Assembly (NCBI RefSeq): GCF_024362205.1
Contig: NZ_CP101462.1
Span: forward strand, 2,824,001 to 2,888,000
Direction: 5' to 3'
Length of the DNA: 64,000 bases
Origin: Exiguobacterium aurantiacum
GTDB taxonomy: Bacteria; Bacillota; Bacilli; Exiguobacteriales; Exiguobacteriaceae
In this document: positions 1 through 64,000 of the stretch, one piece after another
How positions within the stretch are numbered: the first letter of the stretch is position 1
Layout: every line of letters starts with the position of its first letter
The notes under the pieces: model-generated
What the model was told of the DNA's origin: nothing
Seen by the model: only the letters and a program-made list of their open reading frames with translations
The model's database searches: none
Position numbers and translations under genes: made by a program

Positions 1-771
1 CTTCCGGTATCAGCGTTTCTCTTCAGCTCGTCTCTCTTATTGATAATCGCCGCCCTTGTCGCCTCTCGTCTCCACTTTAAAACGTACGACCATGTCCCCA
101 GCGAGCAATCGACTTGGTCCGAGGTCCGGTCTGGCTTCCGCTACTTGAAACGCCAGCGCGTACTTTGGACGTTGACCCTCTTGGCCGCCTTGCTCAACTT
201 CTTCTTCGTTGCCGCAGAAGTACTATTCCCGATTGCCGCCCTACAAGACATCGGCGTCAGTCCGCTCCAGTTCGGCTTTTTAGAAAGCATGTTCGCGGTC
301 GGCTTTTTGATTGCCTCGCTCGTTCATGCATTACCAATCTTTCAAATCAAATATCGTCTGGCGACGACACGTAGCGCGCTTATCGTCGTGAGTTGTCTCT
401 TTATCGCACCGGCCGTTCCACTCTATTTCGATTTCTCGGTCACGCCGGCCATCGTCTTCTTCGCGGCTTTCGCCTTATTAAGCGGATTCTTCATCATCCG
501 CGTCAATATCCCCATTCAGCTCTATTTACAGACGAACACGGAACCAAGTTATCTCGGTCGCGTCATCGGTGTTCTCGAATCCCTCGCCATGGGCATCACA
601 CCGTTCGGATTCATCGTGTTTGGCCTATTGAGCGAATGGATGCCGGTCGCTTCACTCTATACGATTTGCATGCTCTGTCTGCTCACTATCACGTTGTTCG
701 CGATGTATTGGATCCGTCACGACATAACTGCCGAAAAAGCCGCTGTGTCAGCGCAAGCAGAAAGTGCGTGA
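1..771 (+). CDS. MFS transporter, 3' part (macrolide-efflux/DHA3-like)
   Basis: The reading frame is open from the first base, so the gene is cut by the window edge and about 256 C-terminal residues are visible. The product is very hydrophobic, with about six membrane segments, and the loop around RVIGVLESLAMGITPFG is typical of the C-terminal half of the MefA-like DHA3 branch of the major facilitator superfamily. These are plasma-membrane proton antiporters that export drugs or metabolites. The substrate cannot be told from the sequence. It converges on the next gene, with a shared terminator between them. Confidence 0.8.
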   Translation, partial: LPVSAFLFSSSLLLIIAALVASRLHFKTYDHVPSEQSTWSEVRSGFRYLKRQRVLWTLTLLAALLNFFFVAAEVLFPIAALQDIGVSPLQFGFLESMFAVGFLIASLVHALPIFQIKYRLATTRSALIVVSCLFIAPAVPLYFDFSVTPAIVFFAAFALLSGFFIIRVNIPIQLYLQTNTEPSYLGRVIGVLESLAMGITPFGFIVFGLLSEWMPVASLYTICMLCLLTITLFAMYWIRHDITAEKAAVSAQAESA

Positions 772-780
772 ACGCAAAAA

Positions 781-810
781 GACATCGAACGGTTCAGTTC
801 GATGTCTTTT
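781..810. terminator. Bidirectional rho-independent terminator
   Basis: A perfect 10-bp stem (GACATCGAAC / GTTCGATGTC) with a 6-nt loop is followed by T4 on the plus strand and preceded by A5, giving T5 on the minus strand. It lies between the convergent MFS and DUF3817 genes and overlaps the 3' end of the latter. Confidence 0.85.
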
Positions 811-1090
811 CTGTAGATGGGAGGACTCGTTTCTCTAACAAGAACGGTCCGAACGGGATAACGGATGCCATAACCGCGAGGACCAACACTTTTAAGCCCC
901 AGTTGAAACGCCATGCCATATAGACGGCTGCCGCCACATAAGCGACGAACAAGAAACCGTGGGCCGCGCCGACGATGCTGACGGCAAGCGGCATACCCGC
1001 CAAGTACTTGAGCGGCATCGCGATGAGCAACAAGAGTAAGAAAGACACTCCTTCTGTGTATCCGAGCCATTTAAAACGTGTCGCGTTCAT
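794..1090 (-). CDS. DUF3817 family small membrane protein
   Basis: 98 residues with three hydrophobic segments. The pattern (WLGYTEGVSFLLLL, then PLKY near residue 30, then HGFLFVAYV) matches the DUF3817 (YdzA-like) family of integral membrane proteins of unknown role. The start at 1090 is chosen because AGGAG lies 8 nt upstream; the longer frame starting at 1108 would place this ribosome site inside the gene. A 6-bp inverted repeat (GCTACG-ttcat-CGTAGC, 1114-1130) sits just upstream and could be regulatory or the end of the DoxX transcript. Confidence 0.75.
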   Translation of the reverse strand: MNATRFKWLGYTEGVSFLLLLLIAMPLKYLAGMPLAVSIVGAAHGFLFVAYVAAAVYMAWRFNWGLKVLVLAVMASVIPFGPFLLEKRVLPSTEKTSN

Positions 1091-1172
1091 ATTCGTTCTC
1101 CTTTTCAATCGATGCTACGTTCATCGTAGCCGAAAGAGGTGAGGTTTGTCACAGGAGAACGTCATAAAGTCG

Positions 1173-1676
1173 TTACGCTATTTGACGATTTGGTGAACGA
1201 TGCATAACTTTCGTTTCAACGAACTTGCGAAGGAACAATCCATCGACACCGAGTTTACCAGCATTGTATCCAGCGACGAGAATGAGGACCGAGACGATTA
1301 ACATCGTCGGGTTCGTGCTGACCGTTCCTGAGAGCAAGAACGCCATGTTCATAACGAGACCGAAGAAGGCAGCGCTGCGTGTGAGGGCACCAACCAAGAG
1401 GCCGAGACCGACTAGAAACTCCCCGTATGGAATCAACACATCAAATAAGGCCGCGTTCGGGATGGCGAAGTTTTCAAGGAATGCTGCCCACCAACCAGCT
1501 ACAGCTGGGTGGTCGCCCGTGGCGAGGGATGCTGCATTTTGAAGATATCCACCTGATTCGAATCCGCCTGTGATCTTGCCCCAACCTGCTGTGAGCCAGT
1601 GATAGCCGAGCCAGAGACGAAGGACTGTCAAAATACCGGTGGCAATGTTGTGGTTTTGCCAAAATTTTGTGAACAT
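1173..1676 (-). CDS. DoxX family membrane protein
   Basis: 167 residues with four membrane spans. The N-terminal TVLRLWLGYHWLTAGWGKI and the GLGLLVGALTRSAAF segment are hallmarks of DoxX-type proteins, which act in or near quinone-linked redox chains, for example as the small subunit of thiosulfate:quinone oxidoreductase or as MhqP/YfiD-like quinone-stress proteins. The start has AAGGAGGA just upstream. A perfect FNR-type box is directly upstream at 1715-1730, which suggests oxygen-dependent control. The exact partner is unknown. Confidence 0.8.
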   Translation of the reverse strand: MFTKFWQNHNIATGILTVLRLWLGYHWLTAGWGKITGGFESGGYLQNAASLATGDHPAVAGWWAAFLENFAIPNAALFDVLIPYGEFLVGLGLLVGALTRSAAFFGLVMNMAFLLSGTVSTNPTMLIVSVLILVAGYNAGKLGVDGLFLRKFVETKVMHRSPNRQIA

Positions 1677-1714
1677 GATAATTCCTCCTTTGAATGAGTG
1701 AATGATGACTTATA

Positions 1715-1730
1715 TGTGATTACATTCACA
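1715..1730. promoter_or_regulatory. FNR-type box upstream of doxX-like gene
   Basis: TGTGA-TTACAT-TCACA matches the Bacillus Fnr consensus (TGTGA-N6-TCACA) at all ten defined bases. A TATAAG -10 candidate for the minus-strand gene abuts it at 1709-1714, so bound Fnr would cover the promoter spacer and repress. No -10 is found 21 bp away, unlike the activated promoters elsewhere in this window. Confidence 0.55.
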
Positions 1731-1835
1731 ATATACCATCCATGTTCATCTTTTCACATAGGTTAGGACGAGAGTTCACGTTTCGTTCATATGTACGTCA
1801 CAGGTCAGTCACTTTTTGGAAATTGGTCAATTATA

Positions 1836-1860
1836 AAAGACGTCCACGAAGGACGTCCTT
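1836..1860 (-). terminator. Terminator of the PNPOx-like gene
   Basis: GACGTCC / GGACGTC stem with a 5-nt loop. On the minus strand the stem is followed by TCTTTTATAA, giving a short T-run just downstream of the gene that ends at 1867. Confidence 0.65.
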
Positions 1861-1866
1861 GTTGAT

Positions 1867-2280
1867 TTATAGATTCACTTCTTGAGGTGGTTGACCTTTT
1901 TTATTCATAACGCGCATCGATTGCGGCGCGATTTTTAAGATGACGAGTTTCGGATCATCTGGGCCGTCGAACCAGCCTTCAAGTTTCTCGTTCCATACTT
2001 TTTCTTTCATCGATTCATCATCGGATACTGTCGTTTCCCCCAAGATTTCAAGATACGTATCCCCGACGCCATCGCCGTCATAACCAATGAGAATATGCGT
2101 ATACGGATTGTTTTTCAGTTCATCGACTTTATCCGTATCTTTCGACGTTGCCGTGTAGAGCGTCAAATCATCATGGAAAAATGTCATATAACGACTGTGC
2201 GGCTTGCCTTTATAGACCGTCGCCATCGTCCCCACGTTACTATGATCTAAAATCTGTCTTGCCGTTTGCATTGCATCCAT
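1867..2280 (-). CDS. Pyridoxamine 5'-phosphate oxidase-like (general stress 26) protein
   Basis: 137 residues. The sequence MQTARQILDHSNVGTMATV, followed by PHSRYMTFFHDDLTLYTAT and a conserved NPYTHILIGYD stretch, is the split-barrel fold of general stress protein 26-like flavin-binding proteins. Such proteins bind FMN or a deazaflavin in the cytosol; substrates are mostly unknown. The start at 2280 has AAGGAGG about 9 nt upstream, so the extra 25 residues of the longer frame are rejected. It has its own terminator on each side and looks monocistronic. Confidence 0.85.
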   Translation of the reverse strand: MDAMQTARQILDHSNVGTMATVYKGKPHSRYMTFFHDDLTLYTATSKDTDKVDELKNNPYTHILIGYDGDGVGDTYLEILGETTVSDDESMKEKVWNEKLEGWFDGPDDPKLVILKIAPQSMRVMNKKGQPPQEVNL

Positions 2281-2353
2281 TCTGAAAAACCTCCTTGTGG
2301 TAGTCACTCGTATATTCTTTCCCCTGGGACAAGTGATTAAACACGCGGACAAC

Positions 2354-2385
2354 AAAAAACCTGCTCGCCGAAGCGAGCAGGTTAT
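2354..2385 (-). terminator. Terminator of the cold shock gene
   Basis: CCTGCTCG / CGAGCAGG stem with a 6-nt loop, followed on the minus strand by T6. It lies 20 bp past the stop of the cold shock gene. Confidence 0.85.
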
Positions 2386-2406
2386 AAAATTCCTTAGAAA
2401 GGAAGA

Positions 2407-2607
2407 TTAGATTTTTTCAACGTTAGAAGCTTGTGGTCCACGAGCTCCGTCAGTGATTTCGAAAGTTACTGCTTGGCCTTCTTCAAGTGTCTTGAAGCCG
2501 TCGCCTTGGATTGCTGAGAAGTGTACGAATACGTCGTCTCCGCCTTCCATTTCGATGAAGCCGTAACCTTTTTCTGAGTTAAACCATTTTACTTTACCTG
2601 TGTTCAT
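2407..2607 (-). CDS. Cold shock protein (CspA/CspB family)
   Basis: 66 residues, the usual length of the family. The single OB-fold domain carries both RNA-binding motifs, KGYGFIEM (RNP1, near residue 13) and DVFVHFSAI (RNP2, near 24). Csp proteins bind single-stranded RNA and DNA and keep mRNA unfolded in the cold. The start at 2607 follows AGGAGGG at good spacing; the longer frame is not supported. The 5' untranslated region before it is AT-rich and could act as a thermosensitive leader, but no defined cold box was recognised. Confidence 0.95.
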
Positions 2608-2874
2608 AATGAACCCTCCTGAAATAAACGCTGTGCGTTCTAGTAGTGCCTTACTAGAAAAAACTGACCAATAAAAAATCACAAACCTGTAGGATTATCT
2701 TAAACGAAAAATAATCCAAAGCGTTTTGTGAATTATGTTTCCAGCTATTCTTAATTAAGCACATATAGAATATACCATGGATAAATGCTTCTGTCTACTA
2801 AATACTTCGGTTTGCTAAAAATACTTCTAAAACGGGTACATCCAAATGTAGTGAACGCTAGGAGGATGAACCAT
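2608..2874. other. AT-rich intergenic region, cold shock leader and divergent promoter
   Basis: 267 bp between two divergent genes. It is much richer in A and T than the flanking genes. The minus-strand half should hold the csp promoter and leader, and the plus-strand half the promoter of the beta-helix gene. No confident -35/-10 pair or operator was identified. Confidence 0.4.
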
Positions 2875-4473
2875 ATGACCGCACATATTGACCGCTCGAA
2901 CATCGCCGCCACCATCGCCTATCATTCGAACTGGGCGTCCGATGAGCTATTGACGGAATCGCTCGACTGGCATGCGTCGACTCGACGCACCACCTATCCC
3001 GATCAAGCAAAAATCTATCTCTCTCACTTACCGATGACCGAACGCATCGTCCCGGTGACAAGTTCCTTGCCGCTTGAGATGGTAGACGGAATCGTCCGCC
3101 CGGTCTGGATGCGCCGCCTCGATGCTGAGCACTTGAACTTGAGACAACGGGCGCACCATCACATCGACGTCACCGATTATGGGGCCGTCGGGGATGGTCA
3201 GACGGATTGCACGCTCGCTTTCCGGCTCGCTCTCAGGTCGAACCGTCATGTCCACGTACCGGCCGGCGTGTATGTCGTCCGCGGCATCCGCATCCCCTCG
3301 AACTGTGTGCTCGAAGGAGCTGGACAGCAGGAAACGATGATCAAGCTTTCGGACCGAGCCCCGAAACATCGACGGTTGCTTCGAAACGCGAACCCGTTCG
3401 CCGGTAACCATCATATCGAGGTCGCCCATTTGACGCTCGACTGGAACGTGGAACGCCTCGGCGACGTCGATCGAACCTCGAGCGGCGATACGGCTTCAAG
3501 CGCGTTGACGTTCGCGCACGTCACATTCGGCTGGATTCACCACGTCACGGCGAAAAATGCTGGGTTGCACGGGTTCGATATCACTGCCCCGCACTATCAT
3601 TACTTAGGGGACGGACTTCGTGCCAAGAAAGGGAGCCGGTACGTGTGGCTCGACCACTGCGAGGCGACGAATTACGGCGACGACGGTATCACGACCCATC
3701 ATAGCGATGCCCTCTATATCACGAACTGTTACTGTCATCATCCACACGGACGGACGCACGCGCACGGGTTCTCAAACTCGAACGGGATTGAGGTCGATGA
3801 CGGGTCACGCCACGTTACGCTCGTCAACAATATGAGTGAGGGTTGTTTTGGCGGCATCGAAGTAAAAGCGCACGGGACGTCTTCAGCCGCTCACGACGTC
3901 CATATATTTGGACACTTCTCGTATCACGACAACCGCTCGTTCAACTTCCGGCACATCAGCCATCACTTGGCGGATGACCCGCAATCGAAGACAGCACGCT
4001 TCCTTTCAGGGACAAATCTTGTATCGGTGGAGCCGGTCCGATCGAAGCTATATAAGAAGTCTTCTGCGCGTAGCCTGGTCGTATCGGCGTATCAAGACGT
4101 GTTCATTCACGGGTTCACGGCGATTGGCAATCCTGAATATGACTATCGCGGAAACCCGGCGCTCGCCATTCAATACAAATCTCGGAACGTCCGCTTGAAA
4201 CGGATTGCGGCGAGCGGGTTTACTTCGGGTCGGGCTGATATTGAACTGTTCGGCGGGGATAATCGGACCGATCACGTCACGATTGAAGACGTCATTTGCC
4301 GTAACTCGGCCCCGGTCACTTTGAAAATCGGTGGCCAGTTGACGAATATTACACTCCAGCGTATCGAAGGCGAACAAAAAAGTGGAGATGCGCTCATCTC
4401 CACGAGTAGCCCGATTCAGGCCCATGACTTATTCGCTTATGGGTTTTCCGATCGCGTACGTAATGACGCTTGA
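2875..4473 (+). CDS. Pectate lyase/GH28-like parallel beta-helix protein
   Basis: 532 residues. After about 100 N-terminal residues the sequence HIDVTDYGAVGDGQTDCTLAF begins a Pectate_lyase_3 domain, the usual opening of glycosidase family 28-related beta-helix enzymes. It is followed by repeated short strands with His/Asp/Asn motifs (DDGITTHHSDALYITNC, NSNGIEVDDGSRHVTLVNN). There is no signal peptide, so the protein seems cytoplasmic or is exported by a non-classical route. AGGAGG at 2860-2865 sits 9 nt before the ATG at 2875; the ATG at 2866 overlaps it. The polymer it acts on is unknown. Its 3' end overlaps the flavodoxin gene by 37 bp. Confidence 0.75.
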   Translation: MTAHIDRSNIAATIAYHSNWASDELLTESLDWHASTRRTTYPDQAKIYLSHLPMTERIVPVTSSLPLEMVDGIVRPVWMRRLDAEHLNLRQRAHHHIDVTDYGAVGDGQTDCTLAFRLALRSNRHVHVPAGVYVVRGIRIPSNCVLEGAGQQETMIKLSDRAPKHRRLLRNANPFAGNHHIEVAHLTLDWNVERLGDVDRTSSGDTASSALTFAHVTFGWIHHVTAKNAGLHGFDITAPHYHYLGDGLRAKKGSRYVWLDHCEATNYGDDGITTHHSDALYITNCYCHHPHGRTHAHGFSNSNGIEVDDGSRHVTLVNNMSEGCFGGIEVKAHGTSSAAHDVHIFGHFSYHDNRSFNFRHISHHLADDPQSKTARFLSGTNLVSVEPVRSKLYKKSSARSLVVSAYQDVFIHGFTAIGNPEYDYRGNPALAIQYKSRNVRLKRIAASGFTSGRADIELFGGDNRTDHVTIEDVICRNSAPVTLKIGGQLTNITLQRIEGEQKSGDALISTSSPIQAHDLFAYGFSDRVRNDA

Positions 4474-4943
4474 GCCGACTCGACAAGTTCATCGAGCATC
4501 GCCTCATCTAAATTGAGTGAACTCACCGTCTGTTTCGCCATCATACGAACGATGGCTTTATCGAGAAAGCCCATCCGTTCAAAATCATAGCCGTTGCCGA
4601 CGACTTCGACGAAATAGGCGTGTGCCCGTAACACTTCTCGATATGCGTCTTCAAGTTCGCGTTGCCGTTCGGCCGCGGTCGGCGTACCGGCACATAGATA
4701 GAGGCCGAGCGGTCGTTTGAGCAGGTGTACTTCGTTCATGTGGAGCCAAGCCGTCATCTCGTCTTGAATTTTCCCCATTCGAATCGAACTGCCGACGATC
4801 ACATGGTCAACCGTCCCCCACTCGACATCCGGTTGTTCGACCACGTTTTGGATGTGGACGTCTCCCGGAAGCCGTTCGGCCAACAGATGGGCGACTTTCT
4901 CACTCGTTCCGTAGCGGGTCGAATAAGCAATTAACGTATTCAT
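4437..4943 (-). CDS. Flavodoxin-domain protein (HemG-like)
   Basis: 168 residues. The N-terminus MNTLIAYSTRYGTSEKVA is an FMN phosphate-binding loop, and VIVGSSIRMGKI and LYLCAGTP are the later flavin loops. The size and the C-terminal FLDKAIVRMMAKQ stretch resemble HemG-type menaquinone-dependent protoporphyrinogen oxidases and general flavodoxin-like reductases. There are no haem genes nearby, so that role is only one option. The gene converges with and overlaps the beta-helix gene tail to tail. Confidence 0.75.
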   Translation of the reverse strand: MNTLIAYSTRYGTSEKVAHLLAERLPGDVHIQNVVEQPDVEWGTVDHVIVGSSIRMGKIQDEMTAWLHMNEVHLLKRPLGLYLCAGTPTAAERQRELEDAYREVLRAHAYFVEVVGNGYDFERMGFLDKAIVRMMAKQTVSSLNLDEAMLDELVESAQASLRTRSENP

Positions 4944-5013
4944 CGCGTTTCCCCCTTTCGGTCAGACTCTACTATCTCTATTCCCGAAAGCTTCTACAAT
5001 TACTAACGACCCG

Positions 5014-5043
5014 AAAAAAACTCGCCACGAGGCGAGTTTTTTC
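5014..5043. terminator. Terminator between flavodoxin and glucosidase genes
   Basis: AAAACTCGCC-acga-GGCGAGTTTT stem with A-run and T-run on both sides, so it works in either direction. It ends transcription from the oligo-glucosidase gene, whose stop is at 5045. Confidence 0.85.
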
Positions 5044-5044
5044 G

Positions 5045-6694
5045 TCACACTTTATACACTTGCGCTTCATACGGACGAAGCGTGAACGGTTCGATTGGTT
5101 CCATGTTTCCGATGACGCGTTCTGTCACGTCATATGGAAGAGCACGAGTCACCGTCTCAGCTGAGAAGTTACAGAGCACGAGCCACGTCTCCCCTTCGAA
5201 CGTACGTGTGAAGGCGTACACCACTTCATCGTCCGGGAGTAACAGCTCATACTTTCCGTAGACAACGATCGGATTTTGTTTTCGGAGCTGAATCAATTGG
5301 CGATAGTAATGGAAGAGCGAGTCCTGATCAAGCCGGGCCGCTTCCGCGTTTACGGTCACATAGTTCGGGTTGACCCCGATCCAAGGCGTTCCGGACGTGA
5401 ATCCGCCTTGCGCTTCGGCCGACCACTGGACCGGTGTCCGTGAGTTGTCGCGCCCACGTGCGTGAATGCCGCGGAAAATCTCATCATGCGTCAACAGTCC
5501 ATTCGTCGTGTAATCCCGGTAAGCGTTGAGCGTCTCGATGTCACGGTATTCATCGATTGAGTCGAACGCCACGTTCGTCATCCCGAACTCTTCACCTTGA
5601 TAGATGTACGGCGTCCCTTTCAACATGTGGAGAAGCGTCGCGAGCATCTTGCCGGAGACGACACGGTATTCGTCCGAGTCGTTCCCGAACCGTGAGATGG
5701 CCCGCGGTTGGTCATGGTTGCTCCAATAGAGACTGTTCCAGCCATCTTCCTCGAGACCTTCTTGCCAACGCGAGAAGATCGTCTTCAATTCCGTCAACTT
5801 CCAGTCCGTCGGGTTCCATTTGCCGAAACTGCCGTTGCCGACGTCGACGTGTTCGAAATGAAACACCATGTTCAACTCGTCACGGTCTTCTCCCGTATAA
5901 AGCTTCGCCTCGTCGACGCTGACGCCCGGCATCTCACCGACCGTGATCGTATCGTATTTCGACAAGACCTCACGATTCATCTCCTGCATGAACTCATGGA
6001 TGCGCGGCCCGTTGAAGAAGAATGGTGTACCGTCCCCGTAACCCGTCCCCCGCGTCTCGCCGTCTGGGTAGCTCGGGTCTTTCGAGATCATGTTGATGAC
6101 GTCCATCCGGAAACCGTCGACCCCTTTATCGAGCCAGTACGTCATCAAATCGTACACTTCACGGCGCAACGTCTCTGACTCCCAGTTCAAGTCTGGTTGC
6201 TTTTTGCTGAACAGATGCAAGTAGTATTCGTCGCTCGCCTCATCGTATTGCCACGCACTCCCTCCGAAGAAAGCGCCCCAGTTCGTCGGCGGTTGACCGT
6301 TCTCGCCTTTTTTCCAAATGTAGTAGTCCCGATACGGGCTGTCTTTTGAGGAGCGCGACTCCATGAACCATTGGTGCTCGTCCGACGAATGGTTGACGAC
6401 GAGGTCCATCATGATTTTGATGCCGTGACGATGCGCTTCTTCGAGCATCCCATCGAAATCGTCCATCGTCCCGAACTCATCCATGATGGCCCGGTAATCG
6501 CGAATGTCATAACCGTTGTCATCGTTCGGTGAATCGTACACCGGCGATAGCCAGATGACATCGATCCCGAGTTCCGCCAAATACGACATCTTCTCGGTGA
6601 TTCCAGGGATGTCCCCAATCCCGTCACCGTTCGAGTCATTAAAACTGCGCGGATAAATTTGATAGACGACCGCTTCTTTCCACCATTGTTTCAT
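5045..6694 (-). CDS. malL: Oligo-1,6-glucosidase / alpha-glucosidase (GH13)
   Basis: 549 residues, standard for the family. The enzyme hydrolyses alpha-glucosidic ends of isomaltose-type and related sugars in the cytosol. The (beta/alpha)8 barrel shows all GH13 regions: DLVVNH near 97, nucleophile D198 in GFRMDVI, acid/base E254 in TVGEMP, and D328 in NHDQPR. The Val after the nucleophile is the residue found in alpha-1,6-specific members, while alpha-1,4 enzymes usually have Ala. It is divergent from an AraC-type regulator that is the likely controller. Specificity between isomaltose, sucrose and maltose is inferred only. Confidence 0.9.
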   Translation of the reverse strand: MKQWWKEAVVYQIYPRSFNDSNGDGIGDIPGITEKMSYLAELGIDVIWLSPVYDSPNDDNGYDIRDYRAIMDEFGTMDDFDGMLEEAHRHGIKIMMDLVVNHSSDEHQWFMESRSSKDSPYRDYYIWKKGENGQPPTNWGAFFGGSAWQYDEASDEYYLHLFSKKQPDLNWESETLRREVYDLMTYWLDKGVDGFRMDVINMISKDPSYPDGETRGTGYGDGTPFFFNGPRIHEFMQEMNREVLSKYDTITVGEMPGVSVDEAKLYTGEDRDELNMVFHFEHVDVGNGSFGKWNPTDWKLTELKTIFSRWQEGLEEDGWNSLYWSNHDQPRAISRFGNDSDEYRVVSGKMLATLLHMLKGTPYIYQGEEFGMTNVAFDSIDEYRDIETLNAYRDYTTNGLLTHDEIFRGIHARGRDNSRTPVQWSAEAQGGFTSGTPWIGVNPNYVTVNAEAARLDQDSLFHYYRQLIQLRKQNPIVVYGKYELLLPDDEVVYAFTRTFEGETWLVLCNFSAETVTRALPYDVTERVIGNMEPIEPFTLRPYEAQVYKV

Positions 6695-6808
6695 GTTTCA
6701 TCCTCCTCATACGTTCTGTCGATTTCATCGTACCCGCTCGTCGCCTTGATTTCTATCCATGATATGATGAATATATGCACGATTTTGCTATTAAGAAAGG
6801 ATGATTCG

Positions 6809-7588
6809 GTGGAAATCGGCTTTTGTGGCTATTCGTATCATACGACGGCCTATACTTTTCCTTTCCCTAATCGATTAGAGACGTATTTGATTCGTTTGCA
6901 GACAGAAGGCACGGCACGAATCGTCGTCAACGGGAAGACGTTTACGGTACGGCCTGGCGATTTGTTACTCGTCAAACCTGGTGATGAGTACGAACTGCAT
7001 GTCGACACCCCGGCGAGCGGGGATTATCATCTCTTCTGTGACGGTCCGACCCTCGATGCATGGTGGGCGGTGGCCGACCGTTCCCGCATCACGTCGATCT
7101 CGATCGACCCTCGCCTGCTGTCACTCTGGCAACATATCACCGAAGAGGCGCGCCGACCGACGACCGAACAGAGTACGGATTTGATTGAGACATTGATAGA
7201 AGCCTTGCTCCTCATGCTCGACCGTTCAGTCCAAGAAGTGCACGCAAACGTGCGACCACCTGTCGTGTCACGCATGATGCGTTATATAGAAGGAAACGTC
7301 ACGAGCGACTTCAAAGTGGCGGACGTCGCCGACGCGGTCGGGCTTAGTGTATCGCGGACCGTCCACTTGTTCAAAGAAGTGACCGGTATGACGATTGTCG
7401 CCTATGCCCAATCGATTCGACTCCAGCTCGCCGAAGAACAGATGCAGTATACACAACACTCTCTCGAACGGATCGCCGAGCTGTCCGGATTCCGCTCCTA
7501 TCCATATTTTCATCGAATTTTTAAACGGAAATATGGCGTCGCACCGGGGGTTTATCGCACCCTTCAACAAAAAAACGAAAAAAAATAA
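6809..7588 (+). CDS. AraC-family transcriptional regulator
   Basis: 259 residues with an N-terminal cupin sugar-sensing domain (GTARIVVNGKTFTVRPGD, LLVKPGDEYEL) and a C-terminal double helix-turn-helix (FKVADVADAVGLSVSRTVHLFKEVTG, then SLERIAELSGFRSYPYFHRIFK). The start is taken as GTG at 6809, with AAGAAAGG 8 nt upstream. The longer frame to 6659 would run into the glucosidase gene and lacks a ribosome site. The divergent position suggests that it activates the glucosidase gene in response to a sugar. Confidence 0.85.
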   Translation: MEIGFCGYSYHTTAYTFPFPNRLETYLIRLQTEGTARIVVNGKTFTVRPGDLLLVKPGDEYELHVDTPASGDYHLFCDGPTLDAWWAVADRSRITSISIDPRLLSLWQHITEEARRPTTEQSTDLIETLIEALLLMLDRSVQEVHANVRPPVVSRMMRYIEGNVTSDFKVADVADAVGLSVSRTVHLFKEVTGMTIVAYAQSIRLQLAEEQMQYTQHSLERIAELSGFRSYPYFHRIFKRKYGVAPGVYRTLQQKNEKK

Positions 7589-7672
7589 AAAAACAGTGAT
7601 CCATTTTTTGAACCGCTCCGTTAGATGGGTGTAAACAACGACAACCACTCAAAAAAAAAGGAGCGATTACTC

Positions 7673-9013
7673 ATGAAGAAGAAAACAATGAACAAGATTG
7701 TAGCACCGGCACTCGCACTCGGCTTACTCGTACCATTGAATGCACAGGCAGCGGATCACGCGCCGACAGCAAGCACACCAGCAGGTGACTTACGAGCCAC
7801 GCTCGACCAATTACTGTCTGAGCATTACGTCTTAGCCGTCACATCGATGATGAAAGCTTATGACGGAGCACCAGACGCCGAAGTCGCGATGAAGGCACTC
7901 GATCAAAACGCACTCGACATGACACCGGCCATCGCGTCAATCTATGGTGAGGAAGGCGCAGCCCAGTTCGAAGACATCTTCGCTGGTCACAACGACTACT
8001 CAGCCGACTTCGTCGAAGCGGCTAAATCAGAAGACAAAGAGCTTCGCGCTGACGCGGAAGCCGAAGTCGATGAATTCGTCGAAGAGTTCTCAACATTCCT
8101 TGATGCAGCAACAGAAGGTAACTTACCAAAAGACGCAGCCGCTGACGTACTTGAACTTCACGAAGATCAAGTTCTCTCAGTATTCGACAACTATGTCGCA
8201 GGTGACTATGAGTCGGCATACATGACGTACCGTGAAGGGTACAAGCTCATGTTCGACATCAGTAAAGCCCTCTCAGGCGCAATCGTCACACAGATGCCTG
8301 ACAAGTTTGAAACTGCTGCTGACACACCGGCCGTCGAGCTTCGTTCGACATTGAACAGCCTTGCTGGTGAACACTTCGCACTTGCAGCGATTGGCATGCA
8401 AAAAGGCTACGATCAAGCAGAAGACTTCGACTACGTGAGCTGGGCTGAAGATCAGAACACACTCGATTTCAAAGCAGCCATCGGTTCAGTCTACGGTGAC
8501 GAAGGTGCGGCCCAATTCGAAAAAGTATGGAACGGGAACCACATCACAGCACAAGGTGACATCGTTGCTGCTACACTCGAAGGCGACGAAGCTAAAATTG
8601 AAGAAGCACGCATGAAGCTCGACCAGTTCGCTGTCGATTTCAGCACATTCCTCGACGCAGCGACAGAAGGTAACTTGCCACAAGAAGCTGGTCAAGAAGC
8701 CATCAAACAACATGAGGCACTCGTGCTTCAAACGTTCGATCAGTATGTAGCTGGTGATGCGGATGCTGCTTGGATGTCATTCCGTGAAGGATACGCGTTC
8801 ATGTTCGGTGTTGGTGAGACACTCGGTAACGCGATCGTGACACAAATGCCTGACAAGTTCGCTGAAACAACAATGCCTGAAGAGATGCCTGAAACAGGTC
8901 TCGGTGGTGCCCAAGAACAATCAATGAACACGCTCTACGCTGGCCTTGCTGTACTTGGCGGAATCTTGCTCGCCTTCGTAACGCTTCGCAACCGTAAAGT
9001 GTCTGAACAATAA
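7673..9013 (+). CDS. Cell-wall-anchored duplicated helical protein (MPETG)
   Basis: 446 residues. A signal peptide (1-27, ending AQAA) is followed by two tandem copies of an about 174-residue acidic, helix-rich domain (39-212 and 222-396). The copies share QN-LD, AAQFE, the block FSTFLDAATEGNLP, REGY and IVTQMPDKF, plus three histidines at matching sites (EH, GH or NH, HE). The tail has the sortase motif MPETG (405-409), a membrane segment (420-437) and RNRK. The domain family was not recognised, and a metal- or haem-binding helical bundle is only a guess. The start follows AAGGAG. The sortase gene is 20 bp downstream, so this is probably its substrate. Confidence 0.7.
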   Translation: MKKKTMNKIVAPALALGLLVPLNAQAADHAPTASTPAGDLRATLDQLLSEHYVLAVTSMMKAYDGAPDAEVAMKALDQNALDMTPAIASIYGEEGAAQFEDIFAGHNDYSADFVEAAKSEDKELRADAEAEVDEFVEEFSTFLDAATEGNLPKDAAADVLELHEDQVLSVFDNYVAGDYESAYMTYREGYKLMFDISKALSGAIVTQMPDKFETAADTPAVELRSTLNSLAGEHFALAAIGMQKGYDQAEDFDYVSWAEDQNTLDFKAAIGSVYGDEGAAQFEKVWNGNHITAQGDIVAATLEGDEAKIEEARMKLDQFAVDFSTFLDAATEGNLPQEAGQEAIKQHEALVLQTFDQYVAGDADAAWMSFREGYAFMFGVGETLGNAIVTQMPDKFAETTMPEEMPETGLGGAQEQSMNTLYAGLAVLGGILLAFVTLRNRKVSEQ

Positions 9014-9033
9014 TTCAATAAGGAGGGAGCCCC

Positions 9034-9930
9034 ATGAACAAGCGCCATTTGTTTCTGGCGCTCTCTCTCTTTTGTTTTGGCTTCTGGACGTGGACGAGCG
9101 CCCAAGAATCGTCGTCACCACCTGTAGAAGAAAAACAAATAGAGGAGAGCCCAGATTTATCGGCTGAATTCTCACTTCTACAGGAAGAGGTGAAGAAGCT
9201 TCGGTTAGCCGAGGAAGAGGAAAGTGCCAAGGCCGCAACACCCGTCCAACTTCAAATCCCAACCATTGATGTCGACACCGCGATCGAACAAGTCGGTGTA
9301 CTCGACAACGGACAGATGGGCGTCCCGAAAGACGAGAACCAAGTCGGTTGGTTCGAACCGGGCGTCAAGCCGGGCAGCAAAGGGAATGCCGTCATCGCCG
9401 GACACGTCGACAGCAAGACCGGCCCCGCCGTCTTCTATGAGCTCGATCAACTGAAGACAGGCGATGACGTGACAATTATCGACGAGAACGGCAATACGTT
9501 GACGTTTCGTGTCACAAAAACAGAGAGCTATGATACGAAAAACGCACCAATCGAGGATATCTTCGGGGCCACGTCGAGCCGACATTTGAATTTGATCACG
9601 TGTTCCGGCACGTTCGGTGACGGCGGTTATGACGAGCGTTTCGTCGTCTACACCGAGCTTGTCGATACCGAGATCAATACCGAAGTTGAACTCGACGCAC
9701 CGACAAGCGTCGAACTCCGCGGGAACTTATTGACGTGGCACGCCGTCCGTGACGACGCCGTCATCGGCTATCGCGTCTATGAGGTCGTCGACGGTGAAGC
9801 AACGCATATCGAGAGCATCCCGTCGCACGCCCGGAAAAGCATCGAGGTCACGAATGAACAGGCAACTTATTACGTGACAGCCATCGATCAGCTCGGGAAT
9901 GAATCGGGTCCCTCTAAACAGACGAAGTAA
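9034..9930 (+). CDS. Class F-like sortase with C-terminal fibronectin type III domain
   Basis: 298 residues. A signal anchor (5-22) and an acidic stalk precede a sortase barrel with catalytic H124 (IAGHVD), C190 (LITCSGTF) and R202 (DERFVVYTE). This order and the short GHVD loop fit the class E/F group. Unusually, residues 222-295 form a fibronectin type III-like domain (APTSVELRGNLLTWHAV ... YYVTAIDQLGNESG). The enzyme should sit outside the membrane and cleave the MPETG motif of the protein encoded just upstream, to which it is probably cotranscribed. Confidence 0.85.
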   Translation: MNKRHLFLALSLFCFGFWTWTSAQESSSPPVEEKQIEESPDLSAEFSLLQEEVKKLRLAEEEESAKAATPVQLQIPTIDVDTAIEQVGVLDNGQMGVPKDENQVGWFEPGVKPGSKGNAVIAGHVDSKTGPAVFYELDQLKTGDDVTIIDENGNTLTFRVTKTESYDTKNAPIEDIFGATSSRHLNLITCSGTFGDGGYDERFVVYTELVDTEINTEVELDAPTSVELRGNLLTWHAVRDDAVIGYRVYEVVDGEATHIESIPSHARKSIEVTNEQATYYVTAIDQLGNESGPSKQTK

Positions 9931-9935
9931 CCACA

Positions 9936-9976
9936 AAAGAACCCGCAGACGATTTATGTCTGCGGGTTCTTACGTT
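9936..9976. terminator. Bidirectional terminator between sortase and iron ABC operon
   Basis: 13-bp stem AGAACCCGCAGAC / GTCTGCGGGTTCT with a short loop, A-rich before and TTACGTTTT after. It serves the two convergent operons and touches the ATPase stop codon. Confidence 0.8.
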
Positions 9977-10684
9977 TTACACAAAGCATGGAATCTGCGG
10001 GTTGAACGTCTTATTGTTCTCCGTCATGATCTGTTTTTTGATTTTGCCTTCTCCGAGATAGACGATACGGTCGGCGAGCGCCTCCGCGTCCTCTTCATCG
10101 TGAGTGACGAAAATCGTCGTCGTCCCCGTCTGTTTGAGGAGGCGGCGTAAATCGTCGCGAATGCGATGTTGGAGCGACGTGTCCAAGTTGCTGAACGGCT
10201 CATCCAAGATGAGGAGCGACGGTTTAGGAGCAAGCGCACGCGCGAGCGCGACACGCTGTTGCTGACCGCCACTGAGCTCGTACGGATAGCGATGACGGAA
10301 CTCAGACAAGTTCACGAGCGTCAGCATCTCTTCGACGCGTTCGTTCCGCTCTTTCCGGCTCAATTTATGCAGACCGAAGCGGATGTTCTTCTCAACGGTC
10401 ATATGCGGGAAGAGCGCATAGTCTTGGAACACCATCCCGACACCACGCTGTTCAGGCGGCATGAACTGGCAATCGTCGCAACAGACACAGTCGTTGACGA
10501 CGACGACGCCTTGATTCGGCATCTCAAGCCCCGCGATGAGGCGCAAAATCGTACTCTTTCCAGAACCGCTATCGCCGAGAAGCGATACGATTTCGCCTTT
10601 CGTGATCGAGATTGAGAATCCTTTAATCGTCTCGGCTTGCGCACCTTTATAGCTGAAGTGTAAATCGTTGATTTGAACAAACAT
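9977..10684 (-). CDS. Ferric iron ABC transporter, ATPase subunit (FbpC-like)
   Basis: 235 residues. Walker A GDSGSGKST (about 37-45), Q-loop VFQDYALFPH, signature LSGGQQQR and Walker B LLILDEPFSNLD are intact. It energises uptake of Fe3+ by the permease and binding protein encoded upstream. Its ATG shares one base with the permease stop (TAATG), so translation is coupled. An odd feature is the cysteine cluster CVCCDDC between Walker A and the Q-loop, where relatives usually lack cysteine. The protein is shorter than FbpC or MalK types that have a C-terminal regulatory domain. Confidence 0.85.
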   Translation of the reverse strand: MFVQINDLHFSYKGAQAETIKGFSISITKGEIVSLLGDSGSGKSTILRLIAGLEMPNQGVVVVNDCVCCDDCQFMPPEQRGVGMVFQDYALFPHMTVEKNIRFGLHKLSRKERNERVEEMLTLVNLSEFRHRYPYELSGGQQQRVALARALAPKPSLLILDEPFSNLDTSLQHRIRDDLRRLLKQTGTTTIFVTHDEEDAEALADRIVYLGEGKIKKQIMTENNKTFNPQIPCFV

Positions 10685-12330
10685 TAGTCGGCCTCCTTAT
10701 CAAGCACCTTGTGGAACACAAAGATCAACAGTCCGCTCATGAGCACGATGACGATTGAGGCGAGCGCGGCCTCATGTATCTTCTCGTCACTGACATATTT
10801 GAACGCCTGTGTGGCGAGCGTCGAAAAATTGAATGGCTGTAAAAACAGCGTCAGCGGCAATTCTTTCATAATATCGATAAAGACGAGGATGAACGCGCTC
10901 ATGATCGCCCCTTTAATCATCGGGATATCGACGCGGAAGAACGTCTGCACTGTCCCCCACCCGAGCATGCGCGACGCTTCCGTGAACGACTTGCCGACTT
11001 TCTCAAATCCGCTCTCGATCGAGTTATAGCCGATGGCGAGGAAGCGGATGACATAGGCGAAGATGAGCATGATGAGCGTCGTCCTGAACACGAACGTCTG
11101 CCCTAAGTCCAAGGCGAGCGCTACGTTCAATACCCACTCGTCAAGCAGCAAGAACAACGTGATGACGGCGATGGCGATGGCCGCTCCCGGGATCGAATAG
11201 CCGAGCGTCGTCACTTTCGAGATGACGCGTGTCATGTTCGAGGGGAACAAGCGCGTGTAGTTCGCGATGATGAGTGCAAACACGAGAATGATCACGGTCG
11301 CGATGAAGGCAACGCTCACCGTGTTCCAGACGAGGCGGAAAAACTCGGCCGTGAACACTTGTTCGAACGTCAACACCGTCCAAGCGACGAGTTGAACGAA
11401 CGGAATGAGAAACGCAATCCCGAAGATTGTGGCGACATAGCCGAACACGGCGTAACGATGCCATCCGGTCAGTTGTCTCGGTTTGAGCGGCTTCACTTTA
11501 GTCGTCGCATAGCTGAACTGTTTTCGACCTCGGATGAGCCGTTCCATCGTCAAGATGGCGATGACGAGAATCATGAGCGTCCCGGCGAGTTTCAGCGCCG
11601 AGGACGTATCTTTCATCCCGAACCACGTACTGAAGATGGCCGTACTGAACGTCTGAATCCCGAAGTATTTGACGACGCCATAATCGTTCAACACTTCCAT
11701 CAAGACGAGGCTGACCCCGCCGATGATGGCAACGCGCGAGATTGGGATGACGACGGTGAAGAAGATATCCCACGAGCCGCGGCCGAGGATGCGGGCGTTC
11801 TCAATCATCGAGGACGATTGGTTGTGCAGGAAGGCCCGCGTGATCGTATAAATGTATGGATACAAGAACAGCGTGAAGATGAACACCGTCCCTTGAATCG
11901 TCATAATGTTGAAATACGTCTGGTCGACAGTGATACCGAACTCGTTCCGAAGTGTCGTCTGGATGACGCCCGTATAGTTCAAGATCCCGTGATACGTGTA
12001 CGCCCCGATATAAGGCGGAATGGCGAGCGGTAAGATGAGCGCCCATTTGAAAAACCGACGGAACGGGAAGTCGTAGACGGTGACGAACCACGCCAGGCTC
12101 GTCCCGATGACAGTCGTCAACAGGCCGGTCGCGAGCATGATGAACAGTGTATTGCGCACGTAAGTCGGCAACAAGTACTCGCGAATGTGTTGCCAGTTCT
12201 CATTGACCGGTGCGAACAGCTCGACCAAGACGACGACGCCTGGCAGGACGATAAACACCAGCGCGATAAAGCTGAGGATGGCCCATCCATTCAGTTGTCG
12301 TTTCAGCGCGTACCAGTTCATGTCGTACAA
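10684..12330 (-). CDS. Ferric iron ABC transporter permease (FbpB-like)
   Basis: 548 residues with about 12 membrane helices in two homologous halves, each with an EAA loop facing the ATPase (ENARILGRGSWDIFFTVVIPIS near 178 and EASRMLGWGTVQTFFRVDIPMI near 450). This fused two-domain layout is typical of FbpB/SfuB ferric importers. It lies between the binding protein gene and the ATPase gene in one operon, and a hairpin between it and the binding protein gene probably lowers its expression relative to that gene. Confidence 0.88.
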   Translation of the reverse strand: MYDMNWYALKRQLNGWAILSFIALVFIVLPGVVVLVELFAPVNENWQHIREYLLPTYVRNTLFIMLATGLLTTVIGTSLAWFVTVYDFPFRRFFKWALILPLAIPPYIGAYTYHGILNYTGVIQTTLRNEFGITVDQTYFNIMTIQGTVFIFTLFLYPYIYTITRAFLHNQSSSMIENARILGRGSWDIFFTVVIPISRVAIIGGVSLVLMEVLNDYGVVKYFGIQTFSTAIFSTWFGMKDTSSALKLAGTLMILVIAILTMERLIRGRKQFSYATTKVKPLKPRQLTGWHRYAVFGYVATIFGIAFLIPFVQLVAWTVLTFEQVFTAEFFRLVWNTVSVAFIATVIILVFALIIANYTRLFPSNMTRVISKVTTLGYSIPGAAIAIAVITLFLLLDEWVLNVALALDLGQTFVFRTTLIMLIFAYVIRFLAIGYNSIESGFEKVGKSFTEASRMLGWGTVQTFFRVDIPMIKGAIMSAFILVFIDIMKELPLTLFLQPFNFSTLATQAFKYVSDEKIHEAALASIVIVLMSGLLIFVFHKVLDKEAD

Positions 12331-12414
12331 CTCCCGTTCTTTCGTTCAGTCACTTCCTGTCCCATCATATCAGGTTCGACGCTCCCGTTGTACCGCTAGC
12401 GTGTCGAGAAACGC

Positions 12415-12451
12415 AAAAATCTTCGGCCTGAACGCACGTTCAAGCCGAAGT
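12415..12451 (-). terminator. Intra-operon attenuating hairpin after the binding protein gene
   Basis: Stem CTTCGGCcTGAAC / GTTCAaGCCGAAG with loop GCAC and, on the minus strand, T5 after the stem. Placed between the abundant substrate-binding protein and the membrane genes, it would act as a partial terminator. Confidence 0.7.
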
Positions 12452-12455
12452 CTTC

Positions 12456-13526
12456 TTATTTCCAGCCCGCTTCGTTGAAGAGACGGATGGCTTCTTGCTG
12501 ATTTTCACCGAGGACAGACAAGTTGATGTCCTGCTCTTTGAACTCACCCCATGATTGGAGAAGCTCGTTCGGTTCAACCGATTCGTTGACCGGATACTCG
12601 TAGTTCACGCTCGCGAACTGCTCTTGTGCTGACGGATCAGACATGAACTCCATGAGTTTCTTCGCGTTTTCTGAGTTCTTCGCTGCTTTTGTCATCGCAA
12701 TCCCCGAGATGTTCACGTGTGTCCCCGTCGTGTCTTGGTTCGGGAAGAAGACACCGAGTTGCTCGGCCACTTTCTTCTCTTCCTCGTCTTCCGAGTTCAA
12801 CATGAGTCCCATGTAATACGTGTTCATGATGGCGACATCGCCTTCGCCGGCAACGACTGCTTTCGCTTGATCCCGGTCGTTCCCTTGTGGGTCACGTGCA
12901 AAGTTGTTGACCATGCCTTTCGCCCACTCTTTTGCCTGGTCGACACCGTTCACTTCGATGAACGAGGCGAGGAGCGAGATGTTATACATGTTCTCAGACG
13001 GACGAACGAGTACTTTGCCGTTCCACTGTTCTTCTGTAAGTGCTTCGTACGTTGACAAGTCTTCTGGTTTCACACGGTCCTTCGCATAGACGATGACACG
13101 TGCCCGTTTCGTGAGACCGAACCACTCGTTGTCCGTATCACGATATTTTTCAGGGACGTTCGATTCAAGCACGTCGCTATCGACCGCTTGGAGATGTCCC
13201 GCGTCTTTCGCTTGATACAAGTTCCCGGCATCGGCCGTGATGAAGAGATCAGCTTCTGTGCTCTCACCTTCTGTGTTCAAACGCTCGAGAAGCTCATCAC
13301 TCTTCCCTTCGACGACGTTGACTTTCACGCCAGTCTCTTCTTCAAACTGCTTGTAAAGCTCTTTATCGACATCATAGTGACGGCTCGAGTAGACGTTGAC
13401 GACTTTCGACTCTTCTGCTGTCTCGTTGTCGTTTGAAGTCGTCGTCTCTTCCGTGCTCGCGCAAGCTGCAAGCAACGATGTCGTCAGTGCTGCTGAAAGT
13501 CCTAAAGCCATATACTTTTTGTTCAT
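12456..13526 (-). CDS. Ferric iron ABC transporter substrate-binding lipoprotein
   Basis: 356 residues from the ATG at 13526. The lipoprotein signal (MNKKYMALGLSAALTTSLLAAC) places the Cys lipid anchor near 24. Then follow VNVYSSRHYDVDKELY and FEEETGVKVNVVEGKSDELLERL, typical of family 1 Fe3+-binding proteins of the FutA/FbpA type, including tyrosines near the C-terminal half (NTYYMGL) that bind iron. It delivers iron to the permease. Two Fur boxes lie in its promoter. A GTG 15 bp further upstream is less likely as start because the signal peptide begins at MNKK. Confidence 0.9.
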   Translation of the reverse strand: MNKKYMALGLSAALTTSLLAACASTEETTTSNDNETAEESKVVNVYSSRHYDVDKELYKQFEEETGVKVNVVEGKSDELLERLNTEGESTEADLFITADAGNLYQAKDAGHLQAVDSDVLESNVPEKYRDTDNEWFGLTKRARVIVYAKDRVKPEDLSTYEALTEEQWNGKVLVRPSENMYNISLLASFIEVNGVDQAKEWAKGMVNNFARDPQGNDRDQAKAVVAGEGDVAIMNTYYMGLMLNSEDEEEKKVAEQLGVFFPNQDTTGTHVNISGIAMTKAAKNSENAKKLMEFMSDPSAQEQFASVNYEYPVNESVEPNELLQSWGEFKEQDINLSVLGENQQEAIRLFNEAGWK

Positions 13527-13563
13527 TTGATTATCCCCCACTTATTCAGCTCTGTTATTGGTA

Positions 13564-13608
13564 ATGATAATTACTCTCAGTTACTATCATCAATGATAAT
13601 CATTCTCA
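13564..13608 (-). promoter_or_regulatory. Promoter with two Fur boxes for the iron ABC operon
   Basis: Minus-strand promoter TTGATG (13588-13593), 18-bp spacer, TATCAT (13564-13569). TGATAATCATTCTCA at 13594-13608 matches the 7-1-7 Fur consensus at all but one position, and TGATAATTACTCTCA at 13565-13579 is a second, weaker copy covering the -10. Iron-loaded Fur would block RNA polymerase. Confidence 0.85.
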
Positions 13609-13622
13609 CGTCAACCTTTTTT

Positions 13623-13636
13623 TGAAATCGTTTACA
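13623..13636. promoter_or_regulatory. cre site (CcpA) between iron and TetR/RND operons
   Basis: TGAAATCGTTTACA fits the Bacillus consensus TGWAANCGNTNWCA exactly and is identical to the cre at the beta-glucoside operon in this window. It lies upstream of both divergent promoters, so it may activate one of them or be inert. Confidence 0.45.
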
Positions 13637-13680
13637 GTAGTTATTGATTTATAACTTAACAGTTTTGACATCATCATTTC

Positions 13681-13736
13681 TTGACTTCAAAATGACTGGC
13701 CCTCTATAGTGGAAGAGAACAAACCGTCTGGTCGGT
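13681..13736 (+). promoter_or_regulatory. Promoter and palindromic operator of the TetR-RND operon
   Basis: TTGACT (13681-13686), 18-bp spacer, TATAGT (13705-13710). About 12 bp downstream is ACCGTC-tg-GTCGGT (13723-13736), an inverted repeat of the kind bound by TetR-family repressors of efflux pumps. It would give autoregulation. Confidence 0.65.
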
Positions 13737-13754
13737 ACAGAAAGGAGGTATGAC

Positions 13755-14327
13755 ATGACAAACCGATCACTGATCACGAAACAGAAATTATTGGATGCAG
13801 CGACGGATATCATCATGGAGCACGGCGTGCATCATCTTACATTAGATGAAGTCGCCAAGACGGCCGGCGTCTCGAAAGGTGGTCTCCTGTATCATTATCC
13901 ATCCAAAGAAGCGCTGCTGACCGCCATCGTCGAACGGCTTCAAACCGAGCAAAACGATTTGTACGAGTCGCTTCAAGCCGACGGCAACGGTCCCGTCGAA
14001 GCATTCGTCCGCCTATTTGATGAGACGAAACTTCATCCGGAGCGTTCACCGATTCACATCGACGCCGAGAAAATGATTGCCTTCTTGACGTTGTTCGCTG
14101 TCGACCAGGAATACGCCGAACGGTGGAAGCACGACCTCGACACGTTCTTCGCAGCGTTTCAACAGACGAGCGACCCCGTCGAGACGATGATTATCCGTTA
14201 TGCACTCGAAGGCATGATGATGTCCGAGCACTTCAACGTCGGTGTCGCCCCGCCCGCCTTAAAACAAGACATTATCGCTCGCTTGATCGAGCGAGCCCGG
14301 AACATCGATTCGGGTAAAACAGACTAA
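13755..14327 (+). CDS. TetR-family transcriptional repressor
   Basis: 190 residues. The N-terminal helix-turn-helix (KLLDAATDIIMEHGVHHLTLDEVAKTAGVSKGGLLYHYPSKEALL) is a textbook TetR domain; the C-terminal two thirds form an all-helical ligand domain. It precedes the RND pump by 15-24 bp in the same direction and has AAAGGAGG before its start. It most likely represses itself and the pump until a drug or lipid-like ligand binds. Confidence 0.9.
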   Translation: MTNRSLITKQKLLDAATDIIMEHGVHHLTLDEVAKTAGVSKGGLLYHYPSKEALLTAIVERLQTEQNDLYESLQADGNGPVEAFVRLFDETKLHPERSPIHIDAEKMIAFLTLFAVDQEYAERWKHDLDTFFAAFQQTSDPVETMIIRYALEGMMMSEHFNVGVAPPALKQDIIARLIERARNIDSGKTD

Positions 14328-14351
14328 GCCATCAGAGGAGAAATGAACCCC

Positions 14352-17300
14352 ATGCAGAAAATCACGTCCTTCTCCGTCAACAACAAGTTCGCCGTTTGGT
14401 TGATGACGATCATCTTGACGGCCGCCGGAATTTTCGCCGGCTTGACGATGAAACTAGAAACGTTGCCTGACATCACGACACCGACCGTCTCGGTGACGAC
14501 GATTTATCCAGGCGCCTCACCTGAACAAGTGCTCGACGAAGTCAGCACCGTGCTCGAAGAACGCTTGAAGAGCTTGAACGGCGTCGAACAAGTTCGATCG
14601 TCTTCGTTCCAGAACGCTTCAAACATTCAAATCGATTACGATTTCAGCACCGACATGGAAGAAGCTGAACAACTCGTCAAAGACGCGCTCAGTAACGTCG
14701 AATTACCTGAAGCCGTCCAAGACCCGCAAGTGTCGCGTCTCAGCTTTGACGCGTTCCCGGTCATCGGGGCAGCCGTCTCGGATGAGAGTCTCGATTTGGC
14801 CGAATTGACGAAATTGGTCGAAGATGAGTTGCAGCCGGCACTTGAAGGCGTCGAAGGCGCTCAGACCGTCCAAATCGCCGGACAAGAGATTCGTCGCGTC
14901 GAGCTTCAGTTCGATGCGGAAGCGCTCGCCGAATACAACTTGACGGAAGACACGGTCAAACAGTTGATTCAAGCGAACGATGCCCGCATCGCGCTCGGCC
15001 TGTATGAACTTGGTGATACGGAGCAAGCCGTCGTCATCGACGGGAAGTCGGAGACGCTCGAGGCGTTCCGCGACCTCCAAATCCCGTACTCACCCGCGCA
15101 AACGGAACAGCCTGCACCAGGTGCGCCAACGGACCTTCCGACTGGCGAGACCCCGCAAATTCCGACTGAAGTACCAGGTGCCGTCCCACCTGCCAATATC
15201 CCGACAACCGTCCCAACCGTCGCTTTGAGCGAACTCGCGACGATTGAGGACCGTGGCATCGAGGAATCGATTTCGCGCTCAAACGGAGAACGTTCAATCG
15301 GGATTCAAGTGACGAAAACACAAGACGCGAACACCGTCGACGTCGTCAACGCCGTCAAAGAGGTGCTCGCCGACTTCGAGGCCGACTATGACACGGCCAA
15401 AGTCTCGGTCACGCTCGACCAAGGTCAACCGATTGAAGAATCGGTCGAGACGATGGTCTCGAAAGCGTTACTCGGTGGTCTATTCGCCATCTTGATCATT
15501 CTCGTGTTCCTTCGTAACTTCCGCTCGACGATTATCGCGGTCATCTCTATCCCGCTCTCACTCTTGATGGCGTTGATCGTCTTGAAACAGCTCGACATCA
15601 CGCTCAACATTATGACGCTCGGCGCGATGACCGTCGCCATCGGGCGGGTCGTCGATGACTCCATCGTCGTCATTGAGAACATATATCGTCGCCTCACTCG
15701 TCCGAACGAGACGTTGCGCGGCAAAGAGTTGATTATCGCTTCTACAAAAGAAGTCTTCATTCCGATCGCGTCGTCGACGATCGTCACGATCGCCGTCTTC
15801 TTGCCGCTCGGATTCGTCACTGGCTTCGTCGGCGAGCTGTTCTTACCGTTCGCTTTGACCGTCGTCTTCGCCTTGCTCGCGTCCTTACTCGTCGCGATCA
15901 CGGTCGTACCGATGATGGCCGACTCGTTCTTTAAGAACCGCGACAAACTGAAACCAGAAGAAGGACCAGGGAAGCTCGCCGAATGGTATCGTGGCGTCCT
16001 CAACTGGTCACTCAACCATAAACTCGTCGTCTTCGGTCTCGCGACAGCACTCTTAATCGGAAGTTTCGCCCTCGTCCCAGCCATCGGGGTCAACTTCTTG
16101 AACCAAGAGTCGGAGAAGACGCTTTACGTCACGTTCGACCCAGAACCGGGCCAAACACTCGACGATTCGATTGCGGCGGCCGAAATCGCCGAGACGTATT
16201 TCATGGAAGAGCAAGCGGACGCGACCGACGTTCAATTCACGGTCGGTGGCGAGAACCCGCTCAACCCTGGGAACAACAAGCAAGGAATTTTCATCGTCCA
16301 GTACGACCCGGACACGGAAGATTTCGCCGATGTTAAAATCGCTGACGTCGAACGCTTGAACGAACTCGCCTCTGGCGGGGAATGGAAAGAACAAGACTTC
16401 GCCGGCGGTGCCGGTACGAGCGGAGTGACGTACAACGTTTACGCCAACTCCCTTGAAGACTTAGAAGCCATCGTTCCGACGTTCATCGAGACGATTGAAG
16501 AAGAGACGGACTATGTCCGTCAAGCAACGTCTGACCTTCGTGAATCGTACGTCCAATACACGTTCAACGTCGACCAGCAAGCTGCTGCTGAGGCAGGTGT
16601 CTCGGCCGCCCAACTTGCTCAGACGATTGGTCAGTTCCAAGCGCAAGAAAGTCCGCTCTCGACCGTGACAATCGATGACAAACAGCTCGACGTCATCATC
16701 CCGACGGAACAAGTCACGTATGACAGCATCGACGACTTGCAAGCACAAGAAGTGACGACGCCGTTCGGACCACGTCCAATCTCGGACTTCATCGAAGTCG
16801 AAGAAGGCACGACACCGGATACGCTCGTCCAGCGTGATGGGAAACTTCTCGCTCGCGTCAATGTCGAGCTCAGCACGGACAAAGCGACGGAAGCTTCGGC
16901 TGCCATCGAGGAACGTGTGTCTGACATCGAGCTCCCGACTGGCGTCTCCTATGACGTCGGTGGGGTCACTGAACAGATTCAAGAGTCGTTCACCCAACTC
17001 GGTCTCGCCATGCTCGCGGCCGTCGCCATCGTCTACTTGGTGCTCGTCATCACGTTCGGCGGTGCCGTCACGCCGTTCGTCGTCCTGTTCTCGCTTCCTT
17101 ACGCGATTATCGGGGGACTTGTCGCCCTTCTCATCACAGGCGAAACGATCTCGGTATCTGCCTTGATCGGTGCGCTCATGTTGATTGGGATTGTCGTGAC
17201 GAACGCCATCGTCTTGATCGACCGCGTCATTCATAAAGAAGAAGCGGGTCTCTCGACACGCGATGCCTTGCTCGAGGCAGCCGGTACTCGGCTCCGTCCA

Positions 17301-17495
17301 ATTCTCATGACGGCGCTCGCAACGATCGGTGCCCTTTCCCCGCTCGCGCTCGGCCTTGAAGGCGGCGCCTTGATTTCGAAAGGTCTCGGTGTGACCGTCA
17401 TCGGTGGATTGACAAGTTCAACGCTATTGACGCTCCTTATCGTTCCAATCGTGTATGAGTTCTTCGCACGATTCCGTAAGAAAAAAGAAGCGTAA
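14352..17495 (+). CDS. RND-family efflux transporter (SwrC/AcrB-like)
   Basis: About 1047 residues, the normal RND length: twelve membrane helices, two large extracellular loops and the helix IV proton-relay aspartates in GRVVDDSIVVIENIYR. Gram-positive members such as SwrC of B. subtilis export surfactin-like lipopeptides and other amphiphiles. No membrane-fusion or outer-membrane partner is present, as expected for Gram-positive cells. A Pro-rich insert (about residues 256-290) lies in the first loop. Two starts exist: ATG 14343 is only 2 nt from GGAG, ATG 14352 is 11 nt away and preferred. It follows its TetR regulator. Confidence 0.9.
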   Translation: MQKITSFSVNNKFAVWLMTIILTAAGIFAGLTMKLETLPDITTPTVSVTTIYPGASPEQVLDEVSTVLEERLKSLNGVEQVRSSSFQNASNIQIDYDFSTDMEEAEQLVKDALSNVELPEAVQDPQVSRLSFDAFPVIGAAVSDESLDLAELTKLVEDELQPALEGVEGAQTVQIAGQEIRRVELQFDAEALAEYNLTEDTVKQLIQANDARIALGLYELGDTEQAVVIDGKSETLEAFRDLQIPYSPAQTEQPAPGAPTDLPTGETPQIPTEVPGAVPPANIPTTVPTVALSELATIEDRGIEESISRSNGERSIGIQVTKTQDANTVDVVNAVKEVLADFEADYDTAKVSVTLDQGQPIEESVETMVSKALLGGLFAILIILVFLRNFRSTIIAVISIPLSLLMALIVLKQLDITLNIMTLGAMTVAIGRVVDDSIVVIENIYRRLTRPNETLRGKELIIASTKEVFIPIASSTIVTIAVFLPLGFVTGFVGELFLPFALTVVFALLASLLVAITVVPMMADSFFKNRDKLKPEEGPGKLAEWYRGVLNWSLNHKLVVFGLATALLIGSFALVPAIGVNFLNQESEKTLYVTFDPEPGQTLDDSIAAAEIAETYFMEEQADATDVQFTVGGENPLNPGNNKQGIFIVQYDPDTEDFADVKIADVERLNELASGGEWKEQDFAGGAGTSGVTYNVYANSLEDLEAIVPTFIETIEEETDYVRQATSDLRESYVQYTFNVDQQAAAEAGVSAAQLAQTIGQFQAQESPLSTVTIDDKQLDVIIPTEQVTYDSIDDLQAQEVTTPFGPRPISDFIEVEEGTTPDTLVQRDGKLLARVNVELSTDKATEASAAIEERVSDIELPTGVSYDVGGVTEQIQESFTQLGLAMLAAVAIVYLVLVITFGGAVTPFVVLFSLPYAIIGGLVALLITGETISVSALIGALMLIGIVVTNAIVLIDRVIHKEEAGLSTRDALLEAAGTRLRPILMTALATIGALSPLALGLEGGALISKGLGVTVIGGLTSSTLLTLLIVPIVYEFFARFRKKKEA

Positions 17496-17499
17496 TTCA

Positions 17500-17536
17500 A
17501 AAGAGAGTCGCCCATAAAGGGTCGACTCTCTTTTTG
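17500..17536. terminator. Terminator after the RND pump
   Basis: AGAGAGTCG..CCC / GGG.TCGACTCTCT stem with one bulged base, A4 before and T5 after. Works for the convergent RND and YwqG-like genes. Confidence 0.8.
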
Positions 17537-17539
17537 CGC

Positions 17540-18277
17540 TCAGTAACATTGCATGATGATTTCAGCTTCTTCAAACCGCTTGGCTCGGAGCGCTTCGGTC
17601 GGAATCAGGAAATAGAGGATGCCGGAGTCGCCGAACATGATGTCGAGTTCATCGCTTGAATCCATTTGGAATAAGAGAAACGGGTCACTGAATCGTTCCC
17701 CATGGGTCTCTTCAACCTCTTCAAACACATCATGTTGCACCTCGTCTGGATGACCGCCGACCGCATGCGCCTCTTCTTCATCGAATAACTCCTCAAACGC
17801 GGAATACTCGTCCTCATTCATCAGATCAAACAAGTCGTGATCGTTCTGCGCATAGCCTTCTTCAAATGCGACAGCCCTCTCGTTGAGTGCTTCGCCGACG
17901 CGGACCCGTACAAGCGCCGTCGCATCTGTATAGAGGACGCGCCAAAGGTGACGTTCGTCCGCGTCACCCCACGGTTGTTCGTCCAAATCATAGAAGAACG
18001 ATAACACCCCTTCTTTCGGAAGCGCTTCGACCGATTCAAATCCAGTGAAGTCACTCAGCCGGAACTGTGCCAACAACGTCAAGTTCTCTCCAGGATGATC
18101 CGACGCACTCGGTAAATCCGGATAGCCGCCAAATTTTGAATGACCGATCGCGACTTCTTCCCGTGTCGTTCGGGGTACGAGCGTCAAGTTGACGCGCTTC
18201 GTGAATGCCGCCAAGATATCATTGACCTGTTCAAGCCCGTGTTGATCAATAAACCGTTTGATTGATTGAAGTTCCAT
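17540..18277 (-). CDS. YwqG-like DUF1963 protein
   Basis: 245 residues, acidic and soluble. SKFGGYPDLP near residue 47, LLAQFRLSDF, and GVLSFFYDLDEQPWGDADE are the conserved segments of the DUF1963/YwqG family. Family members are cytoplasmic; their function is unknown, though some lie with toxin-immunity genes. It is transcribed alone here, with a terminator shared with the RND pump. Confidence 0.8.
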   Translation of the reverse strand: MELQSIKRFIDQHGLEQVNDILAAFTKRVNLTLVPRTTREEVAIGHSKFGGYPDLPSASDHPGENLTLLAQFRLSDFTGFESVEALPKEGVLSFFYDLDEQPWGDADERHLWRVLYTDATALVRVRVGEALNERAVAFEEGYAQNDHDLFDLMNEDEYSAFEELFDEEEAHAVGGHPDEVQHDVFEEVEETHGERFSDPFLLFQMDSSDELDIMFGDSGILYFLIPTEALRAKRFEEAEIIMQCY

Positions 18278-18392
18278 TCGAACACCTCATTCGGATATGA
18301 TACAAGTAGTCTACCATACCGAACGTATGTACCCTTTATTATTTTTTATACAACCTTTATCTTGACCGCATGGATGAAACTTGAGAAAATGC

Positions 18393-18409
18393 ATACGTTT
18401 TGAACGTAT
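18393..18409. promoter_or_regulatory. Palindrome upstream of lrgA-like gene
   Basis: ATACGTT-ttg-AACGTAT is a perfect 7-bp inverted repeat 20 bp before the start codon. TTGACC (18362-18367) with GAAAAT 17 bp later may be the promoter, placing the palindrome at the transcription start. A further half site (AACGTATGTA) lies near 18320. No regulator gene is adjacent. Confidence 0.45.
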
Positions 18410-18428
18410 TCGCGAAAGGATGGTATGC

Positions 18429-18785
18429 ATGCAATTCTTTATCAAATGGATGATCGGCCTTTCGCTCTTATTCGGGTTAAGTGCGTTCGGCAACTGGATT
18501 GTCGCCACACTCGAATGGAAAGTGCCTGGAAACGTCATCGGGATGATGCTGTTATTGATATTACTCATGACAAAAATCATCCGAGTCGAGTGGATCGAGG
18601 ACAGTGCCGGCTTCCTTACGAAACATCTCGCTTTCTTCTTTATCCCGATTGCGGTCGGCCTCATGTCGTATAGCGGTCTCTTAAAAGCAGAAGGGATTCC
18701 GCTCTTCCTCGCCTTGATTGTCAGTCTGGTTGTCGGACTCGTCGTGACCGCGGTCGTCTCCGGAAGACGAGGTGAAGTGTCATGA
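18429..18785 (+). CDS. CidA/LrgA-family holin-like protein
   Basis: 118 residues with four membrane segments. GNWIVATLEWKVPGNVIGMMLLLILL and FFFIPIAVGLM are the family signatures. CidA/LrgA proteins form oligomers in the cytoplasmic membrane and affect autolysis or, with their B partner, pyruvate and related organic acid transport. The start at 18429 follows AAAGGA at 8 nt; an in-frame ATG at 18420 overlaps that site. The next gene overlaps by 4 nt. Confidence 0.85.
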   Translation: MQFFIKWMIGLSLLFGLSAFGNWIVATLEWKVPGNVIGMMLLLILLMTKIIRVEWIEDSAGFLTKHLAFFFIPIAVGLMSYSGLLKAEGIPLFLALIVSLVVGLVVTAVVSGRRGEVS

Positions 18786-19456
18786 CATTATTTTGGGTAC
18801 TCGTCACAATCGGCGTCTATCTCGTCAGCCGAAAGTTGTCATTCAAGTGGGCGTCCCCGTTCACGAACGTCGTCTTCTTGAGCACGACTTTTTTGATTGT
18901 GATGCTCCTTCTCTTTGAGCAGCCATACGACGTATATGAACCGGCCAAAGATTTAATCACGATTTTACTCGGACCGGCGACCGTTGCCCTCGGCCTGCCG
19001 CTGTATCGTAACTTGCCGACGCTCCTCGCACGCGCACAACGCGCCATTAGCGCGATTGTTGCCGGTACCGTCTCGACGATCGTCGTCGCAGTCCTGATCG
19101 GTACGGCGCTCAAACTGACGGACCAAGTGCTCATCGGACTAGCGGTCAAATCCGTCACTGCTCCGATTGCGCTCGAACTGGCAAAACAGCTCCAAGGAGA
19201 CGCGGCCCTTGCGGCTTCCATCACTGTCGCCTGCGGCATACTCGGTGCCATGTTCGGTCCGCTAATGTTGTCGCTTTTCAAAGTGACTGATCCGTTCACA
19301 CGAGGGCTCGCTCTCGGGACGATCAGCCACGGCATTGGCACGGCTCAAGCCGCGACAGAACATCCGCTCTCAGGGGCCACCGGGGGCGCGGCGATGGGCC
19401 TGTCCGCCATCTTCACGTCGTTTTTACTTCCATTTTTACTGCCTCTCCTTTTTTGA
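18782..19456 (+). CDS. CidB/LrgB-family membrane protein
   Basis: 224 residues, about seven membrane spans. LAVKSVTAPIALELAKQLQGD and GLALGTISHGIGTAQA are the conserved LrgB/CidB motifs. It works with the preceding LrgA-like protein, to which it is translationally coupled by an ATGA overlap. Whether the pair is the Cid or the Lrg type cannot be decided from sequence alone. Confidence 0.9.
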   Translation: MTLFWVLVTIGVYLVSRKLSFKWASPFTNVVFLSTTFLIVMLLLFEQPYDVYEPAKDLITILLGPATVALGLPLYRNLPTLLARAQRAISAIVAGTVSTIVVAVLIGTALKLTDQVLIGLAVKSVTAPIALELAKQLQGDAALAASITVACGILGAMFGPLMLSLFKVTDPFTRGLALGTISHGIGTAQAATEHPLSGATGGAAMGLSAIFTSFLLPFLLPLLF

Positions 19457-19479
19457 TATTTCAAGGTCAAACTACTTCA

Positions 19480-19505
19480 TAATATGTAGTAACGCATATT
19501 ATAAT
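19480..19505. promoter_or_regulatory. Promoter with palindrome for the SDR gene
   Basis: A perfect -10 (TATAAT, 19500-19505) is preceded by TAATATG-N8-CATATTA (19480-19501), a 7-bp inverted repeat filling the spacer. The best -35 (TTCATA, 19476-19481) is poor and 18 bp away. A palindrome in a long spacer recalls MerR-type or repressor-controlled promoters. Confidence 0.45.
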
Positions 19506-19546
19506 AAAGAGAGACGGTGCTTTCTTTTATGAAGGAGGAAGGGACA

Positions 19547-20284
19547 ATGGGACGTGTACAAGGTGAAGTCGCATTCGTGACCGGTGGGGCCCGCGGGATG
19601 GGCGCCTCCCACGTGCGAAAACTGGTGGCAGAGGGTGCACACGTGTTGTTCACAGATATTTTGGCGGATGAGGGCGAGGCTCTGGCTGCGGAACTCGGCG
19701 ATGCCGTCGTCTTCTTGAAACATGACGTCACGAAACTCGAAGATTGGGAAGATGCAGTGAAAATTGCCGAAGAGAAGTTTGGTCCCATCACGATTCTCGT
19801 CAACAACGCCGGCATCGCATTGACCCATACGATTGACGAGTTGTCTGAAGCCGATTATCGAAAAGTCATCGACATTAACCAAGTTGGTGTGTTCCTCGGT
19901 ATGAAATCGGTCATTCCATCGATGCGGAAAGCGGGACATGGATCGATCATCAATATCTCGTCCATTTCAGGCATCCTTGGCCTAGGTGGAGCCGCATACG
20001 TCGCCTCGAAATTCGCGGTGCGGGGGATGACGAAAGCGATCGCGCTTGAAGTCGCAGCTGATGGGATTCGCGTCAACTCGATTCACCCGGGCTTGATTGA
20101 GACGCCGATGATTATGCAACCAGGTGTCGAAGAAGTCGTCAGACAGATGGCAGAGACGGTACCGCTTAAACGAATCGGAAAACCGGGCGATGTCTCGAAT
20201 CTCGTCTTGTTCCTCGCATCGGACGAGTCGAGCTACTTCACAGGCGCCGAGTTCGTCATCGATGGGGGCGTTATCGTCCAATAA
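19547..20284 (+). CDS. Short-chain dehydrogenase/reductase
   Basis: 245 residues, classical SDR. Cofactor loop TGGARGMG (about 12-19), D at the end of strand 2 (FTDI, NAD preference), NNAG (89-92), catalytic Ser in NISSISG and Tyr/Lys in YVASK. It interconverts an alcohol and a ketone using NAD(H). The substrate is unknown, although the C-terminal PLKRIGKPGDVSNLVLFLASD is shared with hydroxysteroid and 3-oxoacyl reductases. The start has AAGGAGG 8 nt upstream. Confidence 0.9.
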   Translation: MGRVQGEVAFVTGGARGMGASHVRKLVAEGAHVLFTDILADEGEALAAELGDAVVFLKHDVTKLEDWEDAVKIAEEKFGPITILVNNAGIALTHTIDELSEADYRKVIDINQVGVFLGMKSVIPSMRKAGHGSIINISSISGILGLGGAAYVASKFAVRGMTKAIALEVAADGIRVNSIHPGLIETPMIMQPGVEEVVRQMAETVPLKRIGKPGDVSNLVLFLASDESSYFTGAEFVIDGGVIVQ

Positions 20285-20289
20285 TCCAG

Positions 20290-20316
20290 AGAGAGGCCAC
20301 TGCGCCTCTCTTTTTA
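20290..20316 (+). terminator. Terminator of the SDR gene
   Basis: AGAGAGGC-cactgc-GCCTCTCT followed by T4-A-T4. Confidence 0.85.
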
Positions 20317-20395
20317 TTTTCAAACAATTTCGATACTTCTCGAAACGGCTCTCATGCTACACTAAATGAGACAGATTCATTAGAGGAGGCAGACC

Positions 20396-21634
20396 ATGCA
20401 AGCGAAATTGATTGAACGTTTAATCACGTATGCAAAAATTGACACACAGTCCGACTTCACGAGCGAGACGACACCGTCAACGACGAAACAATGGGATTTG
20501 ATTCACCATCTCGAGGCAGAGTTGAAAGCGATTGGGCTCGAGGACGTCGAGACGGATGAGTACGGCTATTTGTTCGCCACCCTTCCGAGTAACGTCAGTC
20601 ATGAAGTACCGACGATCGGCCTGCTTGCCCACGTCGATACGGCGACCGACTTCACCGGGACAAACGTCAACCCACAACTCGTCGCACATTACGAGGGCGG
20701 CGATATTGTCTTGAACGAGGCGCTCAATGTCATCTTGTCCCCACGCGACTTCCCAGAACTTGACGGCTACGTTGGACATACACTCATCACGACAGACGGG
20801 ACGACGCTGCTCGGTGCCGACGACAAAGCCGGCATGGCCGAGATCGTCACCGCGGTCGAATACTTATTGGCCCATCCGGAGATTCCGCACGGACCGGTCC
20901 GGATCGCCTTCACACCGGACGAAGAAATCGGTCGTGGGCCACATAAATTCGATGTCGCCCGCTTCAACGCCGATTTCGCCTATACGATGGACGGTGGTCC
21001 CCTCGGCGAACTCCAATACGAGAGCTTCAACGCGGCCGGCGCCACGGTCACGTTCCATGGGACGAACGTTCACCCGGGCAGTGCTAAAAACAAGATGGTC
21101 AACTCGATGAAATTGGCGATGGCTTTCCACAACCGCCTTCCGGCTGATGAGGCCCCAGAGCATACGAGCGAATATGAAGGCTTCTTCCATCTGAACGGCT
21201 TCTCTGGCGATGTCGAAACGACGACGCTCCAATACATCATCCGCGACCACGATCGCACGAAGTTCGAGGCGCGCAAAGCATTGCTTGAAAAGCTCGTCGT
21301 CGAATGGAAACAGAAATACGGCGAAGCGCGTATCGACTTGAAAATGGACGATCAATATTACAACATGGCCGAGAAAATCGAGCCGGTGAAACACATCGTC
21401 GACACCGTCGCCGACGTCATGCGCGAACTTGGCATCGAACCAAAAATCGAACCGATTCGCGGCGGGACGGACGGTTCGCAACTGTCGTATATGGGACTCC
21501 CGACCCCGAACATCTTCACGGGCGGCGAGAACTATCACGGCAAGTTCGAATACGTCTCCGTCAACAACATGGAAAAAGCGACCCACGTTATCATCCAGAC
21601 GCTCCGCACGTTCGCTGAACGCGCGCGAGCATAA
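20396..21634 (+). CDS. pepT: Peptidase T (tripeptide aminopeptidase)
   Basis: 412 residues, the usual PepT length. An M20 metallopeptidase that removes the N-terminal residue of tripeptides in the cytosol. Zinc-site motifs: H in [11 protein letters not shown] (near 78), D in [11 protein letters not shown] (near 140), catalytic EE in [10 protein letters not shown] (about 174), and HPGSAKNK and IRGGTDGS further on. AGAGGAGG precedes the ATG. Confidence 0.97.
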
Positions 21635-21689
21635 CACATGCGCCTCCAATCGTTCTCTTCTAGAATAGAGACATTGGAGGCGATTTTTT

Positions 21690-22136
21690 ATGAAGCATAC
21701 GTTTCAAATGAACCTCGACTGGACCGGCGGACGCAACGACGTCGGAACGATCGAGGCCGAACGGTTAAAGACACAAATCTCGATTCCCCCGGAAATGGAT
21801 GGGCCGGGCATCGGGACGAACCCCGATGAGATGTTGCTCGGTGCTGCCGCGACCTGCTATATCATCACACTTGCGGCCATGCTTGGACGGAGTGACCTGT
21901 CACATCAAGGCATCACGATTGACGCCGAAGGCATCGTCGACGTGACGAATGGTGTCTTCACCTACGAGATGATTCGCTACACGACGCGCATCAATGTGCC
22001 GACAGATGCCACAGACCGTGCTATCACGCTCGTCGAACGGATTGCTAAAAAAGCGAAGGACGGCTGTATGATTTCACGCGCCTTGGCCGGCAACGTCACG
22101 TTCGAGCTCGACACGACGGTCACCCGCGTCGACTGA
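21690..22136 (+). CDS. OsmC/Ohr-family peroxidase-like protein
   Basis: 148 residues. The two reactive cysteines of the OsmC fold are present in GAAATCYIITLAAM and AKDGCMISRAL. OsmC-type proteins reduce organic hydroperoxides with dihydrolipoyl or similar thiol donors. The SD (GGAGG) is well placed. The stop is followed after 2 nt by sfsA, so the two genes form an operon. Confidence 0.9.
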   Translation: MKHTFQMNLDWTGGRNDVGTIEAERLKTQISIPPEMDGPGIGTNPDEMLLGAAATCYIITLAAMLGRSDLSHQGITIDAEGIVDVTNGVFTYEMIRYTTRINVPTDATDRAITLVERIAKKAKDGCMISRALAGNVTFELDTTVTRVD

Positions 22137-22138
22137 CG

Positions 22139-22858
22139 ATGTATCGCTTCGCACAAGACCTGCAGGAAGGAATCATCTTAAGACGACGTAACCGGTTCGT
22201 GATGGACGTATTGCTCGATGACACTGTCGTCGCCTGCCACTGTCCGGTCACAGGCCGCATCGGCGACCTCGTCTTTGACGGAGTGCCTTGCCTCGTCTCG
22301 ACGAACAATCCGCGACGGAACACCGCCTTCACGGTGGAGGCAATCTCGATTGACGCAGACCGCCAATGGATTGGGATTCATCAAGGTCGCGCCAACGATT
22401 TTGTCGCGTATTGTTTGGACACGGACGCTTTACCGGTCTTTCCTTCCTCGAAACATGTGGAACGCGAGCAAGTCGTCGCCTCGTCACGACTCGATTTCAA
22501 GGTCGATGGTGTCTATATGGAAGTGAAGGCACCACTCACCGAGTTATTCGTGACACCTCTCCCCCGCTTTGAACGACGTGCGGTGACGAGACCGATCGAG
22601 ACCGAACGGTTGATTCGCCATCTCGAGACGCTGATTGCGACGTTGCCCGAAACCAAACGGGCCGTCTTGCTGTATGTCTTCTTATACGATGCGCCCGTCT
22701 TCACCGGCAACCCGAACCGGAAACAAGACGCGCGGATTCGTCAGCTGATTCGCGATGCGATTGCGGATGGACTTGAAATCTGGCAGTTGAACTGTCGCTT
22801 CACGGTGGAAGGGATTGTCCCGCTAAACTGTTTTGAAACGACGCTTCACTTCAAATAA
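22139..22858 (+). CDS. sfsA: SfsA-family DNA/RNA-binding nuclease-like protein
   Basis: 239 residues. RRRNRFVMDVLLDD and VACHCPVTGRIGDL are the SfsA N-terminal OB-like signature, and the C-terminal half (DFKVDGVYMEVKAPL, TKRAVLLYVFLYDAPVF) has the PD-(D/E)XK-like residues. SfsA was named for stimulating maltose genes in E. coli. Compared with many homologues, the ALFPDA-type segment is altered (MEVKAPLTELF). Starts 2 nt after the osmC-like stop, where the ribosome would reinitiate. Confidence 0.85.
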   Translation: MYRFAQDLQEGIILRRRNRFVMDVLLDDTVVACHCPVTGRIGDLVFDGVPCLVSTNNPRRNTAFTVEAISIDADRQWIGIHQGRANDFVAYCLDTDALPVFPSSKHVEREQVVASSRLDFKVDGVYMEVKAPLTELFVTPLPRFERRAVTRPIETERLIRHLETLIATLPETKRAVLLYVFLYDAPVFTGNPNRKQDARIRQLIRDAIADGLEIWQLNCRFTVEGIVPLNCFETTLHFK

Positions 22859-22882
22859 AAAAAGCCAGCGCTGGCTTTTTTT
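22857..22882. terminator. Palindromic bidirectional terminator
   Basis: AAAAAAAGCCAGC / GCTGGCTTTTTTT, a perfect 13-bp inverted repeat shared by the convergent sfsA and spoIIM-like genes. Confidence 0.9.
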
Positions 22883-23492
22883 ATTGCAACAATAGTGGTG
22901 TCACGTACGCCTCAATGACGGCGGAGATGGCGAGGAGTGGTACCGCGATGACGAAGAACATTTTCACCCCTGCCACGAGCAACGCCTTGAACGTGACGTC
23001 GGTCTCTTTCCCGCGCAGTTTTTTCCAGATGTAACGGTTAAGCGATAACCCCATCGCCGCCCCGAGCAAGATGGCCGAGATTTCGGTGATCCCGTGTGGC
23101 ATTATTCCGAGCACGATGACCCGGATCACGGATTCGCCAGCAAACCCAACGAGCATGGCGACCAGGCCGATGACGGCCGCGTTGATGACGACGAACACGT
23201 ACGGGATGAAAAGCGGGATCATCCCAAGCAGGAAAGCGAACAACGTGACGCGCGTATTATTCACAAATAGAGCAATCATTGTCTCACGGGCGCTCGAATC
23301 GAACGTCAATCCTTGCGATTCAAACGATTCACCGAGCTGGGTTAAAATCTCGTCCACTTGTTCAGGGGCGATAACGGCCCGGAATAAAAAGTACGAGCCG
23401 ATGCCCGTCACGAGGAAGACGACCCAGAGCCGGAAGAAATCTCTGCGGTAGTAATTCGACCACGCTTCTTTCAGCGAGAGCGTTGTTTTCAT
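22881..23492 (-). CDS. SpoIIM-family membrane protein
   Basis: 203 residues with five or six membrane spans. FVNNTRVTLFAFLLGMIP and VLGIMPHGITEISAILLGAAMGL are the core motifs of the stage II sporulation M family. In spore formers SpoIIM anchors the peptidoglycan-dissolving engulfment complex, but the family also occurs in non-sporulating bacteria. No other sporulation gene is in the window, so a sporulation role should not be assumed. Confidence 0.88.
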   Translation of the reverse strand: MKTTLSLKEAWSNYYRRDFFRLWVVFLVTGIGSYFLFRAVIAPEQVDEILTQLGESFESQGLTFDSSARETMIALFVNNTRVTLFAFLLGMIPLFIPYVFVVINAAVIGLVAMLVGFAGESVIRVIVLGIMPHGITEISAILLGAAMGLSLNRYIWKKLRGKETDVTFKALLVAGVKMFFVIAVPLLAISAVIEAYVTPLLLQ

Positions 23493-23625
23493 GGCTGATT
23501 CCCCCTTTTGTTCTTTATACGAGTCAAGTTGCTGTTTGTTTCATTTTTACCCACGACTGCGCGTTTTCAAAAAACGTGATACAATACACGTCGTAAACTA
23601 ATCAGAAAAACGAGGGATCCTATAC

Positions 23626-25251
23626 ATGATTACAGTAAATAACGTAAGTCTCCAATTCGGTGGCCGCAAGTTGTTCGAAGACGTGAACATCAAGTTCACA
23701 CCAGGCAACTGCTACGGCTTGATCGGCGCGAACGGCGCCGGGAAGTCAACATTCTTGAAAATTCTTGCCGGTGAGCAAGACACGACAACAGGTGACGTCA
23801 GCTTCTCGCCTGGCGAACGCCTCGCCGTCCTCAAACAGGACCATTACGCGTATGAAGATCAAGCGGTACTCGAGACGGTCATCATGGGCCACGAACGTTT
23901 GTATCAAGTCATGAAAGAGAAAGACGCCATCTATATGAAAGAAGATTTCTCTGACGAAGATGGTATGCGCGCTGCTGAACTCGAAGGCGAATTCGCTGAG
24001 ATGAACGGTTGGGAAGCCGAATCGGAAGCCGCGATGGTCCTTCAAGGACTCGGCATCACGGACGCGTCTCACCACAAGCTCATGAGCGAGCTCACAGGTG
24101 GCGAGAAAGTCAAAGTCCTCCTTGCTCAAGCATTGTTTGGCAAACCTGACATTCTTCTCCTCGATGAGCCGACGAACGGTCTTGACCTCAAGGCGATTCA
24201 ATGGCTCGAAGAGTTCTTGATCAACTTCGAGAACACTGTCATCGTCGTATCCCATGACCGTCACTTCTTGAATAAAGTATGTACGCACATGGCCGATCTC
24301 GACTTCGGTAAGATTCAATTATACGTCGGGAACTACGACTTCTGGTACGAGTCAAGCCAACTTGCTTCACGCATGGCCAACGACCAGAACAAGAAAAAAG
24401 AAGAGAAAATCAAAGAACTTCAAAACTTCATCGCCCGTTTCAGCTCGAACGCCTCGAAGGCGCGTCAAGCGACGTCGCGTAAGAAGTTGCTCGATAAGAT
24501 CACGCTCGACGATATCCGTCCATCCTCACGCCGTTATCCGTTCGTCGGCTTCTCGATGGAACGCGAAATCGGGAATGACGTGCTCTACGTCGACAACGTC
24601 TCGAAGACGATTGACGGCGTCAAAGTGCTCGACAACGTCACGTTCTCACTCAACAAGACGGACAAAGTCGCATTCGTTGGCCGTTCAGACGTTGCCATCA
24701 CGACACTCTTCAAAATCATCATGGGTGAGATGGAACCGGATGCGGGTACGGTCAAATGGGGTGTGACGACGACACAGTCGTACTTCCCGAAAGATAACTC
24801 GGAATACTTCGAAGGCTCGGATAAGAGCATCTTGGATTGGTTACGCCAGTTTTCTCCAGCCGACGAGTCAGATACGTTCCTTCGCGGTTTCCTCGGACGT
24901 ATGCTCTTCTCAGGCGAAGAAGTCATGAAGAAAGCATCTGTTCTCTCAGGGGGAGAGAAAGTTCGTTGCATGCTCTCGAAAATGATGCTCTCGAACTCGA
25001 ACGTCCTCGTCCTTGACGATCCAACGAACCACTTGGACCTCGAGTCGATCACAGCGCTCAACAACGGTCTCGAGACGTTCAAAGGCGTACTTCTCTTCAG
25101 CTCACATGACCATCAGCTCATCTCGACGATCGCCACACGCATCATCGAAGTGACGCCAAACGGGATTGTCGACAAAGAAGCGACGTATGACGAGTTCCTC
25201 GAGAACGAATCGCTCCAACAGCAAGTCGAATCACTTTATCAGAACGCATAA
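23626..25251 (+). CDS. ABC-F family ATPase (YkpA/YbiT-like)
   Basis: 541 residues without membrane helices: two nucleotide-binding domains joined by a charged linker (about 245-310), the form of ribosome-associated translation factors. Domain 1 is intact (Walker A GANGAGKST, LTGGEKVKV, Walker B LLLDEPTNGLD). Domain 2 is degenerate: the P-loop reads GRSDVAITT, without the usual GK, and Walker B ends DDPTNHLD, with Asp for the catalytic Glu. Its signature LSGGEKVRC is normal. YkpA-type proteins are of uncertain function and may rescue stalled ribosomes. Monocistronic. Confidence 0.9.
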   Translation: MITVNNVSLQFGGRKLFEDVNIKFTPGNCYGLIGANGAGKSTFLKILAGEQDTTTGDVSFSPGERLAVLKQDHYAYEDQAVLETVIMGHERLYQVMKEKDAIYMKEDFSDEDGMRAAELEGEFAEMNGWEAESEAAMVLQGLGITDASHHKLMSELTGGEKVKVLLAQALFGKPDILLLDEPTNGLDLKAIQWLEEFLINFENTVIVVSHDRHFLNKVCTHMADLDFGKIQLYVGNYDFWYESSQLASRMANDQNKKKEEKIKELQNFIARFSSNASKARQATSRKKLLDKITLDDIRPSSRRYPFVGFSMEREIGNDVLYVDNVSKTIDGVKVLDNVTFSLNKTDKVAFVGRSDVAITTLFKIIMGEMEPDAGTVKWGVTTTQSYFPKDNSEYFEGSDKSILDWLRQFSPADESDTFLRGFLGRMLFSGEEVMKKASVLSGGEKVRCMLSKMMLSNSNVLVLDDPTNHLDLESITALNNGLETFKGVLLFSSHDHQLISTIATRIIEVTPNGIVDKEATYDEFLENESLQQQVESLYQNA

Positions 25252-25252
25252 G

Positions 25253-25287
25253 AAAAATCGATCGGCCGCGGCCGATCGATTTTTTTA
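25253..25287. terminator. Bidirectional terminator after the ABC-F gene
   Basis: AAAAATCGATCGGC-cgcg-GCCGATCGATTTTT, a 14-bp stem with T-runs in both directions, between convergent genes. Confidence 0.9.
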
Positions 25288-26034
25288 TTTGACCTCGACG
25301 GTTTCCATGATGTGTTCATGGATGTCATGGCCTTTTGTCACGTGGACTTGAACGTTGTACGTGCCCGTTTCAGGGAACGTATGCTCCCCCGTATAGTTTC
25401 CATCTGCCGTTTCATCAAGCTTGACCCAGTCGTGCTTGTCCGCCCCGTCTTTGAACACTTCGAGTTGGACGTCCGCGCCTGTCAACGCCTCATGCTCAAT
25501 CTCGACGTTGACTGTGAACGGTTGCGCTTCATTTACGACAGCTTGTGTCTGATCAAGGACGATGTCCGCTCCGGCATGATGATGATGGTCCTCTTCAGCT
25601 TCGGCTTCAGCCGCCGTCTCCGGATGGCCGACCGTCACGTTCGTCGTCGGCATCGTGTGCATCGACCGAGCCGTCACATGGACTTGCACCGTGTAGACCG
25701 CCTCTTCAGCAAACGTCGCCTCCGCCTCGTACACACCATCTTCTGTGAGCGACGCTTTTATCATCTCGCTCTCTTCCTTGGCTCCGTTTTTCCAGACCTC
25801 GAACTTAATCTCATCGGCGTCATCGACCGCTTCAGCCTCTTGGGTGACGCGCACCGCCAGTGTGACCGCTTCGTCTTTGTCGGCTGTCGCCGGCACGTTT
25901 AATTCTGCTTCGACCGGTTCCATCGACTGCACCGTCTCCGTACTGTTAGTCGCTTCATCTGCCCCGCACGCCCCAAGGACGAACATACCGACGAGACCGA
26001 ACGTCACGCCGAATCGCTTCATTGATTTGCTCAT
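25285..26034 (-). CDS. Lipoprotein with two YtkA-like domains
   Basis: 249 residues. A lipoprotein signal ends in VLGAC (Cys near 23). Two copies of an about 90-residue YtkA/FixH-like beta-sandwich follow (about 45-135 and 157-248), each ending with the same strand, YTVQVHVTA and YNVQVHVTKG. The linker has DHHHH, and the C-terminus has a His cluster (KGHDIHEHIM). The histidines suggest metal binding, perhaps copper, at the outer face of the membrane. This is inferred from composition and family only. Confidence 0.75.
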   Translation of the reverse strand: MSKSMKRFGVTFGLVGMFVLGACGADEATNSTETVQSMEPVEAELNVPATADKDEAVTLAVRVTQEAEAVDDADEIKFEVWKNGAKEESEMIKASLTEDGVYEAEATFAEEAVYTVQVHVTARSMHTMPTTNVTVGHPETAAEAEAEEDHHHHAGADIVLDQTQAVVNEAQPFTVNVEIEHEALTGADVQLEVFKDGADKHDWVKLDETADGNYTGEHTFPETGTYNVQVHVTKGHDIHEHIMETVEVK

Positions 26035-26312
26035 GTTGAATCCCCCTATTCAATCGCTTACATTCTTCACACATTGTTCATGATAGCACCCTTTTTTAGG
26101 AAATGTGTGAGGATTGTGTGATATTTGACACGTTTGTCACTCATAAATTGAACACAAATATTGAGAGTCATTATCCAAAAATTCCTTTCCCTATTTTTAG
26201 GGTTAGATGATGTTTACCACTAAAAGGGGGTATATAAAATATATACACAGCTCAATATATGGAAAGCCTTAACATCAAGATACATACACCCAAGAATGGA
26301 GGCGAAACCAAA
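26035..26312. other. Divergent promoter region with small inverted repeats
   Basis: 278 bp, AT-rich. It holds TTGACA at 26125, CCCTA-tttt-TAGGG (26189-26202) and GTATATA-aaa-TATATAC (26230-26246) upstream of the deacetylase gene. The last repeat contains a TATAAA and could be a promoter with an overlapping operator. No complete -35/-10 pair at normal spacing was certain. Confidence 0.4.
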
Positions 26313-27509
26313 ATGAAGAGCAAGTTTGTACGTGTGTTGATGGCCTTGTTGATCATGTTGGCACCGTTAGTCGCTTATCCAAAATCGGCCGACGCCGCCG
26401 CTTCGAAATTCATCACCAGCGTGAACACGACGAGTAAAGTCGTCGCGTTAACGTTTGATGACGGAGCGGATGGTGCGAATACGAACAAGATTTTGGACAT
26501 ACTTGCCAAGAACAATGTCAAAGCCACTTTCTTTTTGACTGGGTCGGGCGCCAACCACCATCCCCAATACATTAAAAACATCGCCGCTAAAGGTCACCAA
26601 CTCGGTAACCATTCGTATACCCATCCAGACTTCACGAAGTTGACCGCCACTCAAATGAAATCAGAACTCGACCGGACGGAAGCGAAAGTCAAATCGATCA
26701 CCGGTAAAACAACGAAACCGATTTTCCGGGCCCCATTTGGTGCCGTCAATAGCGCTGTCTTGAGCGGAGTCGGCGCCGCCGGCTACGGTTACACGATTCA
26801 ATGGAACATTGATACGATTGACTGGAAAGGACTCACTGCTAGCCAAATTAATACGAAAGTCCAGACAAACATCAAACCAGGCTCAATCGTCTTGATGCAC
26901 ACCGGTGCCGGTGCACCGGGTACACCGCTCGCCTTGCCGACAATGATTTCTCAGTTGAAAGCGAAAGGCTACAAGTTCGTCACCGTCTCCCAATTGCTCG
27001 CCTATCAAAAAGCACCGACAGGCAAAACGTATACTGTCAAATCAGGTGATACACTCTATAGCATCGCCCGAGCATACAACGTCACCGTCGCTGCGCTCGC
27101 TGCCGCCAACAAAATCACGAACTACAACTTGATTTCTGTCGGACAAGTGCTCGTCATCCCAGGCACGACCGTCACCCCACCACCTACGACGACTGTAAAA
27201 TATACCGTCAAGTCAGGTGACACGCTCTACAAGATTGCCACTTTGTATAAAACGACCGTCGCTAAGATTGCCGCCGCCAATAATATCACCAACGTCAACT
27301 CTATTTACGTCGGACAAGTGCTCGTCATCCCAGGTACGACCGTAACACCACCACCTGCGACGACCGTGAAATATACCGTCAAATCGGGCGACACGCTCTA
27401 CAAGATTGCGACGATGTATAATACCACTGTCGCTAAAATCGCCGCCGCTAACAATATTACGAACGTCAGCTTGATCAGTGTCGGGCAAGTGCTCACGATT
27501 CCACGCTAA
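26313..27509 (+). CDS. Secreted polysaccharide deacetylase with three LysM domains
   Basis: 398 residues. A signal peptide (1 to about 28) is followed by a NodB deacetylase domain with TFDDGAD (metal and base aspartates), HQLGNHSYTHPDF (zinc histidines) and RAPFGAVN. Three LysM repeats of about 45 residues (YTVKSGDTLY ... ISVGQVLVIPG) are joined by PPP-rich linkers. It binds peptidoglycan or chitin and removes N- or O-acetyl groups outside the cell. The start at 26313 has GGAGG upstream and gives a proper signal peptide. Confidence 0.93.
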   Translation: MKSKFVRVLMALLIMLAPLVAYPKSADAAASKFITSVNTTSKVVALTFDDGADGANTNKILDILAKNNVKATFFLTGSGANHHPQYIKNIAAKGHQLGNHSYTHPDFTKLTATQMKSELDRTEAKVKSITGKTTKPIFRAPFGAVNSAVLSGVGAAGYGYTIQWNIDTIDWKGLTASQINTKVQTNIKPGSIVLMHTGAGAPGTPLALPTMISQLKAKGYKFVTVSQLLAYQKAPTGKTYTVKSGDTLYSIARAYNVTVAALAAANKITNYNLISVGQVLVIPGTTVTPPPTTTVKYTVKSGDTLYKIATLYKTTVAKIAAANNITNVNSIYVGQVLVIPGTTVTPPPATTVKYTVKSGDTLYKIATMYNTTVAKIAAANNITNVSLISVGQVLTIPR

Positions 27510-27511
27510 CC

Positions 27512-27552
27512 AAAAAGAAGTGTCCGCCGAAAATGGCGGACACTTCTTTTAT
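27512..27552. terminator. Bidirectional terminator before the Moco operon end
   Basis: AAAAGAAGTGTCCGCC-gaaaat-GGCGGACACTTCTTTT, a 16-bp perfect stem between the deacetylase and moeB. Confidence 0.92.
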
Positions 27553-28559
27553 GTGCCAAGACACTCGTCGACCATCGCGACCGCGACATGCGCATCGTCA
27601 ACGCCGTGGACGAGGACTCTTCCGTCCTTGAACAAAAGCATCCGATGATTCCGCCATCGCCATTCCAACGTGAACGGTGTCTGCTTCACTACGATGTCCG
27701 CATGCTCGAGTTGATGCGCGATTGGTTCGAGCCCTTCGATGGACCGACGGACTTGGACGACATCGCGACCGCATAGAAGCGCTGTCTGCTGTCGATTTGA
27801 AACGAGACTCGGATAGTCTTTGGTTTGGCAAGACGGACAAGACACGTCGACGAGCCGTGCGACATCGAGCCGCTGCGACTGGTTCTCCCACATATCTTCA
27901 ATCAAGAGACGGCGCTCCATGTGTTCATGACGCCCCGTCAAATATTTCAACGCCTCGACGGCTTGACGACTCGCCACATGTTGCACGATTGGAGCTACTA
28001 CTCCCGCTGTCGCGCACGTCTGTCCAGCAAGCGGCAAATGACGCATGAGACAACGAAGACACGGCGCCTCTCCCGGCATCACCGTGTAGTTCATGCCGTA
28101 TGCCCCGACGCAAGAGGCAAACAAAAACGGAATGCCGCGCTCGAGTGCGAAATCGTTTAATAAAAGACGTGTCTCGACGTTATCGGTCGCGTCCAAGACG
28201 AGGTCAACGGGCGGCAAGGGGCGAAGCCAATCCCACGATACGTCGGCAATCTGAGCGTCCAACTCAACGTCGGAGTTGATGGCCCGCAGACGTTCGAGCG
28301 CCGCGACCGCTTTCGGCGTCTCGGCATGTGCGTCCTGTTCCGTATAGAGCGTCTGTCGTTGTAAGTTCGTCACCTCGACATAGTCGCGGTCGACGAGGAT
28401 GAGCGAAACACCGGCCCGAACCAGTTGATCGCTCACAGCCGCCCCGAGCGCACCGAGACCGACGACGAGCACCCGTTTCTCCATTAAACGTTCTTGGCCC
28501 TCCCCTCCGATGCCGTGGAACCGGGCCTGCCGTGCGTAACGTTCCGGGACAGGTGTCAT
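27549..28559 (-). CDS. moeB: MoeB/ThiF-type adenylyltransferase
   Basis: 336 residues. The ATP-binding loop [14 protein letters not shown] and [13 protein letters not shown] are the E1-like core; CLRC and CPSC form the zinc site. MoeB adenylylates the C-terminal glycine of MoaD so that sulfur can be added for molybdopterin synthesis. It is the last of nine overlapping cofactor genes (ATGA overlap with moaC). The C-terminal about 90 residues do not match a rhodanese domain and are not recognised. Confidence 0.9.
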
Positions 28560-29020
28560 CGGATGTAGTCCCCTGACTTCCCGCCTTCTTTCTCGAGCAA
28601 GTATGTCGGTCCGATGACGATGCCTTTATCGACTGCTTTCGTCATATCGTACACGGTCAAGGCGGCGACCATTGCTGCTGTCAACGCCTCCATCTCGACA
28701 CCGGTATCGCCTTTCGTCTTCACAAACGACTCGATGATGAGCTGTGTCCCGTCCCATTCGAACGTCAAATCGACTTTTTTCAAGGCGAGTGGATGACACA
28801 TCGGGATGATGCGGCTCGTCTCTTTGGCGGCCATGATGCCAGCCACTTGAGCGACGGCGAGTACATCCCCTTTTGCAAGACCCCCATCCGTGATGAGTTG
28901 TTTGAGTTCACCGCTCAGTTCAACTGATGTACGGGCCCGAGCAGTACGTGTCGTTTCCGGTTTATCCGAGACATCGACCATCCTCGCCCGCCCTTGGTTG
29001 TTCATATGTGTCAATTCCAT
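28556..29020 (-). CDS. moaC: Cyclic pyranopterin monophosphate synthase
   Basis: 154 residues. [15 protein letters not shown] and [28 protein letters not shown] are the MoaC active-site segments. With MoaA it turns GTP into cyclic pyranopterin monophosphate, the first step of molybdenum cofactor synthesis. A 3-nt gap separates it from moaD, and its 3' end overlaps moeB by 4 nt. Confidence 0.97.
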
Positions 29021-29023
29021 CGT

Positions 29024-29251
29024 TTACCCTCCGCTCACCATTGGAATGACGGCGACCGTGTCCCCGTCTGCAACTGTGTATTCGTCCGTCTCATAGCGCT
29101 CATTGACCGCGAACATGAGACGTTCCGCTCCCGACACGCCCCGCTCGGCCAAATCCGCTCGCAAGGCGGCGATTGTTTGTGGCGCCGAAACGGTATAGGA
29201 CCGGACCGCCAACTCTTCTGCCACGTGGGCAAAACATAATACCTCAATCAT
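29024..29251 (-). CDS. moaD: Molybdopterin synthase sulfur carrier subunit
   Basis: 75 residues, ubiquitin-like, ending in the required Gly-Gly (MVSGG) that carries the thiocarboxylate. It donates sulfur in the large molybdopterin synthase subunit MoaE, whose gene overlaps its start by 4 nt. Confidence 0.96.
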   Translation of the reverse strand: MIEVLCFAHVAEELAVRSYTVSAPQTIAALRADLAERGVSGAERLMFAVNERYETDEYTVADGDTVAVIPMVSGG

Positions 29252-29703
29252 GTGTACGTCACTCCTTCCGGGCGTCCTGGGTGTTGTTCTTTTTGATCAC
29301 CCATCCATTTCGTGCCGTCGGTCCAATGCTCCCGTTTCCAAATCGGGACAATTTCTTTGATGCGTTCGATGGCGTAACGATTCGCCTCGTAGGCGTCGGC
29401 GCGATGGGAAGAACTCGTCGCGATGACGACCGCTTCTTCCATGATATCGAGTCGTCCAATCCGGTGATGGATCGCCGTCAACGCACCAGGCCAACGTTCC
29501 GCCACTTCTTTCGCGATTTGTTCGAGCATCTTCTCGGCCATCGGCACGTATGATTCATACTCCAAGAGTTCGGTCTGTTTGGAACCGGTCATCTCCCGCA
29601 CCGTCCCGATGAACAGCACGACCGCCCCGACGTTTCGATGCCGGACCGTTTCGTAAAGTGCCATCGGTTCGAGCGGATGTTCATTCACTTGATACCATTT
29701 CAT
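29248..29703 (-). CDS. moaE: Molybdopterin synthase catalytic subunit
   Basis: 151 residues. HRIGRLDIMEEAVVIATSSSHR and the catalytic-lysine region IVPIWKREHWTDG are present. It forms a heterotetramer with MoaD and inserts the dithiolene sulfurs. It overlaps mobB by 23 nt. Confidence 0.96.
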   Translation of the reverse strand: MKWYQVNEHPLEPMALYETVRHRNVGAVVLFIGTVREMTGSKQTELLEYESYVPMAEKMLEQIAKEVAERWPGALTAIHHRIGRLDIMEEAVVIATSSSHRADAYEANRYAIERIKEIVPIWKREHWTDGTKWMGDQKEQHPGRPEGVTYT

Positions 29704-30157
29704 CCTCCATCCACCTTTCCACTGAACGCATCAACCGGTCCTTGTCTGCCACGGAGTCTCCGCGTGCAATCACGTTCGTCACCTCGACCGGTTGTTCATG
29801 CCCGTCTCGCACGAGCACCACTTTCGGATAATCTTTCCGTTTATATCCTTCGATGAGCACGATGTCGACGTGCGCCTCGTACCAGTTGAGGAGCAACTCA
29901 AATGTATCGACCGCTTGCCACTCGATCAACGTCCCGTCTTCACCGATCACACTCGAAAGCACGGCACCAGCCAACGCGTGACGGTGCGAATCAGTCATCG
30001 GCAAGTCGAATGTTCCTCCGTGACCGTGGTGTTTGATGACACCGACACGGAGCCCCGTCGCCGACAAGCGTGATGTCAGTTCGGAAACGAACGATGTCTT
30101 GCCGCTATTTTGATAACCGACCACTTGTAAAATCAAAGCCGATCGATGATTCGACAT
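29681..30157 (-). CDS. mobB: Molybdopterin-guanine dinucleotide biosynthesis protein B
   Basis: 158 residues. The P-loop GYQNSGKTSF is near residue 13, and IVLIEGYKRKDYPKVVLVR is the conserved DxxxxEGYK-type motif. It binds GTP and assists MobA in making the bis-MGD cofactor needed by the nitrate reductase encoded about 8 kb away. It overlaps moeA by 25 nt. Confidence 0.93.
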   Translation of the reverse strand: MSNHRSALILQVVGYQNSGKTSFVSELTSRLSATGLRVGVIKHHGHGGTFDLPMTDSHRHALAGAVLSSVIGEDGTLIEWQAVDTFELLLNWYEAHVDIVLIEGYKRKDYPKVVLVRDGHEQPVEVTNVIARGDSVADKDRLMRSVERWMEDEMVSSE

Positions 30158-31371
30158 CGTACCGAGTCCCCTTTCTGAAACCCTCTCGTCCCGCCTGGCA
30201 GATGAATCAACGTGTTACACGTCGCGAGTGAAGAGACGATGCCCGATTTATCTTTGCCGCTCGGATGAACGACTGTCTGCCCAACTGAATCAAACGTCAC
30301 ATGTCCACGTACGAACCGGTCGAACGGATTCGGTTTCGGGAAATCGACACCGAGTTCCGCCTGAATGACAGGGCGTTCCGCTTGTCCGAACAACGTTTTC
30401 ATATACATGCCGACAAACAATTCCGTACCGACAAAACAGGCAGACGGATTACCAGATAATCCGAATAACAGCCGACCTTCGAGGTGCGCGACTGTCGTGA
30501 CGGACCCTGGCCGCATCCCGACTTTATTGAACAGTACTGTCGCTCCTAGCGCGTCATACACATCGGGCAAATAATCGAAATCGCCGACCGATACCCCGCC
30601 TGTCGTGACGATGGCGTCACTCGTCCGAAGTGCCTCGTCAATCGCCCGCTTTGTTGAAATAAAAGTATCTGGCAAGATGCCGCCATATGTCGCTGTGCCG
30701 CCGAGCTCCTCGATTTGTGCGAGAATCATATACGCATTCGAATTATAAATTTGACCGTCGGCTTTCTTCCGTCCCGGTTCGACGAGCTCGTCTCCGGTCG
30801 CGAACACGGTGATGTGCGGTTTCACGTACACGTCGACTTGATCGTAGCCGAACGTCGCGAGCAAGGCGATCACGCCTGGATTGATGCGGGTGCCTCGGTC
30901 AACGATATTCGTCCCCATCGCCACATCTTCCCCGCGATAAGAGATGTTGGCATCGCGGGCCGGTCGTTTGAACGTCACGACTTGCTCGTCTGCTTGCACG
31001 AGTTCGAGCATGACGACCGCATCGGCTCCGTCTGGAATTTTAGCTCCGGTCATGATGCGAATCGCCTCGCCGGCGCGGAGCGGTTCTCCGACGTGTCCAG
31101 CTCCCTGAACGTATTGAACGGGTAATGTCACCGGTTCATCGCGACTCGCAGACACCAAGTCCGCAGACCGGACGGCAAAGCCGTCATACGGCGACTTATT
31201 AAACGCCGGAACATCATGCGTCGCGACGAGATCCATCGCTAAAACCCGTCCATTCGCCCGATGCAACGGCACCGTTTCTGTTTCGGCCCGCCCTGTCGCT
31301 TCTTGGATGCGTGCGACCGCCTCATCGACGGCAAGCGGCTTGCGAAATAGGGTCGACACCTTCTCCATCAC
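30133..31371 (-). CDS. moeA: Molybdopterin molybdenumtransferase
   Basis: 412 residues, full length. VPAFNKSPYDGFAVR (N-terminal domain), RINPGVIALLATFGYDQVDVY, and TGGVSVGDFDYLPD are MoeA motifs. The enzyme inserts molybdate into adenylylated molybdopterin. Overlaps mobA by 4 nt. Confidence 0.97.
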   Translation of the reverse strand: MMEKVSTLFRKPLAVDEAVARIQEATGRAETETVPLHRANGRVLAMDLVATHDVPAFNKSPYDGFAVRSADLVSASRDEPVTLPVQYVQGAGHVGEPLRAGEAIRIMTGAKIPDGADAVVMLELVQADEQVVTFKRPARDANISYRGEDVAMGTNIVDRGTRINPGVIALLATFGYDQVDVYVKPHITVFATGDELVEPGRKKADGQIYNSNAYMILAQIEELGGTATYGGILPDTFISTKRAIDEALRTSDAIVTTGGVSVGDFDYLPDVYDALGATVLFNKVGMRPGSVTTVAHLEGRLLFGLSGNPSACFVGTELFVGMYMKTLFGQAERPVIQAELGVDFPKPNPFDRFVRGHVTFDSVGQTVVHPSGKDKSGIVSSLATCNTLIHLPGGTRGFQKGDSVRCRIIDRL

Positions 31372-31916
31372 TCCACTTCCTTCCCTAGCAGTGCTTCATA
31401 ATCATGTAGCGAATTCACATTTTTAAACCAATCCCGTTCTTCAAACGAGACGATTGTCGCCTCTGTCAAGTGAGGCATGACCGCCCGTTCACCTCGATGT
31501 AACGCTGCTTCGAATTGTGACAGTATCGAACGGGGGTATAAGGCGATGAGCGGATGGATCCGATCGTCTGCGTAGGCGACAACCGGCCGCTTCCCTCGTT
31601 CCGTCGCAAGCCGTTCGTAAACAGTCGGTGGCAACAAGGGCGTATCACACGCACAGACGGCATACCAATCACACGGGACGTGCCGCATGACGGTGATGAT
31701 GCCGGCGAGCGGCCCCATGCCGCACCATTCTCTGTCATCTTCAAGTTGATATGAGGTCATCGACTGTCCGGCCGGCACGACGCTCCATTGGGACGTCGTC
31801 GTGGTACCGAGCGTCTGTCGCGCCCGCTCTTCAAACGAGATGTCCTCATAACGGGCTTGCCATTTAGGGGACCCGAATCGGCGCGATTTCCCGCCCGCCA
31901 AGACGATGCCGATCAT
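31368..31916 (-). CDS. mobA: Molybdenum cofactor guanylyltransferase
   Basis: 182 residues. The nucleotide-binding start IGIVLAGGKSRRFGSPK is diagnostic. It attaches GMP to molybdopterin to make the MGD form. Overlaps moaB by 4 nt. Confidence 0.95.
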   Translation of the reverse strand: MIGIVLAGGKSRRFGSPKWQARYEDISFEERARQTLGTTTTSQWSVVPAGQSMTSYQLEDDREWCGMGPLAGIITVMRHVPCDWYAVCACDTPLLPPTVYERLATERGKRPVVAYADDRIHPLIALYPRSILSQFEAALHRGERAVMPHLTEATIVSFEERDWFKNVNSLHDYEALLGKEVE

Positions 31917-32425
31917 CGTGTCGCTTCCCAGACGATGTGGGAGAGCTCGGGAAGAATCAGACGGGTCATCGCCAAATCGACGGCGCCGCGCGATCCTGGC
32001 ATCGAGAAGATGATCGTATCTCCGATGCGTCCGGCGAGAGCCCGCGATAACATCGCCGCCGGGCCGATATCTTCCGTAAAACTGACGTAACGGAACAGTT
32101 CACCGAAGCCGACCATTTCCCGGTCGAGCAACGGCCGAATCGTCTCGATGGTGACGTCCCGTTTCGTGATTCCCGTCCCTCCGGTCGTCAAGATGACATC
32201 CATCTTCTCAGCGACCATTCGTCTGACGGCCGCCTCGATTTCAAGCGGTTCATCTTTCGTGATCTCACGGTATGTGACCGTGTGTGCTTCTTCTTTTAAC
32301 AGCGTGCAAATATGTTCGCCTGACACGTCCTTATCGAGTGTGCGTGTGTCTGAGATCGTTAAAATCGCGGCCCGGACACGCTTTGTGTTTTCATGTACGT
32401 GATTGTGTGCTTGCATCGTCTTCAC
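31913..32425 (-). CDS. moaB: MoaB/MogA molybdopterin adenylyltransferase-like protein
   Basis: 170 residues. VRAAILTISDTRTLDKDVSG and DVILTTGGTGITKRDVTIE are MoaB/MogA signatures. It is expected to adenylylate molybdopterin before molybdenum insertion. Overlaps moaA by 4 nt. Confidence 0.94.
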   Translation of the reverse strand: MKTMQAHNHVHENTKRVRAAILTISDTRTLDKDVSGEHICTLLKEEAHTVTYREITKDEPLEIEAAVRRMVAEKMDVILTTGGTGITKRDVTIETIRPLLDREMVGFGELFRYVSFTEDIGPAAMLSRALAGRIGDTIIFSMPGSRGAVDLAMTRLILPELSHIVWEATR

Positions 32426-33429
32426 CCTCCGATATAACTCATTTCAATCCGGTTTCGTGTCCGGTTCCCACTCCGCGACCGTTCTTCTGAATAGCGGTCG
32501 TCGCGTACTTCCCATACCATTTTCAGTGTCATGGCGATCAATTCGTCGCTCGCCCCGCTGCGGAGCAATTCGCGAATATCGGTCCCGTCTTCCGCGAACA
32601 GGCACGTATACCATTTGCCGTCACTCGATAGACGGCCTCGTGTACACGTCCCGCAGAACGGTTGGCTGACTGAAGAGATGAAGCCGACTTGCGCCCCATC
32701 CGTATAACGATAACGTTGCGCGACCTCTCCTAATGTTTCAGGTGCAAGCGGTTCAAGTAATCCATTTCGTTGTTTCAACACCTCAAGAATCGATTCAGAC
32801 GACACGACATGTTCGACGTTCCACTCATTCGCCGTGCCGACATCCATGAACTCGATATAACGGAGCGTGATATTCCGTTCTTTGAAATAAGCGGCCATCG
32901 GGGCAACTTCATGATCGTTCCATCCTTTTCGGACGACCATGTTCACTTTCACCTCAAGCCCTTGTCGCTTCGCTTCATCGATGCCTCGTAACACCGTCTC
33001 GGGCGACGTCCCGCGTCCGTTCATCATCCCGAACGTCTCGGCCGATAAAGCGTCTAGGCTGACGTTGACCCGGTCAAGCCCGGCTTGCTTTAACGCTTTC
33101 GCCATCCGTTCTAAATAGACGCCGTTCGTCGTCAACCCGATCGTCTCGATGGTAGTGACCGCACGCAGACGGCGAATCAACTCATCGAGATTCGGTCTAA
33201 GTAACGGTTCGCCCCCGGTCAGGCGCACTTTTTTTACGCCATGCGGGGCGATGATACGAACGAAGCGCTCAATCTCGTCAAACGATAGCAACTCGTCTCG
33301 CTTTAAAAACTGATGGTGACGAAACGCTTCTTCCGGCATACAGTACCGGCAACGAAAGTTGCATTTATCAATGACTGAGATGCGTAAGTCTTCCAACGGT
33401 CGTCTCCGTCGATCGGTCCATGGGGTCAT
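32422..33429 (-). CDS. moaA: GTP 3',8-cyclase
   Basis: 335 residues. The radical-SAM cluster motif CNFRCRYC (near 19-26), the second cluster CGTC-x13-C near the C-terminus, and the terminal Gly-Gly (SYIGG) needed for activity are all present. First gene of the Moco operon. narK lies 63 bp upstream on the same strand; a hairpin but no clear promoter was seen between them, so the operon may start at narK. Confidence 0.97.
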   Translation of the reverse strand: MTPWTDRRRRPLEDLRISVIDKCNFRCRYCMPEEAFRHHQFLKRDELLSFDEIERFVRIIAPHGVKKVRLTGGEPLLRPNLDELIRRLRAVTTIETIGLTTNGVYLERMAKALKQAGLDRVNVSLDALSAETFGMMNGRGTSPETVLRGIDEAKRQGLEVKVNMVVRKGWNDHEVAPMAAYFKERNITLRYIEFMDVGTANEWNVEHVVSSESILEVLKQRNGLLEPLAPETLGEVAQRYRYTDGAQVGFISSVSQPFCGTCTRGRLSSDGKWYTCLFAEDGTDIRELLRSGASDELIAMTLKMVWEVRDDRYSEERSRSGNRTRNRIEMSYIGG

Positions 33430-33463
33430 CTTGGTTCATCCTTTCTATCCATCAACGACAGCA

Positions 33464-33480
33464 GGGACTTTCAAAGTCCC
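33464..33480 (-). other. Hairpin between narK and moaA
   Basis: GGGACTTT-c-AAAGTCCC, an 8-bp inverted repeat without a T-run on the minus strand. It may be an mRNA processing or attenuation element instead of a full terminator, which would let narK and the Moco genes share a transcript. Confidence 0.5.
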
Positions 33481-33492
33481 CACTTCGGATTG

Positions 33493-34809
33493 TCAGCGAA
33501 TCGGCTTTTCAGCACCGCTGCGCAAGTAATAATAAATTGTAGTGGCAATCGAAATCGCATAGAGCCCGAGCATGACGAACAACGCACCGTTGAACGAACC
33601 GACGAGTTCGAGCGACCAGCCGAACATCTTCGGAATGAAGAAGGCGCCGTAAGCGGCAAACGCTGCCGAGAACCCGACGACGGCCGGCGTCTTCGTCGCG
33701 ACGAACACGTGGGGAATCATCGCGAACGTGGCCCCGGAATTGAGTCCTGTCGCGATGAACAAGACGACGAATGAGATGAAAAACATCGTCAAGTTGCTGT
33801 TCGTGATGGCCATGATGACACTGATTGTACCGAGCGCCATGATTCCGAACACGATCAACGTCACTTTGGCCGCCCCAATCTTGTCACTGATCCAGCCTCC
33901 GAACGGGCGCGAAGAGGCGCCCAGGAATGCACCAAGGAATGCGAGCGCCATCAAGTCCGATTCAGGGAACTTCAACTTCAAGATCATCGGGAACGCTGCG
34001 GCATATCCGATGAAAGAACCGAACGCTGCCGTGTAGAGCAACGTTTGAATCCAAAAATGCTTGTCTTTAAACACGCTCGCCTGTTCACGAAGCGATTGAC
34101 GCGCGGTCGGTAAGTTATCCATGAACAAGTACGCGCATACCGTCAAGATGATGGTCGGCACGACCCAAAGGAGCGCGGCGTTTTGTAACCAAATCTCTTC
34201 TCCGGTCTCAGTCAAGAGGGCGTTCCCGCCGATGAACCCGAAAATACTTGTCGTAATGACGAGCGGTGTGATCAATTGGACGAGCGACACGCCTAAGTTC
34301 CCGATGCCTCCGTTAATACCGAGTGCCGTCCCTTTTTTCGCTTTCGGATAAAACGCCCCGATATTGGCGTTTGATGACGAGAAATTTCCGCCGCCGAGTC
34401 CGCAAAGCGCGGCCAAAATCATAAATACCCAATACGGTGTATTGACGTTTTGAACGGCGTAGGCGATGCCAAGGAGTGGCAATAACAAAATCGATGTCGA
34501 GAAAATCGTCCAGTTCCGACCGCCGAATATACTGTTCGCAAACGTATAGAAAAAGCGTAACGTCGCCCCGACGAGTCCAGGTAGGGCGGCCAAGGTGAAT
34601 AACTGGCCTTGCGTAAAGCTAAACCCGATCGAATTCAATTGGACGGCCGCGACCGACCACATTTGCCAGACGATGAATGCAAGCGTCAGTGCCGGGACCG
34701 AGACGCGCAAGTTCCGATTGGCGACTTGTTTTCCCGTCCCTTCCCAAAATCCCACATCCTCTGGCTTCCACTCGGCGAGTGCGTGTGACCCTTTGTCTAA
34801 TTGTTGCAT
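33493..34809 (-). CDS. narK: NarK nitrate/nitrite transporter
   Basis: 438 residues, 12 membrane spans. The nitrate signature ALCGLGGGNFSSSNANIGAF is near residue 140, and a second Gly-rich segment (LGINGGIGNLGVS) follows. It imports nitrate and exports nitrite across the cytoplasmic membrane, matching a reductase with a cytoplasmic active site. The ATG has GAGGAGG upstream. Its promoter has a class II FNR box. Confidence 0.95.
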   Translation of the reverse strand: MQQLDKGSHALAEWKPEDVGFWEGTGKQVANRNLRVSVPALTLAFIVWQMWSVAAVQLNSIGFSFTQGQLFTLAALPGLVGATLRFFYTFANSIFGGRNWTIFSTSILLLPLLGIAYAVQNVNTPYWVFMILAALCGLGGGNFSSSNANIGAFYPKAKKGTALGINGGIGNLGVSLVQLITPLVITTSIFGFIGGNALLTETGEEIWLQNAALLWVVPTIILTVCAYLFMDNLPTARQSLREQASVFKDKHFWIQTLLYTAAFGSFIGYAAAFPMILKLKFPESDLMALAFLGAFLGASSRPFGGWISDKIGAAKVTLIVFGIMALGTISVIMAITNSNLTMFFISFVVLFIATGLNSGATFAMIPHVFVATKTPAVVGFSAAFAAYGAFFIPKMFGWSLELVGSFNGALFVMLGLYAISIATTIYYYLRSGAEKPIR

Positions 34810-34852
34810 GGTCTATTCCTCCTCTTAACGGTTCAATTCGTACCCTAATCCC

Positions 34853-34895
34853 ATCCTATCGACCGCCCCCTAAAAAAAGTGTGCCTTCTTTCACA
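34853..34895 (-). promoter_or_regulatory. FNR-activated narK promoter
   Basis: Box TGTGC-CTTCTT-TCACA (34880-34895), 9 of 10 defined bases, is 21 bp from the -10 TAGGAT (34853-34858, minus strand), placing the box at -41.5. It extends to AAGTGTG / CACACTT as a longer palindrome. Confidence 0.8.
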
Positions 34896-34966
34896 CTTAT
34901 TTCGCATCTTGAGCTTTTTTCTCACCCTGTCATCATTCTGTGACAAAATCGCCTATCTTTTGTTTC

Positions 34967-35009
34967 TGTGACATTGAACACAGAAAAACCCTCCCCGATT
35001 CCTTACGAT
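34967..35009 (+). promoter_or_regulatory. FNR-activated promoter of the orphan gene
   Basis: Box TGTGA-CATTGA-ACACA (34967-34982), 9 of 10 bases, 21 bp before the -10 TACGAT (35004-35009). The start site would be near 35016, directly before the Shine-Dalgarno sequence, so the leader is only about 16 nt. Confidence 0.75.
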
Positions 35010-35031
35010 AAGGAATAGAGGAGGGATGAAT

Positions 35032-35544
35032 ATGTCACATCTTATTAAAATCCACTGTGCGCCCGAAGCTCGCTTGGCGCTACAACCATATTTCTTCAGT
35101 CAGGACGGGGCTCACGTGTTCCGTGTCTTCGGCGTCGCGATCGCCGAAGCTGCGTTCACAGAGACGGGGCTCGATATCTCGTTCCCACTTGAAAGTCCGC
35201 TAGAAGAGCTAGAAGCATTGCACAATTTGCTCGTTCGGATTGACAGCCACCATGGCGTGACGATTGATGACGCCCAGGCAGTCATCGGTTACTTAGGTGA
35301 CGGGACGACGGTCACCGTCTATCGCCATTTCAAACGATGGCTCGACTTCTTATCCGCTGCGCGTGTCCGCTCGATGGAAGGCGTCGTCGTCGAGGTGCGC
35401 GCCCATGGGGTCAAGCTAGCCGAAGGGGTACTCCGGTCTTACGAGTTGATGGAAGATGGCGAGTTTTATGTATCGGCCTGTACAATCGAGGCCGATGGGT
35501 TGGAGCATTTTGAAGGCGAACTGTCGCTTGCCGCCGTCATGTGA
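35032..35544 (+). CDS. Unknown protein under FNR control
   Basis: 170 residues, soluble, no signal peptide or membrane segment, and no family recognised. It has alternating strands and helices (SHLIKIHCAPEAR; FRVFGVAIAEAAF; VIGYLGDGTTVTVYRHFKRWLDFLSAARV), a single Cys near the start and one near the end. AGAGGAGGG precedes an ATG at 35026 with no gap and the ATG at 35032 with 6 nt, so 35032 is chosen. It sits between narK (divergent) and fnr (convergent, zero gap) and has a class II FNR promoter. A nitrate-respiration accessory or reductase maturation role is inferred from position only. Confidence 0.75.
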   Translation: MSHLIKIHCAPEARLALQPYFFSQDGAHVFRVFGVAIAEAAFTETGLDISFPLESPLEELEALHNLLVRIDSHHGVTIDDAQAVIGYLGDGTTVTVYRHFKRWLDFLSAARVRSMEGVVVEVRAHGVKLAEGVLRSYELMEDGEFYVSACTIEADGLEHFEGELSLAAVM

Positions 35545-36237
35545 TCAATCGATGACACAGACCGAGATCGGACAATCCTCACAATGGTTGAGCAGTTTCA
35601 ACCGGTCGAGATCATGGATAATGATTTGACGGGACGGGAGCGAAATGATCCCCTCTTGGGCGAGCTCGTTCAACATGCGGTTCACGCGTTCGCGCGACGT
35701 GCCGCAATAGTTGGCGAGCTCTTGGTTTTTCAGTTTCAAATCGATCAGAATTCCACCTTCGACTTCAACCCCATAGCTGTTCGCCATGCGAATGAGTGTC
35801 GAGTAGAGCGCTCCTTTTTTCCCGTTCAACACCAAGTCTCTAAATTTCGTATGCTGCTTCCGCATATGTTCATTGATCATAATCATGAACTCGCGGACGA
35901 ACTCCGGATTCGACGACAGAATCATCGTCTCAATTCGTTCGATCTTCACCGCATAGATTTCACTGTCTTCTAACGCTTTCGCGTTAAATAAATATTTTGG
36001 TTCGATTGCGAACAACGTCAACTCTCCGCAACAAGCCTCAGCGCTTAAACAACGTAACGTCAATTCTTTTCCATTTTCCGTCAATTTCGAAATTTGGATC
36101 AGTCCACTTTTCACAATATAAAATTCAGACGCGTCTTCTTGTTCCCGGAACAGAAAACCGCCTTTCGGGACATGAATGATGCGATGTGCCAATTTTTTTG
36201 TTTCATCGAGCACCATCGCTTTACTTGAATGTGCCAT
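35545..36237 (-). CDS. fnr: Fnr, oxygen-sensing Crp-family regulator
   Basis: 230 residues. N-terminal cyclic-nucleotide-like beta-roll (20-110), dimer helix, and helix-turn-helix NQELANYCGTSRERVNRMLNEL (171-192). The C-terminal CEDCPISVC (C219, C222, C227) is the iron-sulfur site used by Bacillus Fnr, with D135 in KFRDLVLNGKKG as probable fourth ligand. It activates nitrate respiration genes without oxygen. ATG 36237 is preferred to GTG 36243 by ribosome-site spacing (AAGGAAGG). The gene abuts the orphan gene tail to tail. No FNR box was found in its own promoter. Confidence 0.93.
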   Translation of the reverse strand: MAHSSKAMVLDETKKLAHRIIHVPKGGFLFREQEDASEFYIVKSGLIQISKLTENGKELTLRCLSAEACCGELTLFAIEPKYLFNAKALEDSEIYAVKIERIETMILSSNPEFVREFMIMINEHMRKQHTKFRDLVLNGKKGALYSTLIRMANSYGVEVEGGILIDLKLKNQELANYCGTSRERVNRMLNELAQEGIISLPSRQIIIHDLDRLKLLNHCEDCPISVCVID

Positions 36238-36301
36238 TTCCACCGACCTTCCTTAAAACACGTTGCGCCAAATCAAAGCTTGCCTTCATTCTAAACACAA
36301 A

Positions 36302-36343
36302 CCCCCTCGAAACGCAATCAACATTTGGAAGCGTTTCAAGGGG
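36302..36343 (-). terminator. Probable terminator of the nitrate reductase operon
   Basis: CCCCTCGAAACGC / GCGTTTCAAGGGG stem with one mismatch and a 15-nt loop; on the minus strand it is followed by GTTTGTGTTT. It lies 5 bp past the last gene. Confidence 0.6.
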
Positions 36344-36347
36344 ACGA

Positions 36348-36551
36348 CTATTCTTTCGTACGATATTCAATTTTTTTCCAATATCGATATAACAAACCGA
36401 TCAATCCGACATTGATGATCGCGATGGCCATATACAGTTGCATCGACGCATGGTCATACACCATGTAGCTCTCAATCGTATATTGCAAGAGCACCATGTT
36501 CGTCGCGAGCAATACGACCAATCCGATTAAACTCCAACCGTTACGCCCCAT
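36348..36551 (-). CDS. Small two-span membrane protein of the nitrate reductase operon
   Basis: 67 residues with two membrane helices (WSLIGLVVLLATNMVLLQYTI and LYMAIAIINVGLIGLLYRYW) and a basic tail. It begins 11 bp inside the end of the Rieske gene, so translation is coupled. No family was recognised. As the last gene of the operon it may be a membrane subunit, assembly factor or anchor for the Rieske protein. Confidence 0.7.
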   Translation of the reverse strand: MGRNGWSLIGLVVLLATNMVLLQYTIESYMVYDHASMQLYMAIAIINVGLIGLLYRYWKKIEYRTKE

Positions 36552-37047
36552 GATGAATCTCTCTTCCGACCGCAAAGATTTTCCCGTTCTCGATCTCGAG
36601 CAAGATTTTAGGCAGTTCCCGCTGCGGCGGTCCCGACTGAGGTTGGCCGTCGACACTGAAATAACCGCGGTGGCACGGACAGAGAAGGACATCTTCTTCC
36701 TCCACATAAAACACCGGACACTGCAAATGGGTGCATTTGTTGTTATAGGCGACGAACTCACCCGTCTTTAAATGAACGAGCAATGATGGTTCCGTACCCG
36801 GATATTCGAATTCGAGTGATTTCCCCCGTTCGAGCGCCTCGACCGTCGTGATGAACTGACGGTCGGTTCGCGGCTCGCTGCGGACGAAGGCCGCGATGTT
36901 GAACGGGACCGTCGCTAGACCGAGCGCGATGCCGGCGCCAAACGTCGATTTGATGAACGCCCGGCGGTTCAGTTTCACGTCATCGGCGCGGCTCAAATTG
37001 TCAACGAGTGAGGATAGACGCTCCCGATCTTTTGATTCATTTGACAT
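36541..37047 (-). CDS. Rieske iron-sulfur protein with N-terminal anchor
   Basis: 168 residues. NRRAFIKSTFGAGIALGLATVPFN (about 27-50) resembles a twin-arginine-type anchor, though only RR-x-F is present. The Rieske cluster site is CTHLQCPV (C-T-H) and CPCHRGYFSVDG (C-x2-H), with the QSGPPQRELP proline loop. It resembles QcrA of bc-type complexes but no cytochrome b6 or c genes accompany it. In this operon it probably carries electrons from quinol towards the nitrate reductase. It starts 20 bp after the ferredoxin gene. Confidence 0.9.
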   Translation of the reverse strand: MSNESKDRERLSSLVDNLSRADDVKLNRRAFIKSTFGAGIALGLATVPFNIAAFVRSEPRTDRQFITTVEALERGKSLEFEYPGTEPSLLVHLKTGEFVAYNNKCTHLQCPVFYVEEEDVLLCPCHRGYFSVDGQPQSGPPQRELPKILLEIENGKIFAVGREIHHGA

Positions 37048-37067
37048 AAGTCATCTTCCTTTCCATC

Positions 37068-37610
37068 TCAATCGGAATAGACGCCAAAGAATTCAGGGAC
37101 GTAATTCCACTTATCATCTTGCGAAGGTTTTTTTCCTTCGATCATGTTCATTTGGACACGCTGACGACGAAGTTGCATCATCTCATCATGGTCGATGAAA
37201 CGAATCGCATCCGACGGACATACTGACGCACACATCGGCGCGATATCATGTTTAGAACGGTCGTAACACATGTCGCACTTATACATCTTGTTCTTCTCAA
37301 AGTCGAACTTCGGAATCCCGAACGGACAAGCGAACGTACAGTTGCGGCAGCCGATACATTTCTCTTCCGAAGCCGATAAGACGACGCCTTCTGGCGTGAT
37401 TTGAATCGCGTTGGCCGGGCAAACTTGAGCACATGCCGGGTTTTTACATTGCATACAGATCATCGGGAACGTCTGACGGTTCTCCGAGAAGTCGATGTAG
37501 TCGACGTAGTTGCGCTCGAGCCCTTCGTGGTCCCCGCATTCGCGGCAAGCCGCTTGGCAGGCCCGACAGCCGATACAGCGTTCAAATTCTAAATACATGA
37601 CCTTATTCAT
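37068..37610 (-). CDS. Four-cluster ferredoxin subunit (DmsB/NrfC type)
   Basis: 180 residues with sixteen cluster-type cysteines in four groups: CIGCRACQAAC, CMQCKNPACAQVC, CIGCRNCTFAC and CDMCYDRS ... CASVC. This is the electron-transfer subunit typical of membrane-bound molybdoenzymes and should hold four [4Fe-4S] clusters. No signal peptide. It overlaps the catalytic gene by 4 nt (ATGA). Confidence 0.93.
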   Translation of the reverse strand: MNKVMYLEFERCIGCRACQAACRECGDHEGLERNYVDYIDFSENRQTFPMICMQCKNPACAQVCPANAIQITPEGVVLSASEEKCIGCRNCTFACPFGIPKFDFEKNKMYKCDMCYDRSKHDIAPMCASVCPSDAIRFIDHDEMMQLRRQRVQMNMIEGKKPSQDDKWNYVPEFFGVYSD

Positions 37611-39853
37611 TTCGTCTGAACCTCCTCATCCATGACGTGACAGCTCGTCGCAATCGCATGGTCCGCCATGAACGGCACGCTCGAACCGAGCGGGACCGTC
37701 AACGGATTAATGTGTAACGGGGTGTTGGTCGGCAACTTCTTCATTTGAACCGCACATACCTTGAACTCCGGCATGCGTGACATCGGATCGAGGCACGGGT
37801 TCGTCAATTGGTTGATGGCTAGCTCTTTGCCCCAATGATAAGGAACGAAGACCGTGTCTTTTCGAATCGCCTTCGTCAAACGAGCTTCGACGACCATCGC
37901 TCCGCGGCGTGTGCGGAGTTCGACTTTGTCGCCCGTTTGAAGACCATAGCTTGATGCGAGCTCAGGATGAATCTCAACGAACGGCAGTTTCGACATCGTG
38001 CTCAAGAAATCGACGCGACGCGTCTGGTTGCCCGAGAGGTAATGGAAGACGACCCGACCTGTCGTGAGCGTGACCGGATACTCTTCATTCGCATATTCAC
38101 CGGCCGGCCGATATGTAACGACGGGCAGGTTCGCTTTTCCGCTTGCCGTCCCAAACCGTTCTTTGAACATCGTCGGTGTGCCGGGGTGATCTTCGGACGG
38201 ACATGGCCAAAAGACGCCATACTCGTCATCGATTCGTTCCCACGTGATTCCTGAGTAGTCAGCCGCTCCGCCTTTCGTCGCGATGCGGAATTCTTCCCAA
38301 ATGTCACGCGCCGTGTCATACGGGAAGTATTGTCCGCGTCCCATCCGCTCAGCGATCCGCTTCATGATTTCCCAGTCCGGGAGCGACTCCCCGAGCGGTT
38401 CGCGCACTTTCCGGATCCGAATGACACGTCCTTCTAAGTTTGTCGTCGTCCCTTCGTCCTCGGCCCACGAACAGGCCGGTAAGACGACGTCAGCGAACTC
38501 ACAAGATTCCGACATGAAGAAGTCACTGACGACGAAGAAATCGAGTTTGTTGAAACTGTCCCACACGTACGGAAGGTTCGGTGCCGAGACGGCCGGGTTC
38601 GAGCACATGAGGTGCATCGCCCGAATCGTCCCCGCTTGGATTTCATCGAACATCTCGAACGCGGAGACGCCTGGTTTTGGCATCTCCGAAGGGTCGATGC
38701 CCCAGACGCCGCTCACATATTCGACGGCTTTCGGGTCAGTTAACTTCCGATAACCTGGTAACAAGTCGGCTTTTTGTCCGTGTTCCCGTCCACCTTGGCC
38801 ATTCCCTTGCCCCGTCATCGTGGCGACGCCCGAGGCGAACTTCCCGATCATACCGCGCAGGAGTGCCATCGATGTGTAGAGCGAGACGTTGTCGACGCCT
38901 TTTGATTGTTGCTCGACGCCGCGGGCGAACAACATGACCGACCGTGGGCTCTTCCCGTAAATATGACCTGCCTTCTCAAGCTTTTCGATAGCGACCCCGG
39001 TCACGTCACTCGTCCGTTCGAGCGTCCAGTCACGGACCGACGCTTTCAACTCTTCGTAATTATCGCAACGCTCATCCACATACGCTTGATCGACGTAATC
39101 GTGTTCAATCAAGAAATTGAGCAGTCCCATCGCTAATGCCGCATCCGTCCCTGGCTTCAAATCAAGATGGACGTCCGCAACGCGCGCCATCGGAATCTCA
39201 CGCGGGTCGGCGACGATGATTTTCGCGCCTTTATCTTTTGCCTTCCAAATATGTTGCGTCGTCGTCGGGTGACATTCGGCGATGTTCGAGCCAGCGACAA
39301 AAAATGTGTCGACGTGCTCGAATTCCGTCCACGGGAGCGTCGCCCCGCGGTCAATCCCGAGTGTCTTCAAGAAACCGCCGGCAGCTGAGGACATACAGAA
39401 CCGACCGTTATAGTCGATGAATCGTGTCCCGAGTGCGACGCGGGCATACTTCCCGACGAGATAACATTTCTCATTCGTCATCGAGACGCCACCGAAGACG
39501 GACACCGCGTCTTTCCCGTGTTCCCGTTGAATCCGTTTGAAGTTCGCTTCGATCACGTCGAGCGCTTCTTCCCATGTCGCTTTTTCAAACTTGCCGTTCC
39601 GCTTGATGAGCGGGGTCATGATGCGATCCGGATGTTCGATTGTTTGATAGGCCGTGACGCCTTTCGGACAAAGTTTTCCTTTATTGACCGGGAAATCGTA
39701 GCGTGGCTCGACGCCTTTGACGGCCCCTGTCTTCTCATCGACCCGGATGTGCATGCCACACTGCATGCCGCAGTAGCAACAATGGGTCGTGATCAGTTTC
39801 TCACCCGGTTTGATTAAGTTCTGTACTTCTGGCGACGTTAAAAAGTCACTCAT
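37607..39853 (-). CDS. NapA/Nas-type nitrate reductase catalytic subunit, cytoplasmic
   Basis: 748 residues from ATG 39853 (GGAGGGG 6 nt upstream; 59 upstream residues of the open frame rejected). N-terminal cluster motif C25-x2-C28-x3-C32 with C62, and YNGRFCMSSA, where C153 is the expected molybdenum ligand. NarG has Asp there, and formate dehydrogenases have Cys or Sec followed by His. The C-terminal Molydop_binding domain (TTGRVVFHYLSGNQTRRV, FVPYHWG) is complete. It reduces nitrate to nitrite using bis-MGD. It has no Tat signal, so it should be cytoplasmic. Context (quinol-linked subunits, FNR, narK) suggests respiration; assimilation is the alternative. Confidence 0.88.
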   Translation of the reverse strand: MSDFLTSPEVQNLIKPGEKLITTHCCYCGMQCGMHIRVDEKTGAVKGVEPRYDFPVNKGKLCPKGVTAYQTIEHPDRIMTPLIKRNGKFEKATWEEALDVIEANFKRIQREHGKDAVSVFGGVSMTNEKCYLVGKYARVALGTRFIDYNGRFCMSSAAGGFLKTLGIDRGATLPWTEFEHVDTFFVAGSNIAECHPTTTQHIWKAKDKGAKIIVADPREIPMARVADVHLDLKPGTDAALAMGLLNFLIEHDYVDQAYVDERCDNYEELKASVRDWTLERTSDVTGVAIEKLEKAGHIYGKSPRSVMLFARGVEQQSKGVDNVSLYTSMALLRGMIGKFASGVATMTGQGNGQGGREHGQKADLLPGYRKLTDPKAVEYVSGVWGIDPSEMPKPGVSAFEMFDEIQAGTIRAMHLMCSNPAVSAPNLPYVWDSFNKLDFFVVSDFFMSESCEFADVVLPACSWAEDEGTTTNLEGRVIRIRKVREPLGESLPDWEIMKRIAERMGRGQYFPYDTARDIWEEFRIATKGGAADYSGITWERIDDEYGVFWPCPSEDHPGTPTMFKERFGTASGKANLPVVTYRPAGEYANEEYPVTLTTGRVVFHYLSGNQTRRVDFLSTMSKLPFVEIHPELASSYGLQTGDKVELRTRRGAMVVEARLTKAIRKDTVFVPYHWGKELAINQLTNPCLDPMSRMPEFKVCAVQMKKLPTNTPLHINPLTVPLGSSVPFMADHAIATSCHVMDEEVQTK

Positions 39854-40133
39854 CGTCTTCCCCTCCATAGAACGTTTCCGCTCTTCGTTTTGAAAATCCA
39901 CTGACGTGATAGCCGTTGATCGTTTGAAGCGGATAATGCATCCCGTCACTTCCAGGTCGTCCGAGCGCCGAATCGAGCCGGGCTCGACGACGACAGGCGT
40001 GACAGAGATCCTGGACCGTATGCGCCGCATCTACTTTCACGAGCTGCTCCGACCCTTCGAGCAATTGCTTCACTTGTTCGATTTCTTCAAGTGTCCCGGT
40101 CGGTTCGCCACACTTAACGCACAGGTGTCTCAT
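39846..40133 (-). CDS. Small CxxC protein, paralogue of the cytochrome C-terminal domain
   Basis: 95 residues. CVKC and CHACRR are separated by exactly 35 residues, followed by a tail with NGYHVSGFSKR. The same layout (CAGC, 35 residues, CQPCRR, then TGMSMPGFGR) forms the C-terminal domain of the cytochrome b-like protein encoded just upstream, so the two are related by duplication. It probably binds zinc or an iron centre. Start 40133 has GGTGAGG 6 nt upstream. It overlaps both neighbours, by 20 and 8 bp. Confidence 0.75.
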   Translation of the reverse strand: MRHLCVKCGEPTGTLEEIEQVKQLLEGSEQLVKVDAAHTVQDLCHACRRRARLDSALGRPGSDGMHYPLQTINGYHVSGFSKRRAETFYGGEDDE

Positions 40134-41241
40134 CTTTAGCCTCACCTTTCGTCTCCTTCGGCCGGCCGAATCCTGGCATCGACATGCCGGTGTTCGTATC
40201 GACCGGGTGCGTCGGCAACTGTCCGTTCATCAAGTTCAACTGCATCTTCACACGCATCGAACGTCGACACGGTTGGCAGTAATCCGACAACTGGGTCCCG
40301 TCACTGAGTCCGAGCTGGATCGTCTGTGCCTGTAAAATCGCTTGGACGTCCTCGACTTGATTGTCGGTCGCATAACGTGTGCCACACCCAGCGCAGACAC
40401 GTGTCTCGTCCGCCTCGACTTCCCGGTAATTCATCGGCACACTGGCTGCCATCGGCCGGACCGGCAAGTGGAACAGTTTACCGAACGGGAAGTAGCATAA
40501 AAAGATGATAACGGTCAATTGATGGAACAAGGCGAGCTCATGATGGATGAAACCGCCGAAGAACACGTACGACACGGTCAACAAGAGACCCGATACAGTG
40601 ACGATGAGCAACATAAGGAGCGGTAAAATATCAAACTCGAACCGCTGGGTCACTTTCACGTCTTGGTCGTTGATCCGGCGATAGAGCGCCATGAGCACGC
40701 CGACGAGCAACATGAGCGCGGTGATGTTCAAGCCGTTGTAGACCATTTCGGCGAACAACCCGTGCGCGGCCATCTTAATCGTCGGAATATTAAAGACGAT
40801 GATTTGATACTTCTCGATATCGATTAAATCAAACCGCATCCACTGGAACGTCAACCCGAACGTGATGGCGAACGACCCGAGGCATCCCCAGGCGATCAAC
40901 ATGTGTTGGGTCCAGCGATACCAGCCTCGCTCCCAAATGAACTTCTGCAAGACGATGTTGTTGACGGTCGTCGCGGCGACGGCTTTGCCGGCCCGTTTCT
41001 TTTCTGCCTTCATCTGTTTGAGGCTTCGCTTCAACACTTGTGAGGTGGCCGGCCGTGCAAAAAATAACGTCAAGCGAACGACCATCCCGATCATGCAGAC
41101 GACAGCACCAATGTAATAGCCAAACAACGCCATGTCGACATGTTCAAATCTCCCTGAGGCGACCCACGTCGAGAGCACCAACATGGTAAACCCTACGAAC
41201 GACCACTTTGCGGCGGTCGAATAAAAATAACGATCGGACAT
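40114..41241 (-). CDS. Membrane cytochrome b-like subunit with C-terminal CxxC domain
   Basis: 375 residues. Six or more membrane helices in residues 10-270, with several conserved-looking histidines (TQHMLIAWG, MAAHGLFAEM, GGFIHHELALFHQLTV, GKLFHLP), as in NarI/HdrE/DsrM-type quinol-oxidising cytochromes b. A cytoplasmic C-terminal domain carries CAGC and CQPCRR. It should pass electrons from menaquinol to the ferredoxin and catalytic subunits. First gene of the reductase operon, with an FNR promoter. Haem binding is inferred. Confidence 0.8.
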   Translation of the reverse strand: MSDRYFYSTAAKWSFVGFTMLVLSTWVASGRFEHVDMALFGYYIGAVVCMIGMVVRLTLFFARPATSQVLKRSLKQMKAEKKRAGKAVAATTVNNIVLQKFIWERGWYRWTQHMLIAWGCLGSFAITFGLTFQWMRFDLIDIEKYQIIVFNIPTIKMAAHGLFAEMVYNGLNITALMLLVGVLMALYRRINDQDVKVTQRFEFDILPLLMLLIVTVSGLLLTVSYVFFGGFIHHELALFHQLTVIIFLCYFPFGKLFHLPVRPMAASVPMNYREVEADETRVCAGCGTRYATDNQVEDVQAILQAQTIQLGLSDGTQLSDYCQPCRRSMRVKMQLNLMNGQLPTHPVDTNTGMSMPGFGRPKETKGEAKDETPVR

Positions 41242-41281
41242 ATGTGTTCCCCCTTCTCTTTCCGAGCGACTTCATAGTTTC

Positions 41282-41324
41282 ATCATAAAGATGACATCTC
41301 GACTTAACTGTTACTTTTTTCACA
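41282..41324 (-). promoter_or_regulatory. FNR-activated promoter of the nitrate reductase operon
   Basis: Box TGTTA-CTTTTT-TCACA (41309-41324), 9 of 10 bases, 21 bp from the -10 TATGAT (41282-41287, minus strand). Transcription would start near 41275, about 34 nt before the first start codon. Confidence 0.8.
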
Positions 41325-41375
41325 GATAAGCGATTCGAGACGTGACAGAATAATGAACGAAGGAGGCGTTCCCTT

Positions 41376-41747
41376 ATGAAGTCATCGCTTAAAATCATGT
41401 TATTCCTCACCATCGCGGCCATGCTCGTCGTCTTTTCCATCGGTTTCGTCTTCGCCAACCGGGCGACGACCGAACCGGATGTCGAGGGGTATGTGATTGA
41501 AATAAATGAATCTGACCGCACCGCTCTCGTGATCAGCGACATCACCGCAGAAGAGGCGACACTTTCGCCTGACGAACTGTTCGCTCAAAGCGCACCGGAA
41601 AACGTGAGCTGGTTCAAGTTTCAAGTGAAAGCCACGTTCGAGCAAATCGCTGTCGGGGACCACGTCCATATTTGGAAAAAGACCGGTCCGAGTATCTTAA
41701 ATACACCGAACCGGTCTTATGTGAAAAAAGTCGACGTGATTGACTAA
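41376..41747 (+). CDS. DUF3221-like membrane-anchored protein
   Basis: 123 residues. One N-terminal membrane segment (about 6-27), then an OB-like small domain: GYVIEINESDRTALVISDI and FEQIAVGDHVHIWKK, typical of DUF3221/YobA-like proteins of unknown function. It converges on modB with a 4-bp overlap. SD AAGGAGG. Family assignment is moderate. Confidence 0.65.
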   Translation: MKSSLKIMLFLTIAAMLVVFSIGFVFANRATTEPDVEGYVIEINESDRTALVISDITAEEATLSPDELFAQSAPENVSWFKFQVKATFEQIAVGDHVHIWKKTGPSILNTPNRSYVKKVDVID

Positions 41748-42385
41748 TATTGACGCTTGCCGTAACGTTCACTCAGCCAGAGGACTAAAAACGCCAAACC
41801 AACCAGCCATCCGCTCCAGACGAGCGCCTGGGTCATATCGCCGTTGATCGTCGCCATATAAATCGCTGTGGCGAGCGTCATCGTCTCGCCCGGGATGTTT
41901 CCCGCAATCATCATCGTGATCCCGAACTCGCCGATCGACCGGGCGAAACCGAGGACGAAACCGCTCGTCAACGCAGGTAACAGCAGCGGAATCGTCACGT
42001 AGGTGAACAGTTGACGCTCTGACCCGCCGAGCACGCGTCCGGCCTCATACCATTCCGCATCGAGTTGTTTGAGCCCGAGCCGAATCGTTTGATAGATGAG
42101 CGGGAATGCGGCCAAGGCGGACGCGATGACGTTCGCCTGTTTTGTGAACAAGATGGAGACGGGTAAGAACCCGCCAATCCCGTTGTTCCCGAGGACGATC
42201 AAGGCGTACAACCCGATGACCGTCGGCGGCAAGATGAGCGGCAACAAAAACATCGTCTCGAGCAGCCGTTTGCCTTTGAACTGACGGTGATGCATGAAAT
42301 AAGCTGCGCCGAAGGCGAGGACGAAGGCGCTCATCGTCGCCATCATCCCGACTTCGAACGTGAGCTGAAGTGGAGATTGCGTCAT
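41744..42385 (-). CDS. modB: Molybdate ABC transporter permease
   Basis: 213 residues, five or six membrane spans. The EAA loop EAGRVLGGSERQLFTYVTIPLLLP and GFARSIGEFGITMMIAGNIPGET are ModB signatures. It supplies molybdate for the cofactor. Overlaps modA by 4 nt. No modC ATPase gene follows in this window. Confidence 0.94.
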   Translation of the reverse strand: MTQSPLQLTFEVGMMATMSAFVLAFGAAYFMHHRQFKGKRLLETMFLLPLILPPTVIGLYALIVLGNNGIGGFLPVSILFTKQANVIASALAAFPLIYQTIRLGLKQLDAEWYEAGRVLGGSERQLFTYVTIPLLLPALTSGFVLGFARSIGEFGITMMIAGNIPGETMTLATAIYMATINGDMTQALVWSGWLVGLAFLVLWLSERYGKRQY

Positions 42386-43116
42386 TTGGAAAATCCTTTC
42401 GCCAAAAAGTGAGTTTGGATGTCGTCGTCAAACAAACGTGCGTAGACATCGCGGACGTATGATTCATGCGTCAACCGGACTGCCGGATACGAGATCGTGC
42501 CCGTCGCTTCAAGTGGAATCGACTGAATCGCCTCGACGCCTGTCGTCAATTCTGTCTTATAGACGAATCCCGCATTGGCATCGCCTTGTTCGATGAGCGT
42601 CAGCACTTGTCTCACGTTTTGGGCGAACATGATTCGAGGTTCCGCCTGTCCCCACGCCCCTTCCACTTCTAATGCCGCTTTCGCGTAACGACCGGCCGGG
42701 ACGTTCACCGGGTCGCCGATGACGATGCGAGCGCACGTATTTAAGTCGTCCCACGTCTCCGCGCACGGTTTCCCTTTCGGTGTCACGAGCCACAACTCGT
42801 TATGCAAGAACGCATCCCGCTCTAGAATCGGGATTTGTAATCGATTGACATCGTCATCGCTCGCGGCTAAAAAGATATCCGCTGGAGAGCCGTGATTGAT
42901 TTGTGCTCGTAAGGCGCCGCTCCCGTTCGTCACGACCCGAACGTCGACCCCCTCAAGTTCCGCTTCCAGTTGTCGCTCGACCTCTTCCAAGGCCGGTCCT
43001 AAACTTGCCGCTGCTAAGATGGTCACGGTTTCCTCCGAATCCGGACTTGACCACACTTGACTTAGCAATAAGACGACCGCCACCCCGATGATGACCCCAC
43101 TCACCCGTTTCATCAT
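42382..43116 (-). CDS. modA: Molybdate-binding protein
   Basis: 244 residues. An N-terminal membrane segment (MKRVSGVIIGVAVVLLLSQVW) lacks a lipobox Cys, so it acts as signal anchor or peptide. VTILAAASLGPALEEV, NGSGALRAQI, GSPADIFLAAS and GDPVNVPAGRYA are the molybdate/tungstate ligand segments. SD AAGGAGTG. First gene of modAB. Confidence 0.94.
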   Translation of the reverse strand: MMKRVSGVIIGVAVVLLLSQVWSSPDSEETVTILAAASLGPALEEVERQLEAELEGVDVRVVTNGSGALRAQINHGSPADIFLAASDDDVNRLQIPILERDAFLHNELWLVTPKGKPCAETWDDLNTCARIVIGDPVNVPAGRYAKAALEVEGAWGQAEPRIMFAQNVRQVLTLIEQGDANAGFVYKTELTTGVEAIQSIPLEATGTISYPAVRLTHESYVRDVYARLFDDDIQTHFLAKGFSK

Positions 43117-43140
43117 GAATCACTCCTTTGCTTCTCCCTT

Positions 43141-43183
43141 ATCGTAGCGATTGATTCGCCACCCATCTGTATCAAACGTCACA
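43141..43183 (-). promoter_or_regulatory. Probable FNR-activated modA promoter
   Basis: Minus-strand box TGTGA-CGTTTG-ATACA (43168-43183), 8 of 10 bases, lies 21 bp from a -10 TACGAT (43141-43146), the same -10 hexamer as at the orphan gene. The box is weaker, but the spacing is exact. Confidence 0.6.
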
Positions 43184-43212
43184 AAAATACACCTCCACGT
43201 GAGTAGAGGTGT
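43183..43212 (-). terminator. Terminator of the ric gene
   Basis: ACACCTC / GAGGTGT stem with a 10-nt loop, followed on the minus strand by ATTTTT. Confidence 0.7.
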
Positions 43213-43220
43213 GCCATTTC

Positions 43221-43928
43221 TTAAGCGAACGTGCGCGCCCGCGGGAATAGAATATTGTTTTCGAGATGAATATGTTCGAACGTATCCGACTCGAGCGCTT
43301 CTAACCGTTGATAGACAAGACGATATGTTCCACACGCACCTTCAGGCGGTGTATAGTCGTTCGTGATCTGACGCAATTCTTTTAAAATGTCACCGGCGGC
43401 CGCGTGTTCTGACTCGAGCGATGCCAATATGTCGTCGATCTCCCGTGTCGTTTCAGCTGTCGGTGCCGTCTCATGACGAAGCAACGTCGGGAAGTCTTCC
43501 GTCTCTTCTTTGACGATATGTTGTTCGAGCTCCACCTTCAATTGATTGAACAGTTGATGGATGCGCCCGAGGTGTGGATGGTTTTGTCCGTGGACCCGGA
43601 ATACTTTTGTCACATATGGTGTGAGCTGTGGCAATTCATCCGTCAAAAATTGGTGATGCTTATAAATGATATGCTCAATCAATTCTGAGGAAGACGCGGC
43701 ATCCCAATCGATGCTCTTCTCGTTCATCTCTTGCTTGCGTTGATAGAGCGCATTGACTTCTTCTAAAACGTCTTCGGTCGACCGTTTCGATTTGTCTGTC
43801 GCTTCAGAAAGGGGCCGATTGCCGCCGCAACAAAAATCGATTCGGTTCCGTTTGAAGATATCTGCCGCTTGCGGGCACTGTTTGACGATTTCAGAAACGT
43901 GCGTATCGCCCGTGAATGTCTGTGTCAT
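43221..43928 (-). CDS. ric: Iron-sulfur cluster repair protein (Ric/ScdA/YtfE)
   Basis: 235 residues. The N-terminal ScdA_N domain has IDFCCGGNRPLSEA, and the C-terminal hemerythrin-like domain supplies the di-iron ligands (IIYKHHQFL, HGQNHPHLGRIHQL, EQHIVKEE, EHAAAGDI, EHIHLENNILFP). It repairs iron-sulfur clusters after nitric oxide or peroxide damage, which fits a nitrate-reducing cell. It has a perfect FNR box upstream. Confidence 0.96.
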   Translation of the reverse strand: MTQTFTGDTHVSEIVKQCPQAADIFKRNRIDFCCGGNRPLSEATDKSKRSTEDVLEEVNALYQRKQEMNEKSIDWDAASSSELIEHIIYKHHQFLTDELPQLTPYVTKVFRVHGQNHPHLGRIHQLFNQLKVELEQHIVKEETEDFPTLLRHETAPTAETTREIDDILASLESEHAAAGDILKELRQITNDYTPPEGACGTYRLVYQRLEALESDTFEHIHLENNILFPRARTFA

Positions 43929-43962
43929 CTGTCATAACCTCCATATTCGTTTTGACATGTTC

Positions 43963-44005
43963 AGCGTAGCAAGAGTTTGACGACAAAAATGTGAAATACG
44001 TCACA
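43963..44005 (-). promoter_or_regulatory. FNR-activated ric promoter
   Basis: Box TGTGA-AATACG-TCACA (43990-44005), a perfect consensus inside AAATGTGA / TCACATTT, lies 21 bp from a weak -10 TACGCT (43963-43968). Confidence 0.75.
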
Positions 44006-44044
44006 TTTCAGTAAATAGGACGCACGCGTTCCGAATTTGGACAC

Positions 44045-44069
44045 AAAAAAGCCCCTCTTGTTGAGGGGC
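44045..44069 (-). terminator. Terminator of aceA
   Basis: GCCCCTC-ttgtt-GAGGGGC with T6 on the minus strand. Confidence 0.9.
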
Positions 44070-44074
44070 ATCGC

Positions 44075-45361
44075 TTAATGGGACGGCGTTTCAAATTGTT
44101 CTGCCTCGGTCGATCCGGCGAGTGCCGTCGTTGACGACTGCCCTCCCGAGATGACGAGAGATACCTCGTCGAAATACCCGGTCCCGACCTCGCGCTGGTG
44201 ACGTGTCGCCGTGTACCCGTGTTGTTCGGCACTGAATTCGGCTTGTTGCAGCTCCGAGTAGGCGGCCATCCCTCGGTCTTTGTATCCGCGTGCGAGTTCG
44301 AACATCCCGAAGTTGAGCGAGTGGAAACCAGCGAGCGTGACGAATTGGAACTTGTACCCCATCGCTCCAATCTCTTGTTGGAACGTCGCAATCTCCTCGT
44401 CCGACAGCTTTTTCTTCCAATTGAACGAAGGCGAACAGTTGTAAGCGAGCAGTTTTCCTGGATACTTCGCGTGAATCGCATCCGCAAATTGGCGTGCTTC
44501 GTCCAAGTCCGGCTCCGACGTCTCGCACCAGACGAGGTCGGCGTACGGTGCATAGGCGAGACCGCGCGCGATCGCCTGTTCGATTCCCGCCTCGGTCCGG
44601 TAAAACCCTTCCGGCGTCCGGTCGCCAACGATGAACGGATGGTCGATTGGATCGATGTCGCTCGTGATCAAATTCGCGGCGTGGGCATCGGTCCGGGCGA
44701 CGATAATCGTCGAGACACCCATGACGTCTGCCGCGAGACGTGCGGCAATCAAGTTTTTCACGGCCGTTTGTGTCGGCAGCAACACTTTGCCACCGAGGTG
44801 TCCGCACTTCTTCTCCGACGACAGTTGATCCTCTAGGTGAACGCCGGCTGCGCCCGCCTCAATCATCGCTTTCGTCAACTCGAAGACGTTGAGTACACCA
44901 CCGAAACCGGCCTCCATGTCAGCGACGATCGGGGCGAACCAATGCGTATCGCCTTTCCCTTCCGCCGTTTGAATTTGATCGGCCCGTTGAAGCGCCTGAT
45001 TGATCCGTTTGACGACACTCGGCACCGAGTTGGCCGGGTACAGACTTTGGTCCGGGTACATGTGCCCCGACAAGTTCGCATCGGCGGCGACTTGCCATCC
45101 GCTCAAATAGATGGCCTCGAGGCCCGCCTTCACTTGCTGGATGGCCTGATTTCCCGTCAATGCGCCGAGCGCGTGAACGTAATCTCGTTCATGGAGTAAC
45201 TCCCATAACCGTTCCGCCCCTTTTGTCGCGAGCGTATGCTCGATTAGGACAGACCCCCGAAGTCTCATCACGTCTTCGACCCCATATGGACGTTCGACCC
45301 CGTTAAACCGTTCCGACTGTAACATATCCTCTAGTTGCACGTGTTGTTCGTTCATATCCAT
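44075..45361 (-). CDS. aceA: Isocitrate lyase
   Basis: 428 residues. The active-site loop KKCGHLGGK (near 190) and metal-binding DMEAGFGG and EDQLSSEKK are present. It splits isocitrate into succinate and glyoxylate in the glyoxylate shunt, allowing growth on acetate or fatty acids. The partner malate synthase is encoded upstream on the same strand. Its own leader has a perfect TGTTATATAACA palindrome. SD AGGAGG. Confidence 0.97.
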
Positions 45362-45397
45362 TCCTCCTGTATTATATTAATTTATATAATTACCATT

Positions 45398-45409
45398 TGT
45401 TATATAACA
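45398..45409. promoter_or_regulatory. Glyoxylate-shunt operator candidate at aceA
   Basis: TGTTATATAACA, a perfect 12-bp palindrome between the aceA start and the upstream gene. Two 11-of-12 copies are found at the malate synthase promoter. A second AT-rich inverted repeat (ATTATAT-N6-ATATAAT) is at 45371-45390. Confidence 0.6.
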
Positions 45410-45421
45410 GATAATACGAGC

Positions 45422-45718
45422 TTAATCCAAGTATGCACAGCATTCGAGTGCCGCTTTGAATGACGAGTGTTCCATGCCGCAGCAACGACAGACGTTTTCT
45501 TCGTCACGATCTTCTGGTTTACGGAATATGACGACCTCTTCGACCGGCTCTCTCATGATTTGTAGCGACCCGTCGGCCCGGTCGAGCACGAGGCGCATCA
45601 AATCGTTCCCATAGACGAACGCCGTGTTAGCGAGCGCCGCTGTCGATTCCCCCGAGACAATCCGACGGACGACCCAACGTTCAATCAACTGTTCGCTTTC
45701 GATTTTTTTCGTTGTCAT
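45422..45718 (-). CDS. Small cysteine-rich protein between glcB and aceA
   Basis: 98 residues, no family recognised. The N-terminal half (IERWVVRRIVSGESTAALANTAFVYGNDLMRLV) is helical; the C-terminal half has CRCCG and ECC, a possible zinc or metal site. Its ATG overlaps the malate synthase stop by 4 nt, so it is made together with that enzyme. Position suggests a regulatory or stabilising role in the glyoxylate shunt, without direct evidence. Confidence 0.75.
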   Translation of the reverse strand: MTTKKIESEQLIERWVVRRIVSGESTAALANTAFVYGNDLMRLVLDRADGSLQIMREPVEEVVIFRKPEDRDEENVCRCCGMEHSSFKAALECCAYLD

Positions 45719-47907
45719 GATGATGCTCCTCCTTTTAAATTCGGTTCTAATGTCACTTGTTGTAAAAACTGTCGACGGCGCCGATGCAAAATCGGTTCCG
45801 TATATCCGTTCGGCGACTCGTCGCCTTCGAACACCAAATCTTTCGCCGCTTGATAGGCGATCGAACGCTCCACGTCAGGCGTCATCGGACGATAATGTGG
45901 ATCTTCCGCGTTTTGCGCGTCGACGACCTCAGCCATCCGGTAAAGCGTCGCTTCGACTTGTTCGCGGCTACAGACTCCATGGTATAGCCAGTTGGCGACA
46001 TGTTGACTCGAAATACGAAGCGTTGCTCGGTCTTCCATCAACCCGACGTGATGAATATCTGGCACTTTGGAGCAACCGACACCTTGCTCGACCCAACGGA
46101 CGACGTAACCGAGCAACCCTTGCAAGTTGTTCTCGAGCTCCTCGTTCACTTCCTCATCTGTATAGAGACGCGTGGCGAGTGGTACCTCGAGCAGACGCCC
46201 TCGCTCAGTTGCTGGATCAAACGAACGACCAATCAACTCACGCTGAACGTCAAATGCATCAACTTGATGGTAATGCAGCGCATGAAGCGTGGCCGCCGTC
46301 GGGGACGGCACCCAAGCCGTCGTCGCCCCGGACCGGACATGATTGCTTTTTTCACGCATCATATCGCGCATCCGATCGGGCATCGCCCACATCCCTTTCC
46401 CGATTTGCCCGCGTTGATGGAATCCTGCGTCAAGCCCGATCTGGACGTTCAGACGTTCATAAGCATCGAGCCACGCCGAGGTCTTCATCTCGCCTTTCTT
46501 GCGCATCGGTCCGAGCGTGAGCGAGGAGTGAATCTCATCGCCCGTCCGGTCGAGGAATCCGGTATTGATGAAGACGATGCGTTCCTTCACTTGCTCGATA
46601 CAGTTCTTCAAATTAAGCGACGTGCGTCGCTCCTCGTCCATCACGCCGACTTTGAGCGTGTGACGCGGTAACTCGAGTACATCTTCAATCGCATCGAACA
46701 AGTCGTTCGTGAACGCGACTTCCTTAGATCCATGCATCTTCGGTTTGACGATATAGATGGAGCGTTCGCGGGAATTTCGTCTGGCATCAAGATGGCGGCT
46801 CGCGATGAGCGCAGTGAAAATCCCGTCCAAGATCCCTTCCGGTACTTCACGCCCTTCCGCGTCGAGCATCAAGTCTGTCGTCATCAAGTGCCCGACGTTT
46901 CGAATAAAGAGGAGCGACCGTCCTGGGACCGTGACTTCACGCCCGTCTTTCCCGATATACTTTCGGTCAGGGTTCAACTTCCGAGTGAGCGGCCGCCCGC
47001 CTTTCGTGAACGTTGCTTCGAGCGTCCCGTCCATCAGGCCAAGCCAGTTTTCATAAAGGTGGACCTTGTCTTCCGCCCGAACAGCCGCGACCGAGTCTTC
47101 ACAGTCGACGATGGCAGACAAGGCGGACTCGAGTTCGATGTCAACGAGCCCTGCTTGATCCGTCCGTCCGATTGGATGGTTCCGATCAAATTTTAATTCG
47201 GCATGAATCCCGTTATGGATGAGCAATAAACTCGTCGGAGCTTCTGGATTCCCCACATAACCGACGAGACAATCATCTTGAAACGCGATGCGGTTCCCTT
47301 CGATGATTGCGTATGGTCTGCCCTCTGACACGAGATAGCCGTTCGCTTCTGGGTGCGAGCCTTCCTGGAGCGGAAATGTATCGTCGAGAAACTGTTTGGC
47401 GTAGGCGATGACCGCTTCACCTCGGACTGGATTATAACCACTCGACTTCGTTTTCCCGTCCTCTTCGTCGATGACGTCCGTTCCGTACAAGGCGTCATAC
47501 AGACTTCCCCAGCGGGCGTTCGCCGCGTTCAACGCATAGCGCGCGTTGTCGAGCGGAACGACGAGCTGTGGTCCGGCTTGCCTAGTAACCTCTGAATCGA
47601 CACCTGAAACGTCGATGCTGAAATCAGGGACGGTCGCTTCGATGTAATCGATGGACCGAAGGAAACGCTCATAGTCTTCCAGGTCGAAGGCTTGCTTGTG
47701 CTCGCTGTACCATTCCTGTAATAGTCGCTCATACGACTCACGTTCGTGAAGCAGTGACTCATTCCGAGGAATGAACTCATCGAGTAGGCGCCCGACCCCA
47801 GTCCAAAATTGTCGGTGTGCCTCATCGTCAGGCAATATACGAGCCGAGATGAAGTCGAGCAACGTTTCATGTACGTGATAAGTACCTACTTGTTTGTAAT
47901 GTTCCAA
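45715..47907 (-). CDS. glcB: Malate synthase G
   Basis: 730 residues, the size of the monomeric G isoform. It condenses glyoxylate and acetyl-CoA to malate. VAAVRAEDKVHLYENWLGLM, ARRNSRERSIYIVKPKMHGSKE and GVMDEERRTSLNL are conserved catalytic segments. The start is taken as TTG at 47907: GGGAGG lies 10 nt upstream, and the resulting EHYKQVG matches the family start ERYV-VG; the ATG at 47925 overlaps the ribosome site. A G isoform paired with isocitrate lyase is less common in Bacillota than the A isoform. Confidence 0.93.
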   Translation of the reverse strand: MEHYKQVGTYHVHETLLDFISARILPDDEAHRQFWTGVGRLLDEFIPRNESLLHERESYERLLQEWYSEHKQAFDLEDYERFLRSIDYIEATVPDFSIDVSGVDSEVTRQAGPQLVVPLDNARYALNAANARWGSLYDALYGTDVIDEEDGKTKSSGYNPVRGEAVIAYAKQFLDDTFPLQEGSHPEANGYLVSEGRPYAIIEGNRIAFQDDCLVGYVGNPEAPTSLLLIHNGIHAELKFDRNHPIGRTDQAGLVDIELESALSAIVDCEDSVAAVRAEDKVHLYENWLGLMDGTLEATFTKGGRPLTRKLNPDRKYIGKDGREVTVPGRSLLFIRNVGHLMTTDLMLDAEGREVPEGILDGIFTALIASRHLDARRNSRERSIYIVKPKMHGSKEVAFTNDLFDAIEDVLELPRHTLKVGVMDEERRTSLNLKNCIEQVKERIVFINTGFLDRTGDEIHSSLTLGPMRKKGEMKTSAWLDAYERLNVQIGLDAGFHQRGQIGKGMWAMPDRMRDMMREKSNHVRSGATTAWVPSPTAATLHALHYHQVDAFDVQRELIGRSFDPATERGRLLEVPLATRLYTDEEVNEELENNLQGLLGYVVRWVEQGVGCSKVPDIHHVGLMEDRATLRISSQHVANWLYHGVCSREQVEATLYRMAEVVDAQNAEDPHYRPMTPDVERSIAYQAAKDLVFEGDESPNGYTEPILHRRRRQFLQQVTLEPNLKGGASS

Positions 47908-47930
47908 GCCGTCACATCCTCCCATTCAAT

Positions 47931-47981
47931 TGTTATATATCAGTTGACTTTAATATAGACTATTATATAACAGTTTGACAA
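47931..47981. promoter_or_regulatory. Divergent promoters and two operators at glcB
   Basis: Minus strand: TTGTCA (47976-47981), 18 bp, TATATT (47952-47957) for glcB. Plus strand: TTGACT (47944-47949), 16 bp, TATAAC (47966-47971). TGTTATATATCA (47931-47942) and TATTATATAACA (47961-47972) each differ by one base from the aceA palindrome, and the second lies inside both promoters. Confidence 0.6.
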
Positions 47982-48003
47982 CAGTTTTTTTGAAACTTTT
48001 TAT

Positions 48004-48066
48004 TTGCGATCTATTTCAAAACCGATTAGTATACATTGTGTGACCTATCAATGATTGATTCATCAA
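48004..48066 (+). promoter_or_regulatory. Promoter and MarR-type operator of the nitroreductase operon
   Basis: TTGCGA (48004-48009), 17 bp, TAGTAT (48027-48032). TTGAT-tc-ATCAA (48055-48066) follows the start site, as expected for a MarR autorepressor. Confidence 0.55.
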
Positions 48067-48091
48067 TTAGTTTTTTGAAGGAGGATACCCG

Positions 48092-48538
48092 ATGCGCGAC
48101 GCCTGTTCGCTCAGCGATGAGATTCTCTACCACGTCATCACCGTACAAAAAGAACTGGCCCAACTGTTCGATACGGAAATGGACGGGCTCAGCTCGACCC
48201 GCTTCGATATTTTGAGCAACTTGCATCACGTCGGCCCTTTGCGTCAGCGTGAACTGCAACAACGGGTTGGCGTCGATCATGCCGCCATCACGCGTCATTT
48301 AAAACAGCTCGAGACACAGGGCTTGATCACGCGCGAACGCTGCCTCCAAGACAATCGGGTCATTTATGTCGATTTGACCGATGTCGGTCGGGAGCGGATT
48401 GCACATTGGACCGAGCAAAAGAAGTGCTTATCGGACCGACTTTTTGTAAACATGAAGGTAGAGGAGCAACGACAGTTACTCGAACTTTTAAATACGTTAC
48501 AAACCAACATTCAACATGAAAGGAAGACCCTTATATGA
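48092..48538 (+). CDS. MarR-family transcriptional regulator
   Basis: 148 residues. The winged helix LRQRELQQRVGVDHAAITRHLKQLETQGLITRERCLQDNR is typical. Cysteines near the N-terminus (C5) and in the wing (C88) could sense redox state or quinones, as in YodB/HypR-like members. It overlaps the nitroreductase gene by 4 nt and most likely represses that operon; it may also act on the adjacent glcB promoter. Confidence 0.9.
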   Translation: MRDACSLSDEILYHVITVQKELAQLFDTEMDGLSSTRFDILSNLHHVGPLRQRELQQRVGVDHAAITRHLKQLETQGLITRERCLQDNRVIYVDLTDVGRERIAHWTEQKKCLSDRLFVNMKVEEQRQLLELLNTLQTNIQHERKTLI

Positions 48539-49170
48539 ACACGACAACACAAAAAGATTTTATGGAAATCCTCAAAGGACGCCGCTCGATTCGCGTCTAT
48601 GATGAGAACGTCAAAATCTCAAAAGAAGAGATGACCCAAATCTTGGAGGAAGCGACGACGGCGCCGTCTTCACTCAACCTGCAACCATGGCGCTTCGTCG
48701 TCATCGATAGCGCAGAAGGCAAAGAAACGCTCCTTCCGCTCGCAAGCTTCAACAAACGCCAAGTCGAGACCTCATCAGCCGTCATCGCCATCTTTGCCGA
48801 CTACCAGATGGCCGACTATACACAAGAGATCTTCGACACGGCCGTCGAACGTGGCCTCATGCCACCAGAAGTCCGCGACCGTCAAGTCGACATGATCAAA
48901 GGCATCTTCAAAGACGCACCGAAAGAGTCTGTCAAAGACAGCATCTTGCTCGACTCGGGTCTCGTCGCGATGCAACTCATGCTCGTCGCCCGTGCCCACG
49001 GCTACGATACCAACCCAATCGGTGGCTACGACAAAGCGAACATCGCGGAAGCGTTCGGTCTCGAGAAAGAACGCTACCTTCCGGTCATGCTCCTCTCAAT
49101 CGGGAAAGCTGCGGAAGAAGGTTACCAATCGGTCCGCTTCCCAATCGACCGCATCACGGACTGGAAATAA
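48535..49170 (+). CDS. Nitroreductase family protein
   Basis: 211 residues. FMN-binding GRRSIRVYDENVKIS and APSSLNLQPWRFVVI near the N-terminus, and YDTNPIGGYDK further on, define the family. It reduces nitroaromatics, quinones or azo compounds with NAD(P)H in the cytosol. Its coupling to a MarR regulator suggests induction by electrophilic or quinone stress. Confidence 0.92.
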   Translation: MNTTTQKDFMEILKGRRSIRVYDENVKISKEEMTQILEEATTAPSSLNLQPWRFVVIDSAEGKETLLPLASFNKRQVETSSAVIAIFADYQMADYTQEIFDTAVERGLMPPEVRDRQVDMIKGIFKDAPKESVKDSILLDSGLVAMQLMLVARAHGYDTNPIGGYDKANIAEAFGLEKERYLPVMLLSIGKAAEEGYQSVRFPIDRITDWK

Positions 49171-49183
49171 GCAAAAGCTCAAG

Positions 49184-49218
49184 AAAGCTCAAGCGCCTCG
49201 GGCGCTTGAGCTTTTTTT
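49184..49218. terminator. Terminator between two nitroreductase genes
   Basis: AAAGCTCAAGCGCC-tcg-GGCGCTTGAGCTTT, a 14-bp stem followed by T-run; serves the convergent genes. Confidence 0.9.
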
Positions 49219-49879
49219 ATCCGATGTATTTGACGACCTCGTTGAAATCGCGGCGTGTCTTCGGCGCGAAGTCACGGGCCCGATGTCCGAACGCGACCAT
49301 GACCGAGAGCGACCAGGTGCCTCGTTCCATGACGCCTTCTGAAATTAATAATTCGTCAATCTCCGCTTGATTGAACCCTTCGATTGGGCATGAGTCGACG
49401 CCGATTTGGGCAGCGGCCGTCATCATGTTGCCGAGCGGGATATAAGTCTGGCGTTTGATCCACTCTTGGAACACACGCTCGTCGTCCAACAGTCGATAAT
49501 CTTGTTCCTGGAACTCACGGACACGTTTTACCCGAAGGGCGTATTCGTCCTCGGTCCGTCCTTGGACGTCCGTGACGATGTGACGGATGTAGTCCGAGTC
49601 GTAGCGCATCGCTTCAGGCGTCCGCGCCAAAATCAACACGAAATGGCTCGCCGTTAACGCCTGTCCTTGCGCACCCCACGCGTGGTCTTTGATCTTCCGG
49701 AGCAAGTCTTCGCGACGAATGACGACGAACTGCCAAGGCTCGAAGCCGAACGAACTCGGTGATAAGCGACCCGTCTCCAGAATGAATTCGAAATCTTCCT
49801 CATCGATTTTGCGGTCCGCGTCGAACTCTTTCGTCGCTTGACGCCAACGATACGCATCTAAAATATCTTCTTTTTTCAC
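49217..49879 (-). CDS. NAD(P)H nitroreductase (NfsB/YfkO-like)
   Basis: 220 residues from GTG 49879, which has GGGGAG 9 nt upstream and gives the family start KKEDILDAYRWRQATKEFD. FMN motif SPSSFGFEPWQFVVI, and IGVDSCPIEGFNQAEID near the end. It is only distantly related to the neighbouring nitroreductase, so the pair is not a recent duplication. Confidence 0.9.
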   Translation of the reverse strand: MKKEDILDAYRWRQATKEFDADRKIDEEDFEFILETGRLSPSSFGFEPWQFVVIRREDLLRKIKDHAWGAQGQALTASHFVLILARTPEAMRYDSDYIRHIVTDVQGRTEDEYALRVKRVREFQEQDYRLLDDERVFQEWIKRQTYIPLGNMMTAAAQIGVDSCPIEGFNQAEIDELLISEGVMERGTWSLSVMVAFGHRARDFAPKTRRDFNEVVKYIG

Positions 49880-49896
49880 GATGATCCACTCCCCAT

Positions 49897-50508
49897 TTAC
49901 CAAGATGACTCCATCATATCAAAACGATAAATAAGAAAGCGCTCATGGAGATTCTTTAACGGCAAGCGAACGTCCTGTACATAGCGGAACGGCGTCTCGT
50001 CATTCAAAAAATGTAAGTACTCATCGGCCGGATAATAGAGGATGAGGTCGACCGGACGCGGCGTGCGTTCGACCGAGTCGATGATGTTCGCGACGACTTG
50101 CCGGAACACGTTCACCGAGAACGGATTGAAGAAATAAAAGCGGTTCGCCTCATCAGGCACCTCAAATTGTTCGGCGTAGCCGCGGACGAGTTGGACACTG
50201 CCACGCGTCCGATGTTTCTTGGCGTAATTCATCCAATTCTCAAGTGCCGCCTCGTGGAAGCCACCGTCCATCTCGATGCCGATGGCCCGGACCCGGAACG
50301 TATAGGCGAGATAAAACGGAAGACGTCCTTTCCCCGAACCGAAGTCGACGACCGTGTCCGTGGCCGCGAGCGGATAGGCGTCACGCAACAAGTCGAGCGC
50401 CTCATACGGGGTCGGTTCATAGCGGTGGTATTCGGCCGAGGCCGGGAACCCTTGTTGCGGTTTCGCCGTCTCGATTTGGAGCAACCGTTCATAGTCTTGT
50501 TCAGTCAT
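49897..50508 (-). CDS. SAM-dependent methyltransferase (class I)
   Basis: 203 residues. TDTVVDFGSGKGRLPFYLAY is the SAM-binding motif I, and FYFFNPFSVNVFRQV replaces the usual motif IV. Substrate unknown. It starts 4 bp inside the ecsB gene, so it is the third gene of an ecsA-ecsB operon, where B. subtilis has ecsC. Start 50508 is chosen for this overlap; the longer frame lacks a ribosome site. Confidence 0.85.
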   Translation of the reverse strand: MTEQDYERLLQIETAKPQQGFPASAEYHRYEPTPYEALDLLRDAYPLAATDTVVDFGSGKGRLPFYLAYTFRVRAIGIEMDGGFHEAALENWMNYAKKHRTRGSVQLVRGYAEQFEVPDEANRFYFFNPFSVNVFRQVVANIIDSVERTPRPVDLILYYPADEYLHFLNDETPFRYVQDVRLPLKNLHERFLIYRFDMMESSW

Positions 50509-51512
50509 AAATCTGTCCTTTCTTGGATGGCGCGGAAAAATGGATGACGCTCCATCTCTTGTTTGAACGCTTGTCGTTCTTGCCACATCACGTAGCCGAC
50601 ATAGAGCGGGATGAGCAACTTGAACCAACTCGGCACGAGAACCATCCCCGTGACGGCAACCGGGATGAGGCGCAGCCATAAGTTCCGATGACGTGGCGTC
50701 CGTATATAGAGTAAGATGGCCGATGTGCGCCGGGCGGTTCCGAACCGGTTCGGCCTCGGCCGATAGAGCGGGCGCTTGCGTCGACTCGGCTTCTCGATGG
50801 CGCCCGACGTCGATAACAACGCCCGATCGAACGCGTCACGCACAGTCTCACCGCGCTCGAGTTCTCGGCTGAGATATGGATGACGTGACAGCCACCCTTC
50901 TCCGAGGTACATCGCGAATGCTACGAGACTACTGCCGAGGACGACCGCCCACAAAGGTGAGTCGACGAGGAGCGCGTACAGACAAAGGAACACCATACAC
51001 GTGACCAAAATACGAAACACCCAATTAACCCGCCGCACCGTCAGCTGATACCACGTCCACATATGAATCCATGCTAAAAGCAGGACGGCCATTCCGAATG
51101 CTAAAATCGAAGCACCAGACCACTCGTCGAGCCTTAACACAGGTGTGAACGCCAACATGATGAAGAGAACCTTCAAGCCGAGTTTGATGACGTGATAAAG
51201 CAACGAATATCGCTTCAGCACTTGAATCAAGGTACGTCTAGCAATCAACGTCACGTCCGCCCGCTCCATCCAAACGAAAAAACGGTCTTGCAGGAACAGC
51301 ACGATGAGAAGAAACGTCCAAACGAGCATCGGCACCTGACTCACCCACTCGATTTCACCTTGCCAAAGTAACCTATATTGATAGCCAAGAAAAATGGCGA
51401 ACGGAATACCGCCGTATAAGATCACTGTCCAATCCAAGATGAGGCGCCACGTCTTCCACTGCTTGAACATATAAGCCCGGACCCGTCGAACGAACAGCTG
51501 TCGTTCATTCAT
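50505..51512 (-). CDS. ecsB: ABC transporter permease EcsB
   Basis: 335 residues, six or more membrane spans, and the basic loop typical of EcsB (RERRARP-like stretch around 245-270). With EcsA it forms an exporter affecting protein secretion, membrane protease activity and competence in bacilli; in some species it exports linear peptides. Overlaps ecsA by 4 nt. Confidence 0.85.
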   Translation of the reverse strand: MNERQLFVRRVRAYMFKQWKTWRLILDWTVILYGGIPFAIFLGYQYRLLWQGEIEWVSQVPMLVWTFLLIVLFLQDRFFVWMERADVTLIARRTLIQVLKRYSLLYHVIKLGLKVLFIMLAFTPVLRLDEWSGASILAFGMAVLLLAWIHMWTWYQLTVRRVNWVFRILVTCMVFLCLYALLVDSPLWAVVLGSSLVAFAMYLGEGWLSRHPYLSRELERGETVRDAFDRALLSTSGAIEKPSRRKRPLYRPRPNRFGTARRTSAILLYIRTPRHRNLWLRLIPVAVTGMVLVPSWFKLLIPLYVGYVMWQERQAFKQEMERHPFFRAIQERTDL

Positions 51513-52183
51513 CGCATGACCACATCTTCCATCATATCGAACAGCGACTCGCCTTCGGTTTGCAGACTGAGACGCAGCTCTTCTTTCGTCCCGCTTGCGA
51601 GCATACGCCCATCATCGATCCAGACGAAGCGGTCGCATAACCGCTCTGCCGTATCGAGGACGTGGGTGACGAGGAGCACCCCGGTGCCTTGACGGCGTTC
51701 CGCTTCAAGTAAACGAAGCAGCTGAATCGTCGTCGTCGCGTCGAGTCCGACGAACGGTTCGTCGACGAGGAGAAACTTCGACTCTTGAATGAGCGCCAAC
51801 AGAATCATCGCTTTTTGCTTCATCCCTTTTGAGAATGAGGCGATATAGTCGTGGCGAACCGTCTCGAGCCTAAACAGACGGAGCAGCGCTTCCGTGCGCT
51901 CGCGATTCTCAACGTCCGTCAATTCCAAGACGAGGGCGATATGTTCCTCGAGCGTCAAGTAATCATAGTAAACCGGTTGCTCAGGAATGTAGGCGTAGCG
52001 GTCGATGTGCACCTCGCCCCGCATCCACGGGATCGTTCCGGTGAGACAGGCGAGCGTCGTACTCTTCCCGGCCCCGTTCGATCCAATCATCCCGACGATT
52101 TCGCCAGGCCCGACCTCGAACCGGATGGCCTCGATGACCGCCTCACCGCGTTCATACCCGGCTTGTTCAATGTGAACGTTCAT
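51509..52183 (-). CDS. ecsA: ABC transporter ATPase EcsA
   Basis: 224 residues. Walker A GSNGAGKST (near 37), signature FSKGMKQK, Walker B FLLVDEPFVGLD. The EcsA-like FIPEQPVYYDYLTLEEH equivalent (YIPEQPVYYDYLTLEEH) is present. Drives the EcsB permease. SD AAGGAGG upstream of the ATG. Confidence 0.9.
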   Translation of the reverse strand: MNVHIEQAGYERGEAVIEAIRFEVGPGEIVGMIGSNGAGKSTTLACLTGTIPWMRGEVHIDRYAYIPEQPVYYDYLTLEEHIALVLELTDVENRERTEALLRLFRLETVRHDYIASFSKGMKQKAMILLALIQESKFLLVDEPFVGLDATTTIQLLRLLEAERRQGTGVLLVTHVLDTAERLCDRFVWIDDGRMLASGTKEELRLSLQTEGESLFDMMEDVVMR

Positions 52184-52222
52184 GAGAACCTCCTTCGCAA
52201 AAAGTCGCCTTTTCAGGCGACG

Positions 52223-52951
52223 TCACCGAACGATATTGACCGAAGAGAAGACGAACTTGTCATAGCGGTGTCGAGCGAATGAGTATTCGAACGGCTTCCC
52301 GTTACTCAAGTAAACGACTTGTTCGACCTCGATGATTGGATCGGTAATGTCATTCTTCAAGTAACGTTGATCATACTCGTCAGGCTTGTCGGCCCGAATC
52401 ATCTTGTGTGAGCTCGTGATTGTGTAGCCGAGCTCCTGCTGGATGTAACTATAGACCGACTTCTCCAAGATTTTGCGTGACAGTCCCGTAATTAGATTGG
52501 CGACCATGTACGTCAATTCGATGACGTAAGGCTCTTCGTCCACATAGCGGACACGGCGAATCTCATAGACCGGCTCCGTCAACTCAATCATTAAATGGTC
52601 GGCAACTTCCTGGGTCGGGAATTTTACTTCGAAGTCGAGCACTTCACTGCGCAGACTACGGTCGCCGATGACCTGCGTCAATCCTCTCGTCTCTTTGCTG
52701 ATGATGTTGATGCGCTCTTTTTGGAAGCTGGCCGGCAAGATGAACGTCCCTTTGCCGCGTTTCCGATAAATCAAGCCTTCCATCACGAGAATCTCAAGGG
52801 CGCGCTTCATCGTCATACGACTGACACCAAACTCTTCCGCCAATTGAATCTCGTCCGGGAGTGGCGTTTCGAGTTCATAAGCATGTTCATTGATGCGATG
52901 TCGAATCTCATCAGCAATCGATTCATATTTTGGTTTTTTCTTTGTAGACAT
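52223..52951 (-). CDS. GntR/HutC-family regulator of the beta-glucoside operon
   Basis: 242 residues. Winged helix (YESIADEIRHRINEHAY ... IQLAEEFGVSRMTMKRALEILVMEGLIYRKRGKGTFI) and C-terminal UTRA effector domain (VYEIRRVRYVDEEPYVIELTYM). It ends the PTS operon, so it is probably a phosphosugar-responsive repressor of it. ATG 52951 has GAGGTGG upstream. A copy of its likely operator motif (ATGTATAGACAT, 52962-52973) is just before its start, which may allow separate autoregulation. Confidence 0.9.
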   Translation of the reverse strand: MSTKKKPKYESIADEIRHRINEHAYELETPLPDEIQLAEEFGVSRMTMKRALEILVMEGLIYRKRGKGTFILPASFQKERINIISKETRGLTQVIGDRSLRSEVLDFEVKFPTQEVADHLMIELTEPVYEIRRVRYVDEEPYVIELTYMVANLITGLSRKILEKSVYSYIQQELGYTITSSHKMIRADKPDEYDQRYLKNDITDPIIEVEQVVYLSNGKPFEYSFARHRYDKFVFSSVNIVR

Positions 52952-52992
52952 ATTCCACCTCATGTATAGACATATATAAATAATATATCAAA

Positions 52993-53027
52993 AAAAGCTG
53001 ACAAAGAGTAGGTCCTTGTCAGCTTTT
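52993..53027 (-). terminator. Terminator after the 6-phospho-beta-glucosidase gene
   Basis: AAAAGCTGACAA / TTGTCAGCTTTT stem with an 11-nt loop and T-run on the minus strand. It would separate the structural genes from gntR. Confidence 0.8.
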
Positions 53028-53031
53028 CCTA

Positions 53032-54456
53032 TTATTCTGTAAATCCATGATTGGCAATCACTTGTTTGAACCAATGACCAGATTTTTTGACGGTTCGTTC
53101 CTGGGTTGTCAAGTCGACACCGACGAACCCGTAACGGTTCTTATAAGCGTTACTCCATGACCAGTTGTCCATAAACGTCCATAAGTGGTACCCTTTCACG
53201 TTCGCGCCTTCTTCGAGCGCCCGATGCGTCCATTTCAAATGCTCACGAATGAAGTCAATCCGGTAGTCGTCCTGGACGCTGCCATCGGCATCACGGTAAC
53301 GCTCTTCCCCTTCAACGCCCATCCCGTTCTCAGAAATGAAGCATGGGATGTTGCCATAGTTGTCTTTCAAGTTGATTAAGATGTCATAGACACCCTGCTC
53401 ATAAATTTCCCAACCACGGTATGGATTCATCTTACGACCCGGCATCTCATAGAAGTCGAACAGATTCTCAGGCAGGAACGGCGCATCAGGATTCGGAAGC
53501 GACGCTTTGGCCTTGACCCGACGAGGTTGATAGTAGTTGATGCCAAGGAGGTCGATCGTATTCGCCCGAATGAGATCCAAGTCTCCAGATTGCATCTCCG
53601 GCATCGCGCCTTGTTCCTGTAATACGTCGATGAGTTCTTCAGGGAACGTCCCGAGCACGGACGGGTCCAAGAACGAGCGGTTGAAGATGGCGTCGGCCAA
53701 GCGTGACGCCTGCACATCGGCCGGATGTTGGCTGCGCGGATACGACGGTGTCAAATTCAGGATGATCCCGATTTGACCGGATTGTCCCTGCTCCCGATAC
53801 GCCTGGATGGCGAGCGCGCTCGATAAAATCGAATGGTAAGCGACTTGGACGGCACGCTTGAAATCGACGACGTTCGGATAGTGGAAATCGTACAAGTAGC
53901 CACCTTCGACCGGTACGATCGGTTCGTTATGAGTGAACCACGTCGTCACACGGTCGCCGAAAAGCTCGAAACACGTCTTCGCGAACTGCACGTAAGCGTC
54001 GACGACGTCACGTGATTCCCAGCCGCCTCGGTCTTGAAGCGCCATCGGCATGTCGAAGTGATATAAGTTGATGAACGGCTCGATGCCGTGATCGATGAGG
54101 CAATTGATCACGTTGTTATAGAACGTGATCGCCTCTTCATTCACCTCACCGACGCCTTCTGGGAATAGACGCGACCACGAGATTGAGAAACGGAACGTGT
54201 TATGCCCGAGCTCCTTCATGAGCGCGATGTCTTGCTCGTACAAATGATAGAAGTTAGATGCCTCGGTCGCGCTGACGCCATTGAAGAATCGGTTCGGTTG
54301 TTGCATATACCAGTAATCCCAAATATTTAAGCCTTTGCCACCTTCAAACGCCGCACCTTCCATTTGCGTCGCCGAAGATGCCGTCCCCCACCAAAAATCG
54401 GTCGGGAATTGATATGTCACTGCTGCTGATGTTTTCGTTTCTGTCGGGTTCGTCAT
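53032..54456 (-). CDS. 6-phospho-beta-glucosidase (GH1)
   Basis: 474 residues. The GH1 barrel has FPTDFWWGTASSATQMEGA at the N-terminus, acid/base Glu in WFTHNEPIVP, and nucleophile Glu in FISENGMG. It splits the phosphorylated disaccharide delivered by the PTS genes upstream into glucose and glucose 6-phosphate. It resembles the BglA/gentiobiase branch with the WSWSNAYKNRYGFVGVDL C-terminus. Confidence 0.92.
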   Translation of the reverse strand: MTNPTETKTSAAVTYQFPTDFWWGTASSATQMEGAAFEGGKGLNIWDYWYMQQPNRFFNGVSATEASNFYHLYEQDIALMKELGHNTFRFSISWSRLFPEGVGEVNEEAITFYNNVINCLIDHGIEPFINLYHFDMPMALQDRGGWESRDVVDAYVQFAKTCFELFGDRVTTWFTHNEPIVPVEGGYLYDFHYPNVVDFKRAVQVAYHSILSSALAIQAYREQGQSGQIGIILNLTPSYPRSQHPADVQASRLADAIFNRSFLDPSVLGTFPEELIDVLQEQGAMPEMQSGDLDLIRANTIDLLGINYYQPRRVKAKASLPNPDAPFLPENLFDFYEMPGRKMNPYRGWEIYEQGVYDILINLKDNYGNIPCFISENGMGVEGEERYRDADGSVQDDYRIDFIREHLKWTHRALEEGANVKGYHLWTFMDNWSWSNAYKNRYGFVGVDLTTQERTVKKSGHWFKQVIANHGFTE

Positions 54457-54488
54457 AAACTCGCTCTCCCTTACTCTCTATTTCTCAT

Positions 54489-55826
54489 TCACACCGCTTC
54501 GTCTTTCTGGTTAGCGGCTTCTTCCTGTTCTTTCTTCACATTCAAACGGTCAATAAATTTAAGGAATGGGAACCACACCGCCAAGATGATCAAGAAGTTG
54601 ACGAGTTGCAACAATCCGCCGGCAAGTGAGTTCGTCGCCATCATCCCGCTGATGAACATCGGGACGGTCCAAGGTACCGCGACCCCTGTCGGCGGCGGGA
54701 CGAGCCCTGTCGACATCGCAAAGTAAGTGACCGTGACCGTGATGAGCGGAGCAACAATCCATGGAATCATGATGAGTGGGTTCATGACAATCGGCAGACC
54801 GAAAATGACTGGTTCGTTGACGTTAAAGATCCCTGGTCCGAGTGACAGTTTCCCGATTTGTTTCAACTGCTTCGATTTCAAGAACAACAAAATCGCTACG
54901 ATGACGGCAAGCGTCGATCCCGATCCACCAAGGCCGACCGTATAGATTTCAACAAACTGTTTACTGATGATATTCGGTACTTCTCCGGTCGTCGTGTACG
55001 CGTTCAAGTTTTCAAGCGACAACGTATTCCAAATCGGATCCATGACCGAGTTGACGATGACTTGTCCATGCAGCCCGAAGAACCAGAACAATTGAACGAA
55101 GAAGATGGCAATCAATGTTGGGACGAGACCGTTACCCAATTTAACGAGCGGCTGTTGGACGACGTTGAAGATGACGTCATGTAAGTTCGTATTGAACAAG
55201 CTCGTCACACCGATGTTGAGGAGCAAGAACACAGTGAGCGTCAACAAGGCCGGTACGAGCGCCGAGAACGACTTCGCCACCGCCGGCGGTACGCCGTCTG
55301 GCATTTTGATCGTCCAGTTCTTTTGAACGACGAACCGATAAATCTCCCCGGAGAGGAAACCGGTGATCATGGCGAGGAACATTCCTTTGGCGCCAAGACG
55401 ATCGAGCGGGAGGACGTTACCGACCGCTTCTGTCATGCCTTCGACTTCAATCAGGAACGGTGTCAACAACAGGAACGATACGAGCGAAATCGCTCCACCG
55501 AAGACGGCTTCGACGTTGTAACTTTTCGAAAGATAATAGCCAATACCGAAAACGACGAAGATTGACATGATGCCCATCGTGGCCGACGGGGCGTTACCGA
55601 GTGAGGATTTGAACGCATTCAGCGTCCCTTCCGACATGAACTTGTCTAAGAACGGCAAGTTGGCAATGACGACGACGATTGAACCGAACATCGTAATCGG
55701 GAACGCGAGCATGAACGCATCCCGTAATACTTGCAAATACCGACTGTTGTTCAAGTAAGTCGCCATCGGCATGAGCAACTTGCTGATCAATAAGAACATT
55801 TTGTTGTCCTGTGACATAGGATTCAC
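54489..55826 (-). CDS. celB: PTS cellobiose-type EIIC component
   Basis: 445 residues, about ten membrane spans. LRDAFMLAFPITMFGSIVVVIANLP and FGLPIVMNPLIMIPWIVAP are signatures of the lactose/cellobiose EIIC family. It binds and translocates a beta-glucoside while EIIB phosphorylates it. The EIIA gene overlaps its start by 4 nt. Confidence 0.95.
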   Translation of the reverse strand: MNPMSQDNKMFLLISKLLMPMATYLNNSRYLQVLRDAFMLAFPITMFGSIVVVIANLPFLDKFMSEGTLNAFKSSLGNAPSATMGIMSIFVVFGIGYYLSKSYNVEAVFGGAISLVSFLLLTPFLIEVEGMTEAVGNVLPLDRLGAKGMFLAMITGFLSGEIYRFVVQKNWTIKMPDGVPPAVAKSFSALVPALLTLTVFLLLNIGVTSLFNTNLHDVIFNVVQQPLVKLGNGLVPTLIAIFFVQLFWFFGLHGQVIVNSVMDPIWNTLSLENLNAYTTTGEVPNIISKQFVEIYTVGLGGSGSTLAVIVAILLFLKSKQLKQIGKLSLGPGIFNVNEPVIFGLPIVMNPLIMIPWIVAPLITVTVTYFAMSTGLVPPPTGVAVPWTVPMFISGMMATNSLAGGLLQLVNFLIILAVWFPFLKFIDRLNVKKEQEEAANQKDEAV

Positions 55827-56167
55827 CCTTCTTGATTAGGATTTACAATCTTTTGCTCCATCATCTCGATCAAGCCAGCCGTCAAATCGAGCATCGTCTG
55901 GGTCGACATGAGATGGTCTTCGGCGTGAAGGAGCAACAGCGACATGTCCGTCTTCTCCCCGTTCGCCTCTTTCTGAATTTGAGCGAAGTGCGTCTGATGC
56001 GCTTCTTTTAACTGTTCACGTGCTGTTGTCAGTTTCGCTTCAAACGCCTCGTATGAACCGTTCTTATACGTTTGAATCGCTTCTTGAATCGTGCTCCGTG
56101 CGTTCCCGCTATGCAAAATCATCATGAACGCCATCTGTTCCAACGTTAACTCTTCCGTTCCTTCCAT
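55823..56167 (-). CDS. PTS lactose/cellobiose-type EIIA component
   Basis: 114 residues, all-helical. IHAEDHLM-like LLLLHAEDHLMSTQTM contains the phosphorylated histidine, and MMILHSGNARSTIQEAI is the N-terminal family motif. It passes phosphate from HPr to EIIB. Starts 4 bp after the EIIB stop. Confidence 0.95.
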   Translation of the reverse strand: MEGTEELTLEQMAFMMILHSGNARSTIQEAIQTYKNGSYEAFEAKLTTAREQLKEAHQTHFAQIQKEANGEKTDMSLLLLHAEDHLMSTQTMLDLTAGLIEMMEQKIVNPNQEG

Positions 56168-56171
56168 GACT

Positions 56172-56468
56172 TCACCCCATCAATTGAATTGCTTGCTCAT
56201 ATGCCGCTTTCCCATTTGCCGTTCCATAGGCCATCATATCGATGACTTCGACCGGTTTCGATGTTTGCGCTTTCAATTTGTCGAGCAAAAAGCGCATTTG
56301 CGGTCCGATGAGGATGACATCCGCTTCTTCCATCTCCTTACCGACCTGGTCTTGACCGACTGCCCAAATTTTCGCTTCGTCCCCGATTGACGCCGCGTGT
56401 TGCTGCATTTTCGTGACGAGCAGGCTCGTCGACATTCCTGAACTACAAGCGAGTAATACTTTCTTCAT
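56172..56468 (-). CDS. PTS cellobiose-type EIIB component
   Basis: 98 residues. LLACSSGMSTSLLV contains the phosphorylated Cys near residue 8. First gene of the PTS operon. The start is ATG 56468, preceded by AAGGAGTG; an in-frame TTG 6 bp upstream is less likely. Confidence 0.95.
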   Translation of the reverse strand: MKKVLLACSSGMSTSLLVTKMQQHAASIGDEAKIWAVGQDQVGKEMEEADVILIGPQMRFLLDKLKAQTSKPVEVIDMMAYGTANGKAAYEQAIQLMG

Positions 56469-56485
56469 GTTCAATCACTCCTTTT

Positions 56486-56501
56486 TTGAAATCGTTTACA
56501 A
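56486..56501 (-). promoter_or_regulatory. cre site (CcpA) at the PTS operon start
   Basis: TTGAAATCGTTTACAA fits the extended cre consensus at every position. It covers the predicted transcription start near 56500, where CcpA would repress when glucose is present. Confidence 0.85.
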
Positions 56502-56506
56502 CTTTT

Positions 56507-56537
56507 ATTATACACATGATTAATTTCATGTCTATAC
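56507..56537 (-). promoter_or_regulatory. PTS operon promoter with GntR operator
   Basis: Minus strand TAGACA (56529-56534), 16 bp, TATAAT (56507-56512). The perfect palindrome ACATGATTAATTTCATGT (56514-56531) fills the spacer, and ATGTCTATAC (56528-56537) is the reverse complement of GTATAGACAT found before gntR at 52964-52973. Confidence 0.75.
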
Positions 56538-56609
56538 TTGATTTAAAGTTTGTTTAGTTTTTAAATTTAAAAGTGTATATGATAACAAATGAGAGTGAGG
56601 GAATTGACG

Positions 56610-58394
56610 ATGAACATCATCCCGTTACAGCCACATTATCAATATCGTCTTTGGGGAGGAGACCGCTTAAAGCGTTTTGGTTTTTGTTTTGATGAAGCCT
56701 CGATTGGCGAAGCTTGGACCGCTTCAGCGTTGACACAAGGCAGTTCAATCGTGACTGCCGGACCATACGCTGGGACGACACTAAGCGAACTGTACGACAC
56801 GCATCGTGAACTATTCGGTATCGATGCGCCTGAGTTTCCGTTATTGATCAAGTGGATTGACCCGAACGATGACTTATCGATTCAAGTGCATCCTGATGAC
56901 GAGTTGGCGCAGTCACTCGAACATCAACCGTATGGAAAGAATGAATGTTGGTATATCCTCGACGCGCCCGAAGGGGGAGAAATCATTTACGGGCACACCT
57001 TTGAGTCGAAAGAGACGTTGCAGCAGGCGCTCGAAACCGGTAATGTGATGTCCGGCTTGATTCGAAAACCTGTCAGCCGCGGCGATTTTCTATACGTGCC
57101 GGCCGGGACCGTCCACGCTTTGACGAAAGACGTATCTGTTCTCGAAATTCAACAGAGTTCGGATACGACGTACCGTCTCTATGATTACGGACGCACTGAA
57201 CCAACAACCGGACACACACGTGATCTCCACGTCAATCAAGGGACACGTGCCGCATTCGCACCACATCTCGACTATGTGGAACCTGTCCTGTCACTGGATC
57301 ATTTCCGGACGCAGTTGACGCGCAATCGGTATTTCTTCGTCGAAAAATGGACGATCGAACGCGAAGAATCCGTCTCGACGGACACGTTCCGTTTGCTCTC
57401 GGTCGTCGAAGGGACACTTGAGATGGATGGATTGTTTTTCGGTATGGGTGCCACGTTACTGCTACCGGCACACCAGTCGTTTCATTTGGATGGAACAGCC
57501 GTTTGTCTCGTCACTGGTGTATCATCTCCAACCAAACAAAAGGCCCGCATCGGGATCGATTTGGGCGGCACGAATACACGCGTCGCCATCGTGTCGACGG
57601 ACGGGCATGTCGAAAAGCAATATAAGTTTAAAACACAGCCCCACCTTGAACTCGACACTTTGTTGAACCAAATCAAGCTTGCCGTCGAACGATTCCAACT
57701 CGAATATGACATCACGCACGTCGGCATCGCGGCTCCTGGTCCGCTCGACTTAAAACGAGGTGCGTTCTTGACCCCGCCGAACCTCCCGAACTGGCATCAC
57801 CAAGTGATTGTGGAGCCGTTGCGCAGTCTCCTCCGTCTACCTGTCACGTTAGAGAATGATGCCAATGCGGCGGCACTCGCCGAAGCGAAGTTCGGGGCTG
57901 GTCGGCATGTCGACTCCGTCTTTTACGTCACGGTCAGCACAGGTATCGGCGGCGGTTTCGTCTATAAGCAAAATTTGATTAGCGGGGCTCACGGTAGCGC
58001 CGGAGAAGTCGGCAATATGATCATTCGTACGGACGGACCAGCACATCCGACGCTGAACGTCGGAGCGCTGGAGACGCATGCGAGCGGAACGGCACTTCAC
58101 GAACGTGCCCGCACTAAAGGAATGACTGATTCGATGACGCTTTTGACAGACGAAATCGAACGCAGCACGTTCGTCGAGGATTTAGCGACCGGTCTCGCCA
58201 ATATCATCCACACGGTCGATCCTGACGTCATCATTCTTGGAGGAGGCGTGACGGCTTCGGCTCCGTTATACTGGAATCAGTTACAAGACGCGGTCGCGAT
58301 GCGAGTATACCCTCATTTGAGAGGAGCGACCCCCCTCGTCCTGCAGCAACTGCATGGCGACGCTGGCGTCATCGGGGCCGCGTTCTTGGCATAA
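56610..58394 (+). CDS. Fusion of mannose-6-phosphate isomerase and ROK kinase
   Basis: 594 residues in one uninterrupted frame. Residues 1-305 are a type I phosphomannose isomerase with zinc ligands Q92 and H94 (IQVHPDD), E112 (GKNECWYIL) and H169 (VPAGTVHAL). Residues 312-594 are a ROK kinase with phosphate loop DLGGTNTR (317-324) and catalytic D417 (ENDANAAAL). The ROK zinc motif CxCGxxGCxE is absent; the region reads PTLNVGALETHASG. It could phosphorylate mannose or fructose and isomerise the product. Start 56610 follows GAGGG; the earlier frame start lacks a site. It is divergent from the PTS operon. Confidence 0.88.
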   Translation: MNIIPLQPHYQYRLWGGDRLKRFGFCFDEASIGEAWTASALTQGSSIVTAGPYAGTTLSELYDTHRELFGIDAPEFPLLIKWIDPNDDLSIQVHPDDELAQSLEHQPYGKNECWYILDAPEGGEIIYGHTFESKETLQQALETGNVMSGLIRKPVSRGDFLYVPAGTVHALTKDVSVLEIQQSSDTTYRLYDYGRTEPTTGHTRDLHVNQGTRAAFAPHLDYVEPVLSLDHFRTQLTRNRYFFVEKWTIEREESVSTDTFRLLSVVEGTLEMDGLFFGMGATLLLPAHQSFHLDGTAVCLVTGVSSPTKQKARIGIDLGGTNTRVAIVSTDGHVEKQYKFKTQPHLELDTLLNQIKLAVERFQLEYDITHVGIAAPGPLDLKRGAFLTPPNLPNWHHQVIVEPLRSLLRLPVTLENDANAAALAEAKFGAGRHVDSVFYVTVSTGIGGGFVYKQNLISGAHGSAGEVGNMIIRTDGPAHPTLNVGALETHASGTALHERARTKGMTDSMTLLTDEIERSTFVEDLATGLANIIHTVDPDVIILGGGVTASAPLYWNQLQDAVAMRVYPHLRGATPLVLQQLHGDAGVIGAAFLA

Positions 58395-58407
58395 GGAGTG
58401 AAAAGAG

Positions 58408-59280
58408 ATGCAACATTATTTAGCCATCGATATTGGTGGTACCAGTATTAAATACGGAGTCGTCCAATCCGACGGAAACCTCCTGTCGAACAAACACGTC
58501 CCAACCCCAGCGACGTGGGACGGCTTGCTCGAACAAATCGATGTAATTTTTAACGAAGCGACCGGCGAGGCCCCTCTCGACGGCATCGCCTTCAGTGCGC
58601 CCGGCTCTGTCGACTCGACAACCGGTGTGATTCATGGAATCAGCGCATTGCCGTATATCCATAATCGTCCTTTCCTACAGCCGTTCGAAGACCGCTACGC
58701 CCTGCCTATCACCGTCTTGAACGACGCCAATGCGGCCGCGCTCGCGGAAGGGTGGACCGGTGCGGCCGCATCCGTGAAACGCTATGCGACCGTGGTTATC
58801 GGAACAGGCATCGGCGGAGCTTTCGTCGATTCGGACGTCCTCATGATCGGCTCACATTTCCACGGTGGTGAATTCGGTTACTGGATTCTCGACCCGTCTC
58901 TTCCCCATCCAGATGGGACATGGAGTAAAATCGGCGCCACCGCCGCTCTCGTCCATCGATGCAGCGAGCAACTCGGACGTCTGCTTACCGGAAAAGATGT
59001 GTTCGCGCTTCAAACTGAACCGATTATCCAAACAGAATTGGAACGGTTCTACCGCTGGAACGCGATCGGCATCTACAATCTCCAGTTCGGGCTTGACCCG
59101 GAACGGATTTTGATTGGTGGCGGCATCAGCCGGCGTCCTGAAGTGCGGGATGGCATCAAGCGACACTTGGACGCGCTTTGCGACGCGTTCGGGACGTTCC
59201 GTATCGACGTCGAGACATGCGCCCACTTCAACGAGGCCAACTTGATTGGTGCGGCACGGTTTCACATGTTAGCCAAGTAA
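58408..59280 (+). CDS. ROK-family sugar kinase (beta-glucoside kinase-like)
   Basis: 290 residues. ATP loop DIGGTSIKYG (8-17), catalytic Asp in LNDANAAALAEG, and GTGIGGAFV. It also lacks the cysteines of the ROK zinc motif (GGEFGYWILDP...). It resembles BglK-type kinases that phosphorylate cellobiose or other beta-glucosides, which fits the neighbouring operon. It is 13 bp after the fusion gene, with AAGGAGTG before its start, so the two are cotranscribed. Confidence 0.88.
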   Translation: MQHYLAIDIGGTSIKYGVVQSDGNLLSNKHVPTPATWDGLLEQIDVIFNEATGEAPLDGIAFSAPGSVDSTTGVIHGISALPYIHNRPFLQPFEDRYALPITVLNDANAAALAEGWTGAAASVKRYATVVIGTGIGGAFVDSDVLMIGSHFHGGEFGYWILDPSLPHPDGTWSKIGATAALVHRCSEQLGRLLTGKDVFALQTEPIIQTELERFYRWNAIGIYNLQFGLDPERILIGGGISRRPEVRDGIKRHLDALCDAFGTFRIDVETCAHFNEANLIGAARFHMLAK

Positions 59281-59322
59281 AAAGGGTTTCAGTCACGATT
59301 CAGCGTGATTGAAACCCTTTTA
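59280..59322. terminator. Bidirectional terminator after the ROK gene
   Basis: AAAGGGTTTCAgTCACG / CGTGAtTGAAACCCTTT long stem with T4 after it. Confidence 0.88.
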
Positions 59323-59814
59323 TTGTGCTAGTCGATTTTCATGAAGGTGATGGTACACCTCGTCCCGTATTGCTTCGAGCGTACGTTCATGGACAATCAT
59401 GTGGGCCCGAATCGTTCGATTGACCCGTTCATCGATCATCCCCGCTTCCAAATGCCGATCTAACACGGGGAGACTAAAGTCATCGATTGGCAAATAGGCG
59501 ACTGGGACTATCACATCCTCCGCCTTCACGGAGACTTGAACCCCGTTCACATCGGGAAAGAAATAGGATTCATAATACGGTTCCACGACCAGCTCCTCTT
59601 TCATCGCATCCCGCACTTCAGGAATCGTCGTCGGCAGGGCGATGAAGTACACCATTTGGTCAAACGAGAACGCGACGTCTTTCAGCGAAACACCCAGTCC
59701 CTCCGCGTGTCGTTTGGCCACACGCCCCGTGACAAATCGATAACTGGGCCGACTCGTAAACAGGATGGTCGCGATAAACGCGACGGTCATGATCATGACA
59801 CTGAATTCGGTCAT
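59320..59814 (-). CDS. Unknown protein downstream of the GGDEF gene
   Basis: 164 residues. One N-terminal membrane segment (about 3-20), then a soluble acidic domain (FSFDQMVYFIALPTTIPEVRDAM, VSVKAEDVIVPVAYLPIDDF) that was not matched to a family. Its ATG overlaps the stop of the diguanylate cyclase gene by ATGA, so the two are made together and may act together at the membrane. Confidence 0.7.
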   Translation of the reverse strand: MTEFSVMIMTVAFIATILFTSRPSYRFVTGRVAKRHAEGLGVSLKDVAFSFDQMVYFIALPTTIPEVRDAMKEELVVEPYYESYFFPDVNGVQVSVKAEDVIVPVAYLPIDDFSLPVLDRHLEAGMIDERVNRTIRAHMIVHERTLEAIRDEVYHHLHENRLAQ

Positions 59815-61328
59815 AGCGGCACCCCTTCCCAGCGGCAGACTTGGTTTTTACCTCGTGATTTGGCCGCGTATAGCGCTTGGTCGGCGCACTCAATCAACCG
59901 TTCGCGTGACTGTTCGTGAAGCGTGTGCTTCGAAGCGACACCAAAGCTGAGCGTCAATCGCTCGCCCGGTTGTCGTTCCCCGTGCGTGAAGTTCGTTCCG
60001 AGCACGGCCGTACGAATCGTCTCCGCCACATGCGACGCCTCGACTTCATCGAACTGCGGCAACAGGACGACAAACTCTTCGCCCCCGAACCGATACGCCA
60101 TCTGTTCATCCGGCACGCTCCGCCGAATGACACTCGCGAGTCGTGTGAGTAACTCATTTCCAGCCAAATGGCCGTTCGTGTCATTGTAATGTTTGAAATG
60201 GTCGATATCCATGACGATGAGTGACAATTCGTCCGTTTCGCACTCTCGGAACAAGACGTCCAAGTCCTGTTCGAACGAGCGGTGGTTTTTCAGACGCGTT
60301 AAACCGTCACGAAGCGCCAACGTCTCGATCCGCTGGTACAACATCGTCTGGTGCAACGCGAGCGAGGCTTGCTCCGCAATCGGTCGGACACTGTCAATCT
60401 TTTGAGGGGTGATCGGCTTTTTATTGACAACGTTATCGATGACGAGGAGTCCGTAAGGAATGCCTTGATGGTGAAGCGGGAAAATCGTGCATTCATCCAT
60501 TTGTAAATCAGTATGTAGCATGCGCAACACCGGATCGTCGGTGATGCTCGCATAAACATGGAGCGGCCGACCCGAATCGAGTGTCTGTTTGAACAGGTGG
60601 TTGCCATGAAACGGGATCGTCATTTTCCGAATCCGTTCATTCAACTGCTCATCGTGTGACGAGTCCGTCTCTTTTTCGTCAATCAGACCTTGAAGATCAT
60701 AATGTTGTCGGGTGATTTCTTCCCAAATTTGAAACCCGTCTTCCGGATTCATCGGTCCCGTTCCCATGACACCATAAATGCTATCTTTTTCCAAATCCGC
60801 GAAAAAGATGATGGAACGGTTAAAGCCAAGACCATGCCCCGCCGTCACAGACGTCAAAATTGTCTGTAGCAACCGGTCCGGATCGAGCGTGTCTTGCATC
60901 GTAAAACTAACTTCCCGAAACACGTTCAATTGACGAGAACTCGCCGTCAACATCCGCAATCGACCTGAGCGCTCTCGCTTCAATTGGTTGACGTAACCAA
61001 AGAGCAGCGCGGCTCCTAGCCCGAAGAAAACATAACTAAGCAACAGTGGAAAGGATAATATCCCGGATTGGCTGTATACTAAGAGCCAGCTGACCATGAT
61101 TGCAACAGTCATGCCTTTCCAATGAAAACAGACGAGGCCGGTCATAATCAATAACAGCACGGACCAATGTAAATCATAAAAATCGAATAACACCCCGTGC
61201 CAAATCACGACGAGGCTGCTCGCCCCGGCGAGCAACCAGCGATTCAGGGCGGGGGTCGTCATCAACCGGAGGATGTTGAGGACGATGGTAATTAGGACGA
61301 TACCGCCAATCAATAAGCCATAAACCAT
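59811..61328 (-). CDS. Membrane diguanylate cyclase (7TM-like, GAF, GGDEF)
   Basis: 505 residues from ATG 61328 (GAGGGG 5 nt upstream). About five or six N-terminal membrane spans (1-115), a coiled connector, a GAF-like domain (about 140-330, HHQGIPYGLLVIDNV) and a C-terminal GGDEF domain whose active site reads GGEEF (RFGGEEFVVLLP). It should make cyclic di-GMP. The RxxD inhibitory site five residues before GGEEF is missing, so feedback inhibition is unlikely. Ligand unknown. Confidence 0.9.
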   Translation of the reverse strand: MVYGLLIGGIVLITIVLNILRLMTTPALNRWLLAGASSLVVIWHGVLFDFYDLHWSVLLLIMTGLVCFHWKGMTVAIMVSWLLVYSQSGILSFPLLLSYVFFGLGAALLFGYVNQLKRERSGRLRMLTASSRQLNVFREVSFTMQDTLDPDRLLQTILTSVTAGHGLGFNRSIIFFADLEKDSIYGVMGTGPMNPEDGFQIWEEITRQHYDLQGLIDEKETDSSHDEQLNERIRKMTIPFHGNHLFKQTLDSGRPLHVYASITDDPVLRMLHTDLQMDECTIFPLHHQGIPYGLLVIDNVVNKKPITPQKIDSVRPIAEQASLALHQTMLYQRIETLALRDGLTRLKNHRSFEQDLDVLFRECETDELSLIVMDIDHFKHYNDTNGHLAGNELLTRLASVIRRSVPDEQMAYRFGGEEFVVLLPQFDEVEASHVAETIRTAVLGTNFTHGERQPGERLTLSFGVASKHTLHEQSRERLIECADQALYAAKSRGKNQVCRWEGVPL

Positions 61329-61568
61329 GGTTACCCCTCGTTTCATCGAATCATCTGTATATATGATTATAAATCGAATCCCCGAAGGCGGGACTGAATT
61401 TGTCCAATCACTGACCAAACTTTTAAGTTCCTTGAAGTATTTTCCATAAGATGTCGAACGTCTTTACTCCACGTCTCATATGAGTGATTTCACATAATCC
61501 TTTCGTTTACTTTAGTAGAGTAACGTGGAATGATGGAATTAATTAACCCATTTAAGCGAGGTGGAAGC

Positions 61569-62003
61569 GTGACCCGTACCGAACATCTAGAAGCTACACG
61601 GATTTTACATCACCTATTTAACGCGTCTTCCTTCGTCGGAATCGACTTCGGTTCCGGTCCAAATCATCACCTACTCTACTTTAAACGAGATGACAACGAG
61701 TCATGGCTCTCGATCGAGGGACCTTGGTACGTCCATTCATCGGGCCCATCGTTCAATGAAGATGAACAACTCCAACACCTCGTCGGACTCCGGCGCGAAC
61801 GTGTCTGTTCCATTCGATTATCTGAAGACAACCCCCACCTTGAACTGTCATTTGAATCCGGAGCCGTCCTGTTCGTGAATGGCTATCATGAGCAGTACGA
61901 GAGTTGGCAGGCCGGGGACGCCCGCCCGCTCGGAGGCGAGCACTTTTTACTCGTCGCCATGCCTCAAGGAGACTTGGCCGTCTTCGCGGAGGAGGATGTC
62001 TGA
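61569..62003 (+). CDS. Hypothetical acidic protein
   Basis: 144 residues, soluble, no family recognised. It starts at GTG 61569 with GAGGTGG at correct spacing; the longer frame to ATG 61530 has no ribosome site. Features: VGIDFGSGPNHHLLYFKRDD, WLSIEGPWYVHS, and an acidic C-terminus. Its stop overlaps the ATG of the 30-residue membrane peptide gene, so the two form an operon. Confidence 0.65.
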   Translation: MTRTEHLEATRILHHLFNASSFVGIDFGSGPNHHLLYFKRDDNESWLSIEGPWYVHSSGPSFNEDEQLQHLVGLRRERVCSIRLSEDNPHLELSFESGAVLFVNGYHEQYESWQAGDARPLGGEHFLLVAMPQGDLAVFAEEDV

Positions 62004-62095
62004 TGGCAGCCTGGACGGAGATACTCACGTATATGTTGATTGCCGGTGGCGTCAGTCTCGCCATCATCGTGTTGCGCAAAGTCACGAAGTCATAA
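62003..62095 (+). CDS. 30-residue single-span membrane peptide
   Basis: The peptide has a short N-terminus (MAAWTEIL), one hydrophobic segment (TYMLIAGGVSLAIIVL) and a basic tail (RKVTKS). The ATG overlaps the previous stop (TGATG), and GGAGGAGG lies 8 nt upstream, a strong ribosome site. A terminator hairpin starts 4 bp after the stop. The size is too small for most gene finders. It could regulate or anchor a membrane partner. Confidence 0.65.
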   Translation: MAAWTEILTYMLIAGGVSLAIIVLRKVTKS

Positions 62096-62098
62096 GAA

Positions 62099-62122
62099 AA
62101 AGAGCGGCCGCAGCCGCTCTTT
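62099..62122. repeat. 24-bp target duplication, left copy (terminator hairpin)
   Basis: AAAGAGCGGC-cgca-GCCGCTCTTT. Identical to the copy at 63818-63841 on the other side of the insertion sequence. It was the terminator of the peptide gene; its plus-strand T-run is now cut to TTT. Confidence 0.92.
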
Positions 62123-62123
62123 C

Positions 62124-62158
62124 AGACTGTAGACAAAACATTGTCTGCAGTCTTTTTT
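62124..62158 (+). terminator. Terminator formed by the left IS end
   Basis: AGACTG-t-AGACAA-aaca-TTGTCT-g-CAGTCT followed by T6. It should stop outside transcription from entering the element and replaces the damaged host terminator. Confidence 0.8.
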
Positions 62159-62362
62159 ATTTGCCCGACCGGGCACAGCTCGCTTTTCTGGGGGCAAGCA
62201 GGGAGCCGCATCGCGACTTTGTCGCTGCTGGGTCTCCCTTTGCTTGCTAATCCCCTGGAAGTCTCGCGTGCCCGCAGTCGGCCCACGCATCAATCCCTCT
62301 TTTCGTAACGTCGTCGCTTTTTTATAATGGGAGATATAGAAACAGTTATGGAGGCGAATCGG
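62159..62362. other. Non-coding 5' part of the insertion sequence
   Basis: About 200 bp between the left-end terminator and the transposase start. It has GC-rich inverted repeats such as GCCCG-acc-GGGCA and should hold the transposase promoter. No gene was seen in it. Confidence 0.5.
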
Positions 62363-63730
62363 ATGATCAGGAAATCAACAGAATCGGAAACCAATCGGAC
62401 ACAACTGGAAATGGTCACGCTCGACGAGCTTGTGCCAGCGGACCATCTGGTCCGAAAAATCGAGGCGGTGATCGACTTTGAGTTCATCTATCCGCTCGTG
62501 GAGGACTTATATTCTGAGGACCGTGGCCGGCCAAGCGTCGACCCTGTCGTCCTGATCAAGATGGCCTTCCTTCAGTACCTGTTCGGTATCCGATCCATGC
62601 GACAGACGATTCGTGAGATCGAGACGAACGTCGCATACCGTTGGTTTCTCGGGTTCGGGTTCACGGACAAGGTGCCACATTTCTCGACGTTCGGGAAGAA
62701 CTATGTGCGTCGGTTCCAGTACACGAGCTTGTTCGACGACATCTTCTATCATATCCTTGAACAGGCTGCTGACGCAGGGTTCATCGATCGTGCCGTCCTA
62801 TTCGTCGACTCGACACACGTCAAAGCGAACGCAAACAAGCGGAAGCTCGTCAAGAAGACCGTCCGGCAAGAGGTGAAGCACTATCAAGAACAACTCGATG
62901 CCGAGGTCGAGCGAGACCGCGAAGAAAGTGGAAAGAAGCCCTTAGGGCCAAAAAAGAATCAGGCGGAGGAGACGAAGGAAATCAAGGTCAGCACGACAGA
63001 CCCTGAGAGTGGATATTACGTGAAGGGTGAGCGTGAGAAGCAGTTCGCTTACTCGGTCCATGCGGCGAGCGACGCCCATGGGTTCGTGCTCGGTGCTATC
63101 GTCACACCGGGTAACGTGCACGATAGTGTAGCGTTCCCCGATCTGCTCGACAAGGTCTCCGACCGCCTGATTCAACCGTTCGCCGTCGCCGCCGACTCCG
63201 CCTATAAAAATCCGGCCATTGCCAAGCTGCTGATTGACCGTGGGATCCTGCCGGTCTTCCCATACACCCGCCCGAAGGGTAAGAAGGGCGCCTTCAAGAC
63301 CAAGGATTTCATCTACGACGAGCACCATGACGTCTACATCTGCCCAAACAACGAGTTATTAACGTACAGCACGACGATGCGCGAGGGGAAACGCAAGTAC
63401 GTCTCGAATCCTGCGGTTTGTGTGAACTGCCCGCTGCTCGAGCAGTGCACGAAGAGCCAGAAGCACCAGCGGATCATCGAGCGGCACCTCTGGCAACCCT
63501 ATATGGACGAGGTCGAAGACCTCCGCCACACGGAATTGAACCGCAACATCTATGACCGTCGTAAACAGACGGTCGAGCGCGTGTTCGCGGACGCAAAAGA
63601 GAAGCATGGCATGCGTTGGACCCGTTATCGGGGACTTGAAAAAGTTTCAATGCAGGCGATGCTTACTTTTGCTGCCCTCAATCTTAAGAAGATGGCGGGC
63701 TGGGCATGGAAGAACGCCCAGCCCGCCTGA
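62363..63730 (+). CDS. IS1182-family transposase
   Basis: 455 residues from ATG 62363 (GGAGG 8 nt upstream). The N-terminal DUF772-like domain (LVPADHLVRKIEAVIDF, RPSVDPVVLIKMAFLQYLFGIRSMRQTIREIE) is followed by a DDE nuclease: VDSTHVKANANK (first D), AADSAYKNP (second D) and ERVFADAKEKHGMRWTRYRG (E). A cysteine group CPNNE ... CVNCPLLEQCTKS lies between the last two. Full length, no frameshift. Confidence 0.95.
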   Translation: MIRKSTESETNRTQLEMVTLDELVPADHLVRKIEAVIDFEFIYPLVEDLYSEDRGRPSVDPVVLIKMAFLQYLFGIRSMRQTIREIETNVAYRWFLGFGFTDKVPHFSTFGKNYVRRFQYTSLFDDIFYHILEQAADAGFIDRAVLFVDSTHVKANANKRKLVKKTVRQEVKHYQEQLDAEVERDREESGKKPLGPKKNQAEETKEIKVSTTDPESGYYVKGEREKQFAYSVHAASDAHGFVLGAIVTPGNVHDSVAFPDLLDKVSDRLIQPFAVAADSAYKNPAIAKLLIDRGILPVFPYTRPKGKKGAFKTKDFIYDEHHDVYICPNNELLTYSTTMREGKRKYVSNPAVCVNCPLLEQCTKSQKHQRIIERHLWQPYMDEVEDLRHTELNRNIYDRRKQTVERVFADAKEKHGMRWTRYRGLEKVSMQAMLTFAALNLKKMAGWAWKNAQPA

Positions 63731-63770
63731 AAAGGGGCTCGGGCAGAGCGCCTCAAGGCCCGAAAACGAC

Positions 63771-63805
63771 AAAGTCACGTTTCAGTTCGCCTGAAACGTG
63801 ACTTT
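63771..63805 (+). terminator. Hairpin at the right end of the IS
   Basis: AAAGTCACGTTTCAG-ttcgc-CTGAAACGTGACTTT, a perfect 15-bp stem just inside the right inverted repeat, with only T3 after it. Confidence 0.65.
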
Positions 63806-63817
63806 GTCTACAATCTG

Positions 63818-63841
63818 AAAGAGCGGCCGCAGCCGCTCTTT
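63818..63841. repeat. 24-bp target duplication, right copy (terminator hairpin)
   Basis: Same hairpin as at 62099-62122. On the plus strand it still has its long T-run; on the minus strand, where it serves the glucosidase gene, the T-run is cut to TTT by the IS end. Confidence 0.92.
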
Positions 63842-63842
63842 T

Positions 63843-64000
<158 letters not shown>

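Follow-up and report, generated by a model that had tools for sequence, protein, structure and literature searches.

Introduction

The respiratory nitrate reductase NarGHI has a cytoplasmic active site, a four-cluster Fe-S subunit and the cytochrome b NarI, and the molybdenum (Mo) ligand of its catalytic subunit NarG is Asp. For the clade that contains Nas, Nap, Aio and the formate dehydrogenases, a 2020 paper on the DMSO reductase family reports, in the excerpts available, that canonical four-cluster or membrane-anchor subunits are never associated, that NasA and NasC serve assimilation only, and that AioA, whose Mo has no protein ligand, adjoins NasC and NasA in the tree (PMC7331816). In the haloarchaeal nar operon, according to the accessible part of its description, a Rieske protein (narB) and a cytochrome b (narC) are encoded with narGH (PMC2483277).

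In Exiguobacterium, a 2020 paper, available in part, describes a "nasC cluster", apparently assimilatory, whose role it calls unknown (PMC7374977). The members listed there are nasC, a 2Fe-2S protein first mislabeled aioB, FdnH, an uncharacterized "MFS transporter", NarK, fnr and molybdopterin genes; a cytochrome b and relatives beyond the genus are not named in the available account of the cluster. The catalytic gene is called nasC or NasA in the portions seen of published Exiguobacterium papers. A paper on the genus reports a strain without nitrate and nitrite reduction genes (PMC8457463), and we found no nitrate phenotype for the genus in the available parts of three others (PMC8502702, PMC8779447 and PMC7260758). 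Here we analyze what, as far as the excerpts describe it, is evidently the same locus, in a 64,000-nucleotide stretch of the Exiguobacterium aurantiacum genome (the window).

Gene content of the operon

An earlier note on this DNA had proposed a set of six genes for a cytochrome b, a CxxC protein, a Mo enzyme, a ferredoxin, a Rieske protein and a small peptide, and we confirmed all six between 36348 and 41241, all on the minus strand:

41309..41324, minus strand: FNR-type box TGTGA-N6-TAACA, upstream of cytB
40114..41241, minus strand: CytB, 375 aa, NarI-like cytochrome b ending in a cytoplasmic CxxC...CxxC domain (NarI matches by structure, profile and Pfam)
39846..40145, minus strand: CxxC...CxxC protein, 99 aa, paralogue of the CytB C-terminal domain (sequence matches to CytB)
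37607..39853, minus strand: NasC-like Mo catalytic subunit, 748 aa (NF047855 match, DYNGRFCM site, tree, start codon)
37068..37610, minus strand: Fd4, four-[4Fe-4S] ferredoxin subunit, 180 aa (Fer4_11, E 4.7e-20)
36541..37047, minus strand: Rieske 2Fe-2S protein with Tat-type signal-anchor, 168 aa (PF00355, E 1.9e-11)
36348..36551, minus strand: small membrane peptide, 67 aa, two hydrophobic stretches by eye (position after rieske)

The catalytic ORF as predicted (37607-40030, 807 aa) is over-long. Its true start is likely the ATG at 39853, giving 748 aa: GGAGGGG precedes this ATG, the start overlaps the stop of the CxxC gene, and relatives begin at the equivalent position. An in-frame stop in the G006 copy of nas was considered as a break in the gene and rejected, because it lies upstream of the start equivalent to 39853.

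The catalytic subunit

The best family match of the catalytic subunit is NasC (NF047855, 876.3 bits), under the cut-off of 1100. It scores 290.6 bits against the NAPA model (cut-off 930.55), 36.5 bits against NarG (cut-off 1084.15) and 654.7 bits, just below the cut-off of 666.25, against the formate dehydrogenase alpha model TIGR01591. The best PDB sequence matches are formate dehydrogenases, and in a fold search with the predicted model NapA came top, with NapA and formate dehydrogenases matching about equally; the two predicted models of this study, for CytB and the catalytic subunit, are middling (pLDDT 75 and 72).

The matches to formate dehydrogenases favor a quinone-linked formate dehydrogenase, a reading we consider highly improbable. 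The nitrate-type motif DYNGR[FY]CM is present in 21/21 rows of the clade, and the same Cys-Met Mo site occurs in 14 NasC rows that group together, whereas formate dehydrogenase rows have xCxRxCH/Q, that is, Cys-His (or Cys-Gln) with a DxC motif. A phylogeny of the catalytic subunit, suggested in the earlier note, joins the clade to Bacilli NasC as sister (100/99), away from formate dehydrogenases. The tree has long reference branches and does not include NarG, AioA or cyanobacterial NarB, nor the broken nas genes of the two G502 loci or the G462 gene, which a stop codon splits. A formate dehydrogenase identity was rejected on the Mo-site motif and the tree, and the transporter and FNR context described below also speaks against it. 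Among the other rows, contrast row G458 and Natrinema_Nas, which is annotated only as a molybdopterin-dependent oxidoreductase and has a Cys-His site, were placed among formate dehydrogenases, and a Streptomyces nitrate reductase row has Cys-Thr at the Mo site. The original label, NapA/Nas-type, holds on the Nas side and not on the NapA side. The proposed Cys Mo ligand without a Tat signal agrees with the DYNGRFCM site and with the N-terminus (MSDFLTSPEVQ), in which we see by eye no Tat signal or RR motif.

Genome-wide, the catalytic subunit is the sole PF00384 protein, there is no NarG match besides the subunit itself, and neither a PF01077 nitrite/sulfite reductase nor NrfA was found. The reported lack of narG and of sirohaem nitrite reductase thereby extends to the whole genome; a narGHI operon elsewhere, named beforehand as an observation that would count against a new system, was looked for and rejected. 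Ammonification by NrfA was likewise rejected, with NrfA in 0/7 Exiguobacterium carriers of the system and 3/38 carriers overall.

Partner subunits

CytB appears to be a NarI-type cytochrome b, although the individual scores are all modest and it lacks one of the heme ligands. Its match to Nitrate_red_gam is weak (E 2.5e-4, below cut-off, in the Pfam scan of the window protein), and PF02665 is the sole recurrent Pfam match, in 18/20 CytB members at E<=0.05, with the window protein under the gathering score. NarI is the best structural match (VIA-align Z 11.1-11.4 over 171-186 residues, 20% identity at Z 11.4), although helical models can reach Z 11 through common arrangement; it is also the best Foldseek row for the model (E 0.03), and hhalign aligns the two at E 7.7e-5 with probability 62. 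EtfD scored similarly to NarI in the structural comparison, so fold alone does not tell NarI from EtfD, and the suggested NarI-like fold draws on a predicted model together with weak sequence matches. H113, H240 and H258 are present in 21/21 rows, at positions that correspond to heme ligands of NarI; the position of the fourth ligand is S or A in 21/21 rows, which makes the outer heme of CytB uncertain.

The CxxC protein is matched by the CytB query (23% identity, E 6.7e-5) and itself matches the CytB C-terminus of locus L023 at 35%, with no accepted family match in the family scans. Fd4 keeps all 17 Cys in 23/23 rows, in four cluster motifs, and scores 52.4 bits against the narH model (cut-off 524). 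In the Rieske protein, RRxF is found in 21/23 rows and both Cys motifs in 23/23; given this Tat-type signal-anchor, the 2Fe-2S cluster should sit outside the membrane, and we amend the earlier note in reading the protein as probably exported. The small peptide (window protein plus eight Bacilli rows) has no accepted Pfam match; a homologue (E<=0.01) follows rieske in 12/22 loci, and DUF6755 occupies its position on two Deinococcus plasmids.

Distribution among genomes

Across the class, 38/398 genomes carry CytB, and the same 38 encode next to it a catalytic subunit with >=60% identity to the query; all remaining catalytic matches are at <=50% identity. The survey of operon conservation that the earlier note had proposed found the order CytB-Nas-Fd4-Rieske in 20/20 fetched loci, two of which, both G502, have a broken nas. 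The same order, followed by a transporter, occurs on the two Deinococcus plasmids, where one such transporter is annotated nitrate/nitrite. For comparison we used 16 contrast loci, hand-picked from catalytic matches at <=50% identity, with genes labeled by their best blastp match at E<=1e-3. None had a CytB or Rieske match, and Fd4 matched in just two, to long NarH-like ORFs kilobases off. A NasB/NirB-type flavoprotein ORF is present in 14/16 contrast loci vs 0/20 system loci.

NarG is found in 2/38 carriers vs 112/360 non-carriers (p 0.0003 by Fisher's test, with no correction for kinship), where the second count assumes that both surveys covered the identical 398 genomes, as their shared genome labels suggest.

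These data bear on whether the enzyme is an assimilatory NasC, supplied with electrons by ferredoxin and serving nitrogen metabolism. The family match, the sister clade and the published names point that way, but the score is under the NasC cut-off, the NasB/NirB-type partner is missing, and assimilation needs neither a membrane cytochrome b nor an exported Rieske protein; the FNR boxes described below are a further objection. PF01077 is absent from the 7 Exiguobacterium carriers and from G548, though 30/38 carriers have one, which makes nitrite assimilation unlikely in those Exiguobacterium; assimilation there was rejected on this ground. Moreover, five genomes have this system as well as a distinct NasC that lies no more than about 3 kb from a PF01077 gene (at most two candidates scored per genome, E<=1e-150 kept). 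For the system as a whole we regard an assimilatory role as improbable. With a separate NasC in these five genomes, nitrate as the substrate is argued from homology.

Regulation and gene neighborhood

The FNR control proposed earlier is consistent with the box upstream of cytB and with an FNR-type gene downstream of the operon, in a neighborhood that also encodes Mo cofactor synthesis and molybdate uptake:

27549..28559, minus strand: MoeB/ThiF-type adenylyltransferase (NF009123, below cut-off)
28556..29020, minus strand: MoaC (TIGR00581 over cut-off)
29024..29251, minus strand: MoaD (TIGR01682, below cut-off)
29248..29703, minus strand: MoaE (molybdopterin synthase models best, below cut-off)
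29681..30157, minus strand: MobB (TIGR00176 over cut-off)
30133..31371, minus strand: MoeA (NF007960 best match, below cut-off)
31368..31916, minus strand: MobA (TIGR02665 best match, below cut-off)
31913..32425, minus strand: MoaB (domain TIGR00177 over cut-off; moaB model below)
32422..33429, minus strand: MoaA (TIGR02666 over cut-off)
33493..34809, minus strand: NarK/NarU-type nitrate/nitrite transporter (NF011608 405 bits, TIGR00886 290 bits, both below cut-off)
34880..34895, no strand assigned: FNR-type box, one mismatch, between narK and the 172-aa gene
34967-34982: second FNR-type box between narK and the 172-aa gene
35026..35544, plus strand: 172-aa protein, family linked to the operon (homologues at related loci)
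35545..36243, minus strand: Crp/FNR regulator, C-terminal CxxCxxxxC (PF13545 and PF00027; C-terminus read)
41744..42385, minus strand: ModB molybdate permease (TIGR02141 over cut-off)
42382..43116, minus strand: ModA molybdate-binding protein (TIGR01256 over cut-off)
43221..43928, minus strand: RIC/ScdA di-iron Fe-S repair protein (TIGR03652 over cut-off)
43990-44005: perfect FNR box of the RIC/ScdA gene

The C-terminal CxxCxxxxC of the regulator resembles that of Bacillus FNR. An FNR box (<=1 mismatch, within 300 bp) occurs at 25/28 loci, against 0.28 expected from shuffles that preserved single-base composition only; these loci include 7 Exiguobacterium near-copies and 2 more of one genus, with L109 left out. 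The Bacilli loci without a box are G444 and G548, the two whose genomes have NarG, so roles may vary among carriers. Homologues of the 172-aa protein, which has no NCBIfam or accepted Pfam match, are present in 9/20 fetched loci and L023; we would guess that it and the CxxC protein are assembly or docking factors.

This context also bears on the substrate. The enzyme might reduce selenate, chlorate, arsenate or another oxyanion or N-oxide, or act as an arsenite or nitrite oxidase, in line with the position of AioA beside NasC/NasA in the available part of the published tree (PMC7331816) and with the match of the Rieske protein, at E 6e-10 and below cut-off, to the small subunit of arsenite oxidase, a match behind the earlier aioB annotation. 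We consider this unlikely, since the clade keeps the nitrate-type Cys-Met, in contrast to AioA with its Mo free of protein ligands, and since 16/20 fetched loci contain NarK-like MFS genes (blastp E<=1e-3; 12 at only 23-28% identity). In the excerpts of PMC7374977, arsenic did not induce nasC in one strain, and the FNR boxes favor a reductase for anoxic conditions. We count the placement of the sole PF00384 enzyme beside the Mo cofactor pathway and molybdate uptake genes in favor of a nitrate reductase.

Proposed mechanism

The reading we judge likely is a membrane-bound menaquinol:nitrate reductase with a cytoplasmic active site and an architecture separate from Nar, Nap and Nas. Several observations support the earlier suggestion of a separate quinol:nitrate reductase: the survey of loci, the placement in the tree, the exchange of partner subunits, the FNR boxes, and a genome that has no other nitrate reductase. 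The sequences show directly the gene set, its conservation and co-occurrence, the motifs, the FNR boxes and that this genome has no second PF00384 enzyme; we infer the substrate, quinol donor, complex formation, energy yield and Rieske role. Under anoxia, FNR would turn on the operon, and NarK would carry nitrate inward and nitrite outward. On the outer side of the membrane, CytB would oxidize menaquinol next to the exported Rieske protein, and electrons would pass through a b heme across the membrane to the four-cluster ferredoxin and on to the [4Fe-4S] cluster and Cys-ligated Mo center of the NasC-like subunit, which would reduce nitrate to nitrite in the cytoplasm. Proton release outside and uptake inside would then conserve energy, as in NarGHI.

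Against this route we count the outward-facing Rieske protein, which a simple NarI-like path does not obviously accommodate. In a single-complex Q-cycle nitrate reductase, menaquinol would be oxidized at an outer Rieske/CytB site, one electron going to the higher-potential Rieske cluster and one to the low-potential b heme, both would be used, and more charge would move per nitrate than in NarGHI. We hold this to be a small possibility; if true, it would tie together the Nas and Rieske-bearing arsenite oxidase lineages. Alternatively, nitrate reduction might conserve no energy and act as an electron sink for redox balance or nitric oxide handling, as could be suggested by the neighboring RIC repair gene, which has an FNR box to itself, by the patchy distribution within the genus (7/19) and by the uncertain outer heme ligand. 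We think this doubtful, given that CytB resembles the membrane-crossing NarI; quinol oxidation on the outside, coupled to an active site in the cytoplasm, would be proton-motive.

Discussion

Taken on its genes, this bacterium probably respires nitrate anaerobically with an enzyme core so far known mainly from nitrogen nutrition. We found no earlier description of such membrane wiring of a NasC-type core, and no respiratory description of the system among the matches listed (titles and abstract starts, with most subscription journals outside coverage). The gene set occurs in other bacteria under misleading names. It gives the clade both four-cluster and membrane-anchor kinds of encoded subunit, contrary to the statement in the available part of PMC7331816. 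If the system is respiratory, bacteria annotated as nitrate assimilators, or with an "MFS transporter" label where cytochrome b is encoded, would be nitrate respirers missed by narG/napA surveys. The system offers a direct test case of a soluble nutritional enzyme turned into, or derived from, a respiratory one.

Compared with known systems, the predicted complex would share with NarGHI the cytoplasmic active site, the four-cluster Fe-S subunit and a NarI-like cytochrome b. It differs in its NasC-type catalytic subunit, in Cys replacing the Asp ligand of NarG, in the additional Rieske protein, CxxC protein and small peptide, and in a CytB without one NarI heme ligand; no NarJ-type match was found among ten locus proteins scanned. 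With NapA it shares the Cys-Met Mo site and the top fold match, but it has no Tat signal and scores far below the NAPA cut-off, and none of the scanned operon proteins matches NapB or NapD. Formate dehydrogenases have Cys or Sec with His where the clade has Cys-Met, and arsenite oxidase AioAB, per the excerpts of PMC7331816, has no protein ligand where this enzyme has Cys. The haloarchaeal nar operon likewise encodes a Rieske protein and a cytochrome b with a nitrate reductase and Fe-S subunit, but in the available text its catalytic subunit is NarG, its site faces outward and NarC is 486 aa (PMC2483277), whereas here a NasC-type subunit without a Tat signal is paired with a NarI-like CytB. 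The closest catalytic relative is NasC of the Bacilli NasC/NasBC systems, a sister subunit with the same Mo site and no export signal, and the difference lies in the partners: a cytochrome b, Fd4 and a Rieske protein here, in place of the NasB/NirB-type flavoprotein of most contrast loci.

Results

Operon layout and neighborhood

The genome holding the window (G000:C1:2824001-2888000) measures 3.15 Mb in two contigs, and the nitrate reductase operon and its neighbors are arranged as listed below.

Operon and neighboring genes in window coordinates; several neighbor names are best family matches scoring below the curated cut-off
Downstream series, after the 172-aa gene: narK, moaA, moaB, mobA, moeA, mobB, moaE, moaD, moaC, moeB/thiF-type gene
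35026-35544, plus strand: unnamed 172-aa gene, in reverse orientation downstream of the operon; no NCBIfam match, no accepted Pfam match
35545-36243: fnr, downstream of the operon
41241 to 36348, minus strand: cytB (NarI-like cytochrome b), CxxC gene, Mo-enzyme gene (catalytic subunit), fd4 (four-[4Fe-4S] ferredoxin), rieske, small membrane peptide
41376-41747, plus strand: DUF3221 gene, first of the upstream series
Upstream series, continued: modB, modA, RIC repair gene

The block thus encodes a molybdenum cofactor pathway and molybdate uptake. The 807-aa Mo-enzyme ORF is over-long, and its start is likely the ATG at 39853, since this codon is preceded by GGAGGGG, overlaps the CxxC-gene stop and matches the position at which relatives start, and since the stop in the copy from genome G006 lies only upstream of the equivalent point. 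CytB has relatives of 94-97% identity in five named Exiguobacterium records, and a 5-kb contig labelled Bacillus sp. P14.5 matches it at 95%.

The operon is accompanied by homologues of the 172-aa protein (26-36% identity) in 9 of the 20 loci fetched; this protein may be an assembly or regulatory factor dedicated to the system. The DUF3221 gene is divergent to cytB in all seven Exiguobacterium loci compared and, at the cut-offs used, had no match in fetched loci of other genera. An Mrp/ApbC-like P-loop ATPase, perhaps an Fe-S cluster carrier, was recognized by eye in or adjoining the operon at L023:15601-16344 and near it in five other fetched loci (L097, L098, L100, L101 and L109).

The gene set is conserved and distinct from Nas

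The system occurs in 7 of 19 Exiguobacterium genomes. We surveyed 398 genomes from 145 genera of the class Bacilli. The cytochrome b profile matched 38 genomes in 14 genera; a catalytic-subunit query from genome G413 matched 87 at E<=1e-150, and those with a match of at least 60% identity were exactly the same 38, all remaining matches being at most 50% identical. The two genes are adjacent by coordinates in the 38, with the CxxC gene between them in Exiguobacterium, and the order CytB-Nas-Fd4-Rieske is kept in all 20 fetched loci (19 genomes). One locus (L097) has an ATPase gene inserted ahead of rieske, and genome G502 carries two operon copies (L109, L110), each with the catalytic gene split over several ORFs.

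Among 16 hand-picked contrast loci around catalytic matches of at most 50% identity, none had a CytB or Rieske match, two had Fd4 matches, to NarH-length ORFs kilobases away, and one (G458) turned out to be a formate dehydrogenase. A NasB/NirB-type flavoprotein ORF was present in 14 of the 16, compared with 0/20 loci of the system. Five genomes (G444, G577, G587, G597 and G732) carry the system and a second catalytic match (46-49% identity) that has a PF01077 gene no more than about 3 kb away. This survey, which the earlier note had proposed, upholds its claim that the subunit set is unlike standard Nas.

Outside Bacillota, the cytochrome b occurs on four Deinococcus plasmids, annotated there as an MFS transporter; the two with fetched surroundings encode cytb, Mo enzyme, 4Fe-4S protein, Rieske, DUF6755 and transporter, in that order. 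The system is real, conserved and often misannotated. The public records label the Deinococcus CytB homologues at L137:4790-5902 and L149:6905-8017 as MFS transporters; the L137 protein has a C-terminal CxxC domain, as does the window CytB.

The catalytic subunit is NasC-type

The best curated family for the catalytic subunit is NasC (876 bits against a cut-off of 1100), followed by Fdh-alpha (654.7 against 666), both below cut-off, and the solved structures nearest by sequence are formate dehydrogenases. The choice between the two is settled by the Mo-site motif: every row of the CytB-linked clade reads DYNGR[FY]CM, and Cys-Met recurs in 14 grouped NasC rows and two NapA rows. In the formate dehydrogenase rows the motif is xCxRxCH or CQ, as it is in the aligned PDB formate dehydrogenases. 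A Streptomyces nitrate reductase row has Cys-Thr; a haloarchaeal row first labelled Nas has Cys-His and groups with formate dehydrogenases.

In a maximum-likelihood tree (48 rows, 690 columns), the 21 CytB-linked rows form one clade (98/93), which a protein from a Deinococcus plasmid joins (99/98). Their sister group is the 14 NasC rows from Bacilli (99/96), and the whole group (100/99) stands apart from formate dehydrogenases and NapA. Site and tree alike thereby make a formate dehydrogenase identity very unlikely. For the suggested NapA/Nas type, the Cys site and the Nas side hold, but the NapA side does not. Read by eye, the protein indeed lacks a Tat signal, and it should stay inside the cell.

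Cytochrome b, ferredoxin and Rieske subunits

The predicted CytB model (pLDDT 75) best matched NarI (20% identity, Z 11.4 across 175-184 residues), closely followed by EtfD (Z 11.3; next chain 7.8), a range that helical models attain by common arrangement, as the comparison tool cautions. Foldseek gave NarI a weak E-value (0.03). A profile comparison with two NarI proteins (E 7.7e-5, probability 62) aligns two histidines of NarI to H240 and H258. H113, H240 and H258 are kept in 21/21 rows; where NarI has its fourth ligand, as judged by the distance to H113, all 21 rows have S or A, and H34, present in 18, might replace this ligand.

All 17 Fd4 cysteines are conserved in 23/23 rows, enough for four [4Fe-4S] clusters. 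Both Rieske cysteine motifs, including the disulfide cysteines, are likewise in 23/23 rows, and an RRxF signal-anchor in 21 (the L110 row stops short of it, L103 lacks it). TatC is present in the window genome and in 18/19 genomes of the genus. Given this anchor, TatC and the signal-less catalytic subunit, the Rieske centre should face outside and the catalytic subunit inside.

Proposed FNR control and the nitrate reductase complement

Of 28 loci scanned, 7 of which are near-copies from Exiguobacterium, 25 have a box that departs from TGTGA-N6-TCACA at no more than one position in the 300 bp before cytB; shuffles would give 0.28. These boxes support the proposed FNR control; the loci that lack one are G444, G548 and the Deinococcus plasmid. 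Elsewhere in the window, perfect boxes occur at 1715-1730 and 43990-44005, the latter preceding the RIC gene.

NarG (E<=1e-200) occurs in 114/398 genomes of the class, in 2/38 carriers versus 112/360 non-carriers (Fisher p 0.0003, uncorrected for kinship). G444 and G548 are the only carriers with NarG over its cut-off, and the system may serve another role where Nar is present. Most sampled system-carrying genomes of two genera (g285, g307) lack NarG, and G467 and G726, from these genera, have NarG and no CytB match, as if one of the two had taken the other's place.

In the window genome, a PF00384 search found one enzyme available to use the Mo cofactor. Profile searches of this genome found no second NarG-like protein and no PF01077 sirohaem nitrite/sulfite reductase (both models detected their E. 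coli and B. subtilis controls), and no NrfA (E. coli control detected). The lack of narG and sirohaem nitrite reductase matches, noted earlier for the window, thus extends genome-wide, and these searches turned up no narGHI operon elsewhere, which the earlier note had named as counter-evidence.

Discussion

We propose that, without oxygen, FNR would switch the operon on and NarK would swap nitrate for nitrite. CytB would oxidize menaquinol at the outer face, and electrons would pass through the b heme pair close to the cytoplasmic side (H113-H258), then through the four Fd4 clusters and the catalytic [4Fe-4S] to Mo, where nitrate would become nitrite. The Rieske protein could share the outer quinol site or act as a side acceptor; the operon proteins scanned had no cytochrome c family match. 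We infer the substrate, quinol coupling, energy yield and Rieske role. Nitrite is probably exported in Exiguobacterium carriers, since searches of their genomes gave no PF01077 reductase and no NrfA. The RIC gene, preceded by an FNR box of its own, is in keeping with nitrosative stress.

Evidently the same cluster is termed an apparent assimilatory nasC cluster in the available part of PMC7374977, where half of the Exiguobacterium strains from Salar de Huasco carry it. It includes a 2Fe-2S protein mislabelled as aioB and an uncharacterised MFS transporter; nasC of SH1S21 is reported as unresponsive to arsenic and the cluster's role as one that "remains unknown". The available part of PMC13233415 lists NasA in 4/18 Exiguobacterium strains and no nitrite-to-ammonia enzymes. 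Among the matches listed, our literature search returned no work naming the gene set as a respiratory system.

Four-cluster and anchor subunits are said, in the portion of PMC7331816 available, to be absent from the Nas/Nap/Aio/FDH clade. The bc-type Rieske proteins, the closest solved chains to the window Rieske, likewise have both cysteine motifs and the disulfide cysteines, and arsenite oxidase chains are also among its solved matches. The accessible section of PMC3475470 places Bacillus nasC beside Rieske and hybrid-cluster protein genes, with cytochrome b unmentioned there, and that of PMC2483277 describes a haloarchaeal Rieske-cytochrome b-NarGH operon. Judged by sequence, the gene set appears to encode a quinol-linked nitrate reductase in a new variant form.
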